The translations under genes were made by a program, and so were the position numbers. This document shows positions 1 through 41,901 of a stretch of 41,901 nt of DNA, piece by piece; position 1 is the stretch's first letter; each line of letters begins with the position of its first letter. Below the pieces are notes generated by a model that saw only the letters and a list, made by a program, of their open reading frames with translations, searched no databases and was not told the DNA's origin. The DNA is from Bacteroidota bacterium (lineage in GTDB: Bacteria > Bacteroidota > Bacteroidia > Bacteroidales > JAADGE01): assembly GCA_024277895.1 (NCBI GenBank), contig JAJRUH010000106.1, forward strand, positions 1-41,901. The letters run 5' to 3'.

Positions 1-67
1 GGCAGGATTCGAACCTGCGACCCACAGCTTAGAAGGCTGTTGCTCTATCCGACTGAGCTACGAGACC
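1..67 (-). tRNA. tRNA-Arg (anticodon TCT), 3' end cut by the window edge
   Basis: Read on the minus strand, the 5' acceptor strand GGTCTCG begins at 67. It is followed by a D arm (AGCTCAGTCGGATAGAGC), an anticodon stem ACAGC/GCTGT enclosing loop CTTCTAA (plus strand 29-35), and the TPsiC arm GGTTCGAATCC. The anticodon TCT (plus strand 31-33) reads AGA, arginine. The 3' acceptor strand lies outside the window. Confidence 0.93.
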
Positions 68-122
68 GTTTTTCGGACTGCAAAAATAATAAAAATTATT
101 AATCAGCAAGTTATTTAATGAA

Positions 123-1085
123 TTATTCTTGTTTTTTTTCAATGATATATTCGATAAATTCCGGTGAGATTTGTACAGATTTAATAAATTCAGGATAGGA
201 ATCTATATTAACTTTTAATTTTTTTGCGTGTTTGTTTTTAATATCATTATAATCAACGGAAAGTTTAATATCTTTAGTATTTACAAACTTAAATTGACTG
301 AGAACAACTTTGTATGTAACGGTTATTTCATCAGGGAATGTGATTATTTTTAAGCTGTCAGGGCAGTTCTTAACTTGTAACGGGATACTGACGGAATTTT
401 CGGTATATTTTTCGACAGGTATTATTATTTTAACTTTATTCGCCGAAAATCTGACATTGTTTACAGGTTTTATTTTAGCAACTGTTTTCAGAGTGTCGTT
501 CAAATTCGGAAATTTCATAGCTTCTGTTTCGGCAAATAAAATTCTTTTTATTGTTTTTTCTGTTCCGGAAACAATAACACTGTCAGGTATAATCTTAATT
601 TTATCTGACTGCATATAAAGAGCTTCGCAAGAAAAATCAATATTTGCTTTTACAGGAACTTCTTTTGTCGAAAGTTTTTCAACTTTAAAAAAAATTTTCT
701 CCGGATCAACGGCCACAATGTTTATACCTTCCGCATCAGGAAAAAATTTATTTGATAACAGTTGTGTTGATAATATTAGTTTTGATTTATCATTTTTATC
801 TTTAACAGCATATTTTTTAATGCTTATTTCAAGAGGATGATGAGAATTTCCTGTTTGTCCTATTAAATCATAACCGTATGCTTTCACTGTAACGAGTAAT
901 TTCTCGGGAACGGAGGAAGTTGGTCTGAGATCTTCAGGAAAATCAATAAACTTTACATTATAATCAATTTTTGTGGTATATGTGCGGTTCATAGCACTTA
1001 AAAACCAAAATATTGCTGAAATAACAACAAAAACCGAAAATATCATCAGTCGTTTTCGTGATATTTTCGGTTTTCTTGAATTCAT
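123..1085 (-). CDS. YbbR-like domain protein (CdaR-type), membrane anchored
   Basis: This 320-residue protein has a basic N-terminus, one membrane segment at about residues 14-32, and then several beta-rich YbbR-like repeats (for example around residues 40-120 and 130-220). YbbR/CdaR proteins in Firmicutes sit outside the membrane and regulate the diadenylate cyclase CdaA. In Bacteroidota the same family is normally found beside yajC and nusB, as here, and its function there is less clear. It starts with ATG at 1085 and is the last gene of the leftward nusB-DUF1573-yajC-lipoprotein run. The family assignment is from topology, repeat character and gene order. Confidence 0.8.
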   Translation of the reverse strand: MNSRKPKISRKRLMIFSVFVVISAIFWFLSAMNRTYTTKIDYNVKFIDFPEDLRPTSSVPEKLLVTVKAYGYDLIGQTGNSHHPLEISIKKYAVKDKNDKSKLILSTQLLSNKFFPDAEGINIVAVDPEKIFFKVEKLSTKEVPVKANIDFSCEALYMQSDKIKIIPDSVIVSGTEKTIKRILFAETEAMKFPNLNDTLKTVAKIKPVNNVRFSANKVKIIIPVEKYTENSVSIPLQVKNCPDSLKIITFPDEITVTYKVVLSQFKFVNTKDIKLSVDYNDIKNKHAKKLKVNIDSYPEFIKSVQISPEFIEYIIEKKQE

Positions 1086-1108
1086 TTTAGTATAATTTTC
1101 AGCAGAAA

Positions 1109-1660
1109 TTATTTTTTACTGAAAGTCATTGAAATATTATTATTGTCACTTATAACATTCCCGTCGCCGTCAGTATGTGAAGAAACCGTTGATTGTGTTA
1201 ATATTAATTCGTCTTTTGCCAAACGATTTATCATATATGTTCCTATTCCCGAAAATGTTATTGCAACTTTATTTTTGTCGGAATTTGCCCAAAACCAATA
1301 ATCTGTTTTTTCAGTTTTTTCGCTGTCTTCAACTTCAGTTTCGTTATAAGTTCCTTCTTTATTAATATTTATTTCGTATGAATAAGGATAGGAAGTTGTT
1401 TGAGTCCCGAAATCGTCTTGTTCCGTATATTTCATTGTTGTTCCGTCAAAAACCCGGGTTTTTGTTGTTGTATAAGTTGCGGAACCGCCTTTGATAACGT
1501 GTACATTCGTTTCATTCATTGAACCCAGAACCCAGTCTGCCGTAATTCTTGCATCTCTTGACATAAACGAAAATGCAGGATCGTCAGCACCTTTTTTACA
1601 AGACGAAAATATTGTTGCAATTCCTAAAACGGAAATCACTAATAATTTTTTAAGTTTCAT
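1109..1660 (-). CDS. Small lipoprotein of unknown function
   Basis: A 183-residue protein with a lipoprotein signal peptide: MKLKKLLVISVLG, then a lipobox ending ATIFSSC with the acylated Cys at about residue 21, followed by KKGADD. The rest is beta-rich with many Thr and charged residues and suggests a lipocalin-like or single-domain beta fold. It sits between yajC and the YbbR gene with 23-25 bp gaps and so is probably co-transcribed with them. That place is usually empty in Bacteroidota, so it looks like an insertion into a conserved housekeeping run. I do not recognise the family. Confidence 0.7.
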   Translation of the reverse strand: MKLKKLLVISVLGIATIFSSCKKGADDPAFSFMSRDARITADWVLGSMNETNVHVIKGGSATYTTTKTRVFDGTTMKYTEQDDFGTQTTSYPYSYEININKEGTYNETEVEDSEKTEKTDYWFWANSDKNKVAITFSGIGTYMINRLAKDELILTQSTVSSHTDGDGNVISDNNNISMTFSKK

Positions 1661-1685
1661 ATAATTTTAAGTTTCAGTTAAAAAA

Positions 1686-2006
1686 TTAACGTTGCATCAT
1701 TAGTCCTGCGGCATCTTTAATAATTGCATTTTTATCAATTTTCAAAAGAGTTCCTTCTGATTCGATAATTACGGAATCGTCTTTAATTGCATTTACTTTG
1801 CCTTGAATACCTCCGATTGTCATCACTTTGTCGCCTTGTTTCATTTCACTTCTGAATTTTGCAACTTCTTTTCTTTTTTTCATTTGCGGGCGTATCATAA
1901 AGAAGTAAAATACTACTACGATAATTCCCATAAAGATTAACATTTGCATAGGGTCGCCTTCTTTTCCTTGGCCTGCCAGTAAAAGTACTGAATTTAATTG
2001 TGTCAT
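1686..2006 (-). CDS. yajC: YajC, Sec translocon accessory subunit
   Basis: At 106 residues it has the usual YajC length. A short N-terminus leads into one membrane helix (about residues 24-41, MLIFMGIIVVVFYFFMIRP), directly followed by the family signature RPQMKKRKE and a small cytoplasmic beta domain (GDKVMTIGGIQGKV, then a DDSVIIES segment). YajC associates with SecDF at the inner membrane and aids protein export. The stop of DUF1573 lies only 3 bp upstream of its ATG, so the two are translated from one message. Confidence 0.93.
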   Translation of the reverse strand: MTQLNSVLLLAGQGKEGDPMQMLIFMGIIVVVFYFFMIRPQMKKRKEVAKFRSEMKQGDKVMTIGGIQGKVNAIKDDSVIIESEGTLLKIDKNAIIKDAAGLMMQR

Positions 2007-2009
2007 GTT

Positions 2010-2459
2010 TTAATAATTTAATGTGTTATTATTTTTAATAAAAGCCGTTAAAATTAATAATATTTTGCTTGTATCAGCATTTGTTTCAACGGTAATTGTT
2101 TTGTAAATATTGTTTCTGAATCCCCGGCTGTCAAAAGTAACTTTTATTTTTGATTCTTCTTTCGGTAAAACATCTTTTTTATCATATTTCGGAACTGTAC
2201 ATCCGCAATCGGTGATTATTTTTGTTATTTTTAAGGGTGCTGTTCCCGTATTTTTATATCGGAAACTGCATTCAACTATTTCTCCTTCTTCTAATGTCCC
2301 GAAATCATACGAATTATTTTCAAACTTAATAACAGGTTTTCCTGAATATTTAATTTTTACTACTTGCTTATTCTCATTTTTCTGCTCATTACAGGAGAAT
2401 GAAATACTTAAAAAAGTTGCAATTATTATTATGTTTATTATTTTGTTATAAGATACCAT
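2010..2459 (-). CDS. DUF1573 domain lipoprotein
   Basis: A 149-residue protein with a signal peptide and a lipobox-like FLSISFSC (Cys at about 23). The mature part is one DUF1573 Ig-like domain with its typical motifs: YDFGTLEEGE, then FRYKNTGTAPLKI, then DCGCTVP and the late GFRNNIYKTI strand. These proteins are abundant in the Bacteroidota envelope and resemble ASPM-SPD-2-Hydin folds; no reaction is known. It lies between nusB (7 bp upstream) and yajC, the standard order for this phylum. Confidence 0.85.
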   Translation of the reverse strand: MVSYNKIINIIIIATFLSISFSCNEQKNENKQVVKIKYSGKPVIKFENNSYDFGTLEEGEIVECSFRYKNTGTAPLKITKIITDCGCTVPKYDKKDVLPKEESKIKVTFDSRGFRNNIYKTITVETNADTSKILLILTAFIKNNNTLNY

Positions 2460-2466
2460 TATAATA

Positions 2467-3408
2467 TTATGCCAATCCTCGTCCGGTTTTAATAAAAAAT
2501 TCTTCTTTCTTCAGATATATAATAACTTTCTCGAGTATGCCGTTAATAAAACCTCCGCTTTTATCTGTTCCGAAAAGTTTTGCTAAGTCAATATATTCAT
2601 TAAACGTAACATTTACGGGTATAGAAGGAAATTCTATAATCTCTGAAATCGCTGTCATTAAAACTATTTTTTCAAAATCAGCAATTCGTTCAATATCCCA
2701 GTTTACAACATTATTTTTAATAATATCGGTATATTCGTTTTTGTGTATCAGTGTGTTTCTTAGCAAATTAACCGCAAATTCCTTATCTTCGGGTTGTTTA
2801 AATTTTTCCGGAAATATTAAGCTTTCGGGTTGATGATTTTTAATATTATCAATTGTATGGGTTAATTTAAGAAGAATAAAATCAATATCATTAATCCAAA
2901 AAATACTTTCTTCTTCTAAAACCGTGTATAATTCTTTGCAATTAAATAATAATTCGGAAAAAATAAATTTTAAAATGCGTTTGTCGTTCCTGAAATTATC
3001 ATCTTTTTCAAAAAGGTAAATTTTAAAAATTTCTGAATCTTCAAGTGTTTTATATATTTTTTTGATTAATTCCGGTCGGTTACTCCAACTTAGTTTTTTT
3101 TCGTTAATTTGATTTTTATATGATTCGGACTCAGTTATAAGTTTAATAATTCGGTTATTTATAAATTTGAGATTCGGATTTTTTTCCTCTTCACTTGCAA
3201 ATTTTTTGCTTTTTCTGATATCGATAATTTTTTCGGCGTATGCCTTTAAATCTTCAAGCAACAATAAAAGATACCAATATAAATCATATGTTTTTTGTAT
3301 GCTGAAAAGGAGTTCGTTCTCTGCTTTTTGCAAAGAATTTGTTTCTTTTTTTAATTGAGCATATACAACTTGCAGAACTTTAATTCTTAATACTCTTCTG
3401 TTTAACAT
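2467..3408 (-). CDS. nusB: Transcription antitermination factor NusB (long Bacteroidota form)
   Basis: At 313 residues it is about twice the length of the E. coli protein, as is usual in Bacteroidota, where an extra N-terminal helical part precedes the RNA-binding domain. The opening MLNRRVLRIKVLQVVYA and the C-terminal block around residues 205-300 (FAVNLLRNTL, DWDIERIADFEKIVLMTAI-like, PVNVTFNEYIDLAK, GGFINGILEKV) are diagnostic of NusB. It binds boxA RNA with NusE in rRNA antitermination. It is the first gene of the leftward run. Confidence 0.92.
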   Translation of the reverse strand: MLNRRVLRIKVLQVVYAQLKKETNSLQKAENELLFSIQKTYDLYWYLLLLLEDLKAYAEKIIDIRKSKKFASEEEKNPNLKFINNRIIKLITESESYKNQINEKKLSWSNRPELIKKIYKTLEDSEIFKIYLFEKDDNFRNDKRILKFIFSELLFNCKELYTVLEEESIFWINDIDFILLKLTHTIDNIKNHQPESLIFPEKFKQPEDKEFAVNLLRNTLIHKNEYTDIIKNNVVNWDIERIADFEKIVLMTAISEIIEFPSIPVNVTFNEYIDLAKLFGTDKSGGFINGILEKVIIYLKKEEFFIKTGRGLA

Positions 3409-3460
3409 TCTTTAATCTGAAAATTTTTGCAAAGATAGTTTTAAATTGCTAAGGTAAAAA

Positions 3461-4564
3461 TCAATTCTTTTTATTTTTATTCATAATATTTGATTGTAAA
3501 CGTATTGACTCTCGATGAACAAGTTGTAAAATTCGTTTAATAAATTGATTGTCTATCCCCAGAGTTTTTCCGAAATCTTGCCGGGTTTTTGAAATATCTA
3601 ACCAACGTTTCAACTGGAAAATGCTCACATTGTTTTTTAATTTATATTTTCCGATGTCTTCGGTAATTTTCATACGTTTGTTAAGCAATTCAATGAGTTG
3701 AAAATCAATAGAATCGATTTGATCTCTGTATTGTTCTAAAATATCCGTAAATTCTGTATCATTCGAAGTTGATTTTCTGAATTTTAAGTTCTTAAGTAAT
3801 GTGTTTAAATCCGACGGTGTTAATTGTTGTTGTGCATCGCTTAAAGCAACATCGGGGTTGATGTGTGTTTCTATCATCAATCCGTCAAAATTTAAATCAA
3901 GTGCTTTTTGTGCAATATTTTTTATATATTCCCTTTTTCCGGCTATATGGCTGGGGTCGTTAATCAGCGGAATATCAGGAAATAAACTTTTTATTTCAAT
4001 TGCCAATTCCCATTTCGGAAGATTTCTTAAATTAATATTCTCGAAAGGATAAAATCCGCGATGGATTACACCTATATTTTTAATTCCGGCTTTTTGAAAA
4101 CGTTCTATTGCTCCTGCCCATAATTTAATATCCGGATTTAACGGGTTCTTTATTAAAACGGGAATATCAACTTCTTTTAAAGCATCGGCAAGTGCCTGAA
4201 CAGAAAAAGGATTTGCGGTAGTTCTTGCACCTATCCAAATAATATCCAAAGCATCTCTGTTTTTGAGACAAATTTCAATATGTTCCGGAGTAGCAGCTTC
4301 GGTTGTTGTTAAAAGTCCGGTTTCTTTTTTTACTTTTCGCAGCCATTCAAAAGCCGGTTCTCCTATACCTTCAAAAGTTCCGGGACTTGTTCTGGGTTTC
4401 CATATTCCGGCTCTGAACACTTTAACTTTTTTACACTCGGAGATTTGTTCGGCGGTTTCGATAACTTGTTTTTCTGATTCGGCACTGCAAGGACCTGCAA
4501 TTATAAATAAATCGCCGTTTTTTCTCGGTAAAAAAAGTTTATTTGCAGCGTTTTCTTCGGGCAT
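3461..4564 (-). CDS. Bifunctional 3-deoxy-7-phosphoheptulonate synthase / chorismate mutase
   Basis: Residues 1-260 are a type I-beta DAHP synthase, which condenses phosphoenolpyruvate with erythrose 4-phosphate as the first shikimate-pathway step. Motifs are IAGPCSAES, KPRTSPGTFEG, IHRGFYPFEN, DPSHIAGKREY and IETHINPDVALSDAQQQL. Residues about 275-367 form a helical chorismate mutase domain (YRDQIDSIDFQLIELLNKRM, then EDIGKYK). C-terminal fusion of the mutase is characteristic of Bacteroidota and suggests feedback by prephenate. I chose the ATG at 4564 over a TTG four codons upstream because the reading MPEENAANKLF is typical. The product is 367 aa. It stands alone, 52 bp from nusB. Confidence 0.93.
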   Translation of the reverse strand: MPEENAANKLFLPRKNGDLFIIAGPCSAESEKQVIETAEQISECKKVKVFRAGIWKPRTSPGTFEGIGEPAFEWLRKVKKETGLLTTTEAATPEHIEICLKNRDALDIIWIGARTTANPFSVQALADALKEVDIPVLIKNPLNPDIKLWAGAIERFQKAGIKNIGVIHRGFYPFENINLRNLPKWELAIEIKSLFPDIPLINDPSHIAGKREYIKNIAQKALDLNFDGLMIETHINPDVALSDAQQQLTPSDLNTLLKNLKFRKSTSNDTEFTDILEQYRDQIDSIDFQLIELLNKRMKITEDIGKYKLKNNVSIFQLKRWLDISKTRQDFGKTLGIDNQFIKRILQLVHRESIRLQSNIMNKNKKN

Positions 4565-4614
4565 TTTTTTTTGCAAAAATAAAGAAACTATTTAAGCATA
4601 GTTATTTTTTTTAA

Positions 4615-4622
4615 TAAATTTG
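4615..4622 (+). promoter_or_regulatory. Candidate -7 box (TAAATTTG) for the RlpA-like gene
   Basis: TAAATTTG matches the Bacteroidota -7 consensus TAnnTTTG and lies 28 bp before the ATG at 4651. No clear TTG box was found at the expected -33 distance, so support is partial. Confidence 0.4.
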
Positions 4623-4650
4623 TGATAATAATATTCAGAATATATTTTTT

Positions 4651-5043
4651 ATGATACAGAGAACAATAATTTTTGTTTTAGTAAGCGGATTTTTAATTGC
4701 CGGTTCGTGTTCCGTAAGTAAAGATAAAAAAGAACTTGCAAAATATGAATTTTATCAAAAAGGCGAGGCAAGTTGGTACGGTCCCGGGTTTAACGGAAAA
4801 AAAACCGCAAGCGGCGAAATATTTGATATGAATAAAATGACGGCGGCACACAGGAAATTACCGTTCGGCACAAAAGTTAAAGTTACTAATCTTAATAATA
4901 ATAAAAGTGTTGTCGTAAGAATAAATGACAGAGGACCTTACAAAAAAGGAAGAATTATTGATTTGTCAAGAAAGGCGGCAATTCAAATCGGTTTGGCAAA
5001 ATCCGGTGTTGCTCCGGTAAAAATTGAAATATTAAAAAAATAA
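4651..5043 (+). CDS. RlpA-like septal ring lytic transglycosylase (small lipoprotein)
   Basis: A 130-residue lipoprotein with lipobox FLIAGSC (Cys at about 20). The rest is one double-psi beta-barrel domain with the RlpA signatures GEASWYGPGFNGKKTASGE, AAHRKLPFGTKVKV and VRINDRGPYKKGRIIDLS. RlpA cleaves peptidoglycan strands that lack stem peptides and acts in the envelope. There is no SPOR domain, as in many short Bacteroidota members. It is followed 5 bp later by the macrodomain gene, so the pair is probably one transcript although no functional link is evident. Confidence 0.87.
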   Translation: MIQRTIIFVLVSGFLIAGSCSVSKDKKELAKYEFYQKGEASWYGPGFNGKKTASGEIFDMNKMTAAHRKLPFGTKVKVTNLNNNKSVVVRINDRGPYKKGRIIDLSRKAAIQIGLAKSGVAPVKIEILKK

Positions 5044-5048
5044 TTGAT

Positions 5049-5555
5049 ATGGACGACAGAATTGAACTTTTCAGAGGGGATATTACCGTGTTGAATGTTG
5101 ATGCAATTGTAAATGCCGCAAATAACAGTTTGCTGGGCGGCGGTGGTGTTGACGGAGCCATACACCGAGCAGCAGGAAAAGAATTGCTTGAAGAATGCAG
5201 ACTTCTGAACGGTTGTGCAACCGGAGATGCAAAAATAACGAAGGGATATAATTTGCCCGCAAAGTATGTAATTCATACGGTAGGTCCTGTTTGGTCGGGC
5301 AGGGAAGAGGATGCACAATTATTGAAAAGTTGTTATATCAGGAGTTTGGAAATTGCTTCGGAAAACGGAATAAAAACGATTGCATTTCCGAATATCAGTA
5401 CAGGTGTTTATCGTTATCCGAAAGACGAAGCAGCCGAAATTGCAATAAACACAGTAAATGATTTTTTGAAGAATCATTCAATACCCGGAAAAATCATTTT
5501 TGTTGTTTTTGATGATGAAAATTACCGAATTTACAAAAACCTGTTGAATGGCTGA
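5049..5555 (+). CDS. Macrodomain protein, O-acetyl-ADP-ribose deacetylase type
   Basis: A single 168-residue macrodomain of the MacroD/YmdB type. The N-terminal GDITVLNVDAIVNAANN segment binds ADP-ribose, followed by the LLGGGGVDGAIHRAAG loop and, near residue 115, the second ligand loop ISTGVYRYPKDEAA. The family hydrolyses O-acetyl-ADP-ribose and removes mono-ADP-ribose from acidic residues in the cytosol. All expected loops are intact. Its TGA overlaps the first codons of the next gene, suggesting translational coupling. Confidence 0.92.
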   Translation: MDDRIELFRGDITVLNVDAIVNAANNSLLGGGGVDGAIHRAAGKELLEECRLLNGCATGDAKITKGYNLPAKYVIHTVGPVWSGREEDAQLLKSCYIRSLEIASENGIKTIAFPNISTGVYRYPKDEAAEIAINTVNDFLKNHSIPGKIIFVVFDDENYRIYKNLLNG

Positions 5556-6111
5556 TGAAAATTTAATGAAAAATCTTTTAATTGTCGGCGGAGCAACAAG
5601 AAATGTCGGAAAAACTAAATTTATTGAGAATATTTTGAAAAAATTCGGCAGCAAACGCAAAATCGTTTCATTAAAAATAAAAACAATTTATCCCGATGAT
5701 ACTTTTTTTCACGGAAAAGATGAAAATCCTTTGAAAGAAGATGAAAAATGCAGAATCAGAGAAATTAAAATTACGGATAATAATCAGGATGCAGAAAGAA
5801 TGCTGAGAGCCGGTGCTTATAAAGTGTTTTATATTAAGTCCGAAATTAAATTTTTAGACCGTGCATTTAATGAGTTTATGAAAATGATTGATAATGACAG
5901 CTTAATTATTTGTGAATCAAACAGCTTGAGATTTATTATAAAACCTGAGATATATTTGTTTTTAAAGATGAATAATACTGATGAAATGAAACCGAGTGCC
6001 GAAAAACTTATCAGTTTAGCCGATAAAGTTATTTTATCTGACGGACAAAAACATAACTTTGATTTTAATTTGCTGAGAGTCAGCGGATATTCTTGGCTGT
6101 TAAAAGAGTGA
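5548..6111 (+). CDS. Small P-loop NTPase, MobB-like
   Basis: A 187-residue protein with a Walker A motif GGATRNVGKT near the N-terminus (residues 15-24), a later beta strand DNDSLIICESNSL that could hold the switch or Walker B region, and a C-terminal ADKVILSDGQ segment. This layout resembles MobB and related molybdopterin-guanine dinucleotide proteins, but no mob or moa gene is nearby, so substrate and role are open. The ATG at 5548 overlaps the macrodomain stop by 8 bp; an in-frame ATG at 5566 is an alternative start that avoids the overlap. It converges with the gene ending at 6116. Confidence 0.65.
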   Translation: MADENLMKNLLIVGGATRNVGKTKFIENILKKFGSKRKIVSLKIKTIYPDDTFFHGKDENPLKEDEKCRIREIKITDNNQDAERMLRAGAYKVFYIKSEIKFLDRAFNEFMKMIDNDSLIICESNSLRFIIKPEIYLFLKMNNTDEMKPSAEKLISLADKVILSDGQKHNFDFNLLRVSGYSWLLKE

Positions 6112-6115
6112 AATT

Positions 6116-7645
6116 TTAAAATCCCGCAACTTTAATACTTACACGTCTGTTTTGAGCTCTGCCTCCCGGAGTATCTAATCGAGATTTAGGCTCTGAATTC
6201 GATACGGCTCTGATTTTAATACGTTTTTCAGATAATCCGTTTTTTATGAGATAAGCGGCAACCGCTTTTGCACGAGCTTCCGAAAGTTTTCTTCCGTCAT
6301 ACGTAAGAGCTTCCATATCGTCTGTATGACCGTCAATTTCAATAATAACATCAGGATTAAGGAATAAAGTTGCTATTAAATTATCTAATTCGGCATGTGC
6401 AAGAGCTGATAATTCTGTATTTCCCGATTTAAATCGCAGATTTTCGGTTTTAATTTCTTCATCTATAAATATTTTTCTCAACAAAACATCCCTGTTTACA
6501 TTATCGAATGTTGTAATTTGATTAATGTACAAATTTTCCGTGTATGTCCAATATCCTTTTGCTTTAACTTTAATATTGTAGTTATCTCCTGCAAAGAAAG
6601 AAGTGAAATAAACGCCTGTTCTGCGGCTTGATGCAGTTTCTGATATCAGTTCGTGTGTTTTGTTATTATATATTGAAACAACGGCATGGAGCGGCAACAA
6701 AGAATTTGCGTCTTTTATAATTCCTCTTAAATTTGTTTGTTTGATTACTTTAATATCATCAATATTGAAGTTTTTATTGGTTTCATCTTTATCAGAAATA
6801 AGAAAATCGCTTTCATCAAAATGAATCTTTCGTTCTTTCTCGTCAAAATCAAAACTTAATTCAAATTGTTTGTATCCGTTAAATTTAACAATGTAAAATT
6901 CTTGCCTCAAATCAAAATGTTCACGGAAGATGTTATTTATTTTTACTTTATAATAATCCGAAACAGGGATATACATTTCAAAATAGCCGTCTTTATCTGT
7001 TAAAACAGAATATGTTTTACCATTACCTTCAACGGTAATTTTAATATTATCTAAAGGAATATCTCCGAGAGCCGAATGTTTAGAACGGTGCAGGTTTATT
7101 TTTCCGAAAAGTTTATTTCGTTCCATAAACGGAATATACATTACCGTATCTTTGTTTGCCGAAAATTTTTTAACGGAGCCTTCAGATTCAAATTTTTCGG
7201 TTTGAACATCTTGCGGAATATAATTAATTAAATATGTTCCTTCTGCAATGTTGTCGTATTCTATTTTGCCTTCTTCATTTGAATATAATTCGTTCGATAA
7301 GAATTCTCCGTTATAGTTTTTATTTTTCAAATCTTGTTCGGGGTATGCTCTGTTTATATTAACAAGAACGTCGGGTACACCGGGTTCGTTTGCATCGTGA
7401 ATTCTGTTTCCGTTCAAATCTTTATAAAAAACAGCAGTGTATTTATAATATTTTATACGCGGTTGTTGTATGTCAAAGGATTTTTTTATTCCGAATTCAA
7501 AATATGAAGAAGAGAATGTGTTTGACCCTGAATTGTTATTAACTCTGTGAAAAGATGATGTATTTAAGAAATTGACTTCCCAACCCTTGCCCGCAAGCCA
7601 GCTTATTCCGGTATTTAAGTTAATTCTGCTGCTTTTTGATGACAA
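6116..7645 (-). CDS. C-terminal part of interrupted barrel / SdrD-like / OmpA protein (putative usher-like)
   Basis: This 509-residue stretch continues in the same frame as the gene ending at 7658; only TAA and four sense codons separate them. Its first about 60 residues look like the last strands of an outer-membrane barrel (INLNTGISWLAGKGWEVNF). Then come an SdrD B-like repeat with the calcium-loop motif FYKDLNGNRIHDANEPG, two or more carboxypeptidase-regulatory-like beta domains, and a C-terminal OmpA peptidoglycan-binding domain (EIDGHTDDMEALTYDGRKLS, then EARAKAVAAYL). The only upstream start in frame is TTG at 7645, with no signal peptide behind it. On its own it could not be exported, so I treat it as a fragment of one gene spanning 6116-9691. 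Confidence 0.8.
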   Translation of the reverse strand: MSSKSSRINLNTGISWLAGKGWEVNFLNTSSFHRVNNNSGSNTFSSSYFEFGIKKSFDIQQPRIKYYKYTAVFYKDLNGNRIHDANEPGVPDVLVNINRAYPEQDLKNKNYNGEFLSNELYSNEEGKIEYDNIAEGTYLINYIPQDVQTEKFESEGSVKKFSANKDTVMYIPFMERNKLFGKINLHRSKHSALGDIPLDNIKITVEGNGKTYSVLTDKDGYFEMYIPVSDYYKVKINNIFREHFDLRQEFYIVKFNGYKQFELSFDFDEKERKIHFDESDFLISDKDETNKNFNIDDIKVIKQTNLRGIIKDANSLLPLHAVVSIYNNKTHELISETASSRRTGVYFTSFFAGDNYNIKVKAKGYWTYTENLYINQITTFDNVNRDVLLRKIFIDEEIKTENLRFKSGNTELSALAHAELDNLIATLFLNPDVIIEIDGHTDDMEALTYDGRKLSEARAKAVAAYLIKNGLSEKRIKIRAVSNSEPKSRLDTPGGRAQNRRVSIKVAGF

Positions 7646-7657
7646 GTTATTTATGTA

Positions 7658-9691
7658 TTACCCTCTTAATGAAAGTCTTATTTTATCGTTTAAAATAAAT
7701 TTTTCGTAAAAGGGGATAATACTGAGGGATTTTGAATAAACGAGAGAGTAGAAATAAGCAAATTGTTGAGAAATATTATAAGGACCGAGATGATAAATTA
7801 AATGTAATCCGAAATTTTTTTGTTTGTAACTTGCAGTAATTTGTGCAACATTGTAGCGTTGCTCTCCTAATCTGTCTTCGTAAGAAATACCGTTTAAAAA
7901 AAAGGAATATTTGTAAACAGATGTAAGTCCGTATTTAGCTGAAAAAGTAAAAGAATTATCGTTAAATTTATTATAAATACGTGCTCCCGCCTCTAACATC
8001 CCTGTATATGTTGAAAATATATCGGCAGGATCATAAAAATAAAAATTATTTGTGCTTTCGTAGTCTAAATTCGGACCTGCATATATGTATATATTTTTCG
8101 GGGTATAATATCCGATTTGTAATTTTAGTTTTTGAAATTTATTATATCTTTCTGATGTTATTTCGGTATTTGTAATAATTATCGGATGATAGCTTTGACT
8201 AAAATATTGCATACTTAGAAACTTGTTTTTATTTACCGGAGAATTAATAAGTGCTTCGGTATATTGTCTTCCTTGAGAATATCCGTAATAAAAAGGTGAG
8301 CCGTAATCGCTTCTGATATTATAACGAATTGTTTTTATTTTTCCGGATAAACCGGCTCTGTATCCCCATCCGTTGTATGTTCTGTTTACGACAAATCTGT
8401 TATATTCGGAAATGCTGTTTCCGAAAAGAAAGAAAATATTGTTTCGTAAAAAATTAGAAGAAATCTTACCGAAACCAAGTTTAAAATTATCCGAAAAATT
8501 TTTATCTTCGGAATATACTGCACCTGCTTCTATTGTAACAGGGAATGAAAATTTTTGGGAGTAATCCAAAGCATAGTTTTGAATATCTCTCACAAGTCTT
8601 TTTGTATAAGCACCTTTAATTATAGTATTTTTATTGATTTTTTGTGATATATATATACCTCTGCCGTACATACTTCTTTCAAATGTTCCGGTGTAATCTC
8701 CGAGAAAAATTGTAGTTTTATTACTGTTAAATTGTGTTTCTACTCGGCTGTTTATCCATAAATTTGCTCCTGTTTGTCTGTTGAAATTTTCAAAAGAATA
8801 AGATATTTCTTTTTTATTTTCTAATAAAATGTTACCGAAAGCCATTCCTATATATACCGGTTTAGAATTACCGAAAATATTAAAGGCGGTAAATTCTAAA
8901 TTTAAAGGTTTTTTGTATTCCGGAGCTTCATTCTTATATTTCCAATCAATATATTTAAACCAAATAGTTTTTTTTATAATTGAATCATGAAGATTAATAT
9001 CAATAATTAATTTATGTACGCGATATTTTTTATAATCAATTTGATTGTTTAGAATTACATCATACTTTATTTTTTTAGAATTTCCGGAGTTTACGCTTAA
9101 ATGATCAATATTTATTTTCTCATGATCTTTTTCAACTGATAAACTTTTGTCGGGGGTAAAATTAATTGTGATAAGTTCATCGATGTTTCCCAAATTTTCA
9201 ATGTTTATTTCGAAACTTGATTTTAATTGTTTTTGGTTAAAATATGCAGATGTTTTACTTGTACTGATTTTTACATTTGATAATACGGGTATTTTTACAA
9301 ACGAATATACTGTATTAAAAATCGAACCCTTTTCATCATTTATAATTGCTACAACTGCATATCCTACACCCCCGTTTGCATGTTTGGATAATGAAACTCT
9401 CACGGGAACAGATGTTTCCGCATAAGATTGTAATGTTATTTTCTCGTAGGTATTTCCTATAAACTTCCAATCTTTTGGTGTGTTAAATTGAACATTAAAC
9501 GATACAGGTTTGTCAGTTTTATTTTTTATGTATAAAATATTAAAGAAAGATTTCCCTTGTTCTACTTCTACCTGATCTTTCAAAAAACGAACTTCTATGT
9601 CTCCTTTATTTAGGGTATTTTGACTTAGTCCTGAATATACGATAATTGTCAGGGCAAATAACAAGAGCAAATATTTTTTTTGAAAAGTCAT
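7658..9691 (-). CDS. N-terminal part of interrupted outer-membrane barrel protein (putative usher-like)
   Basis: A 677-residue product with a signal peptide ending ...IIVYSGLSQ. Two Ig-like domains follow (about 28-130 and 135-245; the first resembles NEW3-type domains, with FFNILYIKNKTDKPVSFNV). From about 260 to the end come alternating aromatic strands typical of an outer-membrane beta barrel (WINSRVETQFNS, YGRGIYISQKI, GYSQGRQYTEALI). It ends abruptly at LSLRG in mid-barrel. It follows two small secreted proteins, and a PapD-like chaperone is encoded divergently nearby. The usher role is an inference from this context; I see no sequence motif that proves it. Confidence 0.75.
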   Translation of the reverse strand: MTFQKKYLLLLFALTIIVYSGLSQNTLNKGDIEVRFLKDQVEVEQGKSFFNILYIKNKTDKPVSFNVQFNTPKDWKFIGNTYEKITLQSYAETSVPVRVSLSKHANGGVGYAVVAIINDEKGSIFNTVYSFVKIPVLSNVKISTSKTSAYFNQKQLKSSFEINIENLGNIDELITINFTPDKSLSVEKDHEKINIDHLSVNSGNSKKIKYDVILNNQIDYKKYRVHKLIIDINLHDSIIKKTIWFKYIDWKYKNEAPEYKKPLNLEFTAFNIFGNSKPVYIGMAFGNILLENKKEISYSFENFNRQTGANLWINSRVETQFNSNKTTIFLGDYTGTFERSMYGRGIYISQKINKNTIIKGAYTKRLVRDIQNYALDYSQKFSFPVTIEAGAVYSEDKNFSDNFKLGFGKISSNFLRNNIFFLFGNSISEYNRFVVNRTYNGWGYRAGLSGKIKTIRYNIRSDYGSPFYYGYSQGRQYTEALINSPVNKNKFLSMQYFSQSYHPIIITNTEITSERYNKFQKLKLQIGYYTPKNIYIYAGPNLDYESTNNFYFYDPADIFSTYTGMLEAGARIYNKFNDNSFTFSAKYGLTSVYKYSFFLNGISYEDRLGEQRYNVAQITASYKQKNFGLHLIYHLGPYNISQQFAYFYSLVYSKSLSIIPFYEKFILNDKIRLSLRG

Positions 9692-9784
9692 AAATAAATT
9701 GGATCAATTTCCGATTACTTCTGTTGTCGTTTTTTCTTTCTTTAATTAAAATTTATGTTACTAAAAATAAAAGATATTAAGAAA

Positions 9785-10267
9785 TTACTCTCCCATAAGT
9801 GTAAATAGCAAATCTACGACATAGTAATCAGAATTCTTCCCAAGCAGAGAATTAGTAACTCCGCACCGATAACTTACTGATACTGTAACCGTTCCCGGAG
9901 CGGTTTCGGCTGCCCCCGTTAATAATGAGATGTCGGTATTAGTGAGAAATTGGTATCCGGCAGATGTTCCGGCTCCGGTAGCTTGAAGTTCCAGTATATC
10001 CAAATTTAAAGTATTTCCGCCGGCTCCGTTTATTTGCGGAGTTAATGCTTTTACATCAATTCTCCAATTAGGAAAAGAGTTCGCAACAGTTGTATCTTTA
10101 TAGTACACCACAAATTTGGTAAAATCATTATAAGTAATCCCTGTTTGGTATTTTTGGTAAGAATTAAAATAAAAATTTACCGAACTTCCTGAACTTATGT
10201 TTAACCTCGCTTGACCAAATAATGAAATACTTGACCAAATAAATAAAACAACCAACAGCTTTTTCAT
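9785..10267 (-). CDS. Small secreted protein, candidate fibre subunit 2
   Basis: A 160-residue protein with a clear signal peptide (MKKLLVVLFIWSSISLFGQ). I use the ATG at 10267 instead of a TTG at 10294 because the signal peptide then begins at once. The mature chain opens ARLNISSGSSVNFYFNSYQ and closes SDYYVVDLLFTLMGE. Both ends match the neighbouring gene (RLNITSGGNLEYVVNT and RYVVNAIIELSQ), so the two are paralogues. An all-beta, Gly/Thr-rich mature chain with a conserved hydrophobic C-terminal strand fits a pilin-like or coat-like subunit. Function is inferred from similarity and the barrel and chaperone genes beside it. Confidence 0.7.
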   Translation of the reverse strand: MKKLLVVLFIWSSISLFGQARLNISSGSSVNFYFNSYQKYQTGITYNDFTKFVVYYKDTTVANSFPNWRIDVKALTPQINGAGGNTLNLDILELQATGAGTSAGYQFLTNTDISLLTGAAETAPGTVTVSVSYRCGVTNSLLGKNSDYYVVDLLFTLMGE

Positions 10268-10331
10268 ATTCTTTTCTGTATCAATTTTATTCAATTATAT
10301 TGAAATGAAATTATTGATAATACTATAAAGG

Positions 10332-10360
10332 AAAAATCCGGATATTGAATTCGGATTTTT
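10332..10360 (-). terminator. Terminator-like hairpin between the two candidate subunits
   Basis: AAAAATCCG at 10332-10340 pairs with CGGATTTTT at 10352-10360 around an 11-nt loop. Read leftward the right half ends in a short T-run. It lies between subunit 1 (ending 10383) and subunit 2 (starting 10267), where a partial terminator would make the first subunit more abundant than the downstream barrel protein. Confidence 0.6.
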
Positions 10361-10382
10361 CCAAAAGAATTATGACAAGGTT

Positions 10383-10982
10383 TTAATGCTGTGATAATTC
10401 TATTATTGCATTTACAACATATCTGTCAGAAGTAATACTTTGTTGTAACAATGATGAAGTATTCATTCCTCCCCCTTCGTTTGTTCCGAGTCTCCATTGT
10501 ATAACAAAAGCATTTTGATTAATATCGCCGGCCCCGAGTCCGGGAAAATTACCGTCTATAATAGTTGTGCCGGCATTTGATAATGCAATAACAGTATTTT
10601 GTAAATTCCAGTTTGTTCCGTCAACACCGGTTGCACCGGCGTCCGGGGCAACTAAATAACCTAAATTATCTAACGGAATAGTGTGAGTAGCATCATCAAC
10701 ACCTATAAAAGTAGCAGCATCTGCAGTAAGTGTAACATCAAAATCAACAGAAGATGCAACGGTGAAATGTGTATCGTAACGAGCATTTTGAGCAATACCG
10801 TTGGTATATTGGTCAATTGTGTTTACAACATATTCCAGATTTCCTCCGCTGGTAATATTTAATCTTAATATAGAATTAAGTGTTACGCCTACGGGGATAA
10901 CACCGGAATCGGAAACAGGTTGTGAAAAAGCTGCAGTTACTGAAAATAATACTGCGGTTAATAAAATAGTCAATTTCTTCAT
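10383..10982 (-). CDS. Small secreted protein, candidate major fibre subunit 1
   Basis: A 199-residue protein with a signal peptide (MKKLTILLTAVLFSVTAAFS, cleaved near QPVSD). The mature protein is acidic, rich in Thr, Asn, Gly and Ala, with few Lys, and predicted all-beta. The segment ILRLNITSGGNLEYVVNT and the last strand RYVVNAIIELSQH recur in the next gene. It resembles small periplasmic or coat-type subunits that chaperones of the PapD class deliver, but I do not recognise a named family. It is followed by a terminator-like hairpin at 10332-10360. The 100 bp upstream to the phosphatase gene are AT-rich and could hold its own promoter. Confidence 0.7.
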   Translation of the reverse strand: MKKLTILLTAVLFSVTAAFSQPVSDSGVIPVGVTLNSILRLNITSGGNLEYVVNTIDQYTNGIAQNARYDTHFTVASSVDFDVTLTADAATFIGVDDATHTIPLDNLGYLVAPDAGATGVDGTNWNLQNTVIALSNAGTTIIDGNFPGLGAGDINQNAFVIQWRLGTNEGGGMNTSSLLQQSITSDRYVVNAIIELSQH

Positions 10983-11082
10983 GATATTAGTATTTTTGGT
11001 TAATGAAAATGATTTTAAAGTTAATAAGTATAATAAAGTACTAAAGTATAAAAATAGAACAAAATATTATAATATCCAAATT

Positions 11083-12990
11083 TTATTGAGGAAACAGTTT
11101 AAATCCGATAATGACAATATCGTCAACTTGTTCTAAATTACCCTGCCATTTTTTTAAAAACATATCTAAAATATCTCTTTGTTCGTTTAAGGGTTTGTTA
11201 TGTATGTCTCCTAATAAACTTCTGAAAAATTTAGTCATAAGCTTTCGTCCGGTTTGTTCTCCTATTTGGTCTGCATATCCGTCAGAAAATATGTAAACTG
11301 TTGTCGGACTGTCAATTTCGATACTTGTTGTTTTAAATTTAATCTGTTCATTTCTATCATATAAAATGCCTCCGATAGGTTTTATACTTCCTTTTACACG
11401 ATGCAGTTTATTATCTTTAATATAAATGACAGGATTTTTTGCACCTGAAAATTCCAATAAATTATTTTCGGGACTGTAACTGCAAAGAGCCATATCCATT
11501 CCGTCTCTGTTTGATGATTCGTTTTGTCTTAATGATTTTCTTATTCCGTTATGTAATTCATCAAGTATTTTGCCCGGTTTAAATATCTTTTGTTGTTCTA
11601 CTATATTATCAAGTAAATTGTAACTTAACATTGATAAAAAAGCCCCGGGAATTCCGTGTCCGGTACAATCAATAGCAGAAACAAATATATTTTGATGCCG
11701 GTCAGATTTTTCGGGATTTACGATAACATCTTTAAACCAGTAAAAGTCGCCGCTTACTTTATCTCTCGGTTTGAATAATATAAAAGATTCAGGTATTAAT
11801 TTTTGAAGTGAATTTTGACTCGGTAACATTGATTTTTGGATATTTACAGCATAATTAATACTTGCCTTAATATCTTTGTTTTGTTCGTCGATTTTATTAA
11901 ATGCGTCTGTAAGTTCATTATTTTTTAATTCGATATTCCTTTTTTGGCGTTCTATTTCTTCATTTGTTTCATGCAATTGGCGGTTGTGTTTTTTTCTGCG
12001 TCTGATATTTAATACCAGAATAAAAGAAACAAAAAGAATAAGTGCAATAATTCCGATGCCGATAGTATAAACTAATCTTTGTTTTGCTTTTTCTTCTTTT
12101 GCCATTGCTTCACCGAGCAAACGATCTTTTTCAGCTTGTGCGTATTTACTTTGTTCAAGGGCAATAGCAGTTTCGGCAATTTTTAAAGAATCTTGTTTTG
12201 CTCTTATTGCTCTGTTTAAAGTGTCTTCTGCAATTTCTTTATTTTTTCTTATTAATTCTAATTCTAATTGTTTGGCTCTGTTTTCAGATTCTTTCATGCT
12301 TATTTCGGCAACTGACTTAATTCGTTCTTCACTGACACGCTCTTTTGATTGACTCTTCTCATAATGTTGCCTGTAAGTAGCAAATTTATCCATATATTCG
12401 GCAGCTTTTTGCATATTTCCGGCTTTCTGATAATTTTCTGCAAGCATATTATAACTGATAAGAACCAGTTTAGGTTCTTGTATTCGGTTTGCAATATCCA
12501 AAGCTTTAAGAATATTTAATATGGCATTTTTATAATCTTGCTGAACAGAAAGAATGTATGCAAAATCCAGTAAGCCCGATGCAATTTCTTTTTCGTTACC
12601 GATACTTTTGCGAATTTTTAAACTTTGTTGAAAATACCTGAGTGATTTATCATATTTATCCATATTAGAATAAATCAATCCGATATTACTGTATATTTTC
12701 ATAACTTTTTTAAAGTCTTTTATTTTTCCGTAAAGTTTTGCAGATTCATTTAAGTAAGGAATTGCTTTTTCTCCGACATTTTTTTCAAAACAATAAAGAC
12801 CGGCTTTATAATATGAATTGGCTGCATCTTTTATATTATCATTACCGATATCATTATTGGCATCATTAATAAAGGCATTAATATTTTTTTTATCTTTTGC
12901 GGAAAGTTGTCCGAAACTTACATTGGAGGATATAACAATAATTATTATAAGAAATAATTTATATAAAATTTGTTGTTTTTTTATGTTCAT
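11083..12990 (-). CDS. TPR-containing SpoIIE/PP2C-type serine phosphatase (SiaA-like role possible)
   Basis: A 635-residue sensor phosphatase. It has a signal peptide (about 1-27, ending NVSFGQ), four to five TPRs (about 30-205, extracytoplasmic), a long coiled coil (220-300), one membrane helix (306-328), a second short coiled coil and a cytoplasmic SpoIIE domain (about 385-635). Metal ligands are present: SGDFYW (Asp 415), AIDCTGHGIPG (Asp 441), DGMDMAL, FSDGYAD and the final DDIVIIGF. Such enzymes dephosphorylate STAS-type or SiaC-type proteins; a SiaB-like kinase and a SiaC-like protein are encoded 2.5-4 kb away. It heads the leftward subunit and barrel genes. The TPR-TM-SpoIIE layout is common in Bacteroidota. 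Confidence 0.88.
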   Translation of the reverse strand: MNIKKQQILYKLFLIIIIVISSNVSFGQLSAKDKKNINAFINDANNDIGNDNIKDAANSYYKAGLYCFEKNVGEKAIPYLNESAKLYGKIKDFKKVMKIYSNIGLIYSNMDKYDKSLRYFQQSLKIRKSIGNEKEIASGLLDFAYILSVQQDYKNAILNILKALDIANRIQEPKLVLISYNMLAENYQKAGNMQKAAEYMDKFATYRQHYEKSQSKERVSEERIKSVAEISMKESENRAKQLELELIRKNKEIAEDTLNRAIRAKQDSLKIAETAIALEQSKYAQAEKDRLLGEAMAKEEKAKQRLVYTIGIGIIALILFVSFILVLNIRRRKKHNRQLHETNEEIERQKRNIELKNNELTDAFNKIDEQNKDIKASINYAVNIQKSMLPSQNSLQKLIPESFILFKPRDKVSGDFYWFKDVIVNPEKSDRHQNIFVSAIDCTGHGIPGAFLSMLSYNLLDNIVEQQKIFKPGKILDELHNGIRKSLRQNESSNRDGMDMALCSYSPENNLLEFSGAKNPVIYIKDNKLHRVKGSIKPIGGILYDRNEQIKFKTTSIEIDSPTTVYIFSDGYADQIGEQTGRKLMTKFFRSLLGDIHNKPLNEQRDILDMFLKKWQGNLEQVDDIVIIGFKLFPQ

Positions 12991-13125
12991 ATTTCTTTCT
13001 TTGCAATCATAAAAAATATTTCAAAAAAACTGTAAATAGTTGAAAATCAGGCTTTGGTGTTGTGATTTTTCAGGTATTTCGGTTTTTGCAGTTTCAAATA
13101 ATTATGAAAATTAATAATAAATATC

Positions 13126-13133
13126 TATATTTG
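13126..13133 (+). promoter_or_regulatory. Candidate -7 box (TATATTTG) for chaperone and MORN genes
   Basis: TATATTTG fits the Bacteroidota -7 consensus and lies 40 bp before the ATG at 13174, in the 183-bp divergent spacer between the phosphatase gene and the chaperone gene. No TTG lies at the expected -33 distance, so the call is partial. Confidence 0.45.
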
Positions 13134-13173
13134 AAAATATAAAACTAAATTATTTTTCCTAAACTCCCAAAAA

Positions 13174-14025
13174 ATGCAAAAAATTAATTTATTTTTAATA
13201 GGTTTAATTTTTATTATTCCGCTGAAAATTAAAGCTCAGGATTTTGAAGTGGCTCCTGTAAAAATGAATTTCAGAGTTGATCCGGAAGAGTCTCAAACAA
13301 AAATTCTTTCTGTGAAAAATCATTCAAATTTCAGAACTTCTTTTACAATTTCATTTGCTGATTTTATTATTGATAAAAACGGTAACAAACAAGCAATTGA
13401 AAAAAATTCGTCCAAAACTTCCTGTACTGAATGGATAACACCTGAAAAAACTTTTTTTGACATTAATCCGAATGAACAAGTTAAAATAAAAATTACCATG
13501 CATCCGCCGATTGATGATTATACAACACGCTGGGCATTAATGTATATTCAAACAGTTAATGAAAAAACAAGTTTTGATGTTGAAGAAGGTGTTGGTGCGG
13601 GAGTCAGATTAAGCGGACGAATTGCTGTAGCAATATACAGAGATCCCATTGTTAGACTGACACCTAAACTAAAAATAAAAGATTTAAGAGAAATCTCGGA
13701 TGCAGATTCAACGCATCGGTATTTTGTAACTGATATAACAAATGTCGGAAAAAATATTGCAAAATGTAAAGTTATGTTTATTGCATCAGATTTAAATACG
13801 GCTGAAGAATTTGATTTTGACCCTGTTTATTTAGATTCTTATCCGGGGTTTTTGAGACAAGTAAAATTTAAATTACCGAATACATTACCTCCGGGAAAAT
13901 ATTCTTTTGCCGTTTTGCTTGATTACGGAAAAGATGTTACAATTGAAGGCACTCGTTTAAATAAAACTTTAATTATTTTGCCGAAAAAGGACAGTAATAT
14001 TGAGAACAATAAAAATAAAAAGTGA
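13174..14025 (+). CDS. PapD-like periplasmic chaperone
   Basis: A 283-residue secreted protein (signal peptide to about residue 22, ending KIKAQ). It has two Ig-like domains, as in fimbrial chaperones. Domain 1 (about 24-150) shows FEVAPVKMNFRVDPEESQTK, then KILSVKNHSNFRTSFTI and the PNEQVKIKITMHPP strand. Domain 2 (about 165-270) shows DITNVGKNIAKCKV and LPPGKYSFAVLLDYG. Such chaperones bind subunits by donor-strand complementation and pass them to an usher. It is encoded divergently from the subunit and barrel genes. Its TGA overlaps the GTG of the MORN gene by 4 bp. The classical subunit-anchoring Arg/Lys pair cannot be assigned with certainty by eye. Confidence 0.75.
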   Translation: MQKINLFLIGLIFIIPLKIKAQDFEVAPVKMNFRVDPEESQTKILSVKNHSNFRTSFTISFADFIIDKNGNKQAIEKNSSKTSCTEWITPEKTFFDINPNEQVKIKITMHPPIDDYTTRWALMYIQTVNEKTSFDVEEGVGAGVRLSGRIAVAIYRDPIVRLTPKLKIKDLREISDADSTHRYFVTDITNVGKNIAKCKVMFIASDLNTAEEFDFDPVYLDSYPGFLRQVKFKLPNTLPPGKYSFAVLLDYGKDVTIEGTRLNKTLIILPKKDSNIENNKNKK

Positions 14026-15074
14026 TACGAATCAGTCTTATTGTATTAATTCTTAATATTTTATCAATTTCGTCTTTCAGTCAGAAATTAATAAAAACTT
14101 TCTATGATATTGATAAAAATAATATTAAAGAAGAATATTATGCCTTTGTTAATAAACAGGATACAATAAAACACGGACATTATATTTATTATAATAAGTC
14201 CGGCGACAAGATACAGGAGGGAGAGTTTGTAAGAAATTTAATTGAGGGTAAATGGAAAATATATTATAAAAACGGAAAAATAAAATCAATTATAAATTTT
14301 AAAAAGAATAAAAGAAACGGCAGGTTTAAACATTTTTATGAAACCGGAGAAATAAAACAAACCGGAGTATATAAAAACGGATTTCCCGAAGGAGAAATAA
14401 TTACATATTATAAAAACGGAAACCCTAAAATCAAAGGGTATTATACAGACGGTGTTTTAAACGGGAAAGTTGAAAATTGCCGAGAAGACGGAACACTTGA
14501 GGATGTACAGAATTATGTATTAAATAAGCCTGTTGGTTTTTGGGAAGCATATTATGATACCGGAGAATTAAATTATAAAGGAAAAAAAATAAACGGATAT
14601 TATTCTGACAGTTTGTTTGTATATTATAAAAGCGGACATTTAGAACGAAAATGTTTTTATTCCGAAGGTCTTTTGCAGGGAAAACTAACCGCATATTATG
14701 AAACCGGACTTTTAATGGCAGAATATTATTACGAGAACGGTAAATTAAACGGGAATTATAAATCATATTATAAGAACGGGAGCATTGCAGAAACCGGGAA
14801 TTATAAAAATAATTCTCGATTCGGACATTGGAAATCTTATTATCCCGAAGGTCAGTTGTTTTCCGAAGGAAACTATAAAAACAGTTTATATGACGGTGTT
14901 TGGAATGTGTTCTATCCGAACGGAAAATTGAAACAAAACGGAAAATATATTAAGGGTAAAAAAGAGGGGATACAAAAAACATATTACGAAAGCGGTAATT
15001 TAAAAGAAATAACAAATTATAAAGCAGGCAAAAAAACAGGGAAAAACATATTATATAATGAAAAAATTAAATAA
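14022..15074 (+). CDS. MORN / YwqK-type repeat protein, secreted
   Basis: A 350-residue protein starting with GTG at 14022 (GTGA overlap with the chaperone stop), with an N-terminal hydrophobic signal (LIVLILNILSISSFSQ). The whole mature part is about 13 repeats of 22-24 residues of the form YY-x-NG-x-(3-6)-G-x-Y-x(2)-G-x(2)-G-x-W, as in MORN and YwqK-like proteins. Such repeats form elongated beta sheets and act as scaffolds or lipid or protein binders. YwqK in Bacillus is called an antitoxin, but that label does not carry over to secreted Bacteroidota members. Tight coupling to the chaperone suggests a role in the same surface structure. Confidence 0.8.
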   Translation: MIRISLIVLILNILSISSFSQKLIKTFYDIDKNNIKEEYYAFVNKQDTIKHGHYIYYNKSGDKIQEGEFVRNLIEGKWKIYYKNGKIKSIINFKKNKRNGRFKHFYETGEIKQTGVYKNGFPEGEIITYYKNGNPKIKGYYTDGVLNGKVENCREDGTLEDVQNYVLNKPVGFWEAYYDTGELNYKGKKINGYYSDSLFVYYKSGHLERKCFYSEGLLQGKLTAYYETGLLMAEYYYENGKLNGNYKSYYKNGSIAETGNYKNNSRFGHWKSYYPEGQLFSEGNYKNSLYDGVWNVFYPNGKLKQNGKYIKGKKEGIQKTYYESGNLKEITNYKAGKKTGKNILYNEKIK

Positions 15075-15130
15075 AACTATTATAAAAATTAGTGTTTGTA
15101 TGTAAATATGAGCCGAAATAAACATTAACA

Positions 15131-15160
15131 TTTGAATTTAGAAGAACTTTTGTATCTTTG
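15131..15160 (+). promoter_or_regulatory. Promoter of the SiaB-like gene (TTTG-N18-TATCTTTG)
   Basis: TTTG at 15131-15134 and TATCTTTG at 15153-15160 are separated by 18 nt, matching the Bacteroidota -33/-7 promoter. Transcription would start near 15167, at the target duplication of the MITE that now fills the leader of the gene starting at 15479. Confidence 0.6.
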
Positions 15161-15173
15161 GTCATTTGAATTA

Positions 15174-15422
15174 GGGCTTGCTGAAAAGCTCAGATGTGTG
15201 TCTATTTTGGATTTTGTGAGATGTAGATGTAGATGTATATAAATACTTCAAATTGAACAAAATACAAAAGAGATGTGCAGTTGAGCAGCAAAAATTTGGT
15301 AGTTTTATCAAAATAAGTGCAAGGGTTTTCAAGATGTTTTATTCAAAAACCTTGCACTTTATCGCAAAAGCACAAGTATAAAGTGTTGAATTACAATATA
15401 TTTAGCTTTTTTCAGCAAGCCC
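15174..15422 (+). mobile_element. MITE-like element, copy 1 (249 bp)
   Basis: Terminal inverted repeats: left GGGCTTGCTGAAAAGCTC, right (reversed) GGGCTTGCTGAAAAAAGCT. It is flanked by a 6-bp direct repeat GAATTA (15168-15173 and 15423-15428), the expected target duplication. Internally AAGTGCAAGG pairs with CCTTGCACTT to form a hairpin arm. It has three GATGTA hexamers where copy 2 has two. No open frame encodes a transposase, so it must be moved in trans. It lies within the leader of the SiaB-like gene and accounts for most of the 404-bp space between 15075 and 15478. Confidence 0.85.
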
Positions 15423-15478
15423 GAATTAATTGTGAATGTAAAAAATATATTGTTATTCTGTAAAAACACCTGAAAGCA

Positions 15479-16624
15479 ATGGAAGACCATCAGTATAATT
15501 TAAAGCAAATTGATTTAGCATATGAACTTACAAAATATGTTAATGAAGATTATTTCGAATATATTTATCGCGGGTATTTTTCTGAAAATATCACTGAAAA
15601 TATCCTGAATTTGAATAATGCTAAATTTGTTAATGAATCAGAAATTTCGGCATACAAAAACAAAATATCTTATTTCCTGATAGAATCTCTTCAAAATGTT
15701 ATCAGACACCAGGATACTGTTGAAAATAACAGTATTTCAAGCGAAGGATTATTAGTCATTCAAAAAACGAATAATTCTGTCTATTTAACAACTGCAAATG
15801 TTATTAGGAATGAGAATATTCCGGTTTTAGATTCGTATTTAAAAAAAATAAAAAATTTATCTCCTGATGAATTAAAAGTTGAATATCAAAAAATATTATT
15901 GGATGGTGTGATTAGCGAAAAAGGCGGAGGAGGATTGGGAATAATTACCATGGCAAGACGAACTGACGGTCATATTCATTATGATTTTAAGAAAATTAAT
16001 GATAAATTCTCTTATTACTATTATCAAATTCAATTAATATTCAGTGATAAAAAAAGTAATGAAAATGTATTTGAATTAATTTCATTAGACAGGCTCTCAA
16101 AATTTCATGAATTATTAAATACTGAAAATATTCTTTTAAATTTTAACGGTTCTTTTGCGTTTCAAAATTTGGAAAGTTTATTACCCATTATAGAATCTCA
16201 TTCAATAGGTGGGAAACCCACAAAACAAAAGATTTTTGATTTGACTGTAAAATTAATCAGAAATATTGTTGATTTTGCAGACGATTTTGCAGACGATGCC
16301 GATTCCGGAAAAAGAAACAGTCGAGGTGTATATCTGTTAAGTAAAAAGAACGGAAAACTGTACTTAACAGCAGGAAATTTGATATTAAATGAGAAAATGA
16401 ATGTTTTAGGAAATAAAATTAAACTTATAAACAATACCCAAAAAGAAAGTCTTACAAAAATAAGGGACTATTTAAATGAATTTTTTAAGTTCGATTTAAC
16501 AAAAAAACCGGATATAAATTTGATTGACATGCGTTTAAAAAATGATTGCAATAAAATAAAATATGTATTTAAAACTGTTAATAAAAAAACATCATATTTT
16601 ATACTGCAATTAGTAATTAATTAA
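15479..16624 (+). CDS. Tandem SiaB-like (DUF6272) kinase-type protein
   Basis: A 381-residue protein made of two SiaB/DUF6272 units with the HATPase-like fold. Unit 1 (about 1-195) has the family motifs FLIESLQNVIRHQ and GGGGLGIITMARR, the latter typical of the nucleotide loop. Unit 2 (about 200-381) repeats the pattern (ENILLNFNGSFAFQNLESLL, then IFDLTVKLIRNIVDF) but has no Gly-rich loop and is probably inactive or regulatory. SiaB phosphorylates SiaC in Pseudomonas. A 12-bp tandem duplication (GATTTTGCAGAC) near 16275 encodes FADDFADD. It ends tail-to-tail with the SiaC-like gene, overlapping it by 8 bp. Confidence 0.78.
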   Translation: MEDHQYNLKQIDLAYELTKYVNEDYFEYIYRGYFSENITENILNLNNAKFVNESEISAYKNKISYFLIESLQNVIRHQDTVENNSISSEGLLVIQKTNNSVYLTTANVIRNENIPVLDSYLKKIKNLSPDELKVEYQKILLDGVISEKGGGGLGIITMARRTDGHIHYDFKKINDKFSYYYYQIQLIFSDKKSNENVFELISLDRLSKFHELLNTENILLNFNGSFAFQNLESLLPIIESHSIGGKPTKQKIFDLTVKLIRNIVDFADDFADDADSGKRNSRGVYLLSKKNGKLYLTAGNLILNEKMNVLGNKIKLINNTQKESLTKIRDYLNEFFKFDLTKKPDINLIDMRLKNDCNKIKYVFKTVNKKTSYFILQLVIN

Positions 16625-16997
16625 CTATTGCAACAAGTTCAAAGGGAAGATTAATTAATTCCGTCAAGTCTTCACCCATTTCCATAATGTCTTCATCATC
16701 TTCATCGTAGTACCATTTAACTTTAATTTTCTTACCTCGATCCATATAACCGTTAAGGAAAATCAAAATTTGAAAAATCTTTTTGTGTGAAGCACTGTTT
16801 AAAACCGTAAAATAAAACTCACAGACTAATTCTTTTTCCAAATTAGGAAGATGTTCTTCCATCCATTTAATAACAGGGTCATATACTGCTAAAATATCTT
16901 CGGAGAAAGACGGTCCTTTTATTTGAAAAATATTCTCTTTTAAATCTAAACTGATCAGAGGTGTTTTCCTTGTTTTTTTAAGATAGATGCTTTCCAT
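16617..16997 (-). CDS. SiaC-like regulatory phosphoprotein (DUF1987)
   Basis: A 126-residue single-domain protein. Typical DUF1987 features are the N-terminal TPLISLDLKENIFQIKGPSF strand pair, a YDPVIKWMEEHL helix, and the central FYFTVLNSASHKKIFQIL segment, where the Asn-Ser-x-Ser motif puts Ser 68 at the place of the phosphorylated Thr of Pseudomonas SiaC. It lacks a membrane segment and should be cytosolic. With the SiaB-like kinase opposite and the SpoIIE phosphatase upstream it would complete a SiaABC-type switch. No GGDEF partner (SiaD) was found in the window, so the output is not known. Confidence 0.82.
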   Translation of the reverse strand: MESIYLKKTRKTPLISLDLKENIFQIKGPSFSEDILAVYDPVIKWMEEHLPNLEKELVCEFYFTVLNSASHKKIFQILIFLNGYMDRGKKIKVKWYYDEDDEDIMEMGEDLTELINLPFELVAIVN

Positions 16998-17101
16998 TAC
17001 AGAAAATTGGTTTATACTTTAGTTTTCAAATATACAAATAAAAAACTTAGATTTCCAAAAAAGTATTGAATATCATAAAAAAAATGATGAACAGATAAAA
17101 T

Positions 17102-17125
17102 AAGCAGCCGAAATACCGGCTGCTT
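17102..17125 (-). terminator. Intrinsic terminator after htpG
   Basis: AAGCAGCCG (17102-17110) pairs perfectly with CGGCTGCTT (17117-17125) around loop AAATAC. Read leftward it is followed by a T-rich tail (ATTTTAT). It lies 19 bp beyond the htpG stop at 17144. Confidence 0.75.
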
Positions 17126-17143
17126 TAAAGTATTATGTATATT

Positions 17144-19197
17144 TTATGTTTCTATCAATTCAATACTTCGCTTAACAAATTTATTTAACGATTTGCCTTT
17201 CAGCATATTGTTTGCTAATAAACCTAAGTCGATTAATTGTTTTACTAATTTTTGCTTTTTTCCGAATTTTGTCAGCAAATCTCTTTTTTTGTTTTCAATT
17301 TCACTTATTTTTTTGTTTAATTCTTCCCGTTTATCTTTTTCTTCCTGCGGAATTTCCTCTTCTTTTTTATCTTTTTGAAGCGTATTTAAGGCATCAATTT
17401 CCGAATTTATTTTATCTTTTTCTTCTTTTATTATTTTCAAATCTTTTTCTAATTCTTTATGAAGTTTTTTATTTAAATTAAGAACTATTTTGTGATTTGA
17501 ATTTACAATAAGATTGAAACTGTCGGGTAAATTTCCGTAAAACGAAGCTTCTCCGCCGAGTTTCGACATATCTTTCATACGCCTCACAAATTCGTTTTGT
17601 GTAACAATTGTAGGGTTGGCGGTTTTACGCATAGCTTCAAAACTTACAAGGAAAGTTGCATCTTCAGGTAATTGACTTTGAAATACCTGCGATAAATTAT
17701 CTTCATCTTCTTTTGTTAATTGAGATTCAAATTTCTCATCTTTTTGAATTAATTTATCAATTACATCGGCATCAACACGTGTAAATCGAGTACCTTCGAG
17801 TTTTGTTTCAACTTGATTAATGAAATGAGCATCCAATTGACCGTCCATTATTAATACGTCATAACCTTTTTCTTTTGCCTCTTCAATAAAACTGTATTGT
17901 CCTTCCGGGTCGGTTGTATATAAGTATATTAAGTTTTTATCTTTATCAGTTTGATTGGGTTCGGTAATTTTTTTATACTCGTCAAAAGTAAAAAACTTCC
18001 CTTCCGTATTTTGCAATAAGAAAAATTTCACGGCCTTTTCATAAAATTTCTCATCACTTAACATTCCGTACTGGATAAAAATTCGTAAATCATTCCATTT
18101 CTTTTCAAAATCTTCACGTTCTTTTGTAAAAAGTTCTTTTAAACGGTCGGCAACTTTTTTGGTAATATGGCTTGATATTTTTTTACGTTCCTGTCGCTTT
18201 GTAAATAACTTCTTGACACATTCAACGGAATGTCCGGTGAATCCAATACTCCGTGAAGTAAGGTTAAAAATTCAGGAACGATACCTTCAACTGAATCGGT
18301 TACAAATACTTGTCGCTGAAAGAGTTGAATTTTATTTTTTTGTATTTCAATGGTGTTTTTGAATTTCGGGAAATACAATATTCCGGTTAAATTAAAGGGA
18401 TAATCAACATTAAGGTGAATGTAAAACAAAGGCTCTTCGAAACTTCCGGGATATAATTCTTTATAAAAATTTTTATAATCGTCATCTGTCAAATCTGCAG
18501 GCTTTTTTGTCCAGGCAGGTGTTGTATTATTTATAATATGATCTTTATCCGTTTCAACAGATTTGTTATCTTTCCACTCTTTTTCTTTACCGAAAGCAAT
18601 TTCTACAGGTAAAAATTTACAATATTTATTCAATAATTCTTCAATTTTTGAATCTTCCAGGAAATTTTCGGAATCTTTGTCAATGTGCAGAATAATATCA
18701 GTTCCTCTGTTTTCTTTTTCGACCTCTTCTAATGTAAAATCCGGGCTTCCGTCGCATTCCCATCTTACTGCCGGTTTTTCGGTCTTATATGATTTAGAAA
18801 TAATTTCAACTGAATCGGAAACCATAAAAGACGAATAAAAACCCAGTCCGAAATGTCCGATTATTGCATTGGCATCATCTTTATGTTTTTCTATAAAATC
18901 TGTAGCACCTGAAAATGCAATCTGATTGATGTATTTATCAATTTCTTCTTTATCCATTCCTATTCCTGCATCCGAAACTGTTATTGTTTTGGCTTTTTTG
19001 TCAATTTTAACTCTAACAGTTAAATTGCCCAATTCGTCTTCATATTCACCTTTTGATGATAAAATTTTTATTTTTTGAGTGGCATCAACGGCATTCGAAA
19101 TTAATTCTCTTAAAAATATTTCGTGATCGGAATAAAGAAATTTTTTAATAATAGGGAAAATGTCCTCACCTGTAACATTTATTTTTCCTTTTTGCAT
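17144..19197 (-). pseudogene. htpG: Chaperone HtpG (Hsp90), interrupted by a one-base frameshift
   Basis: The gene reads as HtpG throughout but in two frames. From the ATG at 19197 the N-terminal ATPase and middle domains are intact (ELISNAVDATQKI, DAGIGMDKEE, GHFGLGFYSSFMV), up to SYLQSDRNVKK. There the frame is lost and a stop follows at 18139. The -1 change is in a run of seven A on the minus strand (plus 18178-18184); with eight A the reading continues VKKISSHITKKVADRLKELF and joins the second frame, which runs to 17144 (middle-C and C-terminal domains, GEASFYGNLP-like). Restored length is 684 residues, normal for the phylum. It may be a true mutation or an assembly error in a homopolymer. 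Confidence 0.92.
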
Positions 19198-19325
19198 ATC
19201 GTATGAATTTTATTTATTATACTTTATTTATTTGCTTGTTCTTTTCAAATGATGTGCCGGTTGTATTATACTGCCAAATTTTCAGTTTTTTCAGCACGAT
19301 TTTTTGATATTAAGGCATAAAAAAA

Positions 19326-19349
19326 CCCTTAAATTTTAAGGGCTTTTTT
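19326..19349 (-). terminator. Intrinsic terminator, possibly bidirectional
   Basis: CCCTTAA and TTAAGGG form a 7-bp stem (19326-19342) with A-run on the left and T-run on the right, so it can end the leftward TPR lipoprotein transcript (stop at 19369). Confidence 0.7.
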
Positions 19350-19368
19350 TAAATTTATGATAATATAT

Positions 19369-21150
19369 TTATTCGATAACACCTCTGAAAGCGGAATTGT
19401 CAATGAATTTTAAAAATTCCATATCTTTTTTAGCATAATCTTTTAATGAACTTTCTTTTGAGATTGCAATTTTAAGGTTTTCGATTACATCGTCAACTTT
19501 ATTTGCTCTTGCAGCAGTAACAGCTTTTAAATAATAAAATAAACCGTATTCACTATTTCCCATATTATTTAATGTACTGATTGCATCATCATTACTTCCT
19601 GCTAATGTTTGAGCTAAAGCTTTGTTAAAAGAATCACTTCCGAATTCAGCAACTGCAGCACTGTATTGAGCTCTTTTAATTAAGATAACACCTTTGTTAT
19701 AATGTAAATCAGGAGATTTACATCCTGCATTTTCTGCTCTTTCAAAATAATCCCAAGCGGTATCTAAATCACCGTCTGCTAAAGCAATAACACCTAAATT
19801 ATTTAATGCAGCAGGATTATCTGCTTTTTTAGCAATAACTTTTTCAAAGTTTATTTTTGCATCAGATAAATTGCCTTCTTTTGCTTGTGTGCAAGCTAAA
19901 TTATTCCATCCTTTCCAATCATCAGGGTATTCAGAAGTATATGTTTTGTAAACAGCTTCCTTATTAGCACCGTCTGAAATTGTTGCGGCATAAAGTAATT
20001 CTTCTTGGTGTAATGCCGTAGGATTTGACATTGCAAGTGTTTTCATTTCTGCATCAGTTTTTGCTTTTCCTTCGAAGTCAAATTTAATTTCTGAACGTCT
20101 CAATAAAGGAAGTATGTCTTTTCTTAAGTGATCATAAACAGCTGCTAATTTTTTAATTTCCTGTTCTCTTGTATCAGGGTCGGAATACATACTTAAAACT
20201 CTTAATACCAAGGCTTTGTCTTGCATGTCAGAAGCTTCGACTAATTTTTTAAAACCTGCCCAGTCTTCTGCGGGAGTTGTTTCTGTTATTAAGAAATCTT
20301 TATTTTTAATTTGCTCTATATCTTCTTTAGATAAAATTTTTGAGAATGCTTTTTTAGAACTATGTCCTCTGTCAACAACTAATTTTTCGTTTAAATCCTG
20401 AGGTCCGTCCGGTGAAGCATAACTTGCAATTTTAATATTTACTAATTGTTTGTCAGAATCTTCAGAAGCAGTTTTGATAGATTTTTCAAGATTTAAAATG
20501 TCTTCTCTTTTCAACTCTTTTCTTCTTATATTTGACTTTTGTAAATCAAAAAATAATTTAGCACTTTCAGTTTCTAATCTTACTTCAGGTTTAGTTACCG
20601 GAACAGAAACCATTTTACCTAAAACAGTTCCTCTTTTTAAACCGCCGTCAATTGTCATGCCGCCGTCAACTAATTCAGGTGTTGTAATAATACCGTCAGC
20701 AAGTTTTATTTTAGTAATATCGGCTGATTTGCCTTTTTGTGTTGAAATTTGGAATCTTAATTCCAAATCAGATGCTCTGAATTTAGGATCATAAGCAATT
20801 GTATCTTGGAAAGAAAAACTTCCGCCTTCTTTGTAATTGATTTGTTCATAGTTGTCCTGAAATTTTTCACCGATGATAGTTTGAGTTTTAAACAGAACTT
20901 CATCTGATGAACTGTAATCTGAAACTAATGCCGGAGTAATTACCAATTTCACAGTTTTTCCGAAATATTTCGGGGGGAATGTAACTTTAACGTCAATAGG
21001 AACTTTGTTCGCATGCATTTCCAAAGGATTCGGTGTTGTTTTGTATTCAACCTCACCGGCTTTTTTTACCATCTTTGTTAACGGATTACAACTTGAGAAA
21101 ATCAAAGCTGCAATTAAAAGTGATGAAAGAATAATTATTGATTTCTTCAT
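19369..21150 (-). CDS. Outer-membrane TPR lipoprotein with OmpA-like fold
   Basis: A 593-residue lipoprotein (lipobox AALIFSSC, Cys at about 21). Residues 30-190 are beta-rich, perhaps Ig-like. Residues 200-300 resemble an OmpA-type domain (LVNIKIASYASPDGPQDLNE followed by a conserved Arg in VVDRGHSSKK). From about 390 to 580 there are TPR helices, including WKGWNNLACTQAKEGNLSDA and NPAALNNLGVIALADGDLD. The OmpA-like plus TPR layout is frequent in Bacteroidales envelope proteins that tether to peptidoglycan. No exact function is known to me. It is monocistronic, with a terminator at 19326-19349. Confidence 0.75.
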   Translation of the reverse strand: MKKSIIILSSLLIAALIFSSCNPLTKMVKKAGEVEYKTTPNPLEMHANKVPIDVKVTFPPKYFGKTVKLVITPALVSDYSSSDEVLFKTQTIIGEKFQDNYEQINYKEGGSFSFQDTIAYDPKFRASDLELRFQISTQKGKSADITKIKLADGIITTPELVDGGMTIDGGLKRGTVLGKMVSVPVTKPEVRLETESAKLFFDLQKSNIRRKELKREDILNLEKSIKTASEDSDKQLVNIKIASYASPDGPQDLNEKLVVDRGHSSKKAFSKILSKEDIEQIKNKDFLITETTPAEDWAGFKKLVEASDMQDKALVLRVLSMYSDPDTREQEIKKLAAVYDHLRKDILPLLRRSEIKFDFEGKAKTDAEMKTLAMSNPTALHQEELLYAATISDGANKEAVYKTYTSEYPDDWKGWNNLACTQAKEGNLSDAKINFEKVIAKKADNPAALNNLGVIALADGDLDTAWDYFERAENAGCKSPDLHYNKGVILIKRAQYSAAVAEFGSDSFNKALAQTLAGSNDDAISTLNNMGNSEYGLFYYLKAVTAARANKVDDVIENLKIAISKESSLKDYAKKDMEFLKFIDNSAFRGVIE

Positions 21151-21573
21151 AATTTTATAAATTAAACAGTTAATATTATGTTCACATTTAATGCAAAATT
21201 AAGAATCTTTTCAATTTTAAAAAATAAATTCAATATTTATTTTTATATTTTTTATTTTTAATATTCGAATGCAAATAATTCACAATTAGTAACATTAATA
21301 AAAAACTGTCAATTTGCGTGGTTTATTAAATCATATGTCCTTTTGTAATAGTTAATTTTATTTGAATTCGAACTTGTAATTTAAATTGATTAATGTCTGT
21401 TTAATACAATATTTATGTTATATAACACTTTAGCATTCCGTAAATCGTTTATTGTAATTATTTTTGTTTATACTATCTTCGCGAAATATACTAAATTATA
21501 ACAATACGATTTCTTATATTTAACGTAAAAAAAGAATAATTGATTTTTAAAAAGAAATTTAAATTTTGTTGAA
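21151..21573. other. AT-rich divergent intergenic region with candidate promoters
   Basis: This 423-bp spacer separates two divergently transcribed genes. I see no gene in it. On the plus strand TTG (21452-21454), 19 nt and TATCTTCG (21474-21481) approximate the Bacteroidota promoter with one mismatch in the -7 box. On the minus strand TAATTTTG (21194-21201) fits the -7 consensus but has no TTG at the right distance. Confidence 0.4.
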
Positions 21574-22296
21574 ATGAGAATTCTTAATTTTTTTTCCAAA
21601 AATAATACTGTAAAGTCGGATGATATAGGAAATACCGAGTTTCTTCGAGAGAAAATTATTTCTGCAATCCGAATTTGCAAACAAGATATTCGGACAGAGG
21701 AAAATAAAATTTCAGAAATTAAAAAATGGGCTAAAGAGTTGATTGCAGATATCTATTTTGTCCCTTCGGAATATTGGTATGATGAAATAAAATATTTAAA
21801 CGAAATAAAAAATCACATTGAAAATAAGAATTTAAATAATTCCGTTATTCAAAAAACCGATAATCTTGTCAACGATTATTTTCAGCAAATTAATTTATCT
21901 GAATCTAAACTTGAATTTTTAAGAACCTTATTAATAAAGTATGGTAATTTATCGGATAAAATTGATAATACAATTCATAAAACATTAATGTTGAAAAGTA
22001 AAAATGAATATATTAAATCAATTAAGAAATATAAAAGAAAATTAGATGAGGTTCAAAATCCCGATGAAGATTTCAGTAAAATTTACGAAGAATCAGAACA
22101 TTTGAAAACTATAAAAAATGAGATAAAAGAAACCGAAGAAGATTTTTTAATACAAAAAGAAGTTAATGAATATATTAATAAATTAACGACTGAATATATG
22201 GGAAATGATGAAATTTCGGAAAGTGAATTTTTGAAAAATGAGATTTTAAGGATTAAAAATGAATTAATTAAGGACAGAAGTGTTGAAAATAAGTAA
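21574..22296 (+). CDS. Hypothetical coiled-coil protein
   Basis: A 240-residue, highly charged, almost entirely helical protein, rich in Lys, Glu, Asn and Ile, with no signal peptide or membrane segment. Heptad-like patterns run from about 25 to 110 and from 130 to 235 (KNEYIKSIKKYKRKLDEV). It is followed with an overlap of 17 bp by the Rossmann-fold gene at 22280, so the two are likely a coupled pair. I do not recognise a family. The N-terminus (MRILNFFSKNN) recalls phage shock-type coiled-coil proteins only in composition. Confidence 0.6.
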   Translation: MRILNFFSKNNTVKSDDIGNTEFLREKIISAIRICKQDIRTEENKISEIKKWAKELIADIYFVPSEYWYDEIKYLNEIKNHIENKNLNNSVIQKTDNLVNDYFQQINLSESKLEFLRTLLIKYGNLSDKIDNTIHKTLMLKSKNEYIKSIKKYKRKLDEVQNPDEDFSKIYEESEHLKTIKNEIKETEEDFLIQKEVNEYINKLTTEYMGNDEISESEFLKNEILRIKNELIKDRSVENK

Positions 22297-23050
22297 AATA
22301 AAAAGAGCATTTGGTTTTAATTCTGATAATTCCGGTATTATGACTCGCTATCTTGAAGAATCTTTAAATTGGAAACAACATTTGCATAATACAAAAGATT
22401 TTATTTTGAAAAATGCTGAAGGAAAAGAAAAAAATACCTGTTTAATTCTTGGCAGCGGTTGGTGTTTGGATGTACCTGTTACAGAACTTTCCGAAATATT
22501 CAATACTGTTATTTTGGCTGATATAATTCATCCGAGGCAGGTTGAGCATAAATTTGCCGAAATTCCGAATGTATCTTTTTTAACTGTTGATATTACCGGA
22601 ATTTTAGAACCTTTATATTTTTATCATAAGAGATTCAGATATAAAGTTAATTTTAAAGAATATATTTCCGGTGCTGAATTTCAAAATTTTATACAGAAAA
22701 TTAATCCTGATTACATAGTGTCGGTCAATATCCTAAGTCAATTATCATATTTCCCTGTTAAATTTATTATAAAACATCATTTAGCAAATACAAACGATCA
22801 ACAAAATTTTAAAAAAGCCGTTGAAAATAATCATTTAAATATTTTGCCTGCAGGAAAATCTGTTCTTATTACAGATTATTACGAATATGAATACGGTATA
22901 AATGATATTATTCTAAATAAAAAAAACCGTTTATCCGTATCTTTATCTGAAAAAAAAATTCAAAAAGAATGGATATGGAATTTTGATTTATCCGGAAATT
23001 ATTATACCGGGAATCCTGTAAAATTTAAAGTTGCTGCCTTACAAGTTTAA
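22280..23050 (+). CDS. Hypothetical Rossmann-fold protein, methyltransferase-like
   Basis: A 256-residue protein starting at GTG 22280 (or the next codon, TTG), overlapping the preceding gene. Near residue 55 a beta strand and glycine loop NTCLILGSGWCLDVPVTEL, followed by NTVILADIIHP and VSFLTVDITG, match the first three motifs of class I SAM-dependent methyltransferases (nucleotide loop, acidic end of strand 2, Asp after strand 3). The motif IV region reads PDYIVSVNILSQLSYFP, where the position often contains substrate-contact residues. The substrate is unknown. It converges with the NRAMP gene, overlapping its 3' end by 26 bp. Confidence 0.6.
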   Translation: MLKISKIKRAFGFNSDNSGIMTRYLEESLNWKQHLHNTKDFILKNAEGKEKNTCLILGSGWCLDVPVTELSEIFNTVILADIIHPRQVEHKFAEIPNVSFLTVDITGILEPLYFYHKRFRYKVNFKEYISGAEFQNFIQKINPDYIVSVNILSQLSYFPVKFIIKHHLANTNDQQNFKKAVENNHLNILPAGKSVLITDYYEYEYGINDIILNKKNRLSVSLSEKKIQKEWIWNFDLSGNYYTGNPVKFKVAALQV

Positions 23051-24416
23051 TGCGTCTTTTGTAGATAAAAAAGAGCAGAACAGCCGATAAAATAAACGAA
23101 ACAATAATTACGGGAATTATTAAAGCTGTATCGTTAGCTTCTATATTGTAACCAATTGCTTTTGCAACTGATTTTGAAATATTTGTAAAACCTAAAATCA
23201 TCGTTACCCATAAAACAATACTCATCAGGATATTAGAAATCATTCCGTTAAGATGTTTTTTTCCGATTATATCCGGATCATTAACAACAGAAATAAGAAA
23301 TACTGCAATCAAAGGTAAAATTAATCCGTTAAATGCTTGAGCTATAATAATTGCCGGAATAGGCTGAATGTGTAAAAAACCAAATGTAAGTCCTACTGCA
23401 ACAACACCTGCAATGACCAATTTAAAATATAGTTTATTCGGTTTCCACTTTTCTTCATTATGTTTGTTTGAAAATAAGCTTCTTGCAGTAATGGCTGAAG
23501 CAAGAGGAGATGTAACAGCAGAAGAGAAACCGGCGGCAAACATTCCGAAACCGAAAATATATACAGCATACATTCCGATTTTATGTTGTAAGAATTCTTT
23601 CAAAACATTATAACCCTCACTGTCAAAATTTAAATTTGCGATAAAATTTGTTTTTTCAATATCGCTCATTCCTGCCGTAACAGCATTTCCTACACCCATT
23701 ATTGACATAGAAATAATTCCTCCCAAGATTACGGCAAAAGCTAACCCGAATCGCATTTCGTTAATAGTTTGTTTTTTATCCAATGCTCCCGAACCTAAAA
23801 ATAAATCATAAGGTATAACGGTAGTACCGACTAAACCTAAAACTAAAAGTGTTGAACCCGTGCCTTCCGGTATTATCGGCACAACACTGCCTTTTAAAAC
23901 CTCACCCCAATCAGGATTTAAAGATATAGAAGTAAAAAAGAAAGAAATCCCCATTAAAAATACGATAAAACCCATTACTTTGGCTATAGTATGAACTGAA
24001 TTTAATGCAAAAACAAATAATGCTAAAATTCCTATACCTGCAACAAAGTAATAATACGGAATGTCAAATATTAGTGTTAATCCTGCAACAGAACCCAAAA
24101 TATTTCCTGCTTCATAGGCTGCACAACCCAAAACAATTGCAATAATAATAACAAATAAAATAACTGTTCTGCCGGATGTGTTTTCAAATTTTTTTGAAAT
24201 TGCCTCGCCCAAATTCATTTGACTTCTGATGGTTAAACGAGCACTTGCTTCCTGTAAAAGCAGAGTTGCAAACGTAGAAAAAACTAATGCCCAAAGAAGT
24301 TGGAAGTTATAATAAACTCCGGCTTTTGTTGCTGTCGTAACTGTTCCCGGACCGATAAAAGCCGCTGCTACAACAGACCAAAACAAGATACTTAATATGC
24401 GTTTTCTTAAAGTCAT
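23025..24416 (-). CDS. Divergent NRAMP-family transporter
   Basis: A 463-residue, 11-12 TM protein of the NRAMP/SLC11 fold. I use the ATG at 24416; a GTG five codons upstream also exists. The conserved Asp-Pro-Gly-Asn of TM1 is here GPGTVTTATKAG, and the Met-Pro-His of TM6 is VIPYDLFLGS, so the canonical Mn/Fe ligands Asp, Asn and Met are replaced. Related proteins with such changes (NRMT-like) move Mg2+ or other ligands rather than transition metals. I would not call this MntH. It stands alone between the GGCT-like gene (upstream, 11-27 bp) and the Rossmann gene. Confidence 0.82.
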   Translation of the reverse strand: MTLRKRILSILFWSVVAAAFIGPGTVTTATKAGVYYNFQLLWALVFSTFATLLLQEASARLTIRSQMNLGEAISKKFENTSGRTVILFVIIIAIVLGCAAYEAGNILGSVAGLTLIFDIPYYYFVAGIGILALFVFALNSVHTIAKVMGFIVFLMGISFFFTSISLNPDWGEVLKGSVVPIIPEGTGSTLLVLGLVGTTVIPYDLFLGSGALDKKQTINEMRFGLAFAVILGGIISMSIMGVGNAVTAGMSDIEKTNFIANLNFDSEGYNVLKEFLQHKIGMYAVYIFGFGMFAAGFSSAVTSPLASAITARSLFSNKHNEEKWKPNKLYFKLVIAGVVAVGLTFGFLHIQPIPAIIIAQAFNGLILPLIAVFLISVVNDPDIIGKKHLNGMISNILMSIVLWVTMILGFTNISKSVAKAIGYNIEANDTALIIPVIIVSFILSAVLLFFIYKRRIKLVRQQL

Positions 24417-24442
24417 TGAGTTTGGAAACACAAAGATATATT

Positions 24443-24955
24443 TTATTTTTTTAAATAACTTTGAATGTGGGTAATTAAATCATCGGGAGTAAAATCTTGT
24501 TTATCTCTTTCATCAAGAAATTTTTTTATTTCTTTAATAGGTTGAGGACGCTGCATCCAATCGCCGGATTTTATTTTTACGGGAGAGTTTCGTCTTTTAT
24601 AAACAAAAGCAAACGATTTCTCCGTTTCCGGAAAATCGAAATCTTTATTTTTTAATTTCCAAATCGGTGCAATATCTAAATCATAACCCTTCGGAAACTC
24701 GCCCGAGGTGGTTTCAAGGTGGTCAATTCGTAATAAACCGGAATAATTCATATAATAAAGTTCCCCTAAGGTTGCGATATTTTTTATGTCAAAATCAATA
24801 TACGTACTTCCGATTTCCGACAGCATTAACTGACCTTCAGTGTAATGCTTTCCTGCAAACAAACTGCCGTCTGTATAATAATCTAATCGTCCGCCTTTTC
24901 TTAAAGTTCCGAAAACAAAAAGTTTAACAGGAAAATCCGAATTATTTTTTATCAT
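24443..24955 (-). CDS. Gamma-glutamylcyclotransferase-like (AIG2/GGCT) protein
   Basis: A 170-residue protein with the GGCT fold signature VFGTLRKGGRLDYY near the N-terminus (phosphate or glutamyl loop), then GELYYM and IDHLETTSGEFPKGYD, where the Glu of HLE is the probable general acid-base. Such enzymes release 5-oxoproline from gamma-glutamyl amines or crosslinks. The C-terminal about 40 residues (ending DDLITHIQSYLKK) are not part of the fold and are uncommon. It precedes the NRAMP gene in the same direction and may share its transcript. Confidence 0.75.
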   Translation of the reverse strand: MIKNNSDFPVKLFVFGTLRKGGRLDYYTDGSLFAGKHYTEGQLMLSEIGSTYIDFDIKNIATLGELYYMNYSGLLRIDHLETTSGEFPKGYDLDIAPIWKLKNKDFDFPETEKSFAFVYKRRNSPVKIKSGDWMQRPQPIKEIKKFLDERDKQDFTPDDLITHIQSYLKK

Positions 24956-24965
24956 TTTTAATGAT

Positions 24966-24973
24966 TACTTTTG
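24966..24973 (+). promoter_or_regulatory. Candidate -7 box (TACTTTTG) for LOG and recR genes
   Basis: TACTTTTG fits TAnnTTTG and is 37 bp before the ATG at 25011, in the divergent spacer. A clear -33 TTG is not visible. Confidence 0.4.
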
Positions 24974-25010
24974 CTGAATAATTTTTCGCAATATAATATT
25001 TCTGAAAATA

Positions 25011-25583
25011 ATGAAGAAAAATATTTGTATATTTTGCTCATCAAGTGATGTGTTAGATGATATTTATTTTAGTACAGCTGTTTCCGTAGGAAAAAAGATT
25101 GCCGAAAATGATGATATACTTTTGTTCGGAGGGGCAAATGTAGGGATGATGAAAAAAATTGCACAAACAGTTAAAGAATATAAGGGTAAATTAATCGGTA
25201 TTATTCCTCAGAAAATTAAAGATAATAATTTAGCTTGTAAAACTGTTGACGAACTTATCGTTACGCCCGATATGCACTCACGAAAAGCAAAATTAGAGGA
25301 AAAAGCAGATGCTTTTATTGCATTGCCCGGAGGTTTCGGCACCCTTGAAGAACTTTCGGAAGTGATTACATTAAAGCATTTGGGCTATCATAATAAACCG
25401 GTAGTTATTCTGAATATTAACGGATTTTATAATCATCTTTTGGCTTTTTACGATACACTTTATAATGAAAATTTTGCTAAATCGGAATATAAAAAATACT
25501 ATTTTGTAACTGATAACACGGAAGATGCCTTTTATTATATTGAAAATTATAAAGCCGAAAAGGCTGTTTCCAAGTGGTTTTAA
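25011..25583 (+). CDS. LOG-family phosphoribohydrolase (TIGR00730)
   Basis: A 190-residue Rossmann-fold protein of the LOG (lonely guy) family. It carries the diagnostic PGGFGTLEEL motif (about residues 104-113) with the catalytic Arg nearby (HSRKAKLEEKAD), and the early GGANVGMM glycine loop. These enzymes cleave nucleoside 5'-monophosphates to free base and ribose 5-phosphate; in bacteria they often act on damaged or generic NMPs. The typical length is 180-200. It is followed 12 bp later by recR. Confidence 0.9.
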   Translation: MKKNICIFCSSSDVLDDIYFSTAVSVGKKIAENDDILLFGGANVGMMKKIAQTVKEYKGKLIGIIPQKIKDNNLACKTVDELIVTPDMHSRKAKLEEKADAFIALPGGFGTLEELSEVITLKHLGYHNKPVVILNINGFYNHLLAFYDTLYNENFAKSEYKKYYFVTDNTEDAFYYIENYKAEKAVSKWF

Positions 25584-25595
25584 AATAAAAATATA

Positions 25596-26213
25596 ATGTT
25601 GCAGGAAAATCAATATTCTTCAAAATTACTTAACAATGCGGTTGCCGAATTTTCAAAACTGCCGGGTATAGGCAATAAAACTGCTTTACGATTGGTTTTG
25701 CATCTTTTAAAAAAATCGGAAGAAGAAGTTAACCTGTTCGGTGAAACGATTATTGAGCTTCGTAAGAACATAAAAAAATGTAAAATATGTAAGAATGTTT
25801 CGGATAACGAAATTTGTGAAATATGTGCAGATGCTTCGAGAGATCAAAAAACAGTTTGCTTGGTAGAAAATATTAATGATGTTATTGCCGTTGAAAGAAC
25901 CGGACAATATAAAGGTTTGTATCACGTTCTGGGCGGATTAATTTCACCGATGGACGGTATAGGTCCCGATAATTTGGAAATCAATTCTTTGATAGACAGA
26001 ATAAAACAGTTTGATACAGAGGAAATTATATTTGCCCTAAATGCAACACCCGAAGGTGAAACTACGAATTTCTATACCTATAAAAAAGTATCAGATTTGG
26101 GTGTGAAAATTACGACTTTGGCAAAAGGTGTTTCAATAGGCAGCGAATTACAGTATGTTGACGAATTAACACTCGGTCGCTCAATATTAGACAGAATAAA
26201 TTTTTCTCAATAA
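25596..26213 (+). CDS. recR: Recombination mediator RecR
   Basis: A 205-residue RecR, the usual size. A helix-hairpin-helix FSKLPGIGNKTALRLVLHL lies near residue 18. Next comes the four-Cys zinc finger (CKICKNVSDNEICEIC, about 57-72), then a Toprim domain (VCLVENINDVIAVERTG, YHVLGGLISPMDGIGP) and the C-terminal ATPEGETT and AKGVSIGSELQYVDELTL motifs. With RecF or RecO it loads RecA on gapped DNA. Its TAA overlaps the next ATG as TAATG, so the two are coupled. Confidence 0.95.
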   Translation: MLQENQYSSKLLNNAVAEFSKLPGIGNKTALRLVLHLLKKSEEEVNLFGETIIELRKNIKKCKICKNVSDNEICEICADASRDQKTVCLVENINDVIAVERTGQYKGLYHVLGGLISPMDGIGPDNLEINSLIDRIKQFDTEEIIFALNATPEGETTNFYTYKKVSDLGVKITTLAKGVSIGSELQYVDELTLGRSILDRINFSQ

Positions 26214-27121
26214 TGAAATTAAACGATAAATTATCTGTTTCTCCGGTTCAAAAAATAACTTTCAGAAACAGAAATTATTTTCTGAAAAGAGACGATCTGA
26301 TAAATCCGTATTTTAACGGGAATAAAGCACGTAAATTTGATTATTTTCTGAATACTGATTTATCAAATTATACAAAAGTTATTTCATATGGCGGGAATCA
26401 GTCAAATGCTATGTTTTCTCTTGCCGCTTTCGCAAAAATTAAAAAGCTTCAATTCGATTATTATCTTAAACCTTTACCTCTGTTTTTGAAGAAAAATCCC
26501 GCAGGAAACTTTAAATATGCTTTGGAATTGGGTATGAATTATATTGAATTGCCCGATTATGAAACATTTTTTCAAAAAATGTCTTCCGAAGATAAAACTT
26601 TTGATATTTTAGGTGAAAAATCATTACTGATAAGACAAGGAGGTGCTGAAAAAGAAGCCGAATACGGAGTAAAAAAAATGGCAGAAGAAATTAACGTTTG
26701 GGCAGAAAAGGGAAATATAAAAAAATTATCGGTTTTTATTCAGTCGGGTACCGGTACAACTGCATTATATCTTCAAAAACATTTGAATTTCAAAGTTTAT
26801 ACAACTCCGAATATCGGCGATAAAAATTATTTATTAAAACAGTTTGCTCTGTTAGAAAAAGATAAAACTAATTATCCCGTAATTCTGGAAACTAAGAAAA
26901 AATATACTTTCGGAAAACTTTACAGAGAATTTTATGACATTTGGAAAGAAATTTCGAAAGAAAACAATATTGAATTTGAACTGTTGTACGACCCGAAAAC
27001 ATTAATTGCTTTGGCAGAGTATAACAAAAATATTAAAGGTGAAATAATGTACATTCACAGCGGCGGTGTGGTAGGCAATGAAAGTATGCTGATGCGTTAT
27101 AAATACAAGAAAATGATATAA
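26213..27121 (+). CDS. PLP-dependent ACC deaminase / D-cysteine desulfhydrase family protein
   Basis: A 302-residue fold-type II PLP enzyme. It has RDDLINPYFNGNKARKFDYF, with the PLP-binding Lys in GNK, then SYGGNQSNAMFSLAAFA and a phosphate-binding QSGTGTTAL loop. The family includes ACC deaminase and D-cysteine desulfhydrase; this member is slightly short (about 300 versus 330 residues), so substrate cannot be fixed. The start overlaps the recR stop by one base, suggesting coupling with no functional link. Confidence 0.82.
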   Translation: MKLNDKLSVSPVQKITFRNRNYFLKRDDLINPYFNGNKARKFDYFLNTDLSNYTKVISYGGNQSNAMFSLAAFAKIKKLQFDYYLKPLPLFLKKNPAGNFKYALELGMNYIELPDYETFFQKMSSEDKTFDILGEKSLLIRQGGAEKEAEYGVKKMAEEINVWAEKGNIKKLSVFIQSGTGTTALYLQKHLNFKVYTTPNIGDKNYLLKQFALLEKDKTNYPVILETKKKYTFGKLYREFYDIWKEISKENNIEFELLYDPKTLIALAEYNKNIKGEIMYIHSGGVVGNESMLMRYKYKKMI

Positions 27122-27122
27122 T

Positions 27123-27155
27123 TTTGCTTACTTTAAAAAAGTGTTCATAAATTTG
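27123..27155 (+). promoter_or_regulatory. Promoter of the glycosyltransferase gene (TTTG-N21-TAAATTTG)
   Basis: TTTG at 27123-27126, 21 nt, and TAAATTTG at 27148-27155, 46 bp ahead of the ATG at 27202. Both boxes match the Bacteroidota consensus. Confidence 0.6.
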
Positions 27156-27201
27156 TACGAATTATAACTTTATGCCGGTAATTCAGAAATTAATATAACT
27201 T

Positions 27202-29145
27202 ATGAAATTGTCCGTAGTAATTGTAAACTATAATGTCAAGTATTTCTTGGCACAATGTCTTTTAAGTGTTGAAAAAGCACAAAAAGAATATACAAAACAA
27301 TACGGGCAAAATTTAATTGAGATTTTTGTTGTCGATAATCATTCCAAAGACAATTCTTGCGAATATGTTAAAAAAGAATTTCCTGATGTAATTTTAATCG
27401 AAAATAAAAAAAATATTGGTTTTTCAGCTGCTAACAATCAGGCAATCAGGCAATCAAAAGGAAAATATGTTTTATTGCTTAATCCGGATACGATAATTCC
27501 GGAAGATACATTTGTTAAAATAATTGATTTTGCCGATAAACATCCCGATGCAGGCGGAATAGGCGTTAAAATGACAGACGGAAACGGAGTTTTTCTTCCC
27601 GAATCTAAAAGAGCATTTCCTTCGCCCGCAATTTCTTTTTACAAAATGTTCGGTTTGTCAAAACTATTCCCTAAATCAAAACGTTTCGGAAAATATCACC
27701 TGACGTATCTTGATAAAAATGAAATTCATAAAGTTGATGTTCTTTCCGGAGCTTTTATGTTGTTGAGAAAAACGGCATTAGATAAAATCGGCTTATTAGA
27801 CGAAACTTTTTTTATGTATGGTGAAGATATTGATTTATCATACCGAATTGTTAAAAACGGGTTCTCCAATTATTACTTCCCTGAAATAAGTATCATCCAT
27901 TACAAAGGCGAAAGCACAAAAAAAGGCAGTCTTAATTATGTTTTTGTTTTTTTTAATGCAATGATAATTTTTGCAAAAAAACATTTTTCGGGTAAAAATG
28001 CTTTTTTCTTTTCATTTTTAATAAAGGCAGCAATAATATTCAGAGCCGGCTTATCTGTCTTTAAAAGAATATTTTATACGCTTTTTATGCCTTTATCGGA
28101 TGCCTTAATCTTTTATGCAGGATTTTATTTGATAAAGCCTTTATGGGAAAATATAAAATTTCACGGAGCAGGTCATTATCCTCCTGAATATATGCAATTT
28201 GCCGTACCTTTATACATTATCGTTTGGATAATATCAATTATTTTAGCAAAAGGATACCAACGTCCCTTTGATTCAAAACGAATATTTAAAGGTATTTTAA
28301 GCGGAACTTTTATTATTTTAATCATTTATTCTTTGCTTAATGAAAACTATCGATATTCTCGCTTATTACTTATAGCCGGTACAGTCTGGGCAATGTTTTT
28401 TGCTTGGTTGATAAGAGCAGTTTTTACAATTTTAAAAAGTAAATATTTTTCATTTCAAAATACAGAAAAAGAAAGATATTTAATAATAGCAGATGAGAGC
28501 GAAATTCAAAAAACAGAGAAAACTTTAAAACAATTTTCCGAAACCGATTTTACGGTTTTAAATATATCGGAATGCAATTATGATAAAATTAAAAAAACGC
28601 TGAAGCAAAAAATGATTTCATATTTTGTTTTATCCGTAAAAAAAATGACTTATTCCGAAATTATTTCATTTATCCAAAATCAATTTTTTATTAACCAAAG
28701 TAAATCAATTGCTTATACCGGCAAAGGATTTATTATTGAAAGTCATTCCGTGCTTGTTTCAGGAGAAATTTATGATGTTGAAGGATTTAATTTAAATAAA
28801 ACAGATGTTAAAATTCAAAAAAGACTTTTTGATATAACCCTCTCACTTATGTTCCTGTTATTTTTTCCGATATTAATTTTATTAGTTGAAAATAAAAGAA
28901 ATGTCTTTGCTAATATTTTGTCTGTTTTAAAAGGTGAAAAAACTTGGGTAGGCTATATTGAAACAAAGGAAAATGAATTATTGCCGAATATAAAACCCGG
29001 TATTTTAAATCCGGTTTCTTATCCGGTTTCTGACAGTGAGGAAATTATGAAAATAAATCAAAGATATGCACGTGATTTTCATTTGACCGATGATTTTTAC
29101 ATCACTTATAAATCATTTTCCGGAATTGGTCAGAAAAAGTTGTAA
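27202..29145 (+). CDS. GT2 glycosyltransferase fused to a degenerate sugar-phosphate transferase
   Basis: A 647-residue membrane protein. Residues 1-260 form a GT-A glycosyltransferase family 2 domain (SVVIVNYNVKYFL, VVDNHSKDNS, LLLNPDTIIPED, FFMYGEDIDLSYRI), most like rhamnosyltransferases. Residues 265-420 hold five to six membrane segments. Residues 425-520 resemble the CoA-binding-like domain of WbaP enzymes (RYLIIADESEIQKTE). The end (535-647) echoes a polyprenyl-phosphate glycosyl-1-phosphate transferase (KRLFDITLSLMFLLFFPIL), but the catalytic block is gone: an expected SLVGPRPE-like motif reads KTWVGYIETKEN. So only the GT2 part is probably active. It is likely involved in a surface polysaccharide. 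Confidence 0.82.
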   Translation: MKLSVVIVNYNVKYFLAQCLLSVEKAQKEYTKQYGQNLIEIFVVDNHSKDNSCEYVKKEFPDVILIENKKNIGFSAANNQAIRQSKGKYVLLLNPDTIIPEDTFVKIIDFADKHPDAGGIGVKMTDGNGVFLPESKRAFPSPAISFYKMFGLSKLFPKSKRFGKYHLTYLDKNEIHKVDVLSGAFMLLRKTALDKIGLLDETFFMYGEDIDLSYRIVKNGFSNYYFPEISIIHYKGESTKKGSLNYVFVFFNAMIIFAKKHFSGKNAFFFSFLIKAAIIFRAGLSVFKRIFYTLFMPLSDALIFYAGFYLIKPLWENIKFHGAGHYPPEYMQFAVPLYIIVWIISIILAKGYQRPFDSKRIFKGILSGTFIILIIYSLLNENYRYSRLLLIAGTVWAMFFAWLIRAVFTILKSKYFSFQNTEKERYLIIADESEIQKTEKTLKQFSETDFTVLNISECNYDKIKKTLKQKMISYFVLSVKKMTYSEIISFIQNQFFINQSKSIAYTGKGFIIESHSVLVSGEIYDVEGFNLNKTDVKIQKRLFDITLSLMFLLFFPILILLVENKRNVFANILSVLKGEKTWVGYIETKENELLPNIKPGILNPVSYPVSDSEEIMKINQRYARDFHLTDDFYITYKSFSGIGQKKL

Positions 29146-29170
29146 TTTTTTAATTAAAATTCTATATTTG
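29140..29170 (+). promoter_or_regulatory. Promoter of the PorE-like gene (TTG-N20-TATATTTG)
   Basis: TTG at 29140-29142, 20 nt, and TATATTTG at 29163-29170, 29 bp before the ATG at 29200. The spacing is ideal for a Bacteroidota housekeeping promoter. It overlaps the 3' end of the preceding gene. Confidence 0.68.
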
Positions 29171-29199
29171 TCGCTATTGTTAAAAACCATTTTGGACAC

Positions 29200-31554
29200 A
29201 TGAAAAAAATAGTTTTAATTTTTTTGGTTTTATCTTTAAACGGATATCATACGTCAGCCCAATCAAGCAGAAAAGACGTTAAGAATTTTAATAATGCACT
29301 GGAGCTTATAGGTAATAAAAAATATTCTTCTGCAGGTAATATTTTAGAAGCACTTCTGCAAAAAGATTCTGATAATCTTGAATACACCTATTATAAAGGT
29401 ATTTGTGAAGTAAATTCAGGTAACGATAATAAGGCTGTTGAGCATTTTGATGAAATTATTGCTGATTATGATAAAAACAAAAAAGATAATGAATATATTA
29501 AAGGTGCAATTTTTTATAAAGCCAAAGCATATCATAATCTGTATCAATTTGATGAGGAACTTGAAACATTAAACAAATTAAATTCGTTTGACCTTAAAGA
29601 GAATGAAAAAGAGCAGTTAAAAATAGCAATTGACGGAGCAAACAACGCAAAAGAAATATTTCTTAATTTTAAACCAATTATTGTTACTCGATTATCGGTT
29701 TTAAATTCCGGCTATGATGACCATACCCCCATTCCGACATCCGACGGTAAAAAATTATATTTTACTTCAAAACGACCGGGCGGAGTCAGCGGTGATAAAC
29801 TAAGCGAAGAGGGAAAATACTATGAAGATATTTGGTTTTGGGACGGCAAAGATGCACCTGTTAATGTCGGACCTCCGGTAAACACTATGGGGCATGATGC
29901 AACCGGAGGATTATCTTTAGACGGTAAAATTCTGTTTATTTATCGTACAAAAGACGGCAAACCGGGTGATTTATATTCTGCCTCTTTAAATAGTAACAAT
30001 AAATGGAATACACCGATTAAACTCGGTAAAAATATTAATAAAAGAAGAGCTGTAGAACGCCATGCAGCTTTATCTCCCGACGGTAAGAAATTGTATTTTT
30101 CTACAGATAAAAAAGGCGGAAAGGGCGGAAGAGATATTTGGGTGTCAGAAAAAAATGAAGACGGAACCTGGGGGAAACCGACTGACATAAATATCAATAC
30201 AAAATATGACGAAGAAGCTCCTTATATGCTTGCCGACGGAGTAACTTTCTATTTCAGTTCGAAAGGATATAAAGGAATGGGCGGATATGATATATATAAG
30301 TGTATGCTGAAAAGTGACGGAACTTTTACAAAACCGCAAAATATCGGATTTCCTATAAACACTGTTGAAGATGATGTATTCTTCTTTCCCACAACAAATG
30401 AAGACGTTGCATACTTTACAAGAAGAAAAACAGATAATGCTGAAATTTACAAAACAATATTCCCTGATAATACATTAATTGTCCAAAGTTATGTTTTCGG
30501 CAAACAAACAGATAAAGAATTATATCCGATGAATGCCCATATCAATATTATTGATGTGAATTCTGATACAGAACCCGATGCCTATACTTTATCAATGCAC
30601 AACGGAAAATATAAGTCAGTAGTAATTCCGGATAAAGATTATAAATTTGTGTATGAATCTCCTGATTATGTTTTTGATACCGAAGATATCAGTATAAAAG
30701 ATATGACTAATCAAACAATGATTGAGAGAAAACCTGTTTTAGTTAAAATAGAGCAGGGAAAGACTGAGAAATATAAAAACATGTCTTTTGATAAAAATAA
30801 ATCTGAATTGAATAATTATACGAAGAAGGAACTTGATATTATCGCTGATAACTTAAATAAATATGACAGTTTGGTTGTGAACTTTTCAACTGAAAAAAAT
30901 ACGAACAAAAGCAATAAATTATCTAATGACAGAAAGAAAAAAGTTGTTGATTATTTGAGGAATAAAGGTATTCCTGCAGATAAAATTTATATCGATTTAT
31001 CTCCGCGAGATATTGTAAATAATAAGATGGAATATACAATTTACGATACGGAGAGTGTTAAAAAAGCCCTTAAGAATAAAGAAAATGAAATAGAAATTAT
31101 AAATAAATCCGAATACATTGTTGAAATTGAAAATCTGTTTTTTAACTTCGATTCTCAGTCAATGCAAATTAAGAAGAATAATAATTTAGACTCATTAGCT
31201 GTATATCTTAAAAGAAATCCGAACTCGCGTATTGCTGTAATCGGATATACCGATGCCGTAGGAACTGTTTCGTATAACGACAAACTGTCAGAGAAAAGAG
31301 CTGTTTCTGTCAGTAAATATTTAAAAAAATCAGGAGTTAAAGAAAACCAAATTAAAATTCTCGGATACGGAGAAAATAATCCTGTGTCGCTTAATAAAAA
31401 AGACGGTAAATATTTTGAACCGTCAAAGAAATATAACAGACGGGTTGAATTCAAAGTACTTGTACAAGGTAAGCCCAATTTGAGAATTATTCAATTTAAA
31501 GAACTTCCGCCTGAGTATAAAAATTCAAATTATAACTCAGATTATAAAAGATAA
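29200..31554 (+). CDS. TPR-PD40-OmpA envelope protein (PorE-like)
   Basis: A 784-residue secreted protein (signal peptide to about 20, ending TSAQ). TPRs lie at 25-170. PD40/WD40-like beta-propeller repeats lie at 175-420 (HTPIPTSDGKKLYFTSKRPG, ALSPDGKKLYFSTDKKGG), then a carboxypeptidase-regulatory-like domain (425-530) and two OmpA-like domains. The first (about 535-625) has lost the Asp/Arg peptidoglycan contacts. The second (about 650-760) is canonical (VIGYTDAVGTVSYNDKLSEK). This order resembles PorE of the type IX secretion system, but many paralogues exist, so I do not assign the symbol. A terminator follows. Confidence 0.83.
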   Translation: MKKIVLIFLVLSLNGYHTSAQSSRKDVKNFNNALELIGNKKYSSAGNILEALLQKDSDNLEYTYYKGICEVNSGNDNKAVEHFDEIIADYDKNKKDNEYIKGAIFYKAKAYHNLYQFDEELETLNKLNSFDLKENEKEQLKIAIDGANNAKEIFLNFKPIIVTRLSVLNSGYDDHTPIPTSDGKKLYFTSKRPGGVSGDKLSEEGKYYEDIWFWDGKDAPVNVGPPVNTMGHDATGGLSLDGKILFIYRTKDGKPGDLYSASLNSNNKWNTPIKLGKNINKRRAVERHAALSPDGKKLYFSTDKKGGKGGRDIWVSEKNEDGTWGKPTDININTKYDEEAPYMLADGVTFYFSSKGYKGMGGYDIYKCMLKSDGTFTKPQNIGFPINTVEDDVFFFPTTNEDVAYFTRRKTDNAEIYKTIFPDNTLIVQSYVFGKQTDKELYPMNAHINIIDVNSDTEPDAYTLSMHNGKYKSVVIPDKDYKFVYESPDYVFDTEDISIKDMTNQTMIERKPVLVKIEQGKTEKYKNMSFDKNKSELNNYTKKELDIIADNLNKYDSLVVNFSTEKNTNKSNKLSNDRKKKVVDYLRNKGIPADKIYIDLSPRDIVNNKMEYTIYDTESVKKALKNKENEIEIINKSEYIVEIENLFFNFDSQSMQIKKNNNLDSLAVYLKRNPNSRIAVIGYTDAVGTVSYNDKLSEKRAVSVSKYLKKSGVKENQIKILGYGENNPVSLNKKDGKYFEPSKKYNRRVEFKVLVQGKPNLRIIQFKELPPEYKNSNYNSDYKR

Positions 31555-31556
31555 CT

Positions 31557-31584
31557 AAAAAAGCCCGCATCAACGGGCTTTTTT
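31557..31584 (+). terminator. Intrinsic terminator of the PorE-like gene
   Basis: AAAAAAGCCCG pairs with CGGGCTTTTTT (11-bp stem, loop CATCAA) just 2 bp after the stop codon, giving a strong T-run on the plus strand. Confidence 0.9.
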
Positions 31585-31638
31585 ATTACTTCTGTTATCT
31601 TAATGTTCAAAAACATAAAAAGTTTAATGCTTTTTCTT

Positions 31639-31667
31639 TTGTTATAAACATATGTTCATTATCTTTG
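31639..31667 (+). promoter_or_regulatory. Promoter of the anaerobe-type cluster, with palindrome in the spacer
   Basis: TTG at 31639-31641, 18 nt and TATCTTTG at 31660-31667 fit the Bacteroidota promoter. The spacer holds a perfect palindrome AACATATGTT (31647-31656), a fit place for a repressor. The leader of about 110 nt then has a direct repeat CTTTTTGTTCTTTATT at 31681-31696 and, with one T less, at 31738-31752. Confidence 0.5.
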
Positions 31668-31774
31668 CATAAGAATTATACTTTTTGTTCTTTATTTAGC
31701 AGATATTTGTATAGTTCTTGTATAAAGTATTTATGAACTTTTGTTCTTTATTGTAATTAGTTATTAATTAAAAA

Positions 31775-31780
31775 AGGAGG
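31775..31780 (+). promoter_or_regulatory. Strong Shine-Dalgarno AGGAGG of the DUF5320 gene
   Basis: AGGAGG ends 5 bp before the ATG at 31786. Most genes in this window show no such site, so it marks a gene whose translation signals fit another phylum. Confidence 0.75.
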
Positions 31781-31785
31781 TAATT

Positions 31786-32073
31786 ATGCCCGGATTTGAC
31801 AGAACAGGACCTCTCGGAAGAGGGGCAATGACAGGAAGACGTATGGGATATTGTGCCGATACAAACGGTGTCGGTAATGCTTTCAGAGGCAGAGGACACG
31901 GATTCGGAAGAGGTTTCGGGTTCGGCAGAGGATTTGGTTACGGCAGAAATTTTTATGAAGTCGCGAATCCCGATGTTTCGGAAAAAACTGCTGTTGAAAA
32001 TGAAATCAATACCCTGAAAGACCAACTTACGTTCTTAGAAAAACGGCTTTCGGAATTAAAAGATGAAAGCTGA
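31786..32073 (+). CDS. DUF5320-type glycine/arginine-rich small protein
   Basis: A 95-residue protein. The N-terminus MPGFDRTGPLGRGAMTGRRM followed by GYC is the hallmark of the DUF5320 group, which occurs next to NifX-like and MinD-like genes in anaerobes. The middle (about 30-60) is a Gly-Phe-Arg run (GFGRGFGFGRGFGYGR), and the last 35 residues form a helix with heptads. No reaction is known; the charge pattern and a single Cys could support binding to another cluster protein. It is the first gene of the rightward cluster, with an AGGAGG site ahead and a stem-loop just behind the stop. Confidence 0.82.
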   Translation: MPGFDRTGPLGRGAMTGRRMGYCADTNGVGNAFRGRGHGFGRGFGFGRGFGYGRNFYEVANPDVSEKTAVENEINTLKDQLTFLEKRLSELKDES

Positions 32074-32078
32074 TGTAT

Positions 32079-32108
32079 TTCATCGGATGATTAATTTCAT
32101 CCGATGAA
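32079..32108 (+). terminator. Perfect 12-bp stem-loop between DUF5320 and zinc-ribbon genes
   Basis: TTCATCGGATGA (32079-32090) and TCATCCGATGAA (32097-32108) pair perfectly around loop TTAATT, followed by TTTATTTT. It may be a partial terminator or a message-stabilising 3' stem. Confidence 0.6.
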
Positions 32109-32143
32109 TTTATTTTAAGTTTAAATTTAAAAAATCAAACAAA

Positions 32144-32374
32144 ATGGGAATTTTTCAAACAGGTAAAGGTCTCGGCAGAGGAGACGGAAAAGGTCTCGGA
32201 CGCGGACAAGGTCACGGAAGAAATAACGGAGGTGCCTTCGGAACGGGCGGATTTTGTGTTTGTGCAAAATGCGGAGAAAAAATACCGCATCAAAGAGGTG
32301 TAAAGTGTACAACAATAAAATGCCCCGCTTGCGGACACACAATGATTCGTGAAGAACTTTTGAAAAAAAAATAA
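32144..32374 (+). CDS. Small Gly-rich zinc-ribbon protein
   Basis: A 76-residue protein with a Gly/Arg-rich N-terminus (GLGRGDGKGLGRGQGHGR, about 10-27), followed by a CxC-x2-C ... C-x4-C-x2-C ribbon: CVCAKCGEKIPH, then KCTTIKCPACGHTMIRE. Such ribbons bind zinc or iron. Similar small proteins lie beside DUF5320 and NifX-like genes in anaerobes. The N-terminus echoes that of the preceding gene. No named function is known to me. Confidence 0.75.
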   Translation: MGIFQTGKGLGRGDGKGLGRGQGHGRNNGGAFGTGGFCVCAKCGEKIPHQRGVKCTTIKCPACGHTMIREELLKKK

Positions 32375-32446
32375 ATATTGCAGGTAAAGATAAAACCACG
32401 GGAATAATATAGATTTTTCGTGTTATCTGTGTGAAATTAAAGTCAG

Positions 32447-33307
32447 ATGAAAATAGCAATTGCAAGCGGAAAGGGAGGAACGGGAAAAACAACATTATCG
32501 ACAAATTTGGCATCTTATCTTGCCGAATCCGATAATGTTGTTTTGGTTGATTTAGACGTTGAAGAACCGAATTCAGGGTTGTTTTTGGAAAGAAAACTTA
32601 TTCATTCCGAAGAAAAATTTAAAATGATTCCGGAATGGATAAAAGATAAATGTACACTTTGCGGCGAATGTCAGAAAAATTGTAACTATCATGCAGTAAT
32701 TCAACTCGGAACAATGATTTTGGTTTTTCCGGAATTATGCCATTCTTGCTATGCTTGTTCCGAATTGTGCCCTGTCAATGCCCTCCCGATGAAAGAGAAA
32801 AAAATCGGCGATTTATCTCATTACAAAGCCGGTAATTTGGATTTTATCGAAAGTAAATTAATGATTGGGGAGGAACAAGCAGTTCCGTTAATAAAACAAA
32901 CCATAAAATATACGGATTCAAATTTTGAAGGTATTAAAATCTTTGACTCTCCGCCCGGAACTTCTTGTCCGGTTATTGAAGCAGTGAAAGATGCGGATTT
33001 TATAATTCTGGTTACCGAACCTACACCTTTCGGTCTTAACGATTTAAAACTTGCGGTTGAAACGGTTCGCGAGTTAAATAAAAAATTCGGTGTTGTTATT
33101 AACCGATTCGGAATCGGGAATAATGATGTTATCGAATATTGTAATAATGAAAATATTCCGATTTTGGCAAAAATACCGAACAGCAGAAAAATTGCCGAAT
33201 TATATTCGAAAGGTGAATTGTTGTATAATTCAATTCCGGAAGTAAAAGAAGAATTGATAAAAATTAAAGATTTTATTTTTTCAACAGCAGAAGAAGGTGT
33301 GAAGTGA
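32447..33307 (+). CDS. MinD/Mrp-type ATPase with two 4Fe-4S clusters (A)
   Basis: A 286-residue P-loop protein. The deviant Walker A KGGTGKTTLSTNLA starts at residue 8, as in MinD, NifH and Mrp. A ferredoxin insert at about 65-110 holds two C-x2-C-x2-C-x3-C sets (CTLCGECQKNC and CHSCYACSELCP). The switch region DSPPGTSCPV contains a Cys. Such paired ATPases accompany NifX-like proteins in anaerobes, for example in the Desulfovibrio orange-protein cluster, and probably insert or move a metal cluster using ATP. Its TGA overlaps the GTG of the next gene by 4 bp. Confidence 0.9.
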   Translation: MKIAIASGKGGTGKTTLSTNLASYLAESDNVVLVDLDVEEPNSGLFLERKLIHSEEKFKMIPEWIKDKCTLCGECQKNCNYHAVIQLGTMILVFPELCHSCYACSELCPVNALPMKEKKIGDLSHYKAGNLDFIESKLMIGEEQAVPLIKQTIKYTDSNFEGIKIFDSPPGTSCPVIEAVKDADFIILVTEPTPFGLNDLKLAVETVRELNKKFGVVINRFGIGNNDVIEYCNNENIPILAKIPNSRKIAELYSKGELLYNSIPEVKEELIKIKDFIFSTAEEGVK

Positions 33308-34185
33308 AAGAAATAGTTATAATTTCAGGAAAAGGAGGAACCGGAAAAACTTCGGTTACTGCATCTTTCGCCGTTTTGGCAAAAAAAAGTGCAGTTATTG
33401 CCGATTGCGATGTCGATGCTGCCGATATGCATATTTTAATGCAACCCGATTATTATAAAAGTGAAGAATTTTTCAGCGGAGAGCTTGCCGTTATTCAGCA
33501 AGAAGATTGTATTCAATGCGGAGAATGTAAAGAAGTATGCCGTTTTGATGCAATTGACTTAATTAACGGGAAATATGTCGTAAATCCTTTGAGCTGTGAA
33601 GGTTGCGGATATTGTTCAAAAATTTGTCCTACGCATACCATATTAAATATTGATTTGAATGTCGGGAATTGGTATATTTCAAATATCCGAACCGGCAGTA
33701 AAATGGTTCACGCAAAATTGGCAATAGGTGCGGATAATTCCGGAAAATTGGTTGCCCAAGTTAAAAATAAGGCGAAAGAACTTGCCGAACAGGAAAATAA
33801 AGAATTTGTGATTGTTGACGGTTCGCCGGGTGTCGGATGCCCTGTTGTTTCGTCGCTTTCGGGGGCATCTTATGTTGTGTTGGTTACGGAACCTACGGTT
33901 TCCGGCTTGCACGATTTAAAAAGAGTGTATGAATTGGTGAAAAAATTCAATATAAAAGCCGGTTGTATTATTAATAAACACGACTTGAATAAAGAAGTTT
34001 TCGAAAAGATTGATGACTTTTTAGAAAGTGAAAAGATTGATAAATTGGCAAATCTTCCTTACAATAAGGCATTTACCGAAGCTATGACGGAGGGTTTAAC
34101 CGTAGTTGAATATAAAAATAATGAAATTAAAAGTGTATTAAAAAATACTTGGAATAAAATAATTAAAATTATTAATGAAAAATAA
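33304..34185 (+). CDS. MinD/Mrp-type ATPase with two 4Fe-4S clusters (B)
   Basis: A 293-residue paralogue of the previous gene, starting with GTG at 33304. It has Walker A GKGGTGKTSVTASFA, the ferredoxin sets CIQCGECKEVC and CEGCGYCSKICP, and the switch DGSPGVGCPVVSSLSG. The two ATPases are expected to form a heterodimer. The next gene, NifX-like, follows 6 bp later, so the three are one translational unit. Key ATPase and cluster residues are all present. Confidence 0.9.
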   Translation: MKEIVIISGKGGTGKTSVTASFAVLAKKSAVIADCDVDAADMHILMQPDYYKSEEFFSGELAVIQQEDCIQCGECKEVCRFDAIDLINGKYVVNPLSCEGCGYCSKICPTHTILNIDLNVGNWYISNIRTGSKMVHAKLAIGADNSGKLVAQVKNKAKELAEQENKEFVIVDGSPGVGCPVVSSLSGASYVVLVTEPTVSGLHDLKRVYELVKKFNIKAGCIINKHDLNKEVFEKIDDFLESEKIDKLANLPYNKAFTEAMTEGLTVVEYKNNEIKSVLKNTWNKIIKIINEK

Positions 34186-34191
34186 AAGAAA

Positions 34192-34533
34192 ATGAAGATA
34201 GCATTTACGACAAAAGGAAAAGATTGGAATGCAATGATGGATCCGCGTTTCGGAAGAACCGAATATTTTTTTGTTTACGATGACGAAACAGAAGAAATAA
34301 TTGTTGAAGATAATTCGGATTCAACACAAGAAGCACACGGAGCAGGACCCAAAACGGCTCAAAAACTTTTCGATTTACAGGCAAAAATTTTAATTACCGG
34401 TAACGGACCCGGCGGAAATGCAGGTGTTGTTTTGGAAAAAGCAGGAATTGAAATTTATACAGGTGCAGGCGAAATGACCGTAAAAGAAGCTTATGAGGCA
34501 TTTAAAAATAATAAATTGCCTTTATTCAAATAA
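34192..34533 (+). CDS. NifX/NifB-C-like cluster-binding protein (orange-protein-like)
   Basis: A 113-residue single domain of the NifX/NifB-C superfamily: DPRFGRTEYFFVYDDE, then GAGPKTAQKLFD, ILITGNGPGGNAG and KAGIEIYTGAGEMTVKEA. Relatives carry FeMo-co precursors or, in the Desulfovibrio orange protein, a Mo/Cu-sulfide cluster. No nifHDK or nifB genes are in the window, so a nitrogenase role is unlikely. It follows the two ATPases, the same pairing as in orange-protein loci. Confidence 0.87.
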   Translation: MKIAFTTKGKDWNAMMDPRFGRTEYFFVYDDETEEIIVEDNSDSTQEAHGAGPKTAQKLFDLQAKILITGNGPGGNAGVVLEKAGIEIYTGAGEMTVKEAYEAFKNNKLPLFK

Positions 34534-34544
34534 AAAATACCTAA

Positions 34545-34584
34545 ATATAGCTATTGTGCTATATCAAAGTAGTATTTATTTTTG
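34545..34584 (+). promoter_or_regulatory. Promoter with operator-like inverted repeat before the ferredoxin fusion gene
   Basis: ATATAGC (34545-34551) and GCTATAT (34558-34564) form a perfect inverted repeat with 6-bp spacer. It encloses the -33 TTG (34554-34556); 20 nt later lies the -7 box TATTTTTG (34577-34584). No T-run follows, so an operator is more probable than a terminator. Confidence 0.6.
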
Positions 34585-34619
34585 TAAGAAAATATTAAGC
34601 AAAAATAAATTTATAAATA

Positions 34620-36518
34620 ATGAAAAAATATACAGTATCAGAAGAATGTATCGCTTGCAGAGCTTGTGTTGACGTGGCAGATTCTAATTTTGAAATAAAT
34701 GACAAAAATATTGCTTATTTAAAAAAACAACCTGAAAATAAAGAAGAGGAAGAGCAATGTGAAGAAGCATTAAATATTTGTCCTGTTAATGCAATTTCAA
34801 AAATAAATTCGGAGTTGACCCCAAATATTGAGCCTGTTTTATCAAAATCTAATATTAAAGAAGTTTTGGATAAATATCCGGCACTTAAAGATGTTTTGAT
34901 AAATTTATCTCCTAAATTTAAGAGGATGCAAAATCCTGTTATTTATAATTCTTTAGCAAAATTTGCTACATTTAAAGATGCAGCAAAAATTACCGGGCTT
35001 TCTGTTTGTGAAATACTTCATACAATTAATACTTTTCTCGGAATAGAAGATAAGTTAATTAAAAATATGCCTGAATGTATTTCTGTACAAAAAACTGAAG
35101 ATATTTTAAACAGTACTGATATTTATTGGACAGAAAGTTTCGAAAGATATCTATATAATTTCGATACCTTGGATGAGATGATTCGAAAGATATCCGAATT
35201 GAAACCTCAACAAAATATTGTAATTTTATCTGTTGAAAATCCTACAGAACTTATTAAAGTTGCTGAAGGTTTGAAATTAATTTATAATATTCAAAAGCAT
35301 AATGAATATCGTTTATCTGTTTTTAATCCGGTAAATGAAAAAAAATTAATTCCTTGGAAAGAACGAAAAAATGAATTTGAAATTTTGGATGTTCGATATA
35401 TGCAATCTGACCCTTTTGATATTATTATAAAAAAATCTTATGAAGTAAAAGAAGACAGCGGGTTTGTTTTAATACAACGATTTGAACCGATTCCGATTAT
35501 TAATATGCTCACTGAAATGGGCTTTGATACAATAAGTGAACAAATAAATCCACAAGAGATTCGGGTTTATTTTTATAAAACAATAACAGATAAAAAAATT
35601 GACAGTATTAAAAATAATAAAAAACCCGATGTCGTAATACAATCGGCAACTCCTGTTGCATATCCCGTGATTATGAGGTTGTTACAGTCTGAAAAAATTC
35701 GTAATTCAATTAATATAAAAGAGCTGAAAGTTTGGGAAGAAACTGAAAAACATTTATCTTGGATTGTAAGCGGCAAAGCTGATATAAGTTTTTCTGCATT
35801 AGTCACATCTGCCAGGTTGAAGGATAATGATGTCATAATACCGGCACTTTTTGTGTGGGATAATTTTGTTATTTTAACTCGTTATAAAGCAACAAGTTTT
35901 AATGATATAAAAGGAAAAGACATTTATACACCTTTATTTGAAGAAGCCCCGCCGGCAAAGATTACAAAATATTTATTGAAAGCAGGAGGTTTTAATGTTA
36001 ATGATTTCAAATTTATTTACGGAAAACCTTTCGGAAGACCGGAAAAAATTTATGCCGATTTTGTTTCAGGTAAAGCTGATACTGTTATTTTACGAGAACC
36101 TGAGGCAAGTTTTGCAAGAAAAATAATGCAGGACAGGGGCGAAGAAATTTCAGTAATTTCATATAATAAAATTTGGAATGAAATAAATAAAGATTTCGGA
36201 AGTTTTCCGAATGCCGGTGTTGTTTTAAAAGGAGAATTTACCAGAAAATATCCTGAAATAACAAAAGTTTTTCTTGAAGAACTGAAAGCGGCGGTTAATT
36301 GGGTAAATGAAAATAAAAGGGCTTCTGCAGAATTGTCTTTTGATATGATGAGACAACCTGTTGACAGGGTAGAAACATTTTTAAATAATGTTAATTTTGA
36401 ATATGTTGAAGGTGATTTGTTAGTCGAAAAAGTTAAAAAATATTTTGATATTTTGATAAAACAAGGGATTGTAGAATCTGAAATAACGGATGATTTTTTA
36501 AATATTTTTAGAATATAG
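34620..36518 (+). CDS. Ferredoxin / DUF1858 / DUF2249 / NMT1-like fusion protein
   Basis: A 632-residue cytosolic fusion. Residues 1-62: a 4Fe-4S ferredoxin (Cys 10, 13, 16 and 54, with an extra Cys 47). About 75-140: a DUF1858-like helical domain (DVLINLSPKFKRMQNPV). About 205-325: a DUF2249-like unit (DVRYMQSDPFDIIIKKSYEV, then FVLIQRFEPIPIINMLTEMG). About 333-620: a periplasmic-binding-protein-like NMT1/SsuA domain (VVSGKADISFSALV-like, EEAPPAKITKYLLKAGGF, REPEASFARKI). No signal peptide is present, so the binding domain must act inside the cell. It probably senses or hands over a small ligand with electron input. Domain borders are by eye. Confidence 0.75.
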   Translation: MKKYTVSEECIACRACVDVADSNFEINDKNIAYLKKQPENKEEEEQCEEALNICPVNAISKINSELTPNIEPVLSKSNIKEVLDKYPALKDVLINLSPKFKRMQNPVIYNSLAKFATFKDAAKITGLSVCEILHTINTFLGIEDKLIKNMPECISVQKTEDILNSTDIYWTESFERYLYNFDTLDEMIRKISELKPQQNIVILSVENPTELIKVAEGLKLIYNIQKHNEYRLSVFNPVNEKKLIPWKERKNEFEILDVRYMQSDPFDIIIKKSYEVKEDSGFVLIQRFEPIPIINMLTEMGFDTISEQINPQEIRVYFYKTITDKKIDSIKNNKKPDVVIQSATPVAYPVIMRLLQSEKIRNSINIKELKVWEETEKHLSWIVSGKADISFSALVTSARLKDNDVIIPALFVWDNFVILTRYKATSFNDIKGKDIYTPLFEEAPPAKITKYLLKAGGFNVNDFKFIYGKPFGRPEKIYADFVSGKADTVILREPEASFARKIMQDRGEEISVISYNKIWNEINKDFGSFPNAGVVLKGEFTRKYPEITKVFLEELKAAVNWVNENKRASAELSFDMMRQPVDRVETFLNNVNFEYVEGDLLVEKVKKYFDILIKQGIVESEITDDFLNIFRI

Positions 36519-36588
36519 TATAAGTGTTTTTGCAAATTTGAATAAATATGTCGTAACTTGTATATGAATTAATTTATTTACTAAAATA

Positions 36589-36594
36589 AGGAGG
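36589..36594 (+). promoter_or_regulatory. Strong Shine-Dalgarno AGGAGG of the cupin gene
   Basis: AGGAGG lies 7 bp before the ATG at 36602; it is the second such site in this cluster and rare elsewhere in the window. Confidence 0.72.
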
Positions 36595-36601
36595 AATTAT
36601 T

Positions 36602-36919
36602 ATGAAAAATTTATTGAATTTATATGACGATTTGAATTGGGAAAACGCTGACGAATATTTTAAAGGGACTTTAAGAAAAGTATTAAGAGATGAAAACGGC
36701 GCAAGAACGGTTTTGTTAAAATTACCTGCCGGATTTCATATGGCACCGCATTCCCATATCACTGTTGAACAGCATTTTGTGCTTGAAGGCGAATATGAAA
36801 GCAACGGTAAAAAAATTCCGAAAGGGTCATATCAAATATTTGCCGAAGGCGATGAACACGGACCCTTTACATCTGAACACGGAGCTTTAATTTTGGTTAT
36901 TTGGGATTCGGTAAAGTAA
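36602..36919 (+). CDS. Cupin-domain protein
   Basis: A 105-residue single cupin barrel. Motif 1 is PHSHITVEQHFVLEGEYE, with the two His and a Glu as likely metal ligands, and motif 2 is FAEGDEHGPFTSEHGALILV. It may be a small dioxygenase-like or metal-binding protein; no substrate can be given. It has the AGGAGG site, is preceded by an 80-bp spacer, and is followed 22 bp later by the DUF59 gene. Confidence 0.8.
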   Translation: MKNLLNLYDDLNWENADEYFKGTLRKVLRDENGARTVLLKLPAGFHMAPHSHITVEQHFVLEGEYESNGKKIPKGSYQIFAEGDEHGPFTSEHGALILVIWDSVK

Positions 36920-36941
36920 TATTCTTGAAAAAAAAGTAATT

Positions 36942-37232
36942 ATGTTAACAAAAGAAGATGTAATTAAAAACATTTCGGATGTTATGCATCCGGCAATTAA
37001 TTTTTCATTGGTAAAACTCGGAATTGTAAGCGATGTAAAAGTTGAAAATAATACGGCAACGGTTATGTTTGCTCTACCTTTTCCGAATATTCCCATTCTG
37101 TATGATTTAATTTTTTCAATTTCTCAACCTGTAATGGATATGGGTTTGGAATTCAAATATGAAACTCGAATTATGTCAGAGCAGGAAAAAAACGATTTTT
37201 TAAAACTTGAAGCCGAGGGCTGGAAAGGATAA
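36942..37232 (+). CDS. DUF59 / MIP18-type Fe-S assembly protein
   Basis: A 96-residue DUF59 domain (MLTKEDVIKNISDVMHPAIN, then LVKLGIVSDVKVENNTATVM). In PaaD/MIP18 the DPEI motif is followed by a Cys later in the chain; here the corresponding region is HPAINFSLVKLG and the chain contains no Cys at all, so direct cluster binding is unlikely. The family takes part in Fe-S cluster maturation. It is consistent with the surrounding Fe-S genes. Confidence 0.75.
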   Translation: MLTKEDVIKNISDVMHPAINFSLVKLGIVSDVKVENNTATVMFALPFPNIPILYDLIFSISQPVMDMGLEFKYETRIMSEQEKNDFLKLEAEGWKG

Positions 37233-37253
37233 TCGCAGAAACATTTTGCGGCT

Positions 37254-37307
37254 GTTTCCGTGGTTTGCGGTTGTTTTTTAGTTTCCGCGGTTTACGGTTG
37301 ATTTTTT
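37254..37307 (+). repeat. 27-bp tandem duplication
   Basis: Two adjacent 27-bp units, each of the form GTTTCCG-x-GGTTT-x-CGGTTG followed by a T-rich tail, differ at about 4 positions. They lie between the DUF59 and transporter genes, and I see no coding frame there. Confidence 0.6.
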
Positions 37308-37421
37308 CAGCTTGCGACTGAAAAATAATAGAAATGTATTTAAACATAACTTTCAAATATTTTTGTGCAAGTTTGTGTTATCTGTGTGATTTTATGTGTA
37401 AGTATATATAGTATCGGAAAA

Positions 37422-38456
37422 ATGATAATAACGGAAATTATTCATACATTAAAACACGCTTTGGTTATTACGGGTTTTGTTTTTGTAATGATGCTTGCCA
37501 TTGAGTATATTAATGTTCAAACAAAAGGATTATGGCAAAAAGCGGTTTCCGGAAACAAACTTAAGCAATATATTTTTTCCGGTTTGCTCGGTGCCGTACC
37601 CGGATGTTTGGGAGCATTTACTTCCGTAAGTATGTTTACTCACGGAATGCTTTCAATCGGGGCAATTGTAACAACAATGATTGCTACAAGCGGTGATGAA
37701 GCATTTGTTATGTTGGCAATGTTTCCCGAAAAAGCAATTATTTTAACTGTTATTATTTTCGGAATCGGAATTTTTGCAGGTTGGCTGACCGATAAATTTT
37801 TAAAACCCGAAAAATCCAAATTAAAACTTAAAGAACCCGGATTTGCAATTCACCAAAACGACAAATGCGTTTGTTTTAATAAAAAGAATATTTTCTTGCA
37901 ACTGATAAAACCTTCTGTTTACAGAATTGTCTTATTTGTATTATTAGTCGCATTAATTACGGGGATTTTAACCGGAGTTTTAGCCGGAAATTCAAAAGAA
38001 TGGATTCGAATAACGGTTTTAGTCGCTGTCGGATTTTCATTATTTATTGTATTAAGCGTTCCCGACCATTTTTTGGAAGAACATCTGTGGAAGCACGTTG
38101 TAAAAGTGCATTTGCCGAGAATTTTTCTTTGGACATTCGGAACTTTGCTGGTTTTTGCGGTTTTAATGAAATATATAAATATTGAAAATTGGATTTCTTC
38201 AAATATGTTTTTTGTTTTGTTAATTGCCGTATTGGTCGGAATAATTCCGGAATCCGGACCGCATTTAATATTTGTAACCCTGTTTGCACAAGGCACAATT
38301 CCGTTCAGCATTTTGCTCGCAAGCTCAATTGCTCAGGACGGGCACGGAATGTTGCCTCTTTTGGCAGAATCAAAACGAAGTTTTGTTGTTGTTAAAATTA
38401 TTAATATTATTTTCGGTTTTTCTGTCGGCTTGCTCGGTTTGTTAGTGAGATTTTGA
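37422..38456 (+). CDS. DUF2899/ArsP_2-type putative 10-TM metal exporter
   Basis: A 344-residue membrane protein from the ATG at 37422; an upstream in-frame ATG would add 19 unlikely residues. About ten hydrophobic helices. Family motifs include GAVPGCLGAFTSVSMFTHG near residue 50, ATSGDEAFVMLAMFP, and the mirrored PESGPHLIFVTLFAQG and SSIAQDGHGMLPLLAESK. The loop HQNDKCVCF holds two Cys and a His. It is annotated elsewhere as a putative manganese or arsenic exporter; I cannot choose the metal. Beside NifX-like proteins it probably handles a metal or oxyanion. Confidence 0.8.
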   Translation: MIITEIIHTLKHALVITGFVFVMMLAIEYINVQTKGLWQKAVSGNKLKQYIFSGLLGAVPGCLGAFTSVSMFTHGMLSIGAIVTTMIATSGDEAFVMLAMFPEKAIILTVIIFGIGIFAGWLTDKFLKPEKSKLKLKEPGFAIHQNDKCVCFNKKNIFLQLIKPSVYRIVLFVLLVALITGILTGVLAGNSKEWIRITVLVAVGFSLFIVLSVPDHFLEEHLWKHVVKVHLPRIFLWTFGTLLVFAVLMKYINIENWISSNMFFVLLIAVLVGIIPESGPHLIFVTLFAQGTIPFSILLASSIAQDGHGMLPLLAESKRSFVVVKIINIIFGFSVGLLGLLVRF

Positions 38457-38474
38457 TAACTAAATACTTATAAT

Positions 38475-38885
38475 ATGGATTTAAAATTTGCATTTGCAGT
38501 TAATAATGAAGGTGAATTTCAGGAAAAACATTTCGGTGATGCCGACAAATATCTTATTTATGAACACGATTCAAAAAAAATGATTTTTATTGATGAAATA
38601 ATTAATAAAAACAGGGATATAGATGAAAATCACGGTTCCGAAAAAAAAGGGAATGCCGTTATTGATTATTTGAAAAAGGTAAATGTTAATGTGCTGGTGT
38701 CAAAACAATTCGGTCAAAATTTGAAAATGATTAACAAACACTTTGTTCCTGTTCTTATTGCAGACGAGAATATTGATAATTCGATTAAATTTCTTGAACA
38801 AAATGTATTTCCTATTTATAAAGAATTAAGAATTAAAGATTCGGACTATAATATTTTTCGCGTAAAAAACGGTGTTTTAAGATAG
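38475..38885 (+). CDS. Second NifX-like protein
   Basis: A 136-residue NifX/NifB-C-like domain: KFAFAVNNEGEFQEKHFGDA, then YLIYEHDSKKM and KVNVNVLVSKQFGQNLKMI. It differs from the gene at 34192 (fewer Gly in the loop) and so may bind another partner. The stop TAG is made from TA of the target and the first G of MITE copy 2; the repaired target would give TAA in the same place, so the protein is not altered. Confidence 0.78.
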   Translation: MDLKFAFAVNNEGEFQEKHFGDADKYLIYEHDSKKMIFIDEIINKNRDIDENHGSEKKGNAVIDYLKKVNVNVLVSKQFGQNLKMINKHFVPVLIADENIDNSIKFLEQNVFPIYKELRIKDSDYNIFRVKNGVLR

Positions 38886-39126
38886 GGCTTGCTAAAAAGC
38901 TCAGATGTGCGTCTATTTTGAATTTTGTGAGATGTAGATGTATATAAATACTTCAAATTGAATAAAATACAAAAGAGATGTGCAGCTGAGCAGCAAAAAT
39001 TCGGTAGTTTTATCAAAAAAAGTGCAAAGGTTTCAAGATGTTTAATTCAAAAACCTCGCACTTTATCACAAAAATACAAGTATAAAGTGTTGAATTACAA
39101 TATATTTAGCGTTTTTTAGCAAGCCC
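38885..39126 (+). mobile_element. MITE-like element, copy 2 (242 bp)
   Basis: It is close to copy 1 throughout, with one GATGTA hexamer less. Terminal repeats read GGGCTTGCTAAAAAGC on the left and, reversed, GGGCTTGCTAAAAAACGC on the right: both ends carry the same G-to-A change. Flanking TAAGATA (38878-38884 and 39127-39133) is the 7-bp target duplication. It has the internal hairpin AGTGCAAAGG versus CCTCGCACTT, weaker than in copy 1. It has no open frame. It fills most of the 355-bp gap between 38886 and 39240. Confidence 0.85.
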
Positions 39127-39240
39127 TAAGATAATTTATTTCGAAGGTTTATTGTTTTTGTATTAGAAATAAAATACTGAAACATAAATATATATTCATA
39201 AGTTTTCTGTGTAATCTGTGTGAATTTAAAAAAAAATATA

Positions 39241-40026
39241 ATGAAAATTTCAATACTGACTGAAAATACCGCATCGCCATATTTTACGGCAGAGCACGGA
39301 TTATCTTATTTTATTGAACACGACGGCAAAAAAATACTTTTTGATACCGGAGCAACTGATGTTTTTCTTAAAAATGCCGAAAAATTAAAACTTGATGTAA
39401 CCGAAGCAGATGTATTTGTTTTAAGTCACGGACATTGGGACCACGGAAACGGACTTAAATTTCTGAACTTTCCCGGGAAACCGTTAATATGTCATCCCGA
39501 TGTTTTTATGAAGCGTTATCAAAAAAATACAAACGAATATATCGGCATTAATTCCGATTTTGATGAATTGAATACAAAATTTCAGCTGATTCGAACAAAA
39601 AAAACGTATCAAATTTCCGAAAACATATTTTTTCTCGGAGAAATTCCTCGATTAAATTCTTTTGAAGCTCAAACAACAAGTTTTAAAGATGAAGCAGGAA
39701 ATGATGATTTTGTTCCTGATGATTCTGCTCTTGCAATAAAAATTAATGATGAAATAGCCGTTATTACAGCTTGCTCGCATTCCGGAATTTGTAATATTAT
39801 CGAATATGCCGAAAAAGTAACCGAATTGTCGAAAGTAAAACTTGTTATCGGCGGATTTCATTTAAAAAAGAACGATTTTCAGACAAAAGAAACAATTAAA
39901 TATTTCAAAAAAAATAAGATAAAACAAATTTTGCCGTCACATTGCACACAACTTCCGGCACTGGCTGCTTTTTACGATGCTTTTAAAATTGAGCAAGTAA
40001 AAGCCGGTATGGTATTTAACCCGTAA
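39241..40026 (+). CDS. Metallo-beta-lactamase-fold hydrolase
   Basis: A 261-residue MBL protein from the ATG at 39241; an in-frame GTG at 39220 lies inside the leader motif and is less probable. Metal site: SHGHWDHGNGL (two His, Asp, His), then ACSHSGICNII with a further His, GGFHLKK and SHCTQLP. This subgroup is like the dihydropterin synthase-type MBL proteins of archaea and anaerobes, often found with NifX and MinD-like genes. It begins 14 bp after leader motif ATCTGTGTGA ends plus spacer, and its stop TAA lies within the first hairpin unit that follows. Confidence 0.85.
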   Translation: MKISILTENTASPYFTAEHGLSYFIEHDGKKILFDTGATDVFLKNAEKLKLDVTEADVFVLSHGHWDHGNGLKFLNFPGKPLICHPDVFMKRYQKNTNEYIGINSDFDELNTKFQLIRTKKTYQISENIFFLGEIPRLNSFEAQTTSFKDEAGNDDFVPDDSALAIKINDEIAVITACSHSGICNIIEYAEKVTELSKVKLVIGGFHLKKNDFQTKETIKYFKKNKIKQILPSHCTQLPALAAFYDAFKIEQVKAGMVFNP

Positions 40027-40156
40027 GTCGTCTCTTTGAGGCGACAATTGTAAGCCGTCTCTCAGAGGCGGTAACTGTAAGCCGGCTCAGAGGCGACAAT
40101 TGTAAGTCGTCTTTTAAAGGCGACAATTATAAATCGTTTCTCCGGAACGATAAATT
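40023..40156 (+). repeat. Array of five 25-28-nt hairpin units with covarying stems
   Basis: Units start at 40023, 40050, 40077, 40102 and 40129. Each begins GTAAGTCG or GTAAGCCG (last: ATAAATCG) and ends near CGACAATT. In units 1, 4 and 5 the arms pair: GTCGTCTC/GAGGCGAC, GTCGTCTT/AAGGCGAC, ATCGTTTC/GGAACGAT, each with a G-T pair at one place and a 3-nt loop. Stem bases differ between units on both sides, so pairing is kept. Unit 3 has lost 2 nt. The array lies between the MBL gene and the DUF89 gene. Confidence 0.8.
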
Positions 40157-40164
40157 TTAAATAT

Positions 40165-41016
40165 ATGAAGACTTATTTCGAATGTATCCCGTGTTTTATG
40201 CAGCAGGCTCTGAAAGCCGGCAAAATGACGGCAAAAGATAACCGTCAGCTTAAAACAATTCTTGATGAAACAGGATGTTTGGTGAAAACATTTTCTATGC
40301 AAAGTACGCCTGCGGAATACGGTGCGGAAGTTTATAAATTGATAAGAAAAATTACCGGTGTTGAAGACCCTTACAAAGAAATAAAACAACAAAGTATCAA
40401 AGAGGCAAAAGAATTATATCCCGAATTAAAAAACATTGTTAAAAATTCTGAAAATAGGCTGTTGACAGCCGTACGCATTGCAATTGCGGGAAATATTATT
40501 GATTTCGGCGTAAATAAAAAATTTAATTTAAAGGAAGATGTTCAACGTATTCTTACACAAAATTTTGCCGTTTTAGATTTTGATACTTTTAATGATGCGG
40601 TTCAAAAAGCAAAAACTATTTTGTATATCGGAGACAATGCCGGAGAATCGGTTTTCGATAAATTATTAATTGAAGAAATGTCTGATAAAAAAGTTATTTA
40701 TGCCGTAAGAGAAATTCCCGTAATTAATGATGCCGTTTATGAAGATGCCGTTGAATCCGAACTTGATGAAGTTGCCGAAATTATTTCATCAGGTGCAAAA
40801 GCTCCGGGAACAATTTTAAATCAATGCAACGAAAATTTTCTGAATATTTTCAATACGGCAGACCTTGTTATAAGCAAAGGGCAGGGGAATTATGAAGGAT
40901 TATCGGATGTTAAGCGTCCTTTATTCTTTTTGTTGAAAGCAAAATGCAGCGTTATAGCTCGTGATTTGAAAATAAACGAGAACGATATTATTTTGAAAGG
41001 AATAAATATCTCTTAA
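40165..41016 (+). CDS. DUF89 (ARMT1-like) damage-control phosphatase
   Basis: A 283-residue DUF89 protein. The N-terminus MKTYFECIPCFMQQALKAGK has the CxxC of the prokaryotic subgroup. Metal and phosphate motifs follow: LYIGDNAGESVFDKLL near residue 155 (Asp and Asn as metal ligands), VREIPVINDA, and SKGQGNYEGL near 235. Such enzymes are metal-dependent phosphatases with a proposed role in removing damaged phosphometabolites. All visible motifs are intact. The gene starts 9 bp after the hairpin array. Confidence 0.88.
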   Translation: MKTYFECIPCFMQQALKAGKMTAKDNRQLKTILDETGCLVKTFSMQSTPAEYGAEVYKLIRKITGVEDPYKEIKQQSIKEAKELYPELKNIVKNSENRLLTAVRIAIAGNIIDFGVNKKFNLKEDVQRILTQNFAVLDFDTFNDAVQKAKTILYIGDNAGESVFDKLLIEEMSDKKVIYAVREIPVINDAVYEDAVESELDEVAEIISSGAKAPGTILNQCNENFLNIFNTADLVISKGQGNYEGLSDVKRPLFFLLKAKCSVIARDLKINENDIILKGINIS

Positions 41017-41079
41017 TTTATAAAACACAGTTTTTTATTTCTGAAATCTGTGTGATATTAACATTTAAAACATAAAACA

Positions 41080-41529
41080 ATGAGCAAAAAAACAAAAATC
41101 GGAATTATAATTTGCGATCGTTATCGTAATTGTGCCGGCGGAAAATGTTTCAGAGCACTGCAAAACCGTGAAGGTGCTTTTGATATTTATAAAAATGATG
41201 AGGATGTGGAATTAGTCGGATATACAAGTTGCGGCGGTTGTCCGGGCGGAAATATAGAATATGCTCCCGAAGAAATGAAAAAAAACGGAGCCGAAGTTAT
41301 TCATCTTGCAACGGGCTTTGTAGTAGGATATCCGCCTTGTCCGTATATTGATGATTTTAAAGCCGTTATAACAGAAAAATTTAAAATGAAAGTTGTTGTA
41401 GGAACGCATCCGATACCGCAAAAATATTTGGATATTCACGGTAAAACAGGAACTTGGAAATCGGAAGCTTGGCAAGAAAAAATAAAACCGACTATGACTG
41501 ATGAAAAAACTCGAATTGATTATAATTAA
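41080..41529 (+). CDS. CGGC-domain protein
   Basis: A 149-residue CGGC-domain protein with the defining pattern: RNCAGGKCFRAL near 17, TSCGGCPGGNIEYAP near 48, and VGYPPCPYIDD near 88. The Cys cluster may bind Fe-S or another metal. Such proteins are common in anaerobes and have no proven reaction. It is the last gene in the cluster, with leader motif ATCTGTGTGA 24 bp before its start. Confidence 0.87.
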   Translation: MSKKTKIGIIICDRYRNCAGGKCFRALQNREGAFDIYKNDEDVELVGYTSCGGCPGGNIEYAPEEMKKNGAEVIHLATGFVVGYPPCPYIDDFKAVITEKFKMKVVVGTHPIPQKYLDIHGKTGTWKSEAWQEKIKPTMTDEKTRIDYN

Positions 41530-41588
41530 ATTCAGTATAAAAAATAACGGCACTCCGAAAAGTCATCAAGTGAATCATTCTGTAAGTA

Positions 41589-41899
41589 GGGCTTGCTGAA
41601 AAGCTCACAGGTGCATTAGATTTCAAGTTTCTCGTTTGAAGTCGTATATAAATACTTTAAATTTGCAAGTCATCGTATCAATGTGTCAGCAAACAGCCTG
41701 TTAGGTTTAAACCTGTGTTACTTAAATTGAAATAGTTATACGATGACTATCAACCGGATGGTGTGCCTGTGGGCAGTTAAAATATTTTACACAAGTGCAG
41801 GGAAATAGGGTGAAATGAATTAAAAACCTTGCACTTGTATATGTAAATAATCTTATAAGTAACTGAAACACAAATATATTAGCGTTTTTCAGCAAGCCC
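41589..41899 (+). mobile_element. MITE-like element, copy 3 (311 bp), different core
   Basis: The ends match copies 1 and 2: left GGGCTTGCTGAAAAGCTC, right (reversed) GGGCTTGCTGAAAAACGC. The left flank is TAAGTA; the right flank is cut by the window edge after TA, consistent with a 6-bp duplication. The centre is different: GTCATCGTAT and ATACGATGAC form a long-range stem, with a palindrome AGGTTTAAACCT within. It keeps a terminal AAAAACCTTGCACTT shared with copies 1 and 2. No open frame is present. Confidence 0.75.
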
Positions 41900-41901
41900 T
41901 A

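Follow-up and report, generated by a model that had tools for sequence, protein, structure and literature searches.

A Bacteroidota locus with TLP-1-like subunits, a chaperone candidate and an outer-membrane barrel is most likely a machine for hair-like surface fibres

The window, i.e., the whole 41,901-nucleotide stretch of DNA that was analysed, contains genes encoding a large outer-membrane barrel protein, two small secreted proteins (sub1 and sub2), a chaperone candidate, a MORN_2-repeat protein and three proteins of a Sia-type switch (Table 1). A sequence-only reading of this DNA had named a chaperone-like gene, a MORN-repeat gene, two small paralogous genes and two barrel ORFs, and all of them were found where it had placed them. 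Its description of the barrel protein, with Ig-like domains at the N-terminus, SdrD and OmpA domains at the C-terminus and hence a peptidoglycan anchor of its own, was reproduced by structure modelling and Pfam, as was the presence of MORN_2 repeats in the neighbouring protein.

Table 1. Genes and protein features of the locus, with window positions
Feature	Position	Strand	Basis or remark
Barrel gene, assembly-platform candidate	6116..9691	-	one frame, 1192 codons, TAA at 7658-7660
OmpA peptidoglycan-binding domain of the barrel protein	6122..6439	-	Pfam OmpA 7.3e-16
C-terminal Ig/transthyretin-like domains (SdrD_B, CarboxypepD_reg)	6512..7450	-	Pfam and model
Outer-membrane beta-barrel, ~26 predicted strands (residues 263-739)	7475..8905	-	model strand list; contains the stop codon
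Ig-like domains at the N-terminus of the barrel protein (L093 orthologue residues 32-253)	8933..9598	-	AlphaFold model; FixG_C-like and GBS104-like Ig matches
sub2, sub1 paralogue without N-terminal donor segment, tip-subunit candidate	9785..10294	-	
sub1, major pilin candidate, TLP-1a/1b fibril subunit homologue	10383..10982	-	
Candidate donor strand of sub1 (residues 22-38)	10869..10919	-	hydrophobic at 29/31/33/35 in 29/29 members
TPR + SpoIIE/PP2C phosphatase, SiaA-like regulator	11083..12990	-	
Periplasmic chaperone candidate	13174..14025	+	
G1-like strand of the chaperone (residues 143-156)	13600..13641	+	hydrophobic at 144/146/150/152/154 in 23-24/24
Secreted MORN_2-repeat protein	14022..15074	+	Pfam 1.3e-34; start overlaps chaperone stop
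SiaB-family protein kinase (DUF6272)	15479..16624	+	NCBIfam SiaB_fam_kinase 165 bits, cut-off 85
SiaC-family regulatory phosphoprotein	16617..16997	-	Pfam SiaC 2.1e-33, 115 bits over 24.5

The two barrel ORFs (7658-9691 and 6116-7645, both on the minus strand) make up a single reading frame broken by one TAA at codon 678 of 1192. One open frame of 1191-1217 aa was found in all 11 relatives from the same genus that matched in full, and no internal stop was seen among the barrel matches listed (99 genomes searched, 27 matching). Two of these 11 relatives also carry a second barrel copy of 925 aa. Broken copies occur elsewhere, namely as two ORFs in locus L124 and as two pieces in L139. Downstream of the stop, the window barrel and its closest relative share 88% identity (72% upstream), and the codons that differ comprise 137 synonymous and 60 non-synonymous ones; therefore, the stop either arose recently, reflects an assembly error or is read through. 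Since the htpG gene, located just past the SiaC gene, is likewise frameshifted, a consensus error is favoured, and the interruption of the window copy is most likely such an error or a recent mutation.

The same gene set was found in other genomes, conserved in Bacteroidales and in a divergent form in other Bacteroidota. In a survey of 39 loci from named contigs, a barrel of at least 880 aa was present in 32, and sub1 and sub2 were each located within 10 kb in 31. Where at least 7 kb of upstream sequence was available (19 loci), the chaperone and the MORN protein were each found in 18, and a PP2C-type gene lay within 10 kb in all 19, the match in L106 being weaker and downstream. Chance is excluded by this conservation of the gene set across loci. 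The cultured environmental species Perlabentimonas gracilis is also a carrier (locus L125), the contig ending before its chaperone gene. The N-terminal part of the barrel was matched in 27 of the 99 genomes searched, the window's own included, and a hand count gave the chaperone in 25 of these 27 versus 4 of the remaining 72. The barrel and chaperone genes were at most 10 kb apart in 18 of the 25 genomes and not within 10 kb in the other seven.

At the phylum level, 20 loci (16 of 25 genomes) were picked around chaperone matches, and 12 of them contained a match of the barrel profile A1. Outside Bacteroidales, loci of this set were seen in which the chaperone adjoins a barrel and small pilin-like proteins. 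Among the loci without an A1 barrel, a large neighbour that gave no match lies next to small secreted proteins in L154, L160, L163 and L164 (in L163 a DUF4402 protein also lies next to the chaperone), and L155, L158 and L159 contain a chaperone match with no recognisable barrel or pilin. L161 is the eighth phylum locus without an A1 match. Applied to the whole phylum, the A1 profile was uninformative, as 287 of 296 genomes matched and most of the matches listed covered the C-terminal OmpA end only.

The predicted structure of sub1 (pLDDT 90.4) begins with a segment of 17-18 residues with alternating hydrophobics, and residues 22-38 are in coil. A Foldseek search with this structure gave seven matches at E <= 0.001, namely TLP-1b (4e-8), TLP-1a (4e-6) and five CfaB chains; above this value, further chaperone-usher pilins were intermixed with non-pilins. 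TM-scores to TLP-1 in this search were 0.4-0.5. Re-alignment gave Z 10.3 (rmsd 3.5, 157 residues aligned) for TLP-1a and Z 10.0 (rmsd 3.4, 161 aligned) for TLP-1b, and Z 5.7-7.1 for chaperone-usher pilins; the Z values of the matches other than TLP-1 fall in a range that non-pilins (TasA, CEP192 and cannulae, for example) also reach.

Two clean sequence tests of the relationship to TLP-1 were available. Searched against the PDB, the sub1 profile matched only TLP-1b and TLP-1a (8.7e-4 and 1.8e-3; residues 29-90). Moreover, TLP-1 homologues in the genomes G087 and G074 (7e-44 and 1.1e-9 to TLP-1b) adjoin the chaperone and the barrel family, and a sub1 profile built without them, when run on the ORFs of eight loci, picked them out at 3e-13 and 5e-11. 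Both genomes belong to the same order as the window genome. The pilin profile A13 was set aside: its match to TLP-1 is partly circular, as the two TLP-like proteins went into its making, and its matches across the phylum (12 of 296) are circular, since seven of those genomes, in addition to the window's own, had contributed rows to it. An hhalign match of A7 to EcpA (32%, E 4.7e-4) was not used because the alignment runs from the signal peptide on, and an underpowered hhalign comparison of the pilin with E. coli K-12 pilins gave no signal. The profile and fold comparisons place sub1 in the TLP-1 fibril subunit family; by prediction and homology, it would be a pilin with an incomplete Ig fold and an N-terminal donor strand. 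The TLP-1a/1b cryo-EM structures (9ikj, 9ikk) are presumably the fibrils of the CryoSeek pond-water papers, in which the donor strand reportedly passes from protomer n+4 to n. A gene cluster for TLP-1 fibrils was not found in the openly licensed literature searched.

The paralogy of sub1 and sub2 was confirmed using hhalign (99.2%, E 1.4e-19). The sub2 sequences compared begin at the domain core, and the absence of a donor segment suggests that sub2 may be a tip or initiating subunit. The sub2 row of the donor-segment pattern count was discarded as an alignment-column artefact. Among the loci listed, two-domain relatives whose pilin domain is significant only at the C-terminus, as in FimH and CfaE, were found outside the order (seven proteins, four genomes).

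The structure of the barrel protein was modelled on the orthologue from L093, whose length and numbering are as in the window protein. Ushers have a 24-strand barrel with a plug domain; the model contains ~26 strands and no plug-sized insertion. Of the chaperone-usher-like fibre system proposed earlier, the set of chaperone, donor-strand-type pilins and outer-membrane barrel is supported by homology and prediction; a 24-strand usher with a plug is not supported. The best barrel match of the model was MtrB (Z 20.1), with FimD and PapC lower (Z 14.4-15.4). A Foldseek search found FimD as a whole-chain match (3.4e-10, rank 8) outranked by seven multi-Ig proteins, and TM-scores to FimD were low (0.2-0.4). 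The alignment with FimD extends over model residues 260-949, post-barrel domains included, but with rmsd 10.0.

The barrel had been said to lack a recognised usher sequence, and PF00577 indeed gave no match above the cut-off in any of the 99 genomes, the E. coli control matching. Usher families (PF00577, PapC_N, PapC_C) were also absent from the families listed for 21 barrels, a family missing from such lists not being treated as ruled out. PF00577 misses EcpC, an accepted alternate usher, as well, so that the barrel may be a new type of usher, as had been suggested; hhalign of the barrel with E. coli K-12 ushers gave no signal in a set-up that likewise misses EcpC, and this silence was not taken to show absence. 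EcpC ends in a CarboxypepD-like domain (CarboxypepD_reg 1.2e-4), like these barrels, whose peptidoglycan anchor varies by lineage (OmpA, SPOR or LysM). Two other candidates were rejected: an ORF of G052 as an usher (a single weak PF00577 row of 19.9 bits, below the cut-off, with no usher given by Pfam) and the barrel as PorE of type IX secretion (58 bits versus a cut-off of 600, with only the shared end, carboxypeptidase-like plus OmpA, matching).

A tentative reading, falling a little short of an even chance, is that donor-strand pilins of TLP-1 type are assembled in Bacteroidota through a non-usher translocon, a barrel of 26 strands that has no plug, arose independently and bears interchangeable peptidoglycan anchors. 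Possible, if rather doubtful, is a very divergent alternate (alpha, class 5/Ecp-like) chaperone-usher system, whose usher would have two additional strands and a plug that was lost or displaced. The nearest known pilins after TLP-1 are of class 5 (CfaB, CfaE), and the blindness of PF00577 to a true usher, the end domain shared with EcpC and, despite its high rmsd, the long FimD alignment are consistent with such an origin. The 26 predicted strands, the absent plug and the better fit of MtrB than of FimD or PapC argue against it, as does TcfC, a plug-region domain for which the window genome gave no match and the matches listed in G110, G193 and G308 lie away from the barrels of these genomes. 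A CooC_C match in L162 was rejected as a mark of an alternate usher, since this family is unspecific (88 of 296 genomes match, many with ORFs of ~1000 aa).

The barrel could also be a peptidoglycan tether for the fibres and not their exit, sub1 and sub2 leaving the cell by another route such as type IX secretion. The C-terminal peptidoglycan-binding domains and the lack of a match to ushers would suit a tether, but no Por sorting domain was found in the window sub1 and sub2 or in 19 sub1 members, and the co-occurrence of chaperone and barrel is a better fit to a joint assembly task, which makes a tether unlikely.

The chaperone had been described as PapD-like, which is supported, if weakly, by its G1-like pattern and by PapD_N matches that stay below the cut-off, seen in two of the 21 members (4.1e-4 at best) and also in L163 (9.4e-4); the known chaperone EcpB scores worse to PapD_N (0.017). 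WxLIP_PGBD was matched better than PapD_N, with hits in 16 of the 21 members (2.5e-7 at best), and the chaperone profile found EfmWxLIP1 in the PDB (1e-4). No link to E. coli K-12 chaperones was obtained using hhalign in a set-up that also misses EcpB, and phmmer matches to designed ankyrin chains in the PDB were rejected, as no single stretch passed. The WxL-related matches would suit a non-pilus surface system, with the cell decorated by small Ig-like proteins and the chaperone-like protein acting as a binder similar to WxL-interacting proteins, but this is very improbable in view of the homology of sub1 to proteins solved as helical fibrils and the two-domain tip-like proteins in relatives.

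The Sia-type proteins of the window remained below the narrow SiaA, SiaB and SiaC equivalog cut-offs and were recognised by the wider-family tests for SiaB-family kinases and the SiaC family. The available text on Pseudomonas aeruginosa SiaABC (PMC7647112) describes a phosphatase, a kinase and a phosphoprotein of the same wider families; the window genes differ in that they flank a fibre locus.

Taken together, the Bacteroidota locus is most likely a machine for hair-like surface fibres, and we consider it probable that a pilus is assembled by donor-strand exchange according to chaperone-usher logic. sub1 would be the shaft pilin, with a predicted Ig-like fold that is one strand short and a free N-terminal segment. 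The chaperone would cap it in the periplasm, lending a G1-type strand. The domain order of the barrel protein suggests that its N-terminal Ig domains may receive chaperone-subunit complexes, that the growing fibre may cross the outer membrane through the barrel and that the C-terminal OmpA domain may grip peptidoglycan. sub2 would be located at the free fibre end because it is homologous to sub1 but has no donor segment, and the MORN protein may be a coupled accessory. The Sia-type phosphatase, kinase and phosphoprotein probably couple fibre production to aggregation or to the growth of biofilms.

Among known systems, TLP-1a/1b share the fold of sub1 over model residues 22-199 and its sequence profile over residues 29-90. 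Their chains are longer (236-237 aa versus ~179 mature residues in sub1). Class 5 pili (CFA/I, CS1/CS17, Ecp) have counterparts to the predicted pilin fold with an N-terminal donor segment, to the tip-subunit and chaperone candidates and to the outer-membrane barrel with a CarboxypepD-like end domain. The window system differs in having no usher or CfaB/EcpA sequence match, a predicted 26-strand barrel without a plug, a peptidoglycan anchor, a MORN partner and a Sia switch. Type 1 and P pili (FimACD, PapACD) follow the same logic, and PapA/FimA-like pilins and FimD were matched at the fold level; no sequence homology to them was found, with the hhalign test being underpowered. Type V pili of Bacteroidia (FimA, Mfa1) occur in the same phylum, and a donor-strand polymer has been proposed for them. 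In the available text on P. gingivalis (PMC5789003), their subunits mature by protease cleavage, and chaperone or usher genes had not been reported for this species. Assignment of sub1 to type V pilins was rejected, as 28 of 29 members have no cysteine in residues 1-30 and no FimA/Mfa Pfam match was found in 19 members.

For TLP-1a/1b fibres, the locus thus provides a gene cluster and a host phylum, together with a candidate for the assembly machine. If the proposed assembly is true, a chaperone-driven pilus route exists in Bacteroidota alongside type V pili, and it shows either the extent to which ushers can diverge or the evolution of pilus translocation on a different, cell-wall-tied barrel. 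If the barrel is a non-usher translocon, the usher step of pilus assembly would have arisen more than once.

The model of sub1, one of the two small secreted proteins, was built from 29 sequences (pLDDT 90.4) and contains a coil at residues 22–38, after the signal peptide, the remainder being a beta-sandwich. A Foldseek search gave seven matches at E ≤ 0.001, namely TLP-1b and TLP-1a, fibril subunits solved by cryo-EM (PDB 9ikj/9ikk), and five CfaB chains. At E > 0.001, CS17, CfaA-CfaB, SafA, CooA and FimA were interspersed with glycoside hydrolases, TasA and cannulae, and TM-scores were low throughout (0.45–0.52 for TLP-1b). Re-alignment set TLP-1a (Z 10.3, rmsd 3.5, 157 residues) and TLP-1b (Z 10.0, rmsd 3.4, 161 residues) apart from the other matches; the chaperone-usher pilins gave Z 5.7–7.1, a common-arrangement range that is also reached by some non-pilins. 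A sequence profile of the sub1 family, with the TLP-like members left out, found only TLP-1b (8.7e-4) and TLP-1a (1.8e-3) in the PDB, over residues 29–90. Sub1 is homologous to these chains. The stretch between the end of the signal peptide and the core is 17–18 residues long in 29/29 members, with hydrophobic residues at 28, 29, 31, 33 and 35 in at least 28 of the 29 and a small residue at 32 in every member. The fold predicted by the model is of the pilin type, with the N-terminal segment left free. The paralogy of the two small proteins, claimed in the sequence-only reading, was borne out (hhalign of sub2 with sub1, 99.2%). In the sub2 sequences listed, the mature chain begins near the core, so sub2 could accept a strand but hardly donate one. 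Both are predicted to be pilins of the donor-strand type.

TLP-1a and TLP-1b are PDB entries from 2024 with 16 copies per model, and we take TLP-1 to be the filaments obtained from filtered pond water. The TLP-1 study is reported to describe, in its abstract, strand donation by protomer n+4 to protomer n (donor-strand exchange) and to suggest uncharacterized bacterial pili. The pond-water filaments are described in a passage of a 2026 review as not conclusively identified, proteomics and metagenomics having given no matching sequences (PMC12967142). When pieces of the TLP-1 sequences were compared with the genes of the collected loci, a close homologue of TLP-1b was found in locus L089 (4456–5247(−), 7e-44, almost full length) and a distant one in L079 (10893–11699(+), 1.1e-9), both in genomes of the taxonomic order to which the window belongs and both adjoining a chaperone and a barrel of the same families. 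L089 also has a sub2-like gene, and its barrel is split in two pieces. TLP-1 subunits and sub1 thus belong to one wider family of pilins, for whose TLP-1 members the machinery encoded here is a good candidate maker.

The chaperone candidate has about 280 aa and a signal peptide. Pfam PapD_N matched two of the 21 members (best 4.1e-4) as well as the L163 chaperone (9.4e-4, residues 36–161), each time without reaching the curated threshold; EcpB, an accepted chaperone, itself scores just 0.017. WxLIP_PGBD gave better scores than PapD_N and matched 16 of the 21 members (best 2.5e-7), and the best PDB match was EfmWxLIP1 (1e-4). The segment GVRLSGRIAVAIYRDP (residues 143–158) is hydrophobic at positions 144, 146, 150, 152 and 154 in 23–24 of 24 members and is similar by eye to FimC TLQLAIISRIKLYYRP, the strand that FimC lends its subunits.

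The barrel was modeled on the orthologue from L093, which has 1191 aa (31 sequences, pLDDT 83.2, pTM 0.56). The sequence-only reading had considered a 24-strand usher barrel with a plug; the model departs from this, with about 26 strands and no plug-sized insertion. In Foldseek, FimD ranked eighth over the whole chain (3.4e-10, TM 0.23–0.32), behind seven multi-Ig chains and ahead of PapC, LptD and MtrB (2.5e-7 to 5e-6). On re-alignment, MtrB was best (Z 20.1, rmsd 5.7, 426 residues), followed by FimD (Z 15.4, rmsd 10.0, 485 residues, spanning 260–949), the FimD pore (Z 14.5, rmsd 6.3, 349 residues), PapC (Z 14.4, 6.6, 354) and Fiu (Z 14.4, 7.2, 330). None of the 99 genomes had a match to the usher family PF00577 above cut-off, the E. 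coli control being positive; the profile also misses the accepted usher EcpC. The barrel can therefore not be assigned to the ushers from these data, and a translocon of independent origin is a possibility. Judging from the model, the barrel would be an assembly platform in function, with a predicted peptidoglycan-binding end.

Parts of the modeled barrel and further genes of the window
Feature	Position	Strand	Source
Ig-like region	residues 32–253		L093 orthologue model
Barrel strands, counted as 26	residues 263–739		L093 orthologue model
Further beta domains	residues 748–1060		L093 orthologue model
OmpA domain	residues 1085–1190		L093 orthologue model
Macro-domain protein beside the locus	5049–5555	+	window
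ArsP_2 family putative 10TM heavy-metal exporter	37365–38456	+	window

By domain matches, the peptidoglycan-binding end of the barrel protein varies by lineage between OmpA, SPOR and LysM. OmpA was found in 13 of the 21 members of the barrel alignment, in which the row of the window lacks its end, SPOR in L164 (8852–12508, 2.6e-25) and, below cut-off, in L163 (3172–7647), L079 and L156, and LysM in L160 (5523–8540, 4.9e-6). The barrels of L145, L146 and L152 (932–948 aa) showed no peptidoglycan-binding domain in Pfam. The window encodes a further OmpA-ended protein, with PD40 propeller repeats (29200–31554(+)).

All ORFs named in the sequence-only reading were found. Pfam gave OmpA, CarboxypepD_reg and SdrD_B (at its cut-off) in 6116–7645(−) and MORN_2 repeats in 14022–15074(+). 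No accepted family was found in the barrel part, sub1, sub2 or the chaperone. ORFs 7658–9691 and 6116–7645 form a single frame with one TAA between them. The barrel is uninterrupted (1191–1217 aa) in 11 full-match relatives of the same genus, and the internal stop is absent from all barrel matches listed (27 of 99 genomes); two ORFs also occur in L124 and L139. Identity to a relative is 453/513 residues after the stop versus 489/677 before it, and the differing codons after it comprise 137 synonymous and 60 non-synonymous ones. Since the part after the stop is the better conserved, this stop is either young or artefactual. The neighboring htpG (Hsp90) gene of the window is also split, into 17144–18064(−) (306 aa) and 18139–19197(−) (352 aa) in different frames; it is one 684-aa frame in L060 and L061. 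This frameshift makes consensus errors in the draft contig likely.

The gene set recurs across loci and genomes, in the order sub1, sub2 and barrel, usually with a divergent chaperone–MORN pair and a PP2C phosphatase gene in between. The scan covered 39 loci on named contigs, mostly from metagenome bins carrying the label Bacteroidales, Bacteroidota or Chlorobiota, with one isolate, Perlabentimonas gracilis (L125). The barrel had at least 880 aa in 32 loci, and within 10 kb sub1 and sub2 were each found in 31, chaperone and MORN each in 22, a PP2C-type gene in 28, SiaB in 8 and SiaC in 12. Where at least 7 kb was available upstream (19 loci), sub1, sub2 and PP2C were always present, chaperone and MORN in 18 each, SiaB in 7 and SiaC in 11; the PP2C count includes L106, whose match is a weaker, downstream gene. 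The gene of the secreted MORN_2-repeat protein overlaps the chaperone gene and occurs in 18/19 order-level and 0/12 phylum-level loci with a matching barrel. Among 99 genomes, the barrel was matched in 27 (that of the window counted), the chaperone in 29 and both in 25; by hand count, 15 of 16 barrel genera have the chaperone versus 17 of 85 genera overall. The hypergeometric values (4e-17 for genomes, 1e-13 for genera) should be read cautiously, as the genomes are related. Both genes lie on one contig, at most 10 kb apart, in 18 of the 25 genomes; the remaining seven have them on separate contigs or farther apart, the pair in G082 being probably divided by a contig end. In two relatives from the genus of the window (G013 and G008, L028/L078 region) there is a second copy of the barrel, shorter at 925 aa and accompanied by a chaperone and a MORN gene of its own.

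Of the 296 genomes in the phylum sample, 25 contain the chaperone, that of the window counted. In G110, G193 and G308, nearly complete genomes that belong to a different family within the class, and likewise in G166, it adjoins a barrel of 931–936 aa, with several small secreted proteins beside them. Also beside the chaperone, seven proteins of these four genomes (342–345 or 477–478 aa) match the pilin profile significantly only in their last 115–130 residues, which is how a tip adhesin with two domains is laid out. Rows of similar 181-aa pilin-like genes lie upstream of chaperone and barrel in L147 (G193) and L149 (G308), possibly providing subunit variation. In L163, a DUF4402 protein adjoins the chaperone (2.2e-8, above cut-off). 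Beside the chaperone matches of L155, L158 and L159 no recognisable barrel or pilin was found, which counts against tight linkage and slightly lowers confidence in the pilus reading.

We nevertheless consider it probable that the locus encodes a donor-strand pilus system with chaperone-usher logic, the known system closest in kind being the alternate chaperone-usher pili. The chaperone would cap the pilin subunits, which would join by strand exchange, and the fibre would be exported through the barrel, with sub2 presumably at the tip. On its flanks the locus has a SiaA-like phosphatase together with members of the SiaB and SiaC families. In Pseudomonas, Sia proteins make up a partner switch through which aggregation and biofilm are controlled (PMC7647112). 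By analogy, a Sia switch may control the fibre, which would be its regulated output at this locus.
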